Below are positions 1-64,000 of a DNA stretch of 64,000 nucleotides, one piece after another. The translations under genes and the position numbers were made by a program. The stretch's first letter is position 1. The number at the start of each line of letters is the position of its first letter. The DNA lies in assembly GCF_026151205.1 (NCBI RefSeq), contig NC_087083.1, positions 1,240,001 to 1,304,000 on the forward strand. Direction: 5' to 3'. Under the pieces are notes generated by a model. It was given only the letters and a program-made list of their open reading frames with translations, had not been told where the DNA came from and ran no database searches. Source of the stretch: Bolinopsis microptera. Lineage: Eukaryota; Ctenophora; Tentaculata; Lobata; Bolinopsidae.

Positions 1-40
1 TATTTTATTGAAGTAATATGTTATAATCTCAGCCACATAC

Positions 41-3000
41 CCTTGTCGTCTATGATGAAGAGTCCCCTGAGAGTGTGGCCAGCATCCTCCAACAATACTC
101 CGTAATCACGTGATATCTGTCTGGTTAGATCTGATACTATCGCGATATCCATCTCTCCCAACCCACCTGAACATGCCGTGCTATCAGAATGTACTTTTAC
201 AGAACATTCCGTGATATCAGAATGTACTTTTACAGAACATTCCGTGATATCAGAATGTACTTTTACAGAACATTCTGTGTTATCAGAATGTACTTTTACA
301 GAACATTCCGTGATATCAGAATGTACTTTTACAGAACATTCCGTGTTATCAGAATGTACTTTTACAGAACATTCTGTGTTATCAGAATGTACTTTTACAG
401 AACATTCCGTGATATCAGAATGTACTTTTACAGAACATTCCGTGCTATCAGAATGTACTTTTACAGAACATTCCGTGATATCAGAATGTACTTTTACAGA
501 ACATTCCGTGATATCAGAATGTACTTTTACAGAACATTCCGTGTTATCAGAATGTACTTTTACAGAACATTCCGTGATATCAGAATGTACTTTTACAGAA
601 CATTCTGTGTTATCAGAATGTACTTTTACAGAACATTCTGTGTTATCAGAATGTACTTTTACAGAACATTCCGTGATATCAGAATGTACTTTTACAGAAC
701 ATTCCGTGCTATCAGAATGTACTTTTACAGAACATTCCGTGATATCAGAATGTACTTTTACAGAACATTCCGTGATATCAGAATGTACTTTTACAGAACA
801 TTCCGTGATATCAGAATGTACTTTTACAGAACATTCCGTGATATCAGAATGTACTTTTACAGAACATTCCGTGTTATCAGAATGTACTTTTACAGAACAT
901 TCCGTGATATCAGAATGTACTTTTACAGAACATTCCGTGATATCAGAATGTACTTTTACAGAACATTCCGTGATATCAGAATGTACTTTTACAGAACATT
1001 CCGTGATATCAGAATGTACTTTTACAGAACATTCCGTGATATCAGAATGTACTTTTACAGAACATTCCGTGTTATCAGAATGTACTTTTACAGAACATTC
1101 CGTGTTATCAGAATGTACTTTTACAGAACATTCCGTGTTATCAGAATGTACTTTTACAGAACATTCTGTGTTATCAGAATGTACTTTTACAGAACATTCC
1201 GTGTTATCAGAATGTACTTTTACAGAACATTCTGTGTTATCAGAATGTACTTTTACAGAACATTCTGTGTTATCAGAATGTACTTTTACAGAACATTCCG
1301 TGATATCAGAATGTACTTTTACAGAACATTCCGTGATATCAGAATGTACTTTTACAGAACATTCCGTGATATCAGAATGTACTTTTACAGAACATTCCGT
1401 GTTATCAGAATGTACTTTTACAGAACATTCCGTGTTATCAGAATGTACTTTTACAGAACATTCCGTGTTATCAGAATGTACTTTTACAGAACATTCCGTG
1501 TTATCAGAATGTACTTTTACAGAACATTCTGTGTTATCAGAATGTACTTTTACAGAACATTCCGTGTTATCAGAATGTACTTTTACAGAACATTCTGTGT
1601 TATCAGAATGTACTTTTACAGAACATTCCGTGATATCAGAATGTACTTTTACAGAACATTCCGTGATATCAGAATGTACTTTTACAGAACATTCCGTGAT
1701 ATCAGAATGTACTTTTACAGAACATTCCGTGATATCAGAATGTACTTTTACAGAACATTCCGTGATATCAGAATGTACTTTTACAGAACATTCCGTGTTA
1801 TCAGAATGTACTTTTACAGAACATTCCGTGTTATCAGAATGTACTTTTACAGAACATTCCGTGTTATCAGAATGTACTTTTACAGAACATTCTGTGTTAT
1901 CAGAATGTACTTTTACAGAACATTCCGTGTTATCAGAATGTACTTTTACAGAACATTCTGTGTTATCAGAATGTACTTTTACAGAACATTCCGTGATATC
2001 AGAATATACTTTTACAGAACATTCTGTGTTATCAGAATGTACTTTTACAGAACATTCCGTGATATCAGAATGTACTTTTACATAACATTCCGTGATATCA
2101 GAATGTACTTTTACATAACATTCCGTGATATCAGAATGTACTTTTACATAACATTCCGTGATATCAGAATGTACTTTTACAGAACATTCCGTGATATCAG
2201 AATGTACTTTTACAGAACATTCTGTGTTATCAGAATGTACTTTTACAGAACATTCCGTGATATCAGAATGTACTTTTACATAACATTCCGTGATATCAGA
2301 ATGTACTTTTACATAACATTCCGTGATATCAGAATGTACTTTTACAGAACATTCTGTGATATCAGAATGTACTTTTACAGAACATTCTGTGATATCAGAA
2401 TGTACTTTTACAGAACATTCCGTGATATCAGAATGTACTTTTACAGAACATTCCGTGATATCAGAATGTACTTTTACAGAACATTCTGTGTTATCAGAAT
2501 GTACTTTTACAGAACATTCCGTGATATCAGAATGTACTTTTACATAACATTCCGTGATATCAGAATGTACTTTTACATAACATTCCGTGATATCAGAATG
2601 TACTTTTACAGAACATTCTGTGATATCAGAATGTACTTTTACAGAACATTCTGTGATATCAGAATGTACTTTTACAGAACATTCTGTGATATCAGAATGT
2701 ACTTTTACAGAACATTCCGTGATATCAGAATGTACTTTTACAGAACATTCCGTGATATCAGAATGTACTTTTACATAACATTCCGTGATATCAGAATGTA
2801 CTTTTACAGAACATTCCGTGATATCAGAATGTACTTTTACAGAACATTCCGTGATATCAGAATGTACTTTTACAGAACATTCCGTGATATCAGAATGTAC
2901 TTTTACAGAACATTCTGTGTTATCAGAATGTACTTTTACAGAACATTCCGTGATATCAGAATGTACTTTTACATAACATTCCGTGATATCAGAATGTACT

Positions 3001-5314
3001 TTTACATAACATTCCGTGATATCAGAATGTACTTTTACAGAACATTCTGTGATATCAGAATGTACTTTTACAGAACATTCTGTGATATCAGAATGTACTT
3101 TTACAGAACATTCTGTGATATCAGAATGTACTTTTACATAACATTCCGTGATATCAGAATGTACTTTTACAGAACATTCCGTGATATCAGAATGTACTTT
3201 TACAGAACATTCCGTGATATCAGAATGTACTTTTACAGAACATTCTGTGATATCAGAATGTACTTTTACAGAACATTCCGTGATATCAGAATGTACTTTT
3301 ACAGAACATTCCGTGATATCAGAATGTACTTTTACAGAACATTCCGTGATATCAGAATGTACTTTTACAGAACATTCCGTGATATCAGAATGTACTTTTA
3401 CAGAACATTCCGTGATATCAGAATGTACTTTTACAGAACATTCCGTGATATCAGAATGTACTTTTACAGAACATTCCGTGATATCAGAATGTACTTTTAC
3501 AGAACATTCCTTGATATCAGAATGTACTTTTACAGAACATTCCGTGCTATCAGAATGTACTTTTACAGAACATTCCGTGATATCAGAATGTACTTTTACA
3601 GAACATTCCGTGATATCAGAATGTACTTTTACAGAACATTCCGTGATATCAGAATGTACTTTTACAGAACATTCCGTGATATCAGAATGTACTTTTACAG
3701 AACATTCCGTGATATCAGAATGTACTTTTACAGAACATTCCTTGATATCAGAATGTACTTTTACAGAACATTCCGTGCTATCAGAATGTACTTTTACAGA
3801 ACATTCCGTGCTATCAGAATGTACTTTTACAGAACATTCCGTGCTATCAGAATGTACTTTTACAGAACATTCCGTGCTATCAGAATGTACTTTTACAGAA
3901 CATTCCGTGATATCAGAATGTACTTTTACAGAACATTCCGTGATATCAGAATGTACTTTTACAGAACATTCCGTGATATCAGAATGTACTTTTACAGAAC
4001 ATTCCGTGATATCAGAATGTACTTTTACAACTATAAGACTGGTTTGTTTCTTTATAATTGTTATATCTAACCAGATATCAATTCAAACTAAGCACAACGG
4101 GGGTTTATGTACCAAGACACTGATCTTTAACAATACAATAACTAGAAGAAGTGGGAGCTGTGAAGCAAAAATAAACCAAAAATAAGTTGCTTAATGTAAG
4201 AACAGTTAGTAATATATAACTTGTTTAGGGTCGTTGTATGATCAGATTTGGCAAAAAATTATGACGATAATTATGGTGATAATTACGGCGGTAATTATGG
4301 CGCTGAACAAACAGTAAGTGTAAAGTTAAAGATACCTTTTGATCTAGGAGTGTTAATAAAAGCCAGATGAGTAAACTTAGAGTCTACAGATGCTGCGATT
4401 ACCTGTGGGGAACGATACACGTTAATTGATATTTATAAATTGTTTTTAATTTCCCCAACAAACGGAAAAGTTAGACAAAGAATGGTAATCAAGCAAAAAG
4501 TTGGTTGTATCATAACTATGATTAAATTAACTACCTAATTACATAATTAAATAATTAACAAAACTGTTCTAGTGTTCTTACCTCGGTGTTAATCTTGGTG
4601 AACTCGCTGAGTCTGTCATTAAAAGCGATTATCTCAGTCGGGCACACGAAGGTGAAGTCAAGAGGGTAAAAGAAGAGAACCACGTATTTACCTGTGGAAT
4701 AGAATGTTAAGTATTTTTATTTTTATTTCACGTTCTTACTTTTGTTTTACTTTTATTCTTTTTTCCACAAGTGGACTATCAAGGATGATATGAGTAGCAG
4801 AACTTTAGATTACCTAAAAGTAACACTTAACATGTTATTTGTCCACTGCTTATTATAATGATATTACTTCAAACTCAGTATATCAACAACGCTCCACAAA
4901 TTAAACAATCCACACCCACCTTTGTAAGAAGAAAGTGTGATATCCTCAAACTTTCCCTTGACTACAGCAGGGGCAGTAAAGTCAGGTGCTGGTTTCATAA
5001 TCCTAGCTTTCACCACTCCCAGAGCGTGGTCGTACCCCTGAGATAAAACAAGCCATTTATCTTAACTGTAACATGTTTTTCATATTGTCAACTTTGAATA
5101 TTGCTCTCATGAAACTCCACAATCATGACTGCACCAAATAACCAAACTTTTGACACCAGTAATATCATTACATAATACAACATATGATTTGAGTAAGTGA
5201 CACTGGAGAAGTATCACAAACCTTAGGTCCATACCCAAAGATGCCATTCATAGGACACGCTTCATCAGAAGCAAATGCTGCCCCAACAAGAGCTAGCAGT
5301 ACTACTGTCAACAT
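41..5314 (-). CDS. PRDX4: Peroxiredoxin-4-like 2-Cys peroxiredoxin, 3' end beyond the window
   Basis: Thiol peroxidase that reduces peroxides through a peroxidatic cysteine. I assembled five exons on the minus strand, all with GT-AG introns and compatible phases: 5222-5314, 4920-5037, 4582-4691, 4336-4402 and 41-166, giving 171 codons. Exon 1 encodes a hydrophobic signal peptide (residues 1-15, [15 protein letters not shown]), the mark of the ER/secreted Prx4 type rather than cytosolic Prx1/2. Exon 3 holds [12 protein letters not shown] with peroxidatic Cys about residue 87. Exon 4 holds the [11 protein letters not shown] segment and exon 5 [13 protein letters not shown]. The resolving-cysteine exon lies left of base 41, so the gene is cut by the window. 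Intron 4 (167-4335) is almost entirely a 33-bp minisatellite. A pyrimidine-rich tract ending in AG lies 5 bases upstream of the ATG. The family call is secure; the Prx4 subtype rests on the signal peptide. Confidence 0.92.
171..4029. repeat. 33-bp minisatellite, about 117 copies, in intron 4 of the peroxiredoxin gene
   Basis: Head-to-tail 33-bp units with no spacers. Variation is confined to a few positions: GATATC, GTTATC or GCTATC; CATTCC or CATTCT; and ACAGAACAT or ACATAACAT. Because the period is a multiple of three, long reading frames run through it on both strands; these are not evidence of a protein. Variant types recur in ordered blocks several units long, so the array grew partly by copying multi-unit segments. 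The left end abuts the splice acceptor of the exon at 41-166. Most units contain GAACATTC. Confidence 0.97.
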
Positions 5315-6414
5315 AGTTCCTATCAGGAGATAACGGGTTAGTTATGTGATAGTAGGATTGATAAAGATCTGGATGCTGGTGGACCATATTATTTCTGAAA
5401 CGTAATATTAACAAGCTTCCAGCCTTGACCAATTAAAGCTTACAATCACTGTCTTGTGTTAAAACAAATGGTCTGAGCTAGCACAATTAGCATGTAAATT
5501 GTAAAATCTGGTGCAGTATCTCCGGATACATTTCAAAGACTCCGCTCAAAATATTGATTTAAAGTGGCAAGCACTTTGTAGAAATGATGTGGAAATAAAA
5601 CCATTCAAGTGTAAATCAATGCACTCCCGATTAATGTATAAAAACAATAATGAGGGGGAGGTGCACTGCCATTTCTGCTGTTACCATTATTCGCACTTGT
5701 CAAATAAATAGATGAACAACTGTGAACCCCCTCCTCAAAATTCGAAATAAAGTTTATTACTTAGAATATCGAGTGCAGCCTGAACAATTTTGCTTCGCAT
5801 TATTTTAAATTTGTTATCAATAATAATCACGACTGTGCGTGTGCATGCTAAAAAATTTGTCATTGATTGATCTTATCATTGATTTATAATGCTTCATTCT
5901 CTACATGACTCTTCACCACAATGTACATTGGCTTTGCATGATCTTGTGGGATTTTTTTACAAATAGTAATAAGCTTCAATTTAATGATCAGGTTGTCCTG
6001 TTTGATTCTTATCATACTTAGTGCTCAGTTGAAGTCGAATATTTATATTGACATACTTTATATGATAACTTTTATGTTGTTGCAAGTGAATGGGCATTAG
6101 ATAACAATGTTGTTTTGTTTAATAGTCAGTGCAATTAGCATGCCGTGTGCATTTATCATGCTTGTAAATTTAAGTTTTAGAATTAGAACTATAATCATAA
6201 TCAAATTTAAATAGCAAATTACACAATGGCATAATTGAATAATTTAAGTATAGCCATGATGCTGTGAATCTAAAGCAGTGTTATAAATTACCCTATCGGA
6301 GCTTCAGTTTCTACATAAAAAGATTTGTGTGTAATTCTGGTATGCAACAATCTATAATCTGTCATTTTGAGATAAAGATACTGAAGGGCAAATATCTACT
6401 TATTCATTTCTAAG
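5315..6414. other. Intergenic gap between divergent genes
   Basis: AT-rich sequence between the divergent peroxiredoxin and small-gene starts, presumably holding both promoters. I see no further exon, RNA gene or recognisable repeat. ORFs here are short and without coding character. Confidence 0.6.
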
Positions 6415-7807
6415 ATGGCAAATCCTACATCGAAAGTCGAACTGAAAAACGTGAAGCTACCACCAAGACTAAACATACCAGGTAATTTTGTTAGACACCA
6501 TACTCCTCAGCATTTCGTAGTGAAAGGTTACGAATAGTCGTTTTAGCAGAAAGAGGGATTTTGGAGAACGAGGTAGGTGGGTTTAAATATGTCGTCAGTC
6601 CTTGGCCTTACTTCCTTCCGTCTGTTACCATGACAACTAGACGCGTGCAGCATGCAAGGGTTGCTTGCAGAGATGTGATGTAAAATAGCCTGTGGTCAGT
6701 GCATGCGTGGTGCGAGTGATTTTTAATGTATTGTATTTCTTGTTGGTTTTTGGCTGGACTTCATGAGATGTACAATTACATTGTTTTGGGTGATTCCACA
6801 CTCTGTAATGGAAGATTTTGATTGACAGCGATTGAATCGATCAAAATTAACTGATAATCTTAATTTTAAAATTGGGAGAGTTTTCTGGTGCTATGGTGTC
6901 TTGGCTTGAAAAAACTCCTGGACTTGTTCAATATTTAAACTGTGCAAATATTGCTTGTTTCACAATGCTACATCTTATAATTAGATCAAAATTCAATTAC
7001 ACCAGAGAAATTTGGAGAAATTTTACCCATTTAAACAAAATTAAGTTCAAGATAAAATTATAATTTTTCTATATTTTGCAGCACCTCAGAAGCCAAAGCG
7101 AAAGCAGACCTTATACACCTACCCAATAAAAAGTGCACCAACTGTTAGGAATCTTATTTATAGTGATCAAGAGGTATTCCATTATATTTGAATGTATAAA
7201 ACTTGCTTTTACCTGTGACTAAAATGTGTTATCAACGTTGAGCAAGCATCACGCTATGAGAGATTAACTGTTAAGAACTCACTTTTCTGTGCTGGTTTAT
7301 ATATCAGTGCTGGTTTATATATCAGCACCGGCCGTATGTAGAGAAACTATGAAGACCAACCAGATGTAAAATAATCACAGTCGTTGTTAGAGATATATTA
7401 TTTACAGGAACGAGAATTTGTTCTAGCAGGAACGGGACACGTGAGTTGTCATTCACAACAAAAGTTTATGATACCAAATAAACCAAGAGAAAAACTACCT
7501 AAAGAAAAACCTACCCTGTTTGAAACTTATCATGCTAAGCCACCCTCTCAATACAGGCATGTGTCAAACAAATAATTAATTATTGCACATAATTGTTACA
7601 ATGACCATATATAAATGACCCAGTGCAAAACATTTGACTCAGTTTGATAGCGAAATTAATAATTAATGAAAACACTAAACGAAACATCTTATTTTCTAGA
7701 AGAGAAAACGATGTCAACTGTCTGAGGGAGCAACCTCATTACCACGACCCTGGACATATGAACAACAACCGAATCCCCCACTGGTGGTGGACAACACAAA
7801 GAAATAG
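6415..7807 (+). CDS. Small spliced gene of unknown function, two possible 3' ends
   Basis: I do not recognise the protein. Exons 6415-6481, 7082-7173 and 7408-7575 join in phase to a 108-residue, basic, proline- and lysine-rich protein starting MANPTSKVELKNVKLPPR and ending in a TAA. It has no signal peptide or membrane segment. A second reading uses the GTGAGT at 7441 as donor and an acceptor before 7700. It joins 7408-7440 in phase to 7700-7807, which ends in a TAG and reads RPWTYEQQPNPPLVV, giving 99 residues. Both tails look protein-like, so alternative splicing is possible. AATAAA signals at 7969 and 8025 follow. A pyrimidine-rich AG directly precedes the ATG. Exon boundaries are my reading of splice signals only. 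Confidence 0.5.
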
Positions 7808-8024
7808 AAAGCAAGAAAGAATCTTCAATGAATGGCTGAAATTTTAAATCTCGAAATTATCTTATTCATGGTTTTAGCACACGCAAGAAAATATAATAGT
7901 AAAAGTGCCAATTTACTTTGCCTCTGCTGCTGGCAAATATACATTTTGTAACAAAATTTTACAATTCCAATAAAAATTGGCATAAATTGATATTGAAACT
8001 TATATTGTAATGTTCTAGATAAAA

Positions 8025-8030
8025 AATAAA
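8025..8030 (+). terminator. Candidate polyadenylation signal AATAAA
   Basis: Lies about 220 bases after the distal stop of the small gene. Another AATAAA is at 7969-7974. Inferred from motif and position. Confidence 0.4.
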
Positions 8031-8808
8031 AGATGCTTTTCATATCATATATTTAATTTTGTTTGACAAAGCCTTTTTGAACATTTATTGCATTGAAACA
8101 TAAATGAGCATAATAATGCGCGCAGTATGTCAAAGTAAAGAAGTCCTCTGACCTCTAGATGCAATTTATGCTTTGAATTTTTAGCATAATATAATATACG
8201 GCTGGGATGCGCGCTTCGCTAGCTTGTCATACGTTGTATGACCCGCCGCGCGCGCACGAGTGCGCGGCTCCCCCTGTATAGTGAAACGACCGTGGGGGTC
8301 CAACGTGATACAACTTCGCTCGCGAAAAAGTAATTAAATTTTGTTTTCTTAATATTATATAATGATATTGCCTATAATTATATTGATTCACAATGTCAAT
8401 CCTTCGCATCTCGCCGATCTGCTTAAGTGGTTGCGAGAAGCATTATTGGATGCGCGCGCGCGACCCAGTAGTGCATCGCGCTACAAATAATTATATTGTA
8501 TATAGTATGTATACTATTTGGATGAATTCGCCGCTTCGACGCACCGCGCATACTGCTTATATTAGTTTCGCAGAGCAACGATCACGATGGGTTGACATCG
8601 TCAATCAAATATAATACCACAAAGATTTGGAGGACTTCGACGCGCCGCGCAAACTAGCATTCTTGCTTTGCATCGAAGAAGACAAGATCGTTGCTTCGCC
8701 GCGCAAAGCAACGATCTGGAACGGTTGAAATCGTCAATCAATACAAAAATATATCTTGGTTGACGATGTCAACCCATCGAGATCGTTGCTCTGCGAAGCA
8801 GAGCAACG

Positions 8809-8810
<2 letters not shown>

Positions 8811-8882
<72 letters not shown>

Positions 8883-8903
8883 TCGACGATCGACGATCGA
8901 CGA
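8811..8903. repeat. (GAC)n trinucleotide run inside the fold-back element
   Basis: Uninterrupted GAC/CGA trinucleotides followed by three GATCGAC variants. They create artificial poly-Arg and poly-Thr reading frames. Confidence 0.95.
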
Positions 8904-8977
8904 TGCGAAGCAAGAATGCTAGTTCGCGCGGCGCGTCGAAGCGGCGAAGTCCTCCAAAGATATATCAAAACACTTAA

Positions 8978-9035
8978 GAAAATTTACTGGGCCGCGCTCA
9001 GCCTGTCATTCCGCCGAGGTCCCCAGGTAAAAGAA
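8978..9035 (+). repeat. Short interspersed repeat family B, fragment
   Basis: The motif CTGGGCCGCGCTCAGCCTG followed by TCATTCCGCCGA and GGTCCCCAGG recurs at 40638-40722 and, inverted, at 48845-48935. The other copies carry an inner palindrome that this one lacks. Confidence 0.7.
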
Positions 9036-9325
9036 AATATGGTTCCAAAAACTAAATTATTCAAAACGCAAAAAATATTATATATATATATTTTATTGCT
9101 AAAATTCTACACAATGAAAAAAGCGGTTTTGACTATATATTTACAATTTAGGCTGCGCATCGCGCATTAATCACTTGCTACACGTTGTTTGTAGCGCGAT
9201 GCACTACTGGGTCGCGCGCGCATCAAATAATGCTTCTCGCAACCACCACTTCGGTAGATCGGCGAGATGCACCACTGTGCCTCACCGAGCTGCGAAGGAT
9301 TGACATCGTGAATCAACACGTTGTT

Positions 9326-10497
9326 TATCCCTCGTGCACGCGATCAAAAGGGGTTACAGCGTGTGTCAAGTAATCACAGCTTGGCGAGGCCTAGTGGTGC
9401 ATTTTGCTGATCTAACAAAGATTTGGTTGTGAGAACAGATATGAGAGACAAGAGAAGCATCCTTTGATGTTTGATGCGCGGCGCGACCCAATTAAATAGT
9501 GCATCACGGCTATACTCCAACTGACAACGTTGTTTGAAGCGAAACAATGCATGACATTTAAGAATTATGTAATGCATGCAATGTGAAATATGTGCAAACA
9601 GCAAAGCGACGTCGTCCTTCAACTATAAAGCATACTACGTGATGTGACTGTTTCACAAGTGAAGTCGGAGGTCGTTTGATTTTGAATGATTCTTAATTTA
9701 AATTGGTTAATATATAGTACGTTAACTCTTAGCTAAATTGTGAATCTTGTATTAATTAAATTTTTAAGGTTAGCTGATGTGTTTTGAGATTTTTAAAAAT
9801 CGAGCGCCAATGATGAATGAAAATCTTCTGAAACCAAATTATTTGACTGAATTTAGTTTTTAAATGTTTAAAAAATTTGTGTATCATTTTTTTCCAACTT
9901 GCTTTAGTATGTTTGTTTTAGCCTCATATTTGGCAAGTAACTGCCACAAATTGTTTACTGACCCATTTGACCCTTATATTATATTAAGTTGACTTGTTGG
10001 CCCCATTTTCAAACTAGACAAATGGTCTAGTGCACACTTATGCTCATGCTTCACATAGCCATATGTATACGCGTACTGCGTGACGCGCTTACTACTGCAA
10101 GCGAGAGGGCTCTGGTTAGAGCAATGCTCATGCCTTGGAATCGCATTATTTCTCTGAGACACCGCTTGATTTTCGAGAGTCACGCATAGCTGTGTTGTAA
10201 AGAATAAAATTAACTTGTTAATCGAATATTATTGATTATATTATATGACGATGAATTATGAATTTCGATTAATATACATTCATGTAAAAAATTGGCGGGT
10301 TAATTTGGCGGATTTTCGGAAAATCTGCCTTTTTTTTACCTGCCATTATTTTTACCATCCACAATATTACCCGCCATAAATACACGAACTAAGGTATTAC
10401 AATATTCATAATATTCTTCTGTCTTATTGTTCTATTGTGTGACAGTCCATCCAGTTTTAATACTTTCAACACTACTATATAACAAATAATTTGAGGT
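9326..10497. other. Non-coding stretch before the CR1-like element
   Basis: AT-rich with scattered CG-rich bits resembling the neighbouring fold-back repeats. No exon seen. The distal part may be the 5' UTR of the LINE, but I could not place its 5' end or a target duplication. Confidence 0.5.
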
Positions 10498-11469
10498 ATG
10501 ACACGAGGAGAAACGGCACGAAAACGAAATGTCAAGAAAAGTCCAGAGAAAACTGGTGCTGCAGCAGAAACGGATGTAACTGAAGATGAAGGAGACCGTA
10601 GTTGTGAATGCAGAAGGTATATCGCAGAGGAGTTTTCATTAGCTTGTGCAACCTGTGATATGTACTGGCATTATTGCTGTGTTGGACTGACAGGTCTGAC
10701 ACAAGAAGAAGGCGACCATCTGTCTAACTGGCGTTGTCAGAATTGTTTTATATCACCTTACATAAAAAGCAAAAGGACTCAGACCTCGAACCCTGATAAT
10801 GAAGAAACAAAAATACTACGGAATGTTATTAGGCAGGAACTTGAGGCTCTTACACCTTGTATCAGAGGGGTTGTTGAAAATGCAGTGAACGAGAACATTC
10901 CAACTAACTTTGAGTCTGAAAAACCTAAAGAAATATCAAAGATAGTGAACCAGGCTTTCCAGTCCTTCGCTGATGTTACTGCAAATAGTCAGAAGAAAGT
11001 TATGGAAGAAATGAGCCTACAGCAAGCTTCACAAAGTGTTGTCAGTAAAGTTCAGACAAAGATGCACACTGATGCATATGAGCGAAATTTAAGGAAGCTC
11101 AATCTGTGTGTTTTGAATGTACCAGAGAGCAAGAAAGCTAACTCCAAGCTACGCCAGGAAGAGGACTCGAAGTTCTGCAAGGAGACACTAAAGATTGAAA
11201 AAAGTGACTTTATCAGTTGCCATCGTGCAGGTAAAGTGGATCCAGGTAAGCCAGACTCCTGTCGGCCATTGATCATCCAGACAGCTGACGAGGAGTCAGT
11301 TAACTATTATTCCAACCATGGCAAGGGCTGGAAAGAGTCATCATACTGGATAAATCTGGATCTCTGCAGAGCAGACCGAGAGATCCGTTTTTTAGCCAGA
11401 GAAGAGAGGAAGAAGAGGCGGGAAGAAGCAGAGAAGGAAAAGACAGAGAAGAAGGTGGAGAAGAAGTAA
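10498..11469 (+). CDS. LINE ORF1 protein with PHD-type zinc finger
   Basis: 323 residues. Residues about 39-83 carry a Cys/His pattern (CEC, then CATC, HYCC and CQNC) fitting a C4HC3 PHD finger, as described for ORF1 of CR1-clade elements. A helical middle follows. Residues about 200-290 have the hydrophobic pattern of an RRM-like nucleic-acid-binding domain (LRKLNLCVLNVPES, later CHRAGK and CRPLIIQ). The C-terminus is a highly charged Lys/Glu/Arg tail. ORF1 proteins bind element RNA in the ribonucleoprotein. The ATG lies directly after an AT-rich leader and no in-frame upstream ATG competes. The frame is complete, with stop TAA. Confidence 0.8.
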   Translation: MTRGETARKRNVKKSPEKTGAAAETDVTEDEGDRSCECRRYIAEEFSLACATCDMYWHYCCVGLTGLTQEEGDHLSNWRCQNCFISPYIKSKRTQTSNPDNEETKILRNVIRQELEALTPCIRGVVENAVNENIPTNFESEKPKEISKIVNQAFQSFADVTANSQKKVMEEMSLQQASQSVVSKVQTKMHTDAYERNLRKLNLCVLNVPESKKANSKLRQEEDSKFCKETLKIEKSDFISCHRAGKVDPGKPDSCRPLIIQTADEESVNYYSNHGKGWKESSYWINLDLCRADREIRFLAREERKKRREEAEKEKTEKKVEKK

Positions 11470-11498
11470 ATAGCAGTGATAAAGAATGTAGTCAGCCC

Positions 11499-14400
11499 AT
11501 GAATATTTTTTATACTAATGCTAATGGACTATTTAATAAAATTGATGAACTAAAATGTATTCTATCAGTTTATAAATCCATTCATGTAATCTGCATTACA
11601 GAAACTCATTTTAATAGTGATATTTTAGATGCTGAAATTTTTATTGAAGGTTTTAGTATGTTTAGAAAAGACAGAGATTTTAAAATCGATAACTCCACTA
11701 GCAACATAAGTGGAGGTGGAGGTTCTATTATTTATATTAAAAACAGTTGTAATGCTTCATTAGTGAGCTCATTTTTAAAAGCACCAGACTCTTTAGCTAT
11801 TAATGTCAATACCTCTGGTGGATTGATTAGTATTTGTTGTATTTATAGGTCTACCTCTTTGAATTTAAAACAGAATAATATGTTATTATCTTGCATCAAG
11901 AACATATCTAGTGAAAAGAATGTTTTTGAAACCATTATCATAGGAGATTTTAACCTACCTAATGTATCTTGGGAAACTGGTAGTGTAAATAGTGGTATTT
12001 CTAGTAAGAATCAGGTTTTAATGATTCAACAAAAGTATATTGATTTATTTAATGACAGTGGTTTGACGTGGTACTTTACTAACGAAACAACCAGAAGACG
12101 GCTTGTGAAAGATACTCTCCAGGAGAGTCTTCTTGATCAGGTTTTGTATACAAATGATGCTCTTGTCAACGGTTGTAAGATCGTTTCTCCGCTTGGCAAG
12201 AGTGATCATGTTGGGATACTAGTCGAACTGGTTGTTTCGCCCAATACTAACAAAATTCCCAAACAAAAGATTTTAAAGCCTATTTGGGGTAAGATTTCCT
12301 CAGAAGAGTTATTTAACTTTAGTATGAGTAATATTGACTGGGATTATAGTTGTACAAATAATGTTCAAGATATGTGGGTTGAACTACATGGTAAATTGGA
12401 GTCTGTTGCTGCAGCTGTCCCAGCTGCTTCGGTTTATCTCGACAACAGACCTGTCAAGTTGCCATGGAGTACAACTTCACTTAAAAGAATGAGGAAAAAC
12501 AAAGACAAAGCATGGGCTGAATTTGATATTAATCCTTCGGATATTAACTTTAGCTGTGCAAATAGCAAGCAGCATATTTTTGAGGTGGCAGAAATTAAAG
12601 CTAAAGTAAATTATGAAAAGAAGATTACATCTAATTTAAAACAGAATTGTAAATCTTTTTACTCGTATTTGCGTAATAAACGTCAAGTTAAGTCAAGTGT
12701 TGTTTCTTTAGATAGAGGAGATGGTACACGCACAGATAGTTCATCTGAGTCAGCTGAGGTACTTGCTAGTGCCTTTAGTTCTGTGTTTGTGCGTGAACCA
12801 CCTGGCCCTCTTCCCCAAAATGAGAGTTATAACAAAAAAGTTATTGATGATATGGAAATTAGCAGCTCTGATATCAAGAAGCAGCTTTTAAAGCTTAATG
12901 TTTTTAAGAGTTCTGGTCCGGATGGCGTTCATCCAAAGTTGTTAAAATCCTTAGCATACGATGAAAAGTTTGTTGAAGCTGTAACTAAATTATTTGTTAA
13001 GTGTTCAGAAACAGGAGTCCTGCCTGACATTTGGAAGACAGCATCTGTTGTAGCATTGTTTAAAAAGGGTGTTAAATCTGATCCCTTAAATTATAGACCT
13101 GTCTCATTAACTTGTATTTTGTGCAAAGTGTATGAAAAGTTGGTGAGGGCACATTTACTAACATTTTTAGAAGAACGAATTTCAAAGCATCAGCATGGAT
13201 TTGTGAAGGGTAAATCTTGTCTATCTAATCTCTTAGAGACATTTGATAATATTCTTGATATTTTAGACGAAGGTGCACCTGTCGATCTTTTGTATTTTGA
13301 TTTTAGTAAGGCGTTTGACACAGTCCCCCACTTTAGACTTCTATCTAAATTGGAGGGGTTTGGGGTCAAGGGAAAAGTTTTAGATGTTATAAAAGACTTT
13401 CTGACAGACAGAACCATGAGGGTTTGTGTAGAAGGACAATGGTCTGAGGTGAAACACGTGTTATCTGGTGTTCCCCAGGGGTCAGTATTGGGTCCTTTAC
13501 TATTTATTCTTTATATAAACGATTTACCTGACATTGTTAAAAATAAGATTAAATTATTTGCAGATGATCTCAAGTTAGTTTGTAATGCAGCTAACCATGG
13601 AAGTGTATCTGATGATATTTTAGAACTCGAAATTTGGGAGAGTATTTGGCACTTAAACTTCAATCCTGCCAAGTGTAAAGTAGTTCATATTAATCTGAAT
13701 AATAATCCTAACTTAAACTATATTGTAAATGGAGTAGAACTAGAAGTATCTGCACAGGAAAAAGATTTGGGGGTTATTACCCATAGCTCCTTGCTTTGGA
13801 ATGAACAGATAAAAGCATGTATTTCTAAAGCAAATCGTATGATCTGCTGGATTGTAAGGAATTTAGTTATTAGAGAACAGGTTGTAATGATAGCTATTTA
13901 TAAAGCTTTGATAAGACCTCATCTTGAGTATTGTGTCCAATTGTGGAATCCAGTTGCGGCTCATGGAAGTTGGGGGACTGTTTTGGAGCTGGAGAGCGTC
14001 CAGAGGCGGTTTACCCGTCTTATTGATGAGGTGGGTACTCTTCCATACAGCCGTAGACTGGATATCCTCAATCTGACAACGCTGGCAGAGCGGCGAATAC
14101 GTGGGGACCTTATTGAAGCTTTTAAAGTAACTAGTGGTTTGACTGAATATGGATCGGGTTTGTTCAGAATGAGCAGATCTGGTCTTAATCTTGTTTCAAC
14201 CAATAGATGTAGTAAGAGTGTAACTAAAGTGAAGAATCTCCAGTCTTCTTTTCTTCCGGAGCGAGTCATTCCTTATTGGAACAAACTCCCTCCAGATGTC
14301 AAGAACTGCTCGACAGTTTTAAGTTTTAAAGTTAGATTAGAAGGATTTAAGAAAGAAATGATTTCTAAAAACAGTGTAAATGATTTTTATTTTTGGAATG

Positions 14401-14537
14401 TTTCAAATGAAGTTTTAGGGAAAATTGAAGGACCCAGTTATTTAAGCAATAAGGAGAGACATAATGAATATCTTTGGTTTCATCCTTTTGTGGCAAAGAA
14501 GCGTTTTGTAAATCTTTATTCCACTGGGAAGTTTTAA
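11499..14537 (+). CDS. LINE ORF2: AP-endonuclease and reverse transcriptase
   Basis: 1012 residues. The N-terminal exonuclease/endonuclease/phosphatase domain (about 1-240) shows TNANGL, ITETHF, the IGDFNLP motif and GKSDHV, the catalytic Asn, Glu, Asp/Asn and terminal SDH set. The reverse transcriptase (about 510-770) shows YRPVSLT, DFSKAFDTV (catalytic Asp), SGVPQGSVLGPLLF and FADD (catalytic Asp pair). A C-terminal region with a long helical stretch follows. Together these nick target DNA and prime cDNA synthesis from it. Length and domain order fit CR1/Jockey-group ORF2. No frameshift or stop is seen. It starts 29 bases after ORF1 ends. Confidence 0.93.
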   Translation: MNIFYTNANGLFNKIDELKCILSVYKSIHVICITETHFNSDILDAEIFIEGFSMFRKDRDFKIDNSTSNISGGGGSIIYIKNSCNASLVSSFLKAPDSLAINVNTSGGLISICCIYRSTSLNLKQNNMLLSCIKNISSEKNVFETIIIGDFNLPNVSWETGSVNSGISSKNQVLMIQQKYIDLFNDSGLTWYFTNETTRRRLVKDTLQESLLDQVLYTNDALVNGCKIVSPLGKSDHVGILVELVVSPNTNKIPKQKILKPIWGKISSEELFNFSMSNIDWDYSCTNNVQDMWVELHGKLESVAAAVPAASVYLDNRPVKLPWSTTSLKRMRKNKDKAWAEFDINPSDINFSCANSKQHIFEVAEIKAKVNYEKKITSNLKQNCKSFYSYLRNKRQVKSSVVSLDRGDGTRTDSSSESAEVLASAFSSVFVREPPGPLPQNESYNKKVIDDMEISSSDIKKQLLKLNVFKSSGPDGVHPKLLKSLAYDEKFVEAVTKLFVKCSETGVLPDIWKTASVVALFKKGVKSDPLNYRPVSLTCILCKVYEKLVRAHLLTFLEERISKHQHGFVKGKSCLSNLLETFDNILDILDEGAPVDLLYFDFSKAFDTVPHFRLLSKLEGFGVKGKVLDVIKDFLTDRTMRVCVEGQWSEVKHVLSGVPQGSVLGPLLFILYINDLPDIVKNKIKLFADDLKLVCNAANHGSVSDDILELEIWESIWHLNFNPAKCKVVHINLNNNPNLNYIVNGVELEVSAQEKDLGVITHSSLLWNEQIKACISKANRMICWIVRNLVIREQVVMIAIYKALIRPHLEYCVQLWNPVAAHGSWGTVLELESVQRRFTRLIDEVGTLPYSRRLDILNLTTLAERRIRGDLIEAFKVTSGLTEYGSGLFRMSRSGLNLVSTNRCSKSVTKVKNLQSSFLPERVIPYWNKLPPDVKNCSTVLSFKVRLEGFKKEMISKNSVNDFYFWNVSNEVLGKIEGPSYLSNKERHNEYLWFHPFVAKKRFVNLYSTGKF

Positions 14538-14977
14538 TGAATTATTTATATATAATGTATTAGATTTTATTAATTAATAAAATTGAATTTGATAAATTAT
14601 TAATGTTGATGGAAAAATATATTTATTTAAATTATTTTTCTATTTAGTGCAATGATATTTTGTAGACACTTGTGATGATGTTATGTCATAATCTTTACTT
14701 ACTTACTTACTTTTATTGCATTACAATTGTCCATTGCATTGTAACAGTCCATTATAATTGTCCATTGCATTTAGCATTGCATTAGTCCATTGATCACTAC
14801 CCTCTCCAGTCTCCATTTCTTTGATTTGGTTTATGGTACAGTGGAGTATAATTGCAATATCCCAGAATTTCCATGGTAGCTGTTCATTGCATAGCTATAG
14901 TTACAACCAATTCATCATAAAAAATCTTTGTACAATGAGTAGAAATATTTGCCTTATTAATATTTCTTAGCAACAAC

Positions 14978-15549
14978 ATGGATGCTAAAAAGCGAAGGGA
15001 AGGAGAAGAATCTGTGAGTTTTTAATCAGTATTTATAAACTGTAATCCTTATGTTTTCAATAGTGCTTGTTTGGCTTTAGCATTAAATAACATTTGTTTG
15101 CGATATTATACCCTATTGTATAATATGCTCATAATAATTAATCTTGTGCTGTTATTAAATCACATCCCTACGTGTTTTACCAACGCAACCATCGAAATTG
15201 ATATACATTTGTTCAGTAATATCGTCATAGTTTTTGAAAATCTGACATTCTATTTTATACAGGCGGGCGCTCAAGGAATGAAGTCGGCCACATCGGTAAG
15301 TTCAAAATTTAGTTGTAAAATAATTTTAGAACATGAATGTGATGTAGTTACGTTGAACCTTAAATACTAAAAAGGGCAGTTACATAATTTCGTCACAATT
15401 TAAGGTATAAAAAGCTAAAAATTTCGTCACAATGATAATTATCAGTGCAGCATGAGCTGTGTTTATCTTTAACCCTCTTTTAGGTTTACATCCATGATCC
15501 ATCAGTATTCAGTATGTGCTTTGAAGAAAGATTCACTTTGAACCCTTAA
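14978..15549 (+). CDS. Possible 44-residue spliced gene, unknown function
   Basis: Three short exons, all phase 0: 14978-15013 (MDAKKRREGEES), 15263-15295 (AGAQGMKSATS) and 15484-15549 (VYIHDPSVFSMCFEERFTLNP, then TAA). Donors are GTGAGT and GTAAGT; acceptors TTATACAG and CTTTTAG. An AATAAA lies at 15654, about 105 bases after the stop. An acceptor-like TTTCTTAG ends eight bases before the ATG. No family recognised, no membrane segment. Splice signals and polyA spacing support a real transcript; the small size makes this tentative. Confidence 0.4.
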
Positions 15550-15768
15550 TGAACTTACCTGTAATGATAATGATTTCATCTATCATATTATCGTTCAATA
15601 TTCAAACATGTTTCCTAACTAAATCAATAAATAGCATTGCAAGAGTGTGACAAAATAAAGTTATGAAGGTGCAACCCGGTCCATCCACGATCAGCTTCAC
15701 AATTCCTAAATTTTTTATTGGAAATAGTCTTCATTTCCAATACTCTCTATTTATTTCCAATAATGTGC

Positions 15769-15840
15769 CATGTAATGTGCCATGTAATGTGCCATGTAAT
15801 GTGCCATGTAATGTGCCATGTAATGTGCCATGTAATGTGA
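15769..15840. repeat. 12-bp tandem repeat, six copies
   Basis: Unit AATGTGCCATGT in direct tandem. It gives a CNVP-repeat reading frame with no other coding support. Confidence 0.95.
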
Positions 15841-16129
15841 TCAGCTAGGGTTACACGGCGTGTTGAGTTGACCACATCTAGATCAAATGAGAGAGGTTAT
15901 TGGTTAATCCCATTACACTAACACACTCAGAACATTTAATCCCATTACACTAACACACAAAACTTTACACTCAGAACATTTAATCCCATTTAATAATTAC
16001 ACTGACACTAAAAACCGGTTGGTAAATAGTTTTCCTGCAGTCAGAGAAACAAGACCCACACAGTTCAACTTCGAATACTTCTGGTAGTCAGGTACCAACG
16101 CGAATGTCACGTGTAATTGTAACATTGTG

Positions 16130-16290
16130 ACATTTTGATATTGTGACACAGTTACACTGTTACACTGTGATACTGTTATGCTGTCACACTGTTACACTGT
16201 TACACAGTTACACAGTTATGCTGTCACACTGTTACACTGTTACACAGTTATGCTGTCACACTGTTACACTGTCACACTGTTACACTGTTA
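16130..16290. repeat. Tandem repeat of GTTACACT-like octamers
   Basis: Interleaved TGTTACAC, TGTCACAC and TTATGCTG blocks with some higher-order duplication of about 40 bp. Confidence 0.85.
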
Positions 16291-16569
16291 AATGGTTATA
16301 AGCGCTGCCGGGATATATGTTTATCTGAAGTTACCCTCCATAAACCATCAAAAAGCTGTTTTTGTGATGCTCAACGCTGAGAACATTAGTAACAACATAA
16401 GTAACAACATTGGCAACAAAATTAGCAACAAAATTAGGAACATTAGTAACAATATTAGTAACAAAATATATGTAAGGTACAAGCTCTATCCCTTCACCAG
16501 AGGGACCCCATTAGCTCATTGGGTCGACATAGCCTTCTTACTTAGGTACCGAGGTAGAATAGGTGCCCC

Positions 16570-16925
16570 ACAAACAAACAAACGAACAATATTAGTGTTG
16601 TAGTAGTACAAACAAACAAACAAACAACATTAGTGTTTTAGTAGTACAAACAAACAAACAAACAAACAATATTAGTGTTGTAGTAGTACAAACAAACAAA
16701 CAAACAATATTAGTTTTGTAGTAGTACAAACAAACAAACAAACAAACAATATTAGTGTTGTAGTAGTACAAACAAACAAACAAACAATATTAGTGTTATA
16801 GTAGTACAAACAAACAAACAAACAAACAATATTAGTGTTTTAGTAGTACAAACAAACAAACAAACAATATTAGTGTTTTAGTAGTACAAACAAACAAACA
16901 AACAATATTAGTGTTATAGTAGTCG
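16570..16925. repeat. About 40-bp minisatellite with nested (CAAA)n
   Basis: Roughly eight units of (CAAA)n followed by CAATATTAGTGTTGTAGTAG. Unit length varies with the CAAA count. Confidence 0.95.
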
Positions 16926-17129
16926 GAGTCTGAGAACCTGATTTTTTGTCCGATCACAATAAAAATGCAACAATATGAGATAAGGTACGATTGCGCTTTC
17001 ACTGTGCTTTTTGCACCCTTCTCGTGCTTAATGCGCTCTTCTTGTGACGGAGTAATATTTGAAAAGATAGATGTAAGAGGAAGTAATTTCCTGCTTTTAT
17101 TATCTGTTAAAACACTCAAACAGTTACTT

Positions 17130-19110
17130 TAAATCACTATCAGTAATTACTAATCACTATCAGTAATTACTAATTAGTATCAGTAATTACTAATCACTAT
17201 CAGTTAAATTCCCTAATCATGTAGGTGAATACACTCAATACAGTTCTTTACTGGAAACTAGTGAGGACACCTGCACGTCTACACTTTAAGAAGTTAGCAT
17301 TTACAACAGAGCTATTATTTACAGTATGCAGTATCCACACTGCGTGTTTGAGTGTAAGAAACTGGAGAGAAGAAGCAGGAAGTAAAAAGTAAGAAGTTTA
17401 GTTTAAAATATTATCTCACTTCAGTGGAACGTTGAATTCAGGATCTAAATATTAGAACCAGTAAAATCCAGTACTCGTATCACGTGTCAGTTGTTAAACA
17501 AGTTTCGTTGGTTTGAGTAAACTGGTTTTCAGTTTAATGTTTTACAGTAGGTAAAGTAGAATAATATTGGCTAGATGCCAAGTTATATCATAATGCAGTA
17601 ATATTATGTAGGATGTAGGATGTAGTAATATGTAGGATGTAGAAGAGAGGTGAAGTCGTTACTTGAAAACATAACAGCTGCATGCTATATAATATGTAGT
17701 CAACTAGTCGCTTAGGAGGTGTTAGCTGCGATAAAATAGTGTGGGCTGAAATATTTACTGAGGAGTGTATTGTTGACGTACTAGTCACATGTGCTCATTG
17801 ACACTTGCAGTGACAGTTGATTCGAGTGCAAGAAACAGGGTATACACTGTACATTTTGTGTAATAACTAGTACAATTCACATTACAATTGTAAGGATTTG
17901 TACATTTACTCTCTCTCTCTCTCATACACATTACACGCGTGCATCGTTACTAGGATATAGTATTAGTGTTCACCACTCACCGCTCAACTAAATCTGATAA
18001 CTAACGCTATAGTTGTATTACAAGTTGTCAATAGCTAATTATAACTTAGTTAATTATGTAAACTAACTTAGTTACTAACTTATTAACTAAAAGAGGATCG
18101 TGGTACGTGTTTCGTCTGTGAGTATGTATGTGGGAAGAAGATTATTGTATGAGATTAAGTCACCCTCATAAAGCGGTAAATCAGGTTAAAGAGATCTCTC
18201 GTTGAAGAAAAATCTAGAAGAAATCAACCTAGACTTCAGTTCAACAACATGTAGTCTTAAAGGTTAAAGCAATATTAAGAGTAATGACGGTAATTAGAAT
18301 TATACGGTATATTATATATTATGATTCCGGGAACTGGGCCGTTACCCTCACAGTTTGTTGAGAATGGGAATCTAGTTATATTGTAAAATTACTAGAATGA
18401 ATAGAATTAGACGTATTGACTACGATACAGTGGGAAAAAAGCAAAATTCGAGGAGAAATTATTAATCGGATAGGTAATAATATTTAAAGAAAACGATCGA
18501 AAATTGTACGACGCAAATTATGATAAGAAAAACTAGCAGGAAAAATTTTTCCCGGAAAATATCTGCTTTTCCCTGAAAATGTAATTTCTTCGAATTTTTA
18601 TATCACAGTAAAACGTAAACAAAACGAATTCCCAATTTATTATTTTACTCGACATTTTCAATTCCTGTTGTTTTAATAATAGTCTTGTTAATAAGTTAGT
18701 AACTTAGTAACTAAGTTAATAACTAACCTGCAAATAATGATGGAAACTGGAGGAATGCTATCTCAGGAACGTGTCGTTACGTATCATCAGTACTGGACTC
18801 CCAGCAGCAAGGAGGTTTGAGCTGCATTATCTGCTAATTGATCGCTAATTGATCGCTAGTCGGCTGGTTGATCGCTAATTGATCACTAACTTATTTGAAT
18901 ACTCTTGGTGTCATATAACTAACCTCTTATTTAACTTAAGTTACTTGATTTGAATACTCTCGGTGTCATAATTGGTTACTAATTGCTCTTAATAATTGTT
19001 CTTTCAAGCACTCAAGCACTGTTTCGGGTTCGTTAATAGCTGAAGTTTCTCTGATTTTTGTTTATCTGTGTTGGTAGTTTCATCTGAAATTACAAGATGA
19101 TGGCACACAA
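17130..19110. other. Non-coding AT-rich stretch with small repeats
   Basis: Contains direct repeats of TAATCACTATCAGTAATTAC (17130-17210), a (CT)n run near 17912, and TTAGTAACTTAGTAAC-type repeats near 18060 and 18690. No exon, RNA gene or transposase seen. Confidence 0.6.
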
Positions 19111-19121
19111 AATTGCACTCA

Positions 19122-19265
19122 CTTTGCACTAATCTTGTGCTCGATACACTCACCTTGTGTTCGATACACCTATCTTGTGCTCGATACACTTATCTTGTGT
19201 TCGATACACCTATCTTGTGCTCGATACACTTATCTTGTGCTCGATGCACTCAACTTGTGCTCAAT
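19122..19265. repeat. 20-bp tandem repeat, about seven copies
   Basis: Unit CTTGTGCTCGATACACTTAT with minor variants. Confidence 0.95.
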
Positions 19266-20106
19266 ATATTTTTTAATCACTGTCACGTGTCAGTGCTATC
19301 TGACTTCTAATGCGATATGAGCTATAATGAATCACATATCGAGCTAATTAACTAAAAGTTTTGATAAAAGGGTTAAGAATAGGCCCGGTATATCGAGGTA
19401 CCCAGTTTAAAGATACCGTTACAATAATGACTTTAATATAGAGGGTCGACTGTATATCTCTAATTAAAACGTACAAATTCGCTTACTGTCCCGTTTATTC
19501 AAACTTAAACCACAAATTTGGTTAGCTGCTAGACACAAATATACTGAATATCCACAGACATTCGTGAATAACTCTTCCAAGAAAACAAGAAATTCTAGAA
19601 CAAGCCTCCTAATCAAGTAGAGCTTGTAGAATAAATAGAATAAATATTTTAAAACTATATTAACCACGTGACACTTGACAGACGCATTCTGTGTTTGACA
19701 CGTGGTTTGTCGCGTGCTAAGTTTTAATCTCTCGGATAATCTACAGTATGATAAAGTTAACATCTACTATTCCTTGCGATTTTTTCTTTATTCGTCGTTT
19801 CACCCTGTGGATTTTGTTTTGCAATCTGAAATTTTACAGTCATGTTGGAGGTAGAAAGACAACACACTTCTGTAAGTGAAATTAGTTTAAGAGAAAAAAA
19901 TGATAAAAATAATTTTAGAGATAGAAATGATAAAAATAATTTTAGAGATAAAAATGGGTCGGCGGACTTTATTGAGTGGCATAATAATAATGATTATAAT
20001 ATAATCGTATGATTATAATGTGAACAGTAGCTTAACATGACGTATATATTAATTTGTTAATTGGCTCACAATATCTAGACTTTATTCAACATATAAATAT
20101 AACGGT
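19266..20106. other. Non-coding stretch with one orphan exon-like start
   Basis: At 19842 an ATG just after ATTTTACAG reads MLEVERQHTS and then meets GTAAGT, resembling the short first exons of other genes here. No partner exon was found downstream. Two near-identical AAATGATAAAAATAATTTTAGAG copies follow at about 19897-19945. Confidence 0.4.
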
Positions 20107-20114
20107 TGTCTAGG

Positions 20115-20403
20115 CAGTGGCGTAACGTTGCCTGTTGGCGCCCCCCTGCCGAAAAAAGCGCCCCCCTGTTGGCGCCCCCTCCCCTTTTGGTGCCCCTCCC
20201 TAAAATTGAACAAATTAGGTGATATTAGAGAATACGCCGGTAAAATCTCTAAAAAAGTGTGTATCTAGAGCAAAACGCGCAGTTTTGCTAGTACTTTAGT
20301 TAAGTTTTCGAAATTGTCCCACATTCAAACGACGATTTGGCGCCCCCCTAAGACGGCGCCCCCCTGCACAGCGGGGTCAGCAGGGCCTTTCGTTACGCCA
20401 CTG
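20115..20403. mobile_element. hAT-type MITE, 289 bp, with 8-bp target duplication
   Basis: Terminal inverted repeats CAGTGGCGTAACG / CGTTACGCCACTG are flanked on both sides by TGTCTAGG (20107-20114 and 20404-20411). The 8-bp duplication and the CAGTGGCG terminus fit the hAT superfamily. The interior is rich in GGCGCCCCCC blocks and has no transposase. Confidence 0.9.
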
Positions 20404-20772
20404 TGTCTAGGTGATTACATTGTAGTGTGTTAAGTTGGTTAGTTAGTTACTGTTTAGTTAGTTATCTTGATAACATTGTGGTTTTCTTGTAATAAATGTT
20501 AATGTTAAAACTACTTTAATATTCCGTTATAATTCTCACATTTTTGTTCACATACCTCACACTCACATTGTTATTGAAGGCTTAGTTTTGGATTTCTTGT
20601 TTTTTTGCCTGTATAGTAGCACAATTTTGGCCTGGAAAAAGGGGGAGGGGGCAAAAATTTAACACATTTTCAAAATAACCAAAACTTCATCATTCTCGGT
20701 TCATGTAACCAGTTTTCGTATCCATCAATTAAAGCTTCCAATTAACAATATCATGCAGCTACAACGAACCAG

Positions 20773-22855
20773 CTTTTTTTTCTTTTTTTTTTTATTTTTT
20801 TTATTTTTATTAAATACTTTTCAAATTTTACAGAGTACAGCAATAGATGAATATAAAATAGAATCGTTCAAAATATCGCCCCCATCTGTAAAATATGATG
20901 GGCACCCAAACACGGTAAACACATAGTGAACTATGTCCGCAGTAACTTGGACCCATTACATCGAATTAATCTAAATCCAAAAATTTATGAAAAACTATTT
21001 AATAACAAACAAATCCATGGTGAATAACTCTGGATATATAGTCAAAATTGGTATTTCAATACGTCAAATTCCAGATACATTAGATACAGGTCTGATATGG
21101 TCATTAATGTGTGAGGTGTGCGGGTGAAGTGTGATATGATGTTGAAAGTATAGGAAGGTAGATAAAAAAATTAATAAAACAAAAATAATAATAATATGGG
21201 GAGCAAAGAGACTAGGCTAGGCTGTTGTTTCACTATCCAATAAACATTTCCATAGATGCTTAGTGACCTCAGCTTTGAAAACACTTGTAGACACAATCTG
21301 TCTTACCTGTAAAGGGAGTCCATTCCACAGTATATGAGTTCTGTAGAAAAATGATTTTGCCAGTGGGCTATTTGAGGTACATAAGGTGTGTGAATTCTGA
21401 CTTAACTTAGGTAAAATTGATGACACAATAGACAGACTGTCGAGGTGGCAACGTCTTAGTCGAGAAGTGCCCTGATATAAAGTGAGATAGTGAGGCAGCC
21501 ATACAGGAATTAAATTGTTCAGAACTTTGTGGAAAAAAATAAGATCATTCAAGTCAAACTTTTGAGACAAAGGGAGAATGTCGACAAGCTTGCACTTTTT
21601 GACATATTGCTCAGGTGGATAACTGCGGCCCTCTTCAGACAGAATCCATTTAATAGCTCTCTTTTGGAGACTTTCTAATTTATCACTAAGTGATTTATTA
21701 CAAGGGCGCCATATTATGGAACAATTTTCGAATTGGCTACGAATCAGGGAGAGGTAAAGCGCCCGGCGACGTTTCTGATCAATGACAATATGGCCATCTC
21801 TTCTGACCATACCAAGTTGTTGGCAGGCCTTAGTATAAATTCTGTCGCACTGACTATTCCAACTTAGCTTAGGAGTAACATCGACTCCAAGATCTTTTTC
21901 TAACTCTACATACACAAGAGGAGAGCCATCAAGATTATATGCGAATGGAGGAGATAAAGATGGTTTTCCTGAAACAATAAGCACTTTACATTTTGCTGGA
22001 TGGAATCGCATTTTGTTTCTAAGTGCCCAGTCAGAGAGATAGTCTATATCCATTTGTAAATTGGTATTATCAGAAGATGAATGTATTTTACGCCAGATTT
22101 TTGTATCATCGGCATACAAAACAATATCAGTATTATCCGAAAGGCCAAGAGGAATATCATTGATAAACAATACAAAAAGTAAAGGACCAAGGATAGAGCC
22201 CTGGGGGACACCAGAATTAACTGAGAGGGTAGATGACATCTCATTACCAATAACCACTCTTTGGTAACGGCCTTGAAGGTAATTGGTAAGAAATTTGAGA
22301 AGTGTACCATCAATGTTATATAAGGTCTTTAGCTTATGAAGAAGGATATCATGATTTACAGAATCAAATGCCTTAGCAAAATCAAAATACACAACATGAT
22401 TGATAATGTTTTCGTTAAGAGACAATGCCAGGCTATCACAAAAATCAACCATATTGGTTGTGCATGACTTGTGCTCTAGAAAACCATGCTGCCTGGGATC
22501 AAGAAGGGTACTTGTCAAAGAAAGCAGTTTACGTTTAACAATGCGCTCAAAAACTTTCATGACTAAACAAGTAAGGGATATTGGTCTATAGTTTTCAACC
22601 TCACTTTTCTTACCTTTCTTAAATATTGGGACAACATTTGCAAGTTTCCATTCTTGTGGAATGTAGCCACTGTTGTAGGATCCACGAAAAATGCATGTTA
22701 GAGGGTAAGCTAAACCTACGGAACAATTTCTTAGAATTTTACCGTGTATGCCATCTGGTCCCTGGGCTTTATTTGAATTAATATTTGAAAGAAGCTTACG
22801 AACATCCCGATGATCGAAGTCAATATCAAAATCAACATCATTGACATGTTAGCGT
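20773..22855 (-). mobile_element. 5'-truncated LINE (Jockey/CR1-like), antisense
   Basis: Reverse-transcriptase reading runs from about 22850 to the stop at 21217. The element's A-rich 3' tail appears as the T-run at 20773-20815. The endonuclease and ORF1 are missing, the usual result of incomplete reverse transcription. Confidence 0.85.
21217..22850 (-). pseudogene. Reverse-transcriptase fragment of the truncated LINE
   Basis: The open part begins near 22850 with NINSNKAQGPDGIHGKIL and continues through YIPQEWKLANVVPIFKKG, YRPISLT, VYFDFAKAFDSV (catalytic Asp), SGVPQGSILGPLLFVLF and YADD (catalytic Asp pair). It ends in the usual C-terminal region. No frameshift was found, but the N-terminal endonuclease is absent and there is no start codon at the beginning of homology. 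It cannot make a complete ORF2 protein. Confidence 0.85.
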
Positions 22856-23284
22856 AACAACTGAATATCCATGCAAATTAACACAAATATGTGAAAATAT
22901 GTCCACTCAATTTCTGTTAAGCAGGAAATAACCGCACATATATTAGAAATAGGCTGAGTGCCAACTATTTAAAAATTGGCTGAGTACCAACTATTTAGCT
23001 GTTAAAAATAGTGATTCTCTGAAACTGTCGGTAAAGCATTCTGCTTGTCTACTGTACGTGTTTGAACTTTGATCAACAATAAATAATTTGTGGTGATTTA
23101 TTAGAATGAAAAATGTATGCACTAATAATATATTATTGAATCTCGATGTTCAATTTGTGTATTTTCCACTATAATAATATGCTGTTTGAGCCAATATGTT
23201 CCAATGAAACAACAAGTGTTAACTTTGTTAATGTAACTTCTCACTGTACAATATTAACTGATAATGACGTGTTACATATTATTA

Positions 23285-23375
23285 TATAGAGTTTGTTTGT
23301 AGAACCTGTCCCCAATCTCGCTCTGGAAAACTACCCAACTCAATATGTGAATACGGGTGGTACCTGCATAATGCA
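23285..23375 (+). repeat. Dispersed repeat, copy 1 of a pair with about 33587-33675
   Basis: Shared segments include CCCCAATCTCG and GTGAATACGGGTGGTACCTG, with similar spacing at both sites. Type unknown. Confidence 0.75.
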
Positions 23376-23575
23376 TATATGTAGGGTAACATTATTATAT
23401 CTGACTTGCTATTATTAGTATTTAACCCTCCGGTACCTGCATATATATGTAGGGTAACATTATTATATCTGACTTGCTATTATCAGTATTTAACCCTCCG
23501 GTACCTGCATAATGCATATAGGGTAACATTATTATATCTGACTTGCTATTATCAGTATTTAACCCTCCGGTTTGG
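23376..23575. repeat. About 65-70-bp tandem repeat, three copies
   Basis: Units carry TATTTAACCCTCCGG and GGGTAACATTATTATATCTG. The first unit overlaps the end of the dispersed repeat, so the array seems to have grown from its edge. Confidence 0.9.
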
Positions 23576-24183
23576 CACTAAACCAGGAAACACACACCTG
23601 TCACGTGAACCGTCACGTGATCCGTTACATGTGTGTCAGGAAGTTTACACTGAACAACTGAATATGTGTAGCAGTCTCCTTTAAAATTCCGGGGGTGGGG
23701 GTTGATTTGTAGATTAGAGGAATGGTTAGTGCTAAATTGTGCTTCAAAAGTATTTTTTTGGGTGCTTAAAAAGTATTTTAAAAGTGCTTAAAAAGGGCTA
23801 AAAAGTGGACCCCCTATCAGTAAATATGGGTTGGCTAAGGACACTGAACTATACAGATACTGTTACTAAAAAATACAAATATTTATAGTACTTTTTATTT
23901 ATTATACTTGGTTATAATTATATGATAAAGTTATATATTATCATTTATTATGCGATTATTCATTATGTCGCATATTATGTACGAGAGGATTGTAACTTAT
24001 TCACAGATATTCTTATTCGGAAAGTGTCCGACACTCATACATTGATTTAACATTAATTATCAATGATTAATTAATCCCAGGAACATTTTAATCAAAAAGA
24101 TGGTAGAACGGCCGGATTAATGTACCTCGTAGTTGTACCCCAGAATTTTAGTCCCAGAGTCGGCGAGCACCAAAATACTGTTT

Positions 24184-24526
24184 CCCAGCGACATTGTGCC
24201 CCATAGTATTTGGCCCCAGCGACATTGTGCCCCATAGTATTTGGCCCCAGCGACATTGTGCCCCATAGTATTTGGCCCCAGCGACATTGTGCCCCATAGT
24301 ATTTGGCCCCAGCGACATTGTGCCCCATAGTATTTGGCCCCAGCGACATTGTGCCCCATAGTATTTGGCCCCCGCGACATTGTGCCCCATAGTATTTGGC
24401 CCAGCGACATTGTGCCCCATAGTATTTGGCCCCCGCGACATTGTGCCCCATAGTATTTGGCCCAGCGACATTGTGCCCCATAGTATTTGGCCCCAGCGAC
24501 ATTGTGCCCCATAGTATTTGGCCTCA
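24184..24526. repeat. About 31-bp minisatellite, 11 copies
   Basis: Unit CCAGCGACATTGTGCCCCAT plus AGTATTTGGCC, with 30- and 31-bp variants. The three minus-strand reading frames over it are by-products of the repeat. Confidence 0.97.
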
Positions 24527-25980
24527 GAGCAGAGATGTTATGTACGAGAGATTGTAACTTGTAATATATTCTTATATTCAGATATTCTTATTCGGAAAGT
24601 ATCCGGGGCCGGAAAAGTATTCGAGAAAAAAAGTTGACCATGATATATTCTTATCTGACACGAGACAGCGATTAACCGATCAGCACTGACCAATGAAAAT
24701 CCAGAATATTTTAAATCTAATAATTGTAAACTGTTGATTCACTATATCTTGCAACGGCCGAGATTTGTAAAAGCTTCTACCGAATTATTAGTACTACGCA
24801 GCAGGGAAACTATGAATTGGTGTCAAGCGAAAACGATATAATTTATTCATTTTGTGATTTTGAGACCACCGCGGGGTCCAATTTTTGGAACCTAAGTAAT
24901 TTATTCCTTGGCAAATTTTTAATTTCTTCATACTGTTAAAAAAGGCATAAAAGCATTCGAGCCAGCCAATAAAGTTTCAATATGTTAAAGTTGATGTCGT
25001 GGTGTCAGTATATTGGCAACAGATATACCTATACATAATATCGTCTCACTTTATATACTTAGTTAAGGAATTATTATAGAGCAAAAAACGTTCTTTAAAT
25101 TGTAATTGTTGCTTTTCAACATTCTGCATTTTGAATTTTCCGAAACCGAATTTACTGACTTCTTAATCTGGAAAACCGTTATGACAACTTTGAATTTATT
25201 TCTTTACATCATGATTCTTGGAGATCGGTTAAATATTGCTCGGGTAGGGATCCCTGTAAACTTTACTCACCTTCTATCGCCCCACGAGCTTACCTCAAAC
25301 AAAACATTAAAAGTTTGAGGAGAGAGCATTGTCTACTTAATTCTCAGAAATCTTGCAAGCGATTAGCACACTATCTTAACATGGAAATTGCAGCGCCTAA
25401 AATAGAAAATAAAAAATTATTCTCGCACAACTTTAGAATCTTAACATATTGTAGCACTAAACTAACACTAAATGAAAAAGGAGCTAAATGATAACTACAT
25501 GAAATCATGGAACTGGGAGCAGCATAATAAGTGTAGAAGTAGAAGTAGATTAAGATGTAGAAGTAGAAGTAGAAGTGTAGAAGTGTTGCCCTAAGGTATA
25601 ACAGAGAATAAAATCAAACTAGTCCACCAGTTCATTGACTGAAGGTACAGGATACAGATTACATCCAGGATATACCCAATTAAAGGAGTCGTGTCTGCTT
25701 GGTACACAGTTCCACGTGATTTGATTTAAAACTTTCATCAAATAATACAGAATCATACAACAAAGGAACTTAAATAAAATCAATGGCGTGAAAGAATGCT
25801 TAGGCTAGGAAAATGCTCGGACTGCTTAGGGCAGGTACAGGTAAGCAGAAGTAAATTACAATTTAACTTTATTACTGGCTAGCTGAGACTCATGACGTTC
25901 GCAGCACGGCCACGGAGATTATAATTCAGCAGTTATTAACTGTTTGCCGTTATTTGTGTTGTATTGTTACACGTGGCACT
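24527..25980. other. Non-coding stretch upstream of the hydroxylase gene
   Basis: AT-rich. Sequence at 24535-24605 (TGTACGAGAGATTGTAACTT, TATTCTTATTCGGAAAGT) repeats 23975-24030, flanking the 31-bp array on both sides. AGAAGTAG-type microrepeats lie near 25540-25590. No exon seen. Confidence 0.6.
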
Positions 25981-26470
25981 GAGGTTATCTGAGGTTATCT
26001 GAGGTTATCTGAGGTTATCTGAGGTTATCTGAGGTTATCTGAGGTTATCTGAGGTTATCTGAAGTTATCTGAGGTTATCTGAAGTTATCTGAGGTTATCT
26101 GAGGTTATCTGAGGTTATCTGAGGTTATCTGAGGTTATCTGAGGTTATCTGAGGTTATCTGAGGTTATCTGAGGTTATCTGAGGTTATCTGGGTTTATCT
26201 GAGGTTATCTGAGGTTATCTGAGGTTATCTGAGTTTATCTGAGTTTATCTGATGTTATCTGAGGTTATCTGAGGTTATCTGAGGTTATCTGAGGTTATCT
26301 GAGGTTATCTGAGGTTATCTGAGGTTATCTGAGGTTATCTGAAGTTATCTGAAGTTATCTGAGGTTATCTGAGGTTATCTGAGGTTATCTGAGGTTATCT
26401 GAGGTTATCTGAGGTTATCTGAAGTTATCTGAGGTTATCTGAGGTTATCTGAGGTTATCTGAGTTTATCT
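25981..26470. repeat. GAGGTTATCT decamer array, 49 copies, ending 62 bp before the PAH start
   Basis: Uninterrupted 10-bp units. All substitutions fall in positions 2-4 of the unit; TTATCTGA (reverse complement TCAGATAA, a GATA-factor WGATAR motif) is unchanged in every unit. Confidence 0.97.
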
Positions 26471-26532
26471 GAGTTTACTTGAATTTATTTGGATTATTAT
26501 CAATTAGCTTGTTAGCTGTGAAGCGTTTAAAG

Positions 26533-29500
26533 ATGCCGTCTAACAACGTGAGTAAATGTAGTCTTGATTTTAATATTTTAATAATATCATGATTTGAATT
26601 GAGCAGTGTGCATCAGTGGCCGTGAACCACTGCTACCTACTACCCAAACAGTTCTATTATAGTAGTCTACCCTAGTACCTAGTCTACCCCAGTAGTCTAC
26701 CCCAGTAGTCTACCCTAGTAGTCTACCCGAGTAGTCTACCCGAGTAGTCTACCCCAGTAGTCTACCCCAGTAGTCTACCCGAGTAGTCTACCCCAGTAGT
26801 CTACCCGAGTAGTCTACCCGAGTAGTCTACCCTAGAAGTCTACCCTAGTAGTCTACCCTAGTAGTCTACCCCAGTAGTCTACCCGAGTAGTCTACCCGAG
26901 TAGTCTACCCTAGTAGTCTACCCTAGTAGTCTACCCTAGTAGTCTACCCCAGTAGTCTACCCCAGTAGTCTACCCGAGTAGTCTACCCTAGTAATCTACC
27001 CTAGTAGTCTACCCTAGTAGTCTACCCTAGTAGTCTACCCTAGTACCTAGTCTACCCCAGTAGTCTACCCCAGTAGTCTACCCCAGTAGTCTACCCCAGT
27101 AGTCTACCCTAGTAGTCTACCCCAGTAGTCTACCCTAGTAGTCTACCCCAGTAGTCTACCCTAACTTACCTAGTTTACCCCAGTAGTCTACCCTAGTACC
27201 TAGTCTACCCCAGTAGTCTACCCCAGTAGTCTACCCTAGTACCTAGTCTACCCCAGTAGTCTACCCTAGTACCTAGTCTACCCCAGTAGTCTACCCCAGT
27301 AGTCTACCCCAGTAGTCTACCCTTGTCAATTCCTTCCACTTCTTTAGATCTAGAGTAAAAACGTTAAGGCGATTATTGATGAAGGTATATAGAGGTACAA
27401 GGGTAGCCACGAGGTTGGTCACGTGTGTCGGGTAGTCACGCGGGTCGAGTAGTCACGTGCAAGAGTCACGAGGGTCAAGTAGTCACGTGGGTAGTCACGT
27501 GTGTCGGGTAGTCACGCGGGTCGAGTAGTCACGTGCAAGAGTCACGAGGTCATTGGGGTACAATTAAAGATTATCATCTAGTATTTGGTCGGCAAAGGTC
27601 ATCATGAGAGAACTACTGTTTTATATTCAGATTTCTGTGACACAATTTTAATTGGGCTCGATTTTAATTGGGCTAGAAATCCTGGACGTAGAATGTAATT
27701 TATTTACAAATTGTAATAAAGTAATATATTTAAATACAAATAATACACGTAATATATAATACATAACATATAGATAATATATGGATAATATATAAATATA
27801 AATAAAGAAATAATATATTTAATATATAAATGATATGTAAATATAAATAATGATAAATATATCAGTTAAACATATCAGAAACCACATTCCTTACATTCCT
27901 ATTAGTTGTGTCAGAGCTAAGATAACATAAAATATGCTGATTGGTTACATTGTTTTTAAATTTTTACCTTTTACTGAGAATTGTTTACAGCAGCTGTTCG
28001 TATAAAATATGGGAAAATACCGCACAGTGTAATTAAATTGCAAAATGCTGTAAATATCATAATATTTAAAGTATGTGTAAAACTCATTTTTAATTGGACA
28101 AACTAAAAAAACAATAGAAAAAAGGGGTAATTTACATAAAGCATTCAAATCAGCCGAGATGGGAATGCAATGGGAGGAGCCAAGAGGATCCTCAAAAAAC
28201 ACCCACTAGGCCATATTACGACCCATAACCCCACATTAAACCCTGCTATACTAGGCCCCACTAACCTACTGTTCTGTCCAGTACGTATCCACGATGGGTT
28301 CGGAGAAGATGTCGGTTGTGTTCTCCATCTCTCATCAGCCCTCTGCTCTTGTCAAAGCACTCACTCCATTCCAGGTAATCATGACGTCCTTACAGACAAT
28401 GGTGACGTCATTACAGACAATGATGACGTCATAATAAGGCAATAATGGCGTCATTACAGACAATGATGACGTCATCACAGACAATGATGACGTCATCACA
28501 GACGATGGTGACTTGTTATTGATTGATTTTGTCGTCGTATTGCTACTTAACATTGTGATTTAATTTACGAACGTATAAATACGTGTGGCAGTTAAATTTT
28601 TACCTGAAGGCGTTTGGTAACGTTGATGACGTCATTAATTAAGTAGTGCAAGTGACATCACAATGTTTATTTCAGCAAAACAGCATAAACCTGACTCACA
28701 TAGAATCTCGGCCGCTTGCGGAGGACGAGAATAAGTACAAGTTCCTGTGCAACTTGGAGATCTGTAATGAGGACGACGAAAAGAGATTTAAGTAAGTGAA
28801 AGTATTTTGAAAATATGTATGTAATAAATTAATAATTAGTCATAGGCTATCCATTATCGGTATGAAATCTTTTATCTAGATAAACAGATAAAGATTTAGG
28901 TTTTATCTAGATAAAACCGATAAAACCGATAATTTTTCTGCTGAAGGCCAAAGCCAAAATGTTTTCCAAATTTCGCAAAAACTAATTGTCGACTTTTATT
29001 ACTGTTTACCAGTAATCTTGCTAAAGTACCATTTCCTTTCTTTTGAAAATATTAGAGCATCAGTTTTCTTCTCCGGGGAGCAGAAGTGCACCAGTTTTCT
29101 TCAAAACAGTAGACCAACGGTTTTCTTCTCCTAAGAACAGTAACGCAATAGTTCTCTTCAAAACAGTAGACCACTGGTTTCCTTCTCCTGCGAACAGTAA
29201 CGCACTAGTTCTCTTCAAAACAGTAGACCACTGGTTTCCTTCTCCTGAGAACAGTAACGCACTAGTTCTCTTCAAAACAGTAGACCACCGGTTTTCTTCT
29301 CCTGAGAACAGTAACGCAATAGTTCTCTTCAAAACAGTAGACCAAGGGTTTCCTTCTCCTGAGAACAGTAGTGCACCAAATACCAATTCTCCTCGAAACA
29401 GTAAAGCATTTAAAGTGATTCAGTGAACCGTTTTCTTATCCTGTCGATAACTTGGAGCAACAGATTCCTTCTCCTGAAGACAATGTTTCACGCCCAGAAC

Positions 29501-32500
29501 ACTTACGGAATTCAATTGAGTGCCCTGCCGGTATTTTTGACTCTTGTTAACAGTAACATGCTCGTTCCTGTCTCCAGAATGGTTGTAAGGTAAAACGCCA
29601 GCACCCTCAAGAGAACAATGTCAATAACCTTCTCTGGATTTCTACAGTTCATACAGTTCTACAGTTCCATAGGTATACAAATGTAAATAAACCTCTTAAG
29701 CTCACATCTAAGTAAACTACCTCTTCTATCATACTAGAAGACGTTTGGGACTGTTTCTTGGATTACTTGGGAAGGCAAAAACACTAATATTTCTTTACAA
29801 TTTTACGGTATTGTGGCAGTATTTTCGGTAATATCTAGTGAATTTTTATACCGATAAAAATATGTTTTATCTAGATAAACAGATAACTTTTTTTAACGAA
29901 TTATCGGAGATAATTATCGGTTACGATTATCGGAGTGGATAGCCTAATTAGTCAATTAATTAAGTGGGCTTAAACCCAGATAAGTGGGTCTAAATATTTC
30001 TATTCTACCGTGTTTTGTACAATAAAGTATAGATCTCGCCTTACAGGCAGTTTACCCATGATAGCCCGGTAGCCGGTAGGTGTGTACTGTGTAGCCACAA
30101 TCAGAAATTGCACAGCCTCGGCCCATAGATCTAATAAAATATTATTCGTGTTTCTCGAAAATTTGCGACTTATAGGGCCGAGTTTAATGAAAGAAACTAC
30201 CTCTAGTGTAGTCCCATGACTACACTTCTTTTTTTTTCCTTCTCTCTTTTTTACGATGCTGAGCTTGGAAAAACGCAAGTAAGGCTGTCAGAATCACGCC
30301 ACACGCGAAGCGAAAGAGGTCTGGATTAGTTACATTTTATATTTGCCGGCAGTAGTTCACAGAGCCGGTCAGAAGCTAGCCGGTTCAGTGAACTTTACCA
30401 GCACCAAACCCCCCGTTAGTTCTCTTTAATCCTTATAAAGTCTAAACGAAGCTTCTCGATGACATTCCTCGAATACCTCTTTAACATGACGTCATATTTT
30501 ATTTTTACGTAAACTCACAGAACCCAGTGGTTATCTCCGCTAAAACCGTTTTTCCTTGTACTTCTAGTAAAATAGTAAAAATACTAAAATAATACTAAAA
30601 AAATAAAATATTTAAATAGTTAAAATGCTGGGCCTAGAATAAGGGCTTTACCTTATAGTTACTGCGTTAGGTAATAAAAGATTAAGCGATGTTATTGGAG
30701 TCTCCGCTATAGAGATAATTTAGAGATAATTTAGAGATAATTTAGAGATAATTTAGAGATAATTTAGAGATAATTTAGAGATAATTTAGAGATAATTTAG
30801 AGATAATTTAGAGGTAGACCTCTACGTTTTAGGCTCGAAATCGGTGGATTACTGTCTAATAGGTTAAAACTGCAGGGGGTGGAAAGTAAATTATCTTGTC
30901 CCTTCAGTCAATAATCTTGTTCCCAGGAAAGTAAGTTTAATCTTTTCCCTCAGTCAATAATCTTGTTCCCCCAGGAAAGCTATCGGAGAGTTAAAAGAAA
31001 TGTCAGGTAACGACTGTGTAAAGGTTCTCTCCCGGCGAGATATTGACACGCAGGACTCAGAAGAAGTGCCCTGGTTCCCCATTAAGATAGCTGAACTGGA
31101 CAGATTCGCTTCTCAGATTCTCAGGTAAAATGGGGGCCGAGGTGATTAGGGGGGGACGGGGGCGGGGGTTCTCCAATGCAATGGACAGATCCGCTTCTCA
31201 AATTCTCAGGTAAAATGGGGGCCGAGGTGATTAGGGGGAGCGGGGGGGGCGGGGGTTCACCAATGAAATGGACAGATTCGTTTCTCAGATTCTCAGGTAA
31301 AATGGGGGCCGAGGTGATTAGGGGGGGGGCGGGGGCGGGGGTTCTCCAATGCAATGGACAGATTCGCTTCTCTAATTTTCAGGTAAAATGGGAGCCGAGG
31401 TGATTAGGGCGGGGGGGGGCGGGGGTTCTCCAATGCAATGGACAGATTTGCTTCTCAGATTCTTAGGTAAAATGGGGGCCGAGGTGATTTGGCGGGGGGG
31501 CTGCCGGCTTGGGCGGGGGGTTCTCCAATTCAATGGACAGATTTGCTTCTCAGAATGGCTGAATGGGGGGGTCTTCAACTAAGAAAGGTTTTAACTTTAA
31601 GAGATTAAGTAGTCATTATGATTTATCATTTCGACCCTCTAAGTCTAACAAAGAGCATCACTCCAAACCATTTTGACATATCAGTTACATATTTTGTCAT
31701 ATCAGTTACGGATCAGAGCTGGATTCTGACCATCCAGGGTTCACTGACGAGATCTACAGAAAGAGGAGGAAGATGTTCGCTGACATCGCCTTCAACTATA
31801 AACAGTTAGTTTTAGTCTTAAAGTTGTTAGGCCCTTAATCTAATTTAATTTATCTTTAATTTATCTCTAATTTACCTTTAATTTACCTTTAATTTACCTT
31901 TAATTTATCTTTGATTTATCTTTATATCTGCTGATACCACTTTACAACTTAAAAGATAATAATTGTACTTGATCTAACCGCCTCCCCACTACCCAGCGGA
32001 GAACCAATCCCTCACGTTGAGTATAACGAAGCGGAGCTGGCAACTTGGCGGACTGTTTTTACAAAACTTTCTACTTTGTTTGAAACTCACGCATGCAAAG
32101 AGTTTAGGAAGGTTCGTTCAAGAAGGTTCAGGAAGGTTCAAGAAGGTTCAGGAAGGTTCAGGAAGGTTCAAGAAGGTTTATCCCTGAGTAAAGTTCTTTG
32201 GACACGTGATAAGGATTAATCAATTCAGTTAACCAATTGAAGCTTGGAAAACTATTACGTGTTAAAACAAATATAAAATGTGGTTCGCTCCCTACCTCAC
32301 AAGTATCCAGATCCATTAACATTATATTTTCTAGATCAAATTATCTTCCAAAATTTTGGATATTATGACCTTGAATTTTGAAATCCTGCGGCGATTCGTT
32401 AAATAACTCTAAACGTTTCATACTATTTTTGGTACATAAATCATTGACAAACTAGACACGTGACAGTGTTAAACCGATTAAACTAGACTAGCGTCTGTAT

Positions 32501-35500
32501 GTGGTATTTCCCTTGTCTCAAATACCAAACTGATGTACAGGTGTGGCCGCTGCTGGTACAGAACTGTAACTACAACAAAGACACCATCCCCCAACTTCAA
32601 CAAGTCTCCCAGTTCACCAAGGACTGTACCGGCTTCACTCTTCGTCCTGTAGCGGGTTTGCTATCGTCACGTGACTTTTTAGCTGGCCTGGCTTTCAGGG
32701 TCTTCCATAGTACCCAGTATATCAGACATGGTGCTAATCCTTTCTATACGCCAGAACCGTGAGTGTAGTTTACTTGACAATAGGTTATCAATTAGCTGCC
32801 TAGCAGTTGTTAATTAGTTCTTAATTAATTGTTAATTATTCGTCTGTACTCTGTTAGTTGGTAATAAATGCTCACAATACTTTAATTTGAGAACTTGTGA
32901 AAACGAAGGACCATCGACACAGCTATATTCTCGTGTCTTGTCTTTTACATTTACATTACTTGCGTCTTAACTTTCCAGCGTTCCGACTAAATTTAGTGTG
33001 CGCTCAGCGCTTACAGCATAGTGAGAAATATACTGAAACTTCAACATTCCAACATTTCAGGGATGTATGCCACGAGCTAATCGGACACGTGCCCCTTTTT
33101 TGTGATCCTGAGTTTGCTGCATTCTCCCAGGTACATTTCACACATTTATTAGACATTAGTTCTGTTCGTCAAGCTAGAATATATGGGATTGTGTTCGCTT
33201 CCTTAAAGTAAATTATATAAAATTTGTTGTACACATTTTATTTAATCCTGCACTCGTCGTTTAACATCGTTTGTTTATTTTTCTTGGAGATTAAAATCGA
33301 AAAATTCTCTAACTCGAGAGTCTTGCATAAATATGTTGGTTATTTTGTGCGAATTGGCATTTGGCCAAGCCACAATGTTGAATTTGGCGAGTCAAGCAAG
33401 TTAAACAGAAAATTCTGGGAATTCAACGTAACGCGCGATCACCGTACAAAGTTATAATGGTTAAAGTTATTTGGAAACCGCTTTCCATAACATTATGAAA
33501 ACGCGCGCAAATTGTTAATCGCGTCCAATGTCGATCCGGCCGCCTATTTTATTGTCGCCTATTTAGTTCACTTGATCATATTATGTTTGTTCGTTTATAG
33601 AACCGGTCCCCAATCTCGTATTGGAAAATGACTAAACTCAATTCTGAGTGTGAATACGGGTGGTACCTGCAAGTGTGTTCATTTGTCATTAAGCATATAG
33701 AGTTCTGTAAAACTGCAGCTGTTACAATTGTGCTAGAGTATTTTTAGTATTTACGATCGATAGTATTTACGATCGATATCTCGATCCCTACATGATATGC
33801 TTCCAAAATTTAAATCTCCAACTTTCTGCACAATGTACTGGAATGTTTGAAAAAAAAGTGATACAGAAATAAAATCAACAATTTAAGTTTAGGAAAGTAA
33901 AATTAATTCCCTGGTTTCTTAATTTAATTCTGCTTTAAAGTCGGAAAAACAAAGTATATAATGTCGATACCAAACCGATTGTTGAGTGTAACGTTAGTAT
34001 TTCCTCGTTTATAATACATTTATACTATCAAAACAGCTGAGCAATTCTTCTAACGTTTGATATACTAGTGGCCTAGGAAGTCCCATCTGAGGTTAATCCC
34101 CAGTTCAGTAAACTACGGCTTCCAGGCAGAAGACTGTAATCGAAAGAAAGTGAGGGAACTTGACTTACTTGACTTAAGGCGGCTTCAGCGTCCGAGTATT
34201 GATGCGCTGTCTCCATAAAACTCTATCCGCCATAAGTCCGCCCATTTCTCCAGTGTCGTTGAGACCCGTGTCAGCTCGTAGGCTATCAACATAGGTCATG
34301 GCTGGTCTCCCCCTACTCCGCACCCCATGAGTTGGTTCCCAGAGTAGCAAGCGGTTTGCGACTAGTTCTGGGTGCCGGTGGATATGGCCTGCTAGTCGCA
34401 TCCTGCGCTCTTAGATCTTCATGGTTGCTCTTGGTAGGTTGCCATAGACTTCTTTGTTGGTTTTTCGCTGCTTCCAATCCACATTAAGTGCCATCCTTAG
34501 CATTCTAGTGTAGCAGCCATCAATGCGTTTCTTCAATTGCTCTGTCAACGTCCACGTTTCAGAACCATAAAGAAGTATTGACTCCACAGTAGCAACAAAT
34601 AGACGGATCTTCAGTCCTCTTCTAAGGTCAGACTTCCACATCTTCTTTAGCTTGTGGCAGGTTGCCCAAGCCTTAGCTTTTCTGACCCGCAGGTCCCTCT
34701 CTGTTGTTGCTATCCAAGCTCCAAGGTAAACAAAGTCTGTCACCTTTTCCAGCTGGTTTCCAGAACAGCTATTAAGACTAGTCATGAACTTAGTTTTAGT
34801 GCCGTTCATGGCTAGCCCAACACTCAGTGCTGCTTTCTCAAGCCTGTCCAGGAGTAGTTTTGCCCCTTCAATGGTATCAGTGATAAGGGCAACATCATCT
34901 GCAAACTCGATCTTCTCGGCACCAATCCTTCTACTCCGTGCAGGCCTGAGAGTGAACCCAGAGTCCGAGTCATCATCGTCTATAGACACTGTCATGATAT
35001 AGTCAATCACGATAATGAACAAGTACGGGGCAAGAGTGTCTCCTTGCAGTACTCCAGCCAGGATATCAAAAATTTCTGTTATACCATCGGCTGTAACTAC
35101 TTTAGCCTTTGTGCTCGTATAGATACCCTCAATGAGCCGCACTATGGCTTCTGGTATGCCATATGCTTTCAATATCTTCATAAGCAAACCCCTATGCACA
35201 CTATCGAACGCCTTTTTGAAATCTATGAAAACCATGGTGGCCTTAAGATTTTTGGCTCTAGCACCCTCCATAATTCTTCGTAGAGCAAGGATGTGCGATG
35301 TTGTAGAGCGCCCAGGTCTAAAGCCATTCTGGTTGTCCCTTAAAACTTCCTCAAGACTTGGCTTCATCCTGTTCAGCAACATTTTGTTCAGAGTTTTACT
35401 GACTATCGATGTCAGAGATATTCCTCTGTAGTTGTCGGTCTTAGTGAGGTCCCCTTTCTTTGGCACAGGAACAATATTACTGAGCTTCCATTGATCGGGC

Positions 35501-38231
35501 ATGAGACCATCACATAATGCATCGTTGCAGAACTTCAGGATGACGTCATCGATGTCCACCCTCTTCATCACTTCAGGTGAGATACCATCATCACCATAAG
35601 CTTTGCCTTCTACTATCTGCTTTTTGGCAAGACGTAGTTCCTCAATGGTGAACGGGCCATCCTCTATATTCAGTGGAGGGTGTATATTCCTGATCGGAAT
35701 ACTATGAGGGAAGGTTAACGACAATTGTTGAGCGTATCGAAAGGGATGACAAATGAAACTCGTAGATGGATGGTGAAAGATAGAAAAGTATTGACAATGA
35801 CAATGCTTAAGAACAAAACTTCCTCTACTTAGGATAACAAGGCCCTACGACCTGACTTAGCACGAGAGCGGAGAGGCCGTCCGATTAAGACTATGTATCT
35901 CTCCGAAGGGAGAATCAGCAATGAGCAAGCCTTAAACAATATGAGGAAGTTGAATTATTCGTCTAGCTGTCCCAAACAAGATTTAACACCTCTTAAACTC
36001 GAAATCTTACTTACTTGTACCTACTTGAAAAGGTCTCCTCCTAGTCGTTGGAGTGGCCTGCACTCGAAAATCGCTTGTTTATATAATAGCGTGACTCTCT
36101 TGACTCTGTTCGTAATTCTTTGCAATTCTTGGAGTACCGCTCCTGATATCGGATTACCAAAAGTGTTTAATCCACAGTGCTAAGCTGCCGTTCTCGGTTG
36201 TCATGGTAACTAATAAGCGTGGCTTTTAATTGAGAATGGTAAGAAACACTTCTTACATGAGCGATGATAGCTAAGTAGTTGATTCCTGGGTTACAGCGTC
36301 CTCCTGATTCCTCAGTCTTTGAATGTCTAGTTCACTCATATAATAATACCATAATATGTGAAATCATGTATATAAATATTGAGACAATAAATACCGCCTA
36401 GACACCCTGCGTGCATCGGCTAAAGAGCCTGGTACGTAGTGTTACAGTAGTCAGTACACTGTACAGTGTACCGACGTACCGTCACGTTAGTGTTACATTG
36501 ACGTCACGTTAGTGTTACAATGACGTCACGTTAATGTTACAATGACGTCACGTTAGTGTTACAATGACGTCACGTTAGTGTTACAATGACGTCACGTTAG
36601 TGTTACACTGACGTCACGTTAGTGTTACAATGACGTCACATAAATGTTATGGTGACGTTAATAACGGTAACACGACATCTGTCCGACAGCGACATCTGTC
36701 CGACAGCACTATTTTCGTGTGTTTGAAGTGATATCTCAAATTTGGCACATAGAAATTTATCCAAACTTGCACAAATTATTTGTCTTAAAGCTATCTTACT
36801 ATCTAGAAAGTTTCAAGAAAATCGTATCGTTGGATCTCCAGATATATGCTTTGGAACCTCTGAAAACCACCGCATTGGATATATTTTTTGTGTTTAAGGT
36901 AATATCTTAAATTTGGCACATAGAAACTCGCTCAAACTTACACAGATTATTCGTCCTATAACCACTATACTTTATGGAAAGTTTCAAGAAAATCGTACGG
37001 TAGGATCCGACATAAACTATTGTCCAAATAACCTATTTTCTGAGTCGGACAGATGTCGCTGTCGGACAGATGTCGGCCAATCGTAAATAACAGACCCAAA
37101 CTCACCATGAAATAGGTATGACCATATGCTCGCGAACGTCGCGCGACTGCTCGCGGACGTCGCGCAACTGTTTCGAGTCTCATAGCGTCACGAAATAGTC
37201 ATGTGACGTCACGATAATGTTACAATAACGTCATGTTGATGTTACAGTGATGTCACGTTAATGTTCAGTGACGTCACGTTGTTGTTACAGTGACGTGACA
37301 TTAGTGTTACAGTTAGTGTTACAGTAAATAACGGAGCCAAACCCAACAGGAAATAGGACTTGCCTCGCTAGGCGCCCCGGATGAGTGGATTGAGAAACTA
37401 GCGACCCTCTACTGGTTCACTATAGAGTTCGGGGTCTGCAAGGAGGAGGGAGCTCTCAAGGCGTATGGAGCAGGTAAAATTATGAGATTAGCAATTAGTT
37501 CATTAGTTAATTCACTGATTATCTATTTAACTTTAAGTAGTTGATTGGAGCGCTGTTTTTTGTTAGTTATGTAAATCCTAATAGCAATACTAATTATAAG
37601 CAATTAATGCTGCTTGATGAGCTTATATTTTTTGAAAGATTCATTGGTTCTACTTCTAATATTAATTATCTAGTTATATTTCTTAAGTAAACGTATCCAA
37701 ATGATTAATCAATTAAATTAATTTACAGGCTGCATCTCCTCAATCGAGGAGCTGGAGAATTGTATTTCCGACTCGTCCCAGAAATTGCCGTTCGAACCTG
37801 AGAACATTTGCACCACCAAGTATCCCATCACTACTATCCAACCTGTTTACTTCGTAGCCCCTTCCTTCGCTGAAGCTAAACGCAAAGTCAGGTATGTTGA
37901 GAGTGCCAGTTTTTGTGTTAGTTTCTGTAAGATTATTAGGCAGATAACAATTTAAAATAACTATACCCATCTATAAAATTATTCCTTGTCAGTTTTATTT
38001 AATAAAATCCAATCGCCCGATTAGTTATAATCAGCACTAATCAGCGCTAATTATCCGGTAATTCCCAGGGAGTTCTCTTCACAGATCCCACGACCCTTCA
38101 CGGTGCACTACAACCCTTACACGCAATCCGTTCAACTCATCAACAAACGAGCAAACTGCGTGAAAATGATAAGAGATCTGGCTAACGAAATGAAGACATT
38201 GGAAGACGCTGTTAGAAAACTGGAGGATTAG
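26533..38231 (+). CDS. PAH: Phenylalanine hydroxylase (aromatic amino acid hydroxylase)
   Basis: Iron- and tetrahydrobiopterin-dependent enzyme converting phenylalanine to tyrosine. Exons in phase: 26533-26547, 28282-28374, 28676-28791, 30975-31124, 31706-31804, 31997-32111, 32541-32758, 33061-33130, 37350-37473, 37729-37891 and 38069-38231, about 441 residues (human PAH 452). An N-terminal ACT-type regulatory region (NLTHIESRP) precedes the catalytic domain, which shows [50 protein letters not shown], the iron ligands HELIGH and the Glu of YWFTIEFG, and [11 protein letters not shown]. The C-terminal tetramerisation helix ends the protein. PAH is chosen over tyrosine or tryptophan hydroxylase by overall resemblance. 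The 15-base first exon (MPSNN) is inferred; otherwise translation could start at 28294. Introns hold many arrays, a LINE, a hAT-like element and a MITE. Confidence 0.92.
26660..27330. repeat. 12-bp minisatellite AGTAGTCTACCC in PAH intron 1
   Basis: More than 50 units with C, T or G at the last position and occasional AGTACCTAGTCTACCC insertions that recur at intervals. Confidence 0.95.
27400..27552. repeat. Degenerate GTCACG repeat with five CACGTG E-boxes, PAH intron 1
   Basis: GTAGTCACGTG and GTCACGAGG blocks; a roughly 75-bp unit is present twice. CACGTG is the bHLH E-box core; any function is inference. Confidence 0.8.
28378..28512. repeat. About 21-bp repeat with TGACGTCA sites, PAH intron 2
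   Basis: Units of ACAGACAATGATGACGTCAT. Four contain the perfect palindrome TGACGTCA (CREB/ATF site); one more lies at 28625. The array begins four bases after the exon 2 donor. Confidence 0.85.
28843..29946. mobile_element. hAT-like non-autonomous element, 1104 bp, in PAH intron 3
   Basis: Termini TAGGCTATCCA / TGGATAGCCTA are flanked by the 8-bp duplication ATTAGTCA (28835-28842 and 29947-29954). Subterminal TTATCTAGATAAACAGATAA and CCGATAAT motifs occur at both ends. No transposase; the middle is a 57-bp minisatellite. Confidence 0.85.
29075..29400. repeat. 57-bp minisatellite inside the hAT-like element
   Basis: About six units containing AGACCACTGGTTTCCTTCTC and GAGAACAGTAACGCACTAG. 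Period divisible by three gives open frames on both strands; I do not call them genes. Confidence 0.92.
30709..30815. repeat. 11-bp repeat TAGAGATAATT in PAH intron 3
   Basis: Nine to ten copies, each with an AGATAA (GATA-type) motif. Confidence 0.95.
30900..30985 (+). repeat. Duplicated splice acceptor of PAH exon 4
   Basis: CAGTCAATAATCTTGTTCCC followed by AGGAAAG occurs twice, about 52 bases apart. The second copy is the real acceptor (exon from 30975); the first is followed by GTAAGT four bases into the would-be exon. Confidence 0.85.
31098..31560 (+). repeat. Tandem copies of the PAH exon 4 tail plus its 5' splice site
   Basis: The end of exon 4 (GGACAGATTCGCTTCTCAG, ATTCTCAG) with the intron start GTAAAATGGGGGCCGAGG is followed by four further similar copies at roughly 75-90-bp spacing and one degenerate copy without the donor. 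G-rich linkers lie between. Only the first donor (31125) is needed to join exon 5 in frame. Confidence 0.9.
32098..32180 (+). repeat. 12-bp repeat across the PAH exon 6 donor
   Basis: Exon end TTTAGGAAG with intron start GTTCG is followed by six GGAAGGTTCA or AGAAGGTTCA copies, each a possible weak donor after AAG. Confidence 0.85.
33587..33675 (+). repeat. Dispersed repeat, copy 2 of a pair with about 23285-23375
   Basis: Same landmarks as the first copy (CCCCAATCTCG, GTGAATACGGGTGGTACCTG), here in PAH intron 8. Confidence 0.75.
34139..35770 (-). mobile_element. 5'-truncated RTE-type LINE, antisense in PAH intron 8
   Basis: Reverse-transcriptase homology runs from about 35760 to 34174 and ends in a short AGTCAAGTA tandem tail at the left. 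The endonuclease is missing. Confidence 0.85.
34174..35724 (-). pseudogene. RTE-type reverse-transcriptase fragment with one in-frame stop
   Basis: The reading shows [33 protein letters not shown] (catalytic Asp), [16 protein letters not shown] and FADDVAL (catalytic Asp pair), then [16 protein letters not shown] and a C-terminal [13 protein letters not shown]. These fit the RTE clade. A TAA at 34411-34413 interrupts an otherwise continuous frame that resumes at once and ends at 34174. It is 5'-truncated, so inactive on its own. Sense is opposite to PAH. Confidence 0.88.
36470..36660. repeat. About 23-bp repeat with seven TGACGTCA sites, PAH intron 8
   Basis: Units GACGTCACGTTAGTGTTACA. Seven carry the perfect CREB/ATF palindrome. 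Related degenerate units continue at 37200-37320 and after the stop codon near 38280. Confidence 0.93.
36675..37075. mobile_element. MITE-like inverted-repeat element, PAH intron 8
   Basis: Ends carry GACATCTGTCCGACAGC twice in tandem, inverted at the other end. The middle is two diverged copies of a roughly 175-bp unit (AATTTGGCACATAGAAA, GAAAGTTTCAAGAAAATCGT). No ORF. Confidence 0.8.
37085..37349 (+). repeat. Duplicated acceptor region of PAH exon 9
   Basis: GTAAATAACAGACCCAAACT with ATGAAATAGG (about 37083-37115) resembles the real acceptor region GTAAATAACGGAGCCAAACC with GAAATAGG (37325-37357). The material between is GACGTCACG-type repeat. Confidence 0.65.
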
Positions 38232-39360
38232 ACGTTTAGGTGGATTGTTACATCACGCGTGACTGTTTCGAGTCGTCATGGTGACGTCACGTGACTGTTT
38301 AGTGTTGCCATGACGTCACGATAGTGTTACGGAGACGGCATAAACACGTTTTGATGTGAACTGAACAGTCATATACACCACCAGTGAACTGTGACAGTTT
38401 TATTTTATATCAGCTGTTCGTTTGGAACCTGCTGCTGACGTCCGGGCGAGAATTTAAAAACACTTTTTGATCGGTAAAAAGCTTTTACTATTTATTTAAC
38501 CTCAGCTGCTATAACAGTATAAGTAGTACAACGGTATAAGTAGTATACTATTTAATTATTACCACTTAATAATTATATACTATGTTATAATTATAGGTAT
38601 ACATATTCAAGTGTTCCCAGATACATTTCAATCATTCTGAGCTAGATGTATTCTTAATAACAGGTCAGTGCACTATTAGAGGGTGAGATGAACAATTCAT
38701 TTTGTTTGGGGGCCAATTTCAGGTCCATTCCACCCCTATCTACAGACCTGTTAGTATTATCTATACCTTAGCATTATTTTTAGCTTGCAGGTTTATATTA
38801 TATGCAGCTGTATTTCCATGGACGCTATCTTAAGTGAACGTTCGCATTATTGAAGAGATATATATTATATAAAGTAAATTAGTCTTACTAGTTATAAGTT
38901 TAATTGGAACTTAATTGTTAATGATCTGTTAGTTACATAATAACCATAATTAATTAAAATTAGGTTTGTTACTTCATATTGCATATAAGTATAACAGTTA
39001 GGTTTAAATATTAAGTAAAATCATAGGAACAGTTATTGAATAGGTTGAACTAGAATCTAGAATCTAGTTGTTAATTTTATACGATGAAAAGTAAAAGTAA
39101 AACCACGTGATTTAAATCAGCTTATTTTCAGAATTAATAAGTTATCAATTATTAAATATTTTAGTGTGGATACAGTGACAATTTATTTTCGGCTTCAATT
39201 CTGGTTTGATTTTTTAAAGTCGCCATTTATCATGAAGAAACTTAAATTTTGACGAAGATGACTAGTTTTTGTCGTGAGAAAAAAATGCATGCAATTTACA
39301 TGAATATTATTCAGTGAACTGTGAACAGTGAAGCAACATATTTTCCAATTAGCGTCAAAA
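38232..39360. other. PAH 3' flank
   Basis: GTGACGTCACGTGACTG-type repeats follow the stop near 38280. The rest is AT-rich. I found no clear AATAAA close to the stop and no further exon. Confidence 0.5.
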
Positions 39361-39374
39361 TCTTAATGGGTGAT

Positions 39375-40225
39375 ACGATTGTCCATTGTTAATGGACAGG
39401 GACTAGCCCAGCGCGCTACTTCGTAGCACTTGCCTCGGGCCAGGCATTTCAAGAAGAAAGCAGCGCGCGCTACTTTGCAGAAATTTAGACGAGTAACATC
39501 CGTCAAGTGATACGATCGATTAACTGATAAGTAATACAGACATCAGTGCATTGGAAACATCTTAATCAAGCCCCTAAAGCATAAAACAAAACCAAAATTG
39601 CTATTCTGTAATTGTAATTGTCCATTGTTAATGGACTATCCCGGCGCGCGCTACTTCGTAGCACTTACCTTTTGTGAAGAAAGCAACCAAAGAAGACCAA
39701 TATTCTTGAACCACAATATCTTGCCCCAGAACAGCTCTTGACCTAGTACCTCTCATTTCAAATTGTAACCCAAACCTTCACCTAACCATGTGCTTTCGCG
39801 CCACTGCGGGCGCGCGCTACTGCAATTAGCGCAAGGGCTCTGGATAGAGTAAATTACCCAAACCCTACTGTGTACTGCCACTGGGGCAGCGGGCGCTTGT
39901 AACACGTTGTACAAGCGCCCGCTTGTAGACCTGCCGGTCGCATAGCCATGATATGGTCTACGCGTACTGCGTACTGACACGTTGTCATATGTCATACTTT
40001 GTATGACCTACCGCTCACGAGTGCAGTGCGCGGCCCCCTGTATATATTACTATATCGTAGAAACGCTACTTCATACTTAGTGAAACGACAATCAACAATG
40101 GGGATTGGGGGTCATGACGTGATACAAAACTATACAAAATGAGTAAAAACTTTAAATGTTTTTACAAATATCAAATATGATACTGATTACCAATTACTGA
40201 TCATAAATATTTGTCTTATCTGTAG
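39375..40225. mobile_element. Cluster of short inverted-repeat elements (families C and D)
   Basis: Family C: TGTCCATTGTTAATGGAC with GCGCGCTACTTCGTAGC at 39375-39510 and 39612-39690, also at 47564-47695. Family D: TCATACTTTGTATGACC with GTGCGCGGCCCC and CGTGATACAA at 39980-40130, also at 8225-8315, 47775-47895 and, inverted, 48685-48735. All are GC-rich islands with inverted motifs and no ORF. Confidence 0.75.
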
Positions 40226-40350
40226 GTTTGAGGTTTATAACCTACTGCCTACGCAAATGCAAAATGCGCGCCGAGGTGAACTCCAAACTCGTCGACAGTC
40301 TTGAATATTTGAGACAAATATTTAATATTTTAGTTTTACGAGCAACACCC
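40222..40350 (+). repeat. Dispersed repeat family E
   Basis: GGTTTATAACCTAC ... ATGCAAAATGCGCGCCGAG ... CGTCGACAGTCTTG. Other copies: about 48135-48275, 48290-48385, 49865-49980 and 60445-60550. Confidence 0.8.
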
Positions 40351-40637
40351 GTTCAATATTTATTTAATTCGGTAATTGTCATGTATGGTATGTTTGATGT
40401 TACCAAGTTAATGGTTGAAGTCCTGAGCTCAGAGCCGAGTCATCATAATTTGTAATTGCTAAAATGTAAAAGTATTAAATTAATTTTAGTCGTGTCGATG
40501 TATTTATTTAACTGTAAATGCTAATTAAATTCCGAATCACTCCATGATGCGTGACATATGTAATTTGTAATTTGTAATTATAACATAAATAAAATTTAAA
40601 AACACTTTTATGAAAAGTATGGCTAGTATTGGCATAT

Positions 40638-40722
40638 TTACTGGGCCGCGCTCAGCCTGTCATTCCGCCGAATCTCTATTCGGCGGATGTTTGTAAACAT
40701 AATAGCCTGAGGTCCCCAGGTA
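40638..40722 (+). repeat. Family B repeat with central palindrome
   Basis: CTGGGCCGCGCTCAGCCTG ... CCGAATCTCTATTCGG ... CCTGAGGTCCCCAGG. Matches 8978-9035 and inverted 48845-48935. Confidence 0.8.
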
Positions 40723-41042
40723 ATGGCATATAGGCAAAAAAGTAACATAGTAGCATAATAAAGTAATTAACTGGGTAAATTTAACTGTGGCAATAAACTG
40801 ACTTATTTAATTGTATGTACAAGGTACACAATTTAGCCTTTTTGTTATTATTTATTTGAATAAATACTGAAGAACGAGTCATTTTATTATTTATTTTATT
40901 TATTTTAAACAATTAAGTTTTTATGTTTTAGTGTAAATTTATTCGCAAATTTATTCCAAATTCGCAAATTTATTCGCAAATGTATTTACAATAGTTTGTA
41001 TTTGATGGTTGAAGTAAGTAGACTTGTATTAACATTTTATAG

Positions 41043-41240
41043 CCAATAGCCAATAGCGCGTATATAAATATAGTAATCATGACACATGAAAATAGCTATA
41101 GATAATATATAGAACTGTATGAACGCCGCGCGTAAAATTAAACAAGCGCACAAATCTAGAATCGCATAAAATATTTTCAGCACTGGATAAAGAGCAAATT
41201 TCTAGAATATTCGGTATACGTCACGGCTTGGACAGCCAAT
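41043..41240 (+). promoter_or_regulatory. Hsp90 promoter region: heat-shock element and CCAAT boxes
   Basis: TTCTAGAATATTC at 41200-41212 is a perfect three-unit heat-shock element (TTCnnGAAnnTTC), 128 bp before the ATG. CCAAT boxes lie at 41043, 41050 and 41236, and TATATAAATA at 41061. Binding by heat-shock factor is established for this motif; the start site is not determined. Confidence 0.8.
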
Positions 41241-41324
41241 CAGCATCGAAAACAGCGCTCTATCAACGAAACGCGGCAACGTGCTCCTCAGTTTTTAGGT
41301 AATCGTTTAGCTTTGCTGTATTGA

Positions 41325-47026
<5,702 letters not shown>

Positions 47027-47563
47027 CTCTTCCTGAAGCAATGAACTGCAGAAAGATTCTTGACACCTTTTTTACGTCTCTTTCTATTTCCAGAAAATTT
47101 ATTTGTTTGTTTGATGTTCTGCCGATCGAAATCATATGTTCGCTGCTATTTGATATAGCGTTTAGCTAAATATGTTATTTATTTTATTACCCCATTTTTA
47201 TGACAGTCTTTCACTCTTGTCGAATATCCTAAATTGAATAGCACTCACCCTATTTTAAAAATTGGGAGTTCGAATTCTATTAATTCGACCGGCTTACCAA
47301 AGAAGAAAAATTGAGAAGTCGCCATTTCCAGCAGGCTAAAATAGATAATTATCAATTATTACACGTAAATTCTCACCACTCATATGTCATAAATGGAACC
47401 CAACGTTGTCTACTTTCAAGCACTAGTTATTATACAGGCAATGTTGGACGCCCGACTGCCAAAATGTACTGAACAGTCAAAACATGTGTAGCTCAGCTAG
47501 TTTCCAAAGAACAACCAACCCATGGGTGGCCGCCCAGATAATTAAAATGATTATTTGGACACG

Positions 47564-48940
47564 ATTATTGACCATTGTTAATGATCTGGCCCGGCGCGCG
47601 CTACTTCGTAGCTCTTGCCATCGTTTCGAGAAGAAAGCGGCGCGCGCTACTTCGAAGAAACTTAGACGAGTAACATCCGTCAAACACGATTATTGATGAC
47701 AACTGCGAAAATTCGTTGATTTATATCTGATCGGACTTAAAATTGTGGTCAAACATAACTAATTACCTGATCGCTACTTGTCATACGTTGTACATTGTAT
47801 GACCCGCCGCGCACTTCGTGCGCGGCTCCCCCTGTATCGTCGAATCTCTACAGGGAATAGTGAAGCGACAGTGGGGGTCACCACGTGATACAAATCGCTA
47901 CCACGTACGCTCACAAAGTCCGACTAGGTAATCAGTCTAGGGCTCGTGATTGAGTTCAATTTAACCTTTAACGGGTGATACTCTTAATATATATAAACTT
48001 AGACCGTCGACGAGTCCAACCCTGAACTCAGGGCGCGTCTTGGTACGGTAGGTTCTTCTTCTTCGTAGGGGACTGTGGTCAATATCACTAATGGTAAGAT
48101 CTTAGATCGTGGCCACTGTAAGGTACGGTTGACGGTAGGTTATAAACCTACAAAAGTTTTGTAGGTTTACAACCTACCAGTACGCGCGCCGAGTTGGACT
48201 CGTCGACGACGGTCCTGAATATTTGAAACAATTACAAATATTTTATGTTTTACGAGTATCACCCGTTAATTACAAGTATATTATTATTATAGGTTTATAA
48301 CTTATACCTGGACGCGCGCCGAGTTGGACTTGTCGACGGTATTTGAAACAAATATTTTACGAGTATCTGGTATCACCCGTTTTGACATATTATACGTTGC
48401 ATGCCACTTTTCGCGGGACTTCGCCGCTTCGACGCGCCGCGCGAACTAGCATTCTTGCTTCGCATTCTTGCTTCGCATTTTTGCTTCGCATCGTCGATCG
48501 TTGCTCTGCTTCGCAGATGGCAGAGCAACGATCTCGATGGGTTGACATCGTCAACCAACGCGGGACACGAAACATGTATCAACACGTCCGTTAACAGGTA
48601 TGTTATTGTTACTATACAGTTATACTTATATTTACAATTTAGTTATTATTAATATTATGAGTTGACAGCGATCGGGCACGCTGGTGGCCGCGCACTTCGT
48701 GCGCGGCGGGTCATACAACGTATGACAAGTGATACTCGTAAAATATTTGTTTCGTCGAGACCGTCGACAATTTGAAAAACTTAACTGAGGTAATAACAAA
48801 ACTAATACTACTACTAGTACTAAGAGTACTAAGAGCGTTTTGCTCTTGTTTAACTGGGGACCTCAGGAGCTATTATATTTATGTTTATAATCATAGAGAT
48901 TAGGCGGAATGACAGGCTGAGGTAGGTAGGTATGCAAAAA
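47564..48940. mobile_element. Second cluster of inverted-repeat elements (families A-E)
   Basis: Ordered pieces: family C 47564-47695, family D 47775-47895, family E 48135-48275 and 48290-48385, fold-back unit A 48410-48565 (GATCGTTGCTCTGC hairpin), family D inverted 48685-48735 and family B inverted 48845-48935. Many were also seen at 8.2-9.3 kb and 39.4-40.7 kb, so these families tend to nest together. Confidence 0.75.
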
Positions 48941-49027
48941 TAAAATAATAAGATTAAAAAACTTTAGTATGTTTTGTTATAAGAGTAATAATTTTTTGTT
49001 ACTAAAACTGAACGTAGAAGTATAAAT

Positions 49028-51362
49028 TAACTTTATTTCAAATAATAGAATTTAAAGTCCTCAAAAGTTAATATGCAGTAACGTCAACTATGAACTAGAA
49101 ATATTTGTATGATGAAGTTTGAGTGAGTCTATTTGTTAATAATAATATATAAAGTGAAATCATTCAGTTATTGTTAAGTTTACTTATTTAAGTCGAGAGA
49201 TTAATAACTTTAACATACCGATATAAGGTGATACAAACAATTGTATATCTTAGAAATATGAACCATGAACTCCTTGTAATAATTAAATTAGAGCCGGACC
49301 ATCATTCCATTCTTTTATGAATGTAGCTGAAATTGGTTTCTAAAATAAATGTTTTGACTGGCGTTCATGTTTCTCTTCAATCAAAATTCGTGTACAATGT
49401 ACAATCAACTTCAGTCTCAAGCCTTGGATTAACAATAACATTGTTATTAAACTTCCATCAAATCATTTTGAAGTTTGCTGGCGCGGATGAAGATCTTTTG
49501 TTCATGTTGTGAGATTCAAGTTCACTTTTTTTAGTCTTTGAGTTTGCCAAGCAGAGAGCACAGGATTTTGGTGAAACGAACGACTCATATGACCATGTCA
49601 TCATATCAGGGATCCCGATCCTGTAAAATATTTAATGAGTTAATGGTTGTACATTTCTAAATATTTAATCCTGATTTTTAACAGAAACTTATACACTGGA
49701 AAATCACTGCACTTCCCTTAATTGTATAATATGATCATTGATGATCTGCACAAACCGGATGGCAATATCAAATATATTATCAGACATCATTTGACAGGAA
49801 ATTGTGTGAACAGACATAATCAATTATTTTGAACGGACATGGGACATTAAAATGATTATACTTATAGGTTTATAACCTACGTACCAAATGCAAAACGCGC
49901 ACCGTTGGACTCGCGGTCGACGGTCTTTGTGCTTTGGAACAAATAATAAAATATTTTACGAGTATATATATCACCGTTAAATTTAATAAAATGAACGCTC
50001 GAGACATTCAAACGGGCTTTGTTATTGGATATATTTGGTAATATCTTTATTAATAATATATAAAATAACATGTATAAAATAATAGCACAAACTTTGAATT
50101 TACTTCTTTTGCTGAGCTTGTTTGTTTGTGGTTTGAGTATTGTAAAATCTCGTATGTGCTTGTCTCCACTCTGTTTACTTTCTGGGATTTAGCTTCATTA
50201 ATAATTAACAATCTTACGTCATGTGTTAATATCAAACATGAAACAATTTATTTTAGCGAAATGGAAACAGTTAAAATGAGAAAAGCACGAATACTCGTTT
50301 TTGAAACTTTATAATTATATGGTTACACTTACAAGTTATAGTTATACCTTATCGGACCTTATTCGGACGGACATTACATGAACGGACATAATTATGAACG
50401 GACATTAATATGAACGCTCGAGGCATTCAAAACCATCAAAAATCCGAATTTTTTTCAATTTTTTGACTTTTTTAATTTCATCAAATGATTTTTAAATCCA
50501 TTTTTTATACAGTAAGTAAGAAAATGGAAAAGTAGTCATTAAGCAGTAAAAATGTTAAAATATGTGTACATGATCAGTGTCTAATATCACGTCATATCAT
50601 CTTCATCAAATGGGTTTTCGTGCATGAAATAGTCCATGCTTAAAGTTAAACAAGCATCAGTGATTACTAGCTTTATGGAATCCTTTTTTAACAAACTACC
50701 TGGCCGGTCCTGCAGTGCCATGATTTCGTTGACTTTTTCCGCCAAGTGACCCTTGAAAACATCATATACTAGTAGAGTCTTCTGTGCCTCCGGCAGACCA
50801 AGGAAAACCTTTCCGTCGTTAACTTACGGCACAATAAAGTTCTCATAGTTGTCATATTCTGGACAAAAAGTTCGAAATGGAAAAAGTTTTGAAAAAATTT
50901 CAACGGACTTTAACTTGGACGGACATTAATTGAACGGACTTTATTTTAACGGACATTAAGATGAACGCTAGGGCCTCCAGCGTTCAAGTAATGTCCGTCC
51001 AAATAAGGTCCGATAAGGAAGTTTGCTTTATTATATCCAAAGCCCTTGCGCTTGCAGCCAGTAGTAGTAGCGGGCGCCCGAAGTGTGATAAAAGTAAGTG
51101 TGGTAAAAGTAAATTCTTTACCGCTCTTTTTTCGTCACAGTCGGAGCAGAGCCCACATTTTAGTATAGCCAAAACACCATTTTACTGCAGCGAGTGCAGG
51201 ATCTCTTCTCTGCAGAGTATACCTCAACCTGTAACAGTAACAGTATCAAACATGTGTTAGTGTTACTAGTGCAAAAAGCACAAAAAGCACGATTTTTACA
51301 TAAGTACTTAGTACTCTAGTTAAGTTTTTCAAACGGTAATTGGCACTATAACTAGCGTTAGC
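49028..51362 (+). repeat. Duplicated segment, copy 1
   Basis: Begins TTAACTTTATTTCAAATAAT and ends CTAGCGTTAGCCATCACG. Nearly the same sequence lies at 59628-61263, with small indels throughout. Copy 1 alone carries a 672-bp inverted-repeat insertion. No coding region in either copy. Confidence 0.93.
50347..51018. mobile_element. 672-bp terminal-inverted-repeat element, absent from copy 2
   Basis: Ends CCTTATCGGACCTTATTCGG / AATAAGGTCCGATAAGG match as inverted repeats for about 38 bp with few mismatches. GAACGGACATTAA motifs recur inside. Copy 2 reads TTATAGTTTGCTTTATT at the matching place (near 60870), an empty site, and AGTT may be the target duplication. No ORF. Confidence 0.88.
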
Positions 51363-51399
51363 CATCACGTTTTAAGATTGTCGCAGAATAATCCCTTTT

Positions 51400-52050
51400 T
51401 GTATGTAGCACTCAACATCTTGGACCGTCACTAGTATGTGTATTAATAGCTCCTTCGTGTCGGTAGGTAATATAACACCCGAGTGATCTAATGAAATGTC
51501 ACGTTACACATCACGTTACCTAACCAGCTGACATTAAACTCGGTATTCTGAGCTCTCTCGGACGGGTCACGTGAAGTGCACGTGACGCATTAAATCATGT
51601 CTCTCTACTCTAAATGCATGTAAATGTAATCTACATCAGAATGGTTCGTTGGTCTGTCATTACGTTGTGACCTATTTCTTATTCTCAATCTCGTGTCTTT
51701 GTAAGCTTACACTAAACGGAAACCTGGCCTGCGATTTGTTAGCTTGTTTTAATCGACGCATCTTAATTGTTGACGAGACATTTATAACTTCTTGGCAGGT
51801 ACGTGGAAGATGTATTGTAAAGAGGTTTTCTGAAGTTATAAAACTCAGCTACATTCTGGCCTAGTTCTAATCATGAAATATTTATTAGAAGCGGGGTAGT
51901 AAGTAATGTGTTTCGTTTTGTTTCGTGTAACTTACTACATAATGTAAATATTACCAATGCAGATTTTAAACTACAGTTAAATCATAACACTAAACCTATG
52001 GAAGGCCGTCATAACTTCAGATACATCTGGTTATTGATTGTAAATGTTTT
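51400..52050. other. Non-coding stretch
   Basis: Contains CACGTG and GTGCACGTGACG near 51575 and short AT-rich tracts. No exon or repeat identified. Confidence 0.5.
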
Positions 52051-52053
52051 CAG

Positions 52054-53283
52054 TGACTGAATTTAAAGAAAATTTGAAAGACGATATTGAGAAGAAAACT
52101 ATTTCCTAATTCCTCTTGTGAAGACTGTATCCTACTCCAAGTTTTCAGGTTTGTGCATATTTTACAGTATTTGGTATTCAGACAACTCAATCTTTCTCCT
52201 ACAATTGTTTCTTGATCAGCCACGTAGCTAGCAATGAGGCAGGGAGGGTGTTAAATGTTTTTCACAAAGCTTACTTATGTATTTTAAGGCTATGTATGTG
52301 CCCAGAATGCCGGATAATGTGGCAAAATGCTTCAATTTTATCAAACATTTTCCCGAGGCTCAGTCCTCTAGCTGTCAGTCGGGACTCGCCTGCCTTGGCA
52401 GATAATCTTGGCTACGGAGCTGTTCTTGATTAGTTAATTACTTAATATCAGTTAATCAATTCCTCGATTTATTCGAAGGACATCTCCAGCACGCTATTTT
52501 TAAGCTGTAAGATAAAGAAACTCACGCGGAGTATATCAAATTTCAGTGATAAGAACTGAGAAGTACACGATCGAAACAACTTATTCGAGCAACTATACTT
52601 CCTAGCTGTAATCTATCTTGTGAAGACTATATCCTACCCCAGGTTATTGCAGGTTTGTGAATTAATGAATAAATGTTATACGGTATTTAGACAACTCAAT
52701 CTCTCATTCTATATAAGTTTTTGATTGATTGATTTGTTGATTTATTTGAGGGATATCTAAGTTAGTACCATCTTAGAATACGACAGCTCCAGCGACCAGC
52801 ACGCTATTTTTAAGCTGTAAGATAAAGAAACTCACGCGGAGTATATCAAATTTCAGTGATAAGAAGTACAGGATCAAAACAACTTATTCGAGCAACAACT
52901 TCCTAGCTGTAATCTATCTTGTGAAGACTATTATATATTATACTATAATATATCCTACCCCAGGTTATTGCAGGTTTGTGAACGTTTTATAGGATTTAAT
53001 TTAGACGATATAATATTCCTTCTGTGATCAATCATTATTAATTATCAATTACATGCCAAATTTCAGTTAACTAATTGCGATTAAATTACGGCACAGCTAA
53101 TGTTACATTATTATAAGCTATAACACTCTACTGCTACAGCTGCCATGAATGCGCCGCTTTAAAAGTATAAATATAAGAAAGTAACATGGAGTATATTTCA
53201 GGTTTCGGTTCAAAGAAATAGCGGATCAAACCAACTCATATTCCATCTTAACAGTCTCTAAATCTTATAGCTCTGAACATCAG
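52054..53283 (+). repeat. Tandem exon-like cassettes upstream of the NERD gene
   Basis: Four diverged units, each with a TTTCAG acceptor, about 90-120 bases containing CTTGTGAAGACTATATCCTA or a decayed version, and a CAG/GT donor: about 52054-52148, 52547-52652, 52857-52973 and 53201-53283. Units 2 and 3 are close copies with shared spacer (GACAACTCAATCT). All are rich in stops, so they would be non-coding 5' exons if used. Confidence 0.6.
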
Positions 53284-54108
53284 GTACCAAAATAGAATGA
53301 TTCATTTATATAATTTTAATGATTGTTCAGGTGGGAAATAACTATCATTGAACCGCGATACTAAATTAATGATGAATCATGAAAGTAAACTAGTCTGAGA
53401 AAAAAATGATATGGAGAGTGGACTAAGAAATTTCAGATCTGAAAAGGCTATAACCGGGAAGCATTCAATTTAAAATTAACACAGAAATTGGGTACAATCC
53501 GACCGGCTATTAACTTGACTCATGAATGTTATGTAATTTTTGCAATATGTAAAGATAAAATTAGCATCTACATTCTACATGTAGAACTAGAAGCGCCACA
53601 ATTTTTGGGAAAAGGGGTTACAAAAGGGTGCATAATAAATATTGTTATTAATTTTTGGAATCAACACACTGCTTTATACAAAAATAATCGTCTCTTTTCA
53701 ACAAAGTAATAAACTCTTATTATTTGACGCTGCTCCTAATATATTATAATTCGAAAAGATCTGGCTTTTGACGCAACAGTTACAAATTTATATAACTACT
53801 GTTTTATAGGCCAGTAAGGAAACACACCACTGAAACAAACCTCGGACCCTCTATTCAATTCAAGGCACTAAACGCAAAACGACCACTGAACGACCACTGA
53901 ACAAGTAAGTCATTAAAAATATTAATTGAAATTTGATAATTATGTACCACGAGAGCTGTGTGATAATATAAGAACCTTGATACGCGCGAAAAGTGGCATG
54001 CAACGTATGTCAATAAGAACCTATGTTGATCTTGGAATGTTCGATCTTTCAATCTGCATCAATCCCCCTTACAGCTGATTTCATTTCAGATATATCAATT
54101 GATCAACA

Positions 54109-56295
54109 ATGGATAACTATTTGGAAAATGGCAAACAAATATACGAAGAATATTGCTCAACATCTGAAAACCTGCCCACATTCACAATGCTTCCAAGAGC
54201 ACCAGAGCAGACCTACATTGATGTATATCCAGATGAAGATCAGCCCGGTCCCAGCTTTACAGATGACAGACGACATCAATTAGACTACGAGACTGAAGTT
54301 AAGGTGTATAGGGCTTTGGAAGAGGTAGATGGAAACTTCATTGTTCTTCACAGTTTCAAATACACGCATCATCAATATCGTTTGTGTGCAGGTGAACGTC
54401 ATATCCGAAGTGGATGTTCTAAATGTAAAAGGAAGAATGCAGAAAATCAGGAGGGGGAATGTGACTTTCTCATCATTTGTGCGAACAGTTTCATTATTAT
54501 CGAGGTAAAGAACATGGATAATGTTGGAGAGGTTTTGGAATGTGAACCAGACTTCCACCTGTGTTCAATTGGCGAAGACTGGCAACCTCAGTGTAACAGA
54601 GACCAGCAGTTGAAAGCATTAATTGGAACGTTCCAGAAATCAGTCAAACAAAGAAACAAGATTGTGGAACTGATCAAGTGTATGGATAAGGATGCAAACA
54701 TTTTTCAGTTTACTGCCTATCCTAATTTTAGTAAACAGTTTAAAGATGAGTTTAAATTTAGTGAGATTACAGAACTCCCGTTAAGTGATGATGAACTGTC
54801 AACTATCATATTTGAAGAGGACCTTTGTCGCAACGAACTTGATGCTGCTTGGTGGGCAGCAAATGTAACTCTGGCCAATTATTCATCTTCAGATTCCCAT
54901 GAGAGAGTAAGGAACATTTTGTTAGCTATTTGGGCCACAGAGAGAAAAACGTGTGATAAATCCAAGTGCAGTTTAGGACGATGTATTATGGATGTCAACA
55001 AACAACTTAAGGAAGGTCGCATTACTTTTGAGCCTAAAAAAGGTAAAAAACGTAATCAAAATCCCGCAGTTGTCAAAGCTCCCGATGTTATCAGAAACAA
55101 TTCTAATGTGGAAAACCTAACAGTAGAACAACACAATGCTTTCAAGTCAAAAGAGAATTTGTTGTTGATTAACGGTCCCGCAGGGGCGGGCAAAACTGTC
55201 ATATTGTGTGGTAAAATACTGCAACTGTTAGAGTCTGATAAGAACAACAAAGTTGTGGTATTTAAGTATACTGGACCCGGAAACAATTCACAGCATTATC
55301 AAAGTGCGTTAAATAACGCTAAAATAAAATACGAACTGATAAGCACAGATGAACTTGAACACACTCCAGAAGAACTAGCTAATCTTATAACAGAGAGTTT
55401 GTGTGATGTTATTATTGTGGAGATAACAGGTTATCCAGATACCAGATATTTAACAGATAGACTCAGTGTACTAAGTGGTTATAATTTGTTTGTTGATGAT
55501 ATACAGGCAGTTATTGATTACGATACCACAGCTGAAAAGTGCACTTTATTGATTAACAAGTTAAAAGACTTATCAGCAGATAAGATTGTGTGGATAGCAT
55601 GTGACATTGTCCAGGTTTGGTCGGTATATAACACAGATCTCATTTCAATGATAGCTAATGTACTTACTGATATATTAGTACCTCATCAGAGGACTACTTT
55701 ATCTAGTAACTTGAGAAATACGTTTGATTTATCGAATATTTTATCTGTAATCAGAGATCAATTCATTAAATTATGTTCTCTTAAATCAGATATTTTAGAT
55801 ATTATTTTACCTTCACAATCACCTGGACACTTTATACACGGTACATTACCTGTTATACATGTTTTTAATGATTGTAATGTTGATAGTATTGTAAGTGTTA
55901 TTAATATTGATTTAGATAGATTGTGTGCTACACATGAATTAGATTATTCTGATATAGGTATACTATATACTGATATCAATATTAGTGGTGTAGTACCACT
56001 AGTTAGGAACAGTGTTAATATGAAATGTAAGAACACTGCTAGTAAGATTGCAGTGTGTGACATTGTGTATTGTGCCTCTAGTGAGTGGCCTGCTGTAATA
56101 GTACTGTGTGAAGTGTTGGGTAGTAGAGAGGAGCTGGACCTGACTACACTTTACTTAGCGTTATCAAGAGCACGTGTACACTGCTCTGTTGTTATATACC
56201 CAGAGGAGGGTGAAACATTAGACGATACACCTTACATGTTACCTTTGTTAGATAAACTGAGTAACTACGCTCGCATTATATGGTATAAGAATTGA
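54109..56295 (+). CDS. NERD-domain nuclease/helicase-like protein
   Basis: 728 residues in one coding exon. The NERD (nuclease-related, PD-(D/E)XK) region at about 64-150 shows YETEVKVYRALEE, a Cys-rich insert SGCSKCKRK, ECDFLII and IIIEVKN, the acidic and ExK catalytic pattern. A superfamily-1-like ATPase follows: TVEQHNAF, Walker A GPAGAGKT (about 358), a Walker B-like LFVDDIQ, and a C-terminal LYLALSRARVHCSVV resembling helicase motif VI. This layout is common in bacterial NERD helicases and also occurs in some invertebrates; the substrate is unknown. The ATG follows a 5' UTR intron: donor GTAAGT at 53905, acceptor TTTCATTTCAG ending at 54089. Lack of coding introns, unlike its neighbours, could mean transfer or retroposition. 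DDIQ in place of DEAQ is unusual. Confidence 0.8.
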   Translation: MDNYLENGKQIYEEYCSTSENLPTFTMLPRAPEQTYIDVYPDEDQPGPSFTDDRRHQLDYETEVKVYRALEEVDGNFIVLHSFKYTHHQYRLCAGERHIRSGCSKCKRKNAENQEGECDFLIICANSFIIIEVKNMDNVGEVLECEPDFHLCSIGEDWQPQCNRDQQLKALIGTFQKSVKQRNKIVELIKCMDKDANIFQFTAYPNFSKQFKDEFKFSEITELPLSDDELSTIIFEEDLCRNELDAAWWAANVTLANYSSSDSHERVRNILLAIWATERKTCDKSKCSLGRCIMDVNKQLKEGRITFEPKKGKKRNQNPAVVKAPDVIRNNSNVENLTVEQHNAFKSKENLLLINGPAGAGKTVILCGKILQLLESDKNNKVVVFKYTGPGNNSQHYQSALNNAKIKYELISTDELEHTPEELANLITESLCDVIIVEITGYPDTRYLTDRLSVLSGYNLFVDDIQAVIDYDTTAEKCTLLINKLKDLSADKIVWIACDIVQVWSVYNTDLISMIANVLTDILVPHQRTTLSSNLRNTFDLSNILSVIRDQFIKLCSLKSDILDIILPSQSPGHFIHGTLPVIHVFNDCNVDSIVSVINIDLDRLCATHELDYSDIGILYTDINISGVVPLVRNSVNMKCKNTASKIAVCDIVYCASSEWPAVIVLCEVLGSREELDLTTLYLALSRARVHCSVVIYPEEGETLDDTPYMLPLLDKLSNYARIIWYKN

Positions 56296-56437
56296 TGTTA
56301 TTGTGTAATAACGTTAGTGGGTGACTAGTTCTATTGTTATGAAACATGTATACATAAGCCTTTAGAATTAGTGTGTGATTGCACAGCTGAGTGAACTCTT
56401 ATGAACTAATTACCGATTTTTAAAACTGTGAGACCAA

Positions 56438-56522
56438 GCCGGGACTCGATCTCGCTACGTCCGGGCTAGACAGACAGATAAGGTTTATGCTTAACCGATT
56501 GCGCCACTGTGCTGATAACAAT
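56438..56522 (-). repeat. tRNA-derived SINE head, in the NERD gene 3' region
   Basis: On the minus strand, AGTGGCGCAATCGGTTAAG resembles the tRNA A box and GATCGAGTCCCGG the B box. The acceptor ends do not pair and the anticodon arm is not convincing, so I call a SINE or tRNA relic rather than a tRNA gene. Confidence 0.55.
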
Positions 56523-56685
56523 ACAAACATATTAAGCTAGCAATTGAGCGTTATTTTGCAAATAATTTCACCCACTAACCAAACTTAACTATTCGTTATT
56601 GTAGTTATTAATATAATGCTAATTACTATGAAATTACTATCCACTATAGAATGTGTTATCATTCATTTTATCTGTCTTTCAGTGA

Positions 56686-56691
56686 AATAAA
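56686..56691 (+). terminator. Candidate polyadenylation signal of the NERD gene
   Basis: AATAAA in GTGAAATAAAAGTG, 391 bases after the stop codon. Inferred from motif and position. Confidence 0.4.
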
Positions 56692-56699
56692 AGTGTTTT

Positions 56700-57862
56700 A
56701 AATCATAATGTTTCGTATAATTTAGGGTTGACCAGATTTAGCATAATGTCTAGGTTGAGGTCTAAACAACCTAGTCGGAAAACAAAAAATCTTACCTTTA
56801 CATATGAATGACTAATAAAGAAAATGACGAATGACGAGACGCAACTGCCAAATTAATTTGATAAATGTAAAGTACAAAAACAGAATTAAATATCAATGCT
56901 ACACGACAATCTATGATAAACACTTCGTGAATTTGCTGAAAATTGTGTAGTCGTTAGATTTAGAAGCTTAAACTTAAGCAGCAAAATCAGAAAATATAAG
57001 CTAATAATTATAACCGTAAGTGTAAACTCTCCGACAAAATGATGAAATCATTACTGTAATGTAGTAACGGTCAACTGATAAAAAAGAACTGAGCACACGG
57101 ACCATATCAGGCAACACTCTGTCCGGAGAGTTTACTCGCCAGCGGATTGACCAATCACACCACATAGATGGTGCATTATCCACTTTAATCCGGTTAAATT
57201 ATTATATTTGATCTTGTTTCTTTTTCGTACAGATTGTAGTGAAGTTAATTTTTTTAAACGTGTTTTGGGTCTTATTTATGATTTTTTTATAATTATCTTA
57301 TTTACTTCATTGATGTATTGTCACGATGGGTTCGTTAGTGTTCCCTCTGACTATTTAAGTTTAATTCCAGTTTAATTTCCAGTTTAATTCCATAGAGCTC
57401 CCTATTAGCGGAGAGAGACCACGTGACTGTATACGCGACCTCGTATTGGTCAAACCAGTAAAACACATACGAGCAGTCCCCGCCTTTTATCTCTAATTCC
57501 TATCCGCTACCTAATCTTTCAAAATGTATCGTTTGTTTATTTTACATCTGTAATTGTTCATATTAGAATTCTGGGTAATCTTTATTTTCTCAAAGTCGGT
57601 TATTATCTTGGAGCCAAATAACATGATAAATTACAGCTTTCATTTATGGAATCATCAATTTCAAAGTCATGACCACCATTATAAAAATCAAAGTACTTGC
57701 TATCTGATATGATCTATTGATTAAAAATACTGCGATCAATCGAAATGTATTTTAGCTAAAGAATAAAGGCGTACCTGCCATTGATTAACATATCACAAAT
57801 TCTTCTGTCACGGAGTTTCTATTAACAGGAAGCGATGTGTAACAAACAATGTGTAAATCACA
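56700..57862. other. Non-coding stretch
   Basis: AT-rich. TTTAATTCCAGTTTAATTTC-type short repeats near 57360. GGAGAGTTTACTC near 57123 is a small inverted match to ACTCTCC near 57025. No exon seen. Confidence 0.5.
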
Positions 57863-58045
57863 GTGCTGGCAAGCACGACCGCCGCCATTGGCATTATAAT
57901 CCCCATACTATTTACCCTCATACTATTATATCCCCTTTACTCTTTTCCAGGCATTAAGACTCACCGAAAGCAGTTCAGCAGGCATATTTTAAGTTCAAAA
58001 CATTCTAATTCAATGTCAAAGATGACAGCTAGGAATAAGAAATAG
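57863..58045 (+). CDS. Possible exon with one transmembrane segment
   Basis: An open frame of about 60 codons carries a strongly hydrophobic stretch AIGIIIPILFTLILLYPLY and then a basic tail rich in Lys, Arg, His and Ser, ending in TAG. It is preceded by AATCACAG, a plausible acceptor, and has no good ATG (it begins at GTG or after the AG). It could be the last exon of a membrane-protein gene, but I found no partner exons. Function unknown; chance is possible. Confidence 0.25.
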   Translation: MLASTTAAIGIIIPILFTLILLYPLYSFPGIKTHRKQFSRHILSSKHSNSMSKMTARNKK

Positions 58046-59316
58046 TTATGTAAAGGATTTTAAGAAATTTGCGCAAAATACGCGTCAGCATGTTATACGA
58101 AATTAGGTAAAAAACCCAAAATCGCCATATTCAGGTGCCTTAAAAACCATGTTAAAATTGAGTTAGAGATCTGAAACTTTGCAGGGCGTCTAGACCTCGT
58201 CCAAATCGACTGTATAATTTTTTTCATGTTTCAGGAGTATCAGGAAATGGGTTTTCTGGAACCCCTGTTTTACAACAGATTGTCGTGAAGCTATATACAT
58301 ATATATCAATATGTATAGACGCTTTTGGCAATCAATTGTAGCCTACATTTAAGTGTCCGTAGATTCAAAAGTATAAAAGATACAGTCATTTCGAACCACA
58401 GGTTTTAAAGATAATTGTTTATACTTTAGTTTACATTATATCGAAAAATAATTTAACGTCATCATCATCACTTGATGACGTCATCAATTTAAGTGTTTTT
58501 AGAACTTGATTTTTGACAAAATAACAACTTTTCAAATCGATTTTTCACCATTAAAAAGTAATTTTATTCAAAATCTGAGGACATTTTTACCTTAGATAAT
58601 TGTTCAAGCATTCTGAAAATCTACCGGAAAATTTTCCTACCTTGCTCCTTCATAAAGATATTTGCTATTGAAGTTAGTGCTTTTTTGAAGAATAATTTTG
58701 TTTAAACACAAAAGTTGTGAATTAGTATTCTCTGGTGTCGGGCCATCTCTTGGGTTGTGGAGCTCAATTTTGCTTCCTAAAGGTCTAAATTGTGTAATAG
58801 GCTAGTTTTAAAGTTGAAAATCGAAAAGTTGCACACGTGGGGACACGCCCAAATTGATTTAAATTGCTAAAATCACTGAAAATTGTTATTTTCACGATTT
58901 TTATCAACTTTGGAGTCCCGTTGTGATTAAAGTTCTTTTTGAAATCTTCTGAAACTTTGCATACTTATTAAACTATATATTAAATACCACTATGCAAAAA
59001 TTTACGGTGATTAAATATTGTATGCGCACGCAACGTCCGCTCAAAGTTTGCACGTGCGGAAGGTGAGAATTTTGCTCATTCGTGATTTCGAATATATTCT
59101 GCTTTCCCACGATATTTAAATGGCATTATTTATGAATTAAATGCTAACTTGAATGAGTAAAAAGTGCCATATTCAGTCTGTTATCGACAGATATACCTAT
59201 CTAAACACAAGGAAATGTTTTCAAAGATAAAATTTCGAAATCGTTGAAATTACCTCCTTATTAATGAAGTTTCGACTGTGTAAATTATCCTGACATTATA
59301 ATCAAAAAGAGATGAT
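58046..59316. other. Non-coding stretch
   Basis: AT-rich with CTTGATGACGTCATCA near 58471. No exon, RNA gene or clear repeat seen. Confidence 0.5.
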
Positions 59317-59627
59317 ATTTGACCAAAACCCATAATCATGGGTAGAGTGAACCGCTGCCAATGTCTCTCTTTTCCAAACAAAAGGAAATGATATTAATTT
59401 GAGGAACCGTCCGCAAATGCAAATTGATACCGAGAATGAAATCGGTCGCTCGCTTTTACGAATTGTAATAAAGCTTATTGAATGGGAAAAGCGAGCGACC
59501 GATTTCATTCTCGGTATCAATTTGCATTTGCGGACGGTTCCTCAAATTAATATCATTTCCTTTTGTTTGGAAAAGAGAGACATTGGCAGCGGTTCACTCT
59601 ACCCATGATTATGGGTTTTGGTCAAAT
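59317..59627. repeat. Palindrome with 141-bp arms and 29-bp loop
   Basis: 59317-59457 is the reverse complement of 59487-59627 with no mismatch that I could see; both arms carry CCTCAAATTAATATCATTTC or its complement. The loop is 59458-59486. The right arm ends exactly where duplicate copy 2 starts. Confidence 0.93.
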
Positions 59628-61263
59628 TAACTTTATTTCAAATAATAGAATTTAAAGTCCTCAAAAGTTAATATGCAGTAACGTCAACTAAAAATATTTG
59701 TATCATGAAGTTTGAGTGAGTCTATTTGTTAATAATAATATATAAAGTGAAATCATTCAGTTATTGTTAAGTTTACTTATTTAAGTCGAGAGATTCATAA
59801 CTTCAACATACCGATATAAGGTGATACAAACAATTGTATATCTTAGAAATATGAACTCCTTGTAATAATTAAATTAGAGCCGGACCAATGACCATCATTC
59901 CATTATTTTATGAATGTAGCTGAAATTGGTTTCTAAAATGTTTTGACTGGCGTTCATGTTTTCTCTTCAATCAAAATTCGCGTACAATCAACTTCAGTCT
60001 CAAGCCTTGGATTAACAATAACATTGTTATTAAAGTTAAACTTCCATCAAATCATTTTGAAGTTTGCTGGCGCGGATGAAGATCTTTTGTTGTGAGATTC
60101 AAGTTCACTTTTTTTAGTCTTTGAGTTTGCCAAGCAGAGAGCACAGGATTTTGGTGAAACGAACGACTCATATGACCATGTCATCATATCAGTGATCCCG
60201 ATCCTGTGAAATATTTAATGAGTTAATGGTTGTACATTTCTAAATATTTAATCCTGATTTTTAACAGAAACTTATAGTTATACACTGGAAAATCACTGCA
60301 CTTCCCTTAATTGTATAATATGATCATTGATCTGCACAAACCGGATGGCAATATCAAATATATTACCAAACATCATTTGACAGGAAATTGTGTGAACAGA
60401 CATAATTAATAATTTTGAACGGACATTAAAATGATTATACTTATAGGTTTATAACCTACGTACCAAAGGCAAAACGCGCACCGTTGGACTCGCAGTCGAC
60501 AGTCTTTGTGCTTTGGAACAAATATTTTACGAGTATATATATCACCGTTAAATTTAATAAAATGAACGCTCGAGACATTCAAACGGGCTTTGTTATTGGA
60601 TATATTTGGTAATGTTTTTATTAATAATATATAAAATAACATGTATAAAATAATATCACAAACTTTGAATTTACTTCTTTTCTCCAGTGAACTCCACTCT
60701 GTTAATTACTTTCTGGGATTTAGCTTCATTAATAATTAACAATCTTACGTCATGTTTTAATATCAAACATGAAACAATTTATTTTAGCGAAATGGAAACA
60801 GTTATAATGAGAAAAGCACGAATACTCGTTTTTGAAACTTTATAATTATATGGTTACACTTACAAGTTATAGTTTGCTTTATTATATCCAGAGCCCTTGC
60901 GCTTGCAGCTAGTAGTAGTAGCGCGCGCCCGAAGTGTGCAGAAAGATATAGTTATATTTATAAGAACATTTTTATATGCTACTGCCTACTGGTAAGGTAA
61001 AAGTAAATTCTTAACCGCTATTTTTTCGTCACAGTCGGAGCAGAGCCCACATTTTAGCCAAAACACCATTTTACTGCAGCGAGTGCAGGATCTCTTCTCT
61101 GGGTATACCTCAACCTGTAACACTAACACTAACAGTATCAAACATGTGTTAGTGTTACTAGTGCAAAAAGCACAAAAAGCACGATTTTTACATATGTACT
61201 TAGTACTCTAGTTAAGTTTTTCAAACGCTAATTAGCGCTAACTTAAACTAGCGTTAGCCATCA
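59628..61263 (+). repeat. Duplicated segment, copy 2 (continues at 63968-64000)
   Basis: Matches 49028-51362 without the 672-bp element. Interrupted after GTTAGCCATCA by a LINE; the segment resumes at CATCACGTTTTAAGATTGTC and runs off the right edge. Confidence 0.93.
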
Positions 61264-61861
61264 ATTAAACAAATAATCAATTAAACAAATAATCAAAGTT
61301 TTAGCACATTTTACAGCATAAAATTTAAACAAATGAAAACATATAATGCTCTTAGTGGTAAATGGCCGTTTGTTCTGAGCTGTATGATTTTTTGACAATC
61401 AACTAGCGGGGCAAGGAATGTACTGGCTGGTAGCTTTTGTACACACCAGAACGCTAGTCTGGTTGATTAGTGACCAAATTAGAGGCGTTGATAGGAAGGC
61501 ATTATAATTTGTGGGTGTAAGAGGGAATATTTGGCATGCATTATTCTAGCAGCTATTTTGTAACAAATGGTCTTTACGATTATTAAGGACGGTAAGTATT
61601 TTGGGTGTTCAATACTAAATCATGGCTAAATGTCTAAGAGGGGTTTAAATTTAAGGGAGAAAAAGAAATGAATATTGGGTTATAATATTAATCATAGATG
61701 TCAACCCTGACATAACTATTGTACTAAAAATTTGATCATAATTTTTTTTTTAATCTAGACACTTATTTTACTTCGGTGTATTCCAACAGCCACAATGTTA
61801 CACAAGTGCAACCAGCCAATTACAGGAAGCCGAAGGATCTTTTTGGCCAGTGACAGTTAAG

Positions 61862-62103
61862 GTAGTGTGTACCATACTTTCTTCGTCCGAGACTTTGCTG
61901 CAATGTGCAGCTCCTCATTTAACCCTCACACCCGATTTCTCGAGTATTCGGCTGAGTAGACCGGGGGGCTGCATAGACCACTCATGATCCTTAGCTGAAC
62001 GTCGACGACGCTCACCCCACGACCAGGCAGTCAGTGGGTTTCGAACTCGCAACCTAACGATTGTAAGACAGGCGTTCTAACCAACTGCGCTACCTGGCCG
62101 CTA
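61862..62103 (-). mobile_element. tRNA-derived SINE within the LINE 3' part
   Basis: On the minus strand the head GGCCAGGTAGCGCAGTTGG has a tRNA A box, and GGTTGCGAGTTCGAAACC a B box. CCTGGTC can pair with the first seven bases like an acceptor stem, but the anticodon arm does not pair. A non-tRNA body follows (AGCGTCGTCGACG, GGTGTGAGGGTTAAATGAGG). Flanks AAGGATCTTT and AAGGGTCTTT may be target duplications. Confidence 0.7.
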
Positions 62104-62263
62104 AGGGTCTTTATTAGAATTCAAATCGGATACAAAAATAGGATATCTTTACACTACACTTACTCACTCACACATCACATTTAACTTGACAGAGGAATAC
62201 GCTGGCAGAGTAAGTCGATTTGGTCATGAAATTTTGGAGGTCAGGTGGAATCCCTGCAGGAGC

Positions 62264-63966
62264 CTACAAAAATTTAAGGTTACATATATCAAAGTCTTTA
62301 TTTGTCCAGTCATACACGGCATGACAATGCTGGTTGGAAAGTAGTGAAGATTTCAGTTTGGATTTCAGGCAAGAAATACTAACAGAACAATCAAAGATTT
62401 TAAGGTTAGGGGTTATTATATTCCATATTTTCGTTGACCTCGTGTTATGGTTGTCTGGGGGATCCGGTTTATTGATAATAAGCATTGGTTTCCTGGAAGA
62501 ACGAGAATACTCTTCGTACATAGACATAGGAGTAGAAAACTTCATGATCTTGAATAATTCTATGTAGCTATGGTAAGTATAAAGATTTTGTACAGTGAGT
62601 ATCTCGTTGTTTTTAAACAGAGGTTTAGTGTGTTCCTTTTTATAAAATTTACTATCAAGTTTCTGGTCAGTAAATGGTCTGGTTCGAACACACGTTTTGA
62701 ATTTATCCAGGTAGGCTGCTCTATCACCAAACAAGACCCTCAGACAGTACTTCTGTGCAGTGAATATTGAGCTTATACGATTTTTAGCTGCCCCACCCCA
62801 TGCTGATATGCAGTACGACAGATGGGATTCAAAAAGAGTGTAGTATAACTGTCTGTGGAGAAATTCTGGGAGGGAGCAGCGTAGACGACACAGAGTTGAG
62901 GTGGCATGGTTAAGCTTTCGTTTTAGGGCTATTATATGATCTTCCCATGTTAGATTTTCGTCAATGACGACTCCTAAAAATCTAGCTGACGTTACTCTTT
63001 TGATGGGGTAGTTGTCTATATTCATTATGAATTCTTCTTCAACGTTTGCTTCAGTACGTGACTTAGGTCTAAAGTGAATGTAGCAGCATTTTGACATGTT
63101 TATGTGAAGCTTGTTAGCCCGCATGTATGTTTGAAGGTTTGAAAGTAGGGCGTTGCTGCGTTCATATGCTTCTTGTGCAGTTTTACCAACAACAAATATG
63201 TTGGTGTCATCCGCAAAGGTGACAAACGATCCCAAGCTAGAGCTATTAGAGATATCATTTATGTAAAGTAGGAATAAAAGGGGTCCGAGAATTGACCCCT
63301 GGGGAACCCCAAATTTTATTGGAAGTAGGTCGGACTTTTCTCCTACAACATCAGTGTACTGAAATCGATTAGTTAGGTAGCTCTTGATCAGATCGTTTGC
63401 CACGCCACGGATGCCATACCTTTCTAGTTTGGTAAGTAATGTTGAGTGATCTATAGTATCGAAAGCTTTGCTGAGGTCGATGAATATGCCTAACACATGG
63501 TGCTTCAATTTGATGTGCTTAGATATGAGGTCAACAGAGTAGTTTACTGCATGGGAGGTTGAGTGCGATTGCCTGAAACCAAACTGAGTCTTAGATATTA
63601 TTCCCTGAGAGCTGACAAACGAATAAATCCTAGAATATATGATTTTCTCAAATATTTTGCCAAATATGGACAAGGTGGATATAGGACGGTAGTTTTCTAT
63701 TTCTTCTGGATTACCTTTTTTGAATACGGGTGTGATTCTGCCAGTCTTAAGTATTATATCAGGGAATATACCATTTGACATAAGTTTGTTTAAGTATCTG
63801 CTGATAATTGGTGCAATAACGTGGGACGAAGTTTTAATAACGGTTATGGGAATATCACTGGCCTTTCCATTCTCGAATTCTTTGATTATTCTTAGAACCT
63901 CCTCAGGAGTGCCGTCCTCTAACATAATAGATCGAGAGTTACTAGGGCTAAGGAAGTCATGGAATG
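62264..63966 (-). pseudogene. Reverse-transcriptase fragment of the truncated LINE
   Basis: About 567 codons without frameshift. Motifs in order: YRPISTLSIFGKIFEKI, FGFRQSHSTSHAV, GIFIDLSKAFDTIDH (catalytic Asp), FGVPQGSILGPLLFLLYIND and FADDTNIFV (catalytic Asp pair), then CLRVLFGDRAAYLDKF and a C-terminal tail. A Jockey-group or related clade is likely. The N-terminal endonuclease is missing and the frame begins at the insertion junction, so this copy cannot make a full enzyme. Confidence 0.88.
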
Positions 63967-64000
63967 TCATCACGTTTTAAGATTGTCGCAGAATAATCCC

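Follow-up and report, generated by a model that had tools for sequence, protein, structure and literature searches.

Minisatellite arrays spanning splice junctions in a ctenophore: mirages probably made by ordinary local duplication

In the ctenophore Bolinopsis microptera, minisatellite arrays often meet splice junctions, yet no junction hot spot is required. We consider it probable that these arrays are the outcome of ordinary minisatellite duplication, which is tolerated at junctions, and that a splice-site-specific process is unneeded.

The window, i.e. the whole 64,000-nucleotide stretch of DNA that was analysed (C12:1240001-1304000), is part of a 264.65-Mb genome. Its PAH, Hsp90 and peroxiredoxin genes were modelled with a spliced protein-to-DNA aligner that allowed GT-AG introns only. 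The PAH probe was the rat protein, which recovered coding exons 2-11 (in the numbering of the original prediction, which proposes a first exon near 26533). Tandem arrays were called with TRF, on which their edges depend, and then set against the junctions. Further genes were located and modelled elsewhere in the genome with human housekeeping proteins; the human sequences (all probes except that for PAH) served as alignment probes only. The final test set, a small sample of conserved genes only with homology-based models, comprised 26 genes, including those of the window, and 169 introns no shorter than 100 bp; three duplicated gene pairs each entered the statistics with a single copy.

Arrays at the junctions of the window genes

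When TRF calls were compared with the spliced alignment, 5 of the 18 PAH junctions were found to lie within tandem arrays, namely the donors of exons 2, 4 and 6 and the acceptors of exons 4 and 5. The features of the PAH gene are as follows.

28309-28374 (+): PAH exon 2, the part aligned to rat PAH, donor at 28374/28375 (spliced alignment)
28373-28512 (+): 21-bp array of 6.4 copies with a 64-bp higher order, beginning at the exon 2 donor (TRF)
30881-30979 (+): 46-bp repeat of 2.1 copies across the exon 4 acceptor, 30974/30975 (TRF and exon map)
30975-31124 (+): PAH exon 4 (spliced alignment)
31092-31554 (+): 87-bp array of 5.2 copies across the exon 4 donor, 31124/31125 (TRF)
31670-31709 (+): 21-bp duplication of 1.9 copies across the exon 5 acceptor, 31705/31706 (TRF)
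31706-31804 (+): PAH exon 5 (spliced alignment)
31997-32111 (+): PAH exon 6 (spliced alignment)
32102-32178 (+): 10-bp array of 6.3 copies across the exon 6 donor, 32111/32112 (TRF)
36673-37075 (no strand): element bounded by perfect terminal inverted repeats of 32 bp, in PAH intron 8
37083-37116 (+): diverged 34-bp copy of the region around the exon 9 acceptor, matching it at 29/34 positions and lacking the AG
37203-37325 (+): 22-bp array downstream of the acceptor copy, ahead of the real exon 9 acceptor (TRF)
37350-37473 (+): PAH exon 9, acceptor at 37349/37350 (spliced alignment)

The original prediction, that minisatellites repeatedly begin or end at splice junctions, had named a duplicated exon 4 acceptor, a multiplied exon 4 donor, a repeated exon 6 donor and an array starting four bases after the exon 2 donor, all of which we recovered; it had overlooked the duplication at the exon 5 acceptor. 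The exon 4 acceptor repeat takes in 5 exonic bases, and the exon 4 donor array extends 33 bp into the exon, with at least four recognisable donor copies (the real one counted) that retain both GT and full strength. Reading through beyond the first donor of intron 4 leads to a stop in 1-3 codons. Two of the PAH introns with junction repeats presumably lie at positions shared with human.

The exon 9 acceptor, also claimed to be duplicated, does have one diverged copy (local alignment score of 43, versus 25 for the best of 300 shuffles), but this single copy, some 240 bp upstream of the real one, is not in tandem with it and has lost the AG. The 22-bp array downstream of the copy is related to another array (36480-36639), and the element with terminal inverted repeats sits between that second array and the acceptor copy. 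Each 32-bp terminal repeat is a nearly doubled 17-bp motif. Intron 8 also holds a reverse-transcriptase-like frame (window 34411-35844, minus strand; RVT_1, E 4.8e-32), and other long frames of this kind, judged by eye, occur at 11304-14537 (+), 21217-22848 (minus) and 62264-63976 (minus).

The two other window genes had been said to carry arrays at their junctions as well.

42183-42325 (+): 34-bp array of 4.2 copies in Hsp90 intron 1 (TRF and exon map)
169-4029 (-): 33-bp array of 117 copies in a peroxiredoxin intron (TRF)

The Hsp90 array stops 8 bp short of the exon 2 acceptor (exon start 42334), and therefore it is indeed at the junction but abuts it without spanning it. The peroxiredoxin array stops 2 bp short of the exon at 41-166, with the acceptor inside its partial last unit. 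Several frames of this array are free of stops, and a minus-strand open frame of 1353 amino acids crosses it into the next exon; the stop-free frames are probably a by-product of the 33-bp unit. Elsewhere in the window, a 730-amino-acid open frame (54103-56295, +) matches the NERD nuclease-related domain above the Pfam cut-off, along with weak UvrD-like helicase matches below the cut-off.

Junction-spanning arrays in other genes

Outside the window, we found five further junction-spanning arrays, in the GAPDH, MDH2 (two arrays), GNB and V-ATPase A genes.

GAPDH intron 2, donor: 31 bp, 18.8 copies; the unit carries the exon end ATCACAG
MDH2 intron 3, donor: 31 bp, 3.8 copies
MDH2 intron 5, donor: 47 bp, about 32 copies; each unit comprises 39 nt of exon and the donor
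GNB intron 3, acceptor: 130 bp, 3 copies, with four acceptor copies; the unit comprises the acceptor and up to 65 nt of exon
V-ATPase A copy b, intron 6, acceptor: 49 bp, 26 copies; the unit comprises the acceptor and 13 nt of exon

Together with those of PAH, the spanned junctions amount to 6 donors and 4 acceptors, and the predicted growth of introns by tandem copying that takes in their edges is thereby seen in several genes. The edges of the GAPDH and V-ATPase A arrays were set by reading the sequence, because automatic extension of the TRF edges missed both arrays. V-ATPase A occurs twice on C10, with about 166 kb between the copies; copy b, the array of which had already been seen, was substituted for copy a because the latter has a gap, a run of N that comes after its initial repeats of the 49-bp acceptor unit.

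The most extreme array is that of MDH2 intron 5, where GT is retained and the splice signal is at full strength in 28 of 28 recognised donor copies, and where reading beyond the first donor again meets a stop in 1-3 codons. In GNB intron 3, the AG is kept in all four acceptor copies. Among the modelled genes, VCP, EEF2, AHCY, ADH5, ATP5B, PKM and others have no junction-spanning arrays, and the arrays are concentrated in certain genes (MDH2, GAPDH, GNB and PAH).

Gene copies allow arrays to be compared. In an array that begins 4 bp after a donor, one V-ATPase A copy has one unit more than the other. The enolase copies on C4 and C188, the loci of which are 98.3% identical, have their arrays in common with copy number unchanged; the C188 locus is probably the other haplotype of the C4 locus, i.e. 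the two are alleles. Two inverted copies of CSNK2A-like exons with identical scores lie about 30 kb apart (C1:24911613-24911801 and C1:24943684-24943872). More than 20 iGluR-like matches occur genome-wide, many of them in long uninterrupted frames, and therefore in apparently intronless genes; the closest protein to one of them is Mnemiopsis ML032222a (E 3.5e-62).

Position and origin of the arrays

An array was taken to touch a junction when it lay within 15 bp of it, and the test on independent genes left out PAH, Hsp90 intron 1 and peroxiredoxin intron 3. In these independent genes, touching arrays make up 15 of the 52, versus 6.6 expected when positions are shuffled within introns (p=0.0002), an enrichment that had been foreseen. 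This shuffle inflates significance because it disallows duplications across exons. We therefore also used a junction-blind duplication model, in which a unit may land anywhere in the intron or across a junction, and which expects 10.8 touching arrays (p=0.07 for the 15 observed) and 6.4 crossing arrays, of which 6 were observed. Under the same model, touching arrays of at least 60 bp number 11 versus 7.2 expected (p=0.04), all arrays including those of the discovery genes 22 versus 13.4 (p=0.002), and PAH alone, a gene picked for its arrays, has 5 crossing arrays versus 1.3 (p=0.002). As several window sizes and nulls were used, these boundary p-values are nominal. A within-intron shuffle can thus point to a mechanism at splice sites where a junction-blind null has no need of one.

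Coverage gives a similar picture, in that it climbs from the junction inwards with no peak at junctions: arrays (TRF score of at least 50; V-ATPase A copy a) overlap 6.0% of the 13-bp windows at donors, 3.0% at acceptors and 8.7% in the intron interior. A 24-mer scan for local duplicates over junctions also showed depletion, though short exonic parts, such as that of GAPDH, escape it. The fraction of the unit that is exonic varies between about 0.1 and 1, so that the register at the junction is not fixed, and similar arrays that lie wholly within introns are common, including deep inside them. Minisatellites cover 14.8% of introns and 7.4% of flanking DNA in the modelled genes, i.e. about a twofold difference. 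TRF coverage is 0.2% in exon interiors versus 14% of intron bases, which fits the survival of junction-spanning copies alone.

The original prediction had suggested a shared mechanism, such as slippage, DNA breaks or RNA-mediated repair at splice sites. In its general form, this would be a process, linked to splicing or transcription, that seeds the repeats and grows introns from their edges by way of co-transcriptional R-loops, of nicks or breaks at splice sites, or of RNA-templated repair. The enrichment over within-intron shuffles, the weak excess of long arrays under the blind model and the roughly doubled array coverage of introns relative to flanking DNA are in its favour, but the coverage is below the interior value at junctions rather than peaking there, crossing arrays equal the blind expectation, the exonic share varies and similar arrays lie deep within introns. 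We found no supporting evidence for the RNA-mediated repair that had been suggested. From this balance, such a process is unlikely, and so is, to the same degree, the view that long minisatellites preferentially start or persist at splice junctions, with splicing or transcription feeding edge-wise intron growth.

Delivery of the repeats by minisatellite-carrying mobile elements, or by introner-like elements inserted at proto-splice sites, appears very improbable. The 11-bp TAGAGATAATT array does have relatives elsewhere on C12, TGACGTCA-rich units recur along PAH, and PAH intron 8 holds the element with terminal inverted repeats; but the junction-spanning units hold the host gene's own exon sequence, which contradicts a mobile-element origin for these units, and a genome-wide search that ignored very common words with PAH 30500-31500 returned no relatives apart from the 11-bp array. 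An assembly artefact, or misplaced exon boundaries, is the least probable explanation by a narrow measure: arrays are difficult to assemble, and a run of N lies near the array of V-ATPase A copy a, but the models track conserved proteins with GT-AG junctions, both assembled enolase copies carry the same arrays, and the pattern is present in several unrelated genes.

We propose instead that local tandem duplication, by replication slippage, unequal exchange or break repair, would generate minisatellites at any position, from the following lines of evidence. The units carry the gene's own exon sequence and were therefore made locally; a splice-site-specific mechanism is unneeded, because the blind model predicts 6.4 crossing arrays and 6 were seen; and the one-unit difference between the V-ATPase A copies is what slippage or unequal exchange would give, one or other of these being the likely engine. 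Counted against blind duplication are the excess of long arrays (11 vs 7.2), that of all arrays (22 vs 13.4) and the unchanged enolase arrays.

According to this proposal, a unit straddling a junction would be tolerated, because a normal mRNA would still come from the copy beside the exon body, which is the first donor or the last acceptor, and the extra copies would turn into intron. The intron would then lengthen as units are gained and lost and as its copies are homogenised, while coding constraint would fix the exonic copy, which may be why arrays appear to start or stop at the junction. All this would be harmless provided that one intact boundary persists. A conserved protein results when the outermost copy is used, as judged from the protein continuity of the gene models; we infer that only this copy is spliced, which would imply recognition by exon definition.

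Comparison with mirages and other routes of intron change

The junction-spanning arrays reported here are mirages, an already described phenomenon that is here seen in a further lineage. In amphioxus, mirages are minisatellite-like duplications of intron-exon boundaries, described in the globin, Adh3, TnC and PGBD5 genes (PMC3087553, PMC3902484). In both cases, the units span exon-intron boundaries at donors and acceptors alike, the AG/GT signals are kept in the copies and the unit lengths overlap (10-160 bp in amphioxus and 10-130 bp here). The copy number, however, reaches 26-32 here versus 3 and 6 units in the amphioxus globin gene BflGb6, the host belongs to another phylum, and splicing was checked by RT-PCR in amphioxus whereas here it is inferred from gene models. 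The introns modelled in the ADH5 genes, which are homologous to the mirage-bearing Adh3 of amphioxus, hold no mirages. In the open-access papers that were searched, a scope that excludes most subscription papers, we found no report of mirages outside cephalochordates.

If mirages occur in a ctenophore too, they are no lancelet oddity, and would represent a general route for the lengthening and shifting of introns. Furthermore, introns in which a donor or acceptor recurs about 30 times almost unchanged amount to natural experiments on how splice sites are chosen, where intron definition predicts the use of the innermost copies and exon definition that of the outermost ones.

The arrays also resemble intron gain by tandem duplication (Drosophila cases, PMC2891723), in which duplicated AG/GT exon sequence becomes intron, the difference being that existing introns are here lengthened at their edges. 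With introner-like elements, they share the property that repeated sequence makes up intron DNA. The dispersal expected of such elements was not seen with PAH 30500-31500, for which the search that ignored very common words matched only the 11-bp array elsewhere; introners represent one element copied to scattered sites, whereas the units described here are local and contain the exon sequence of their host gene.
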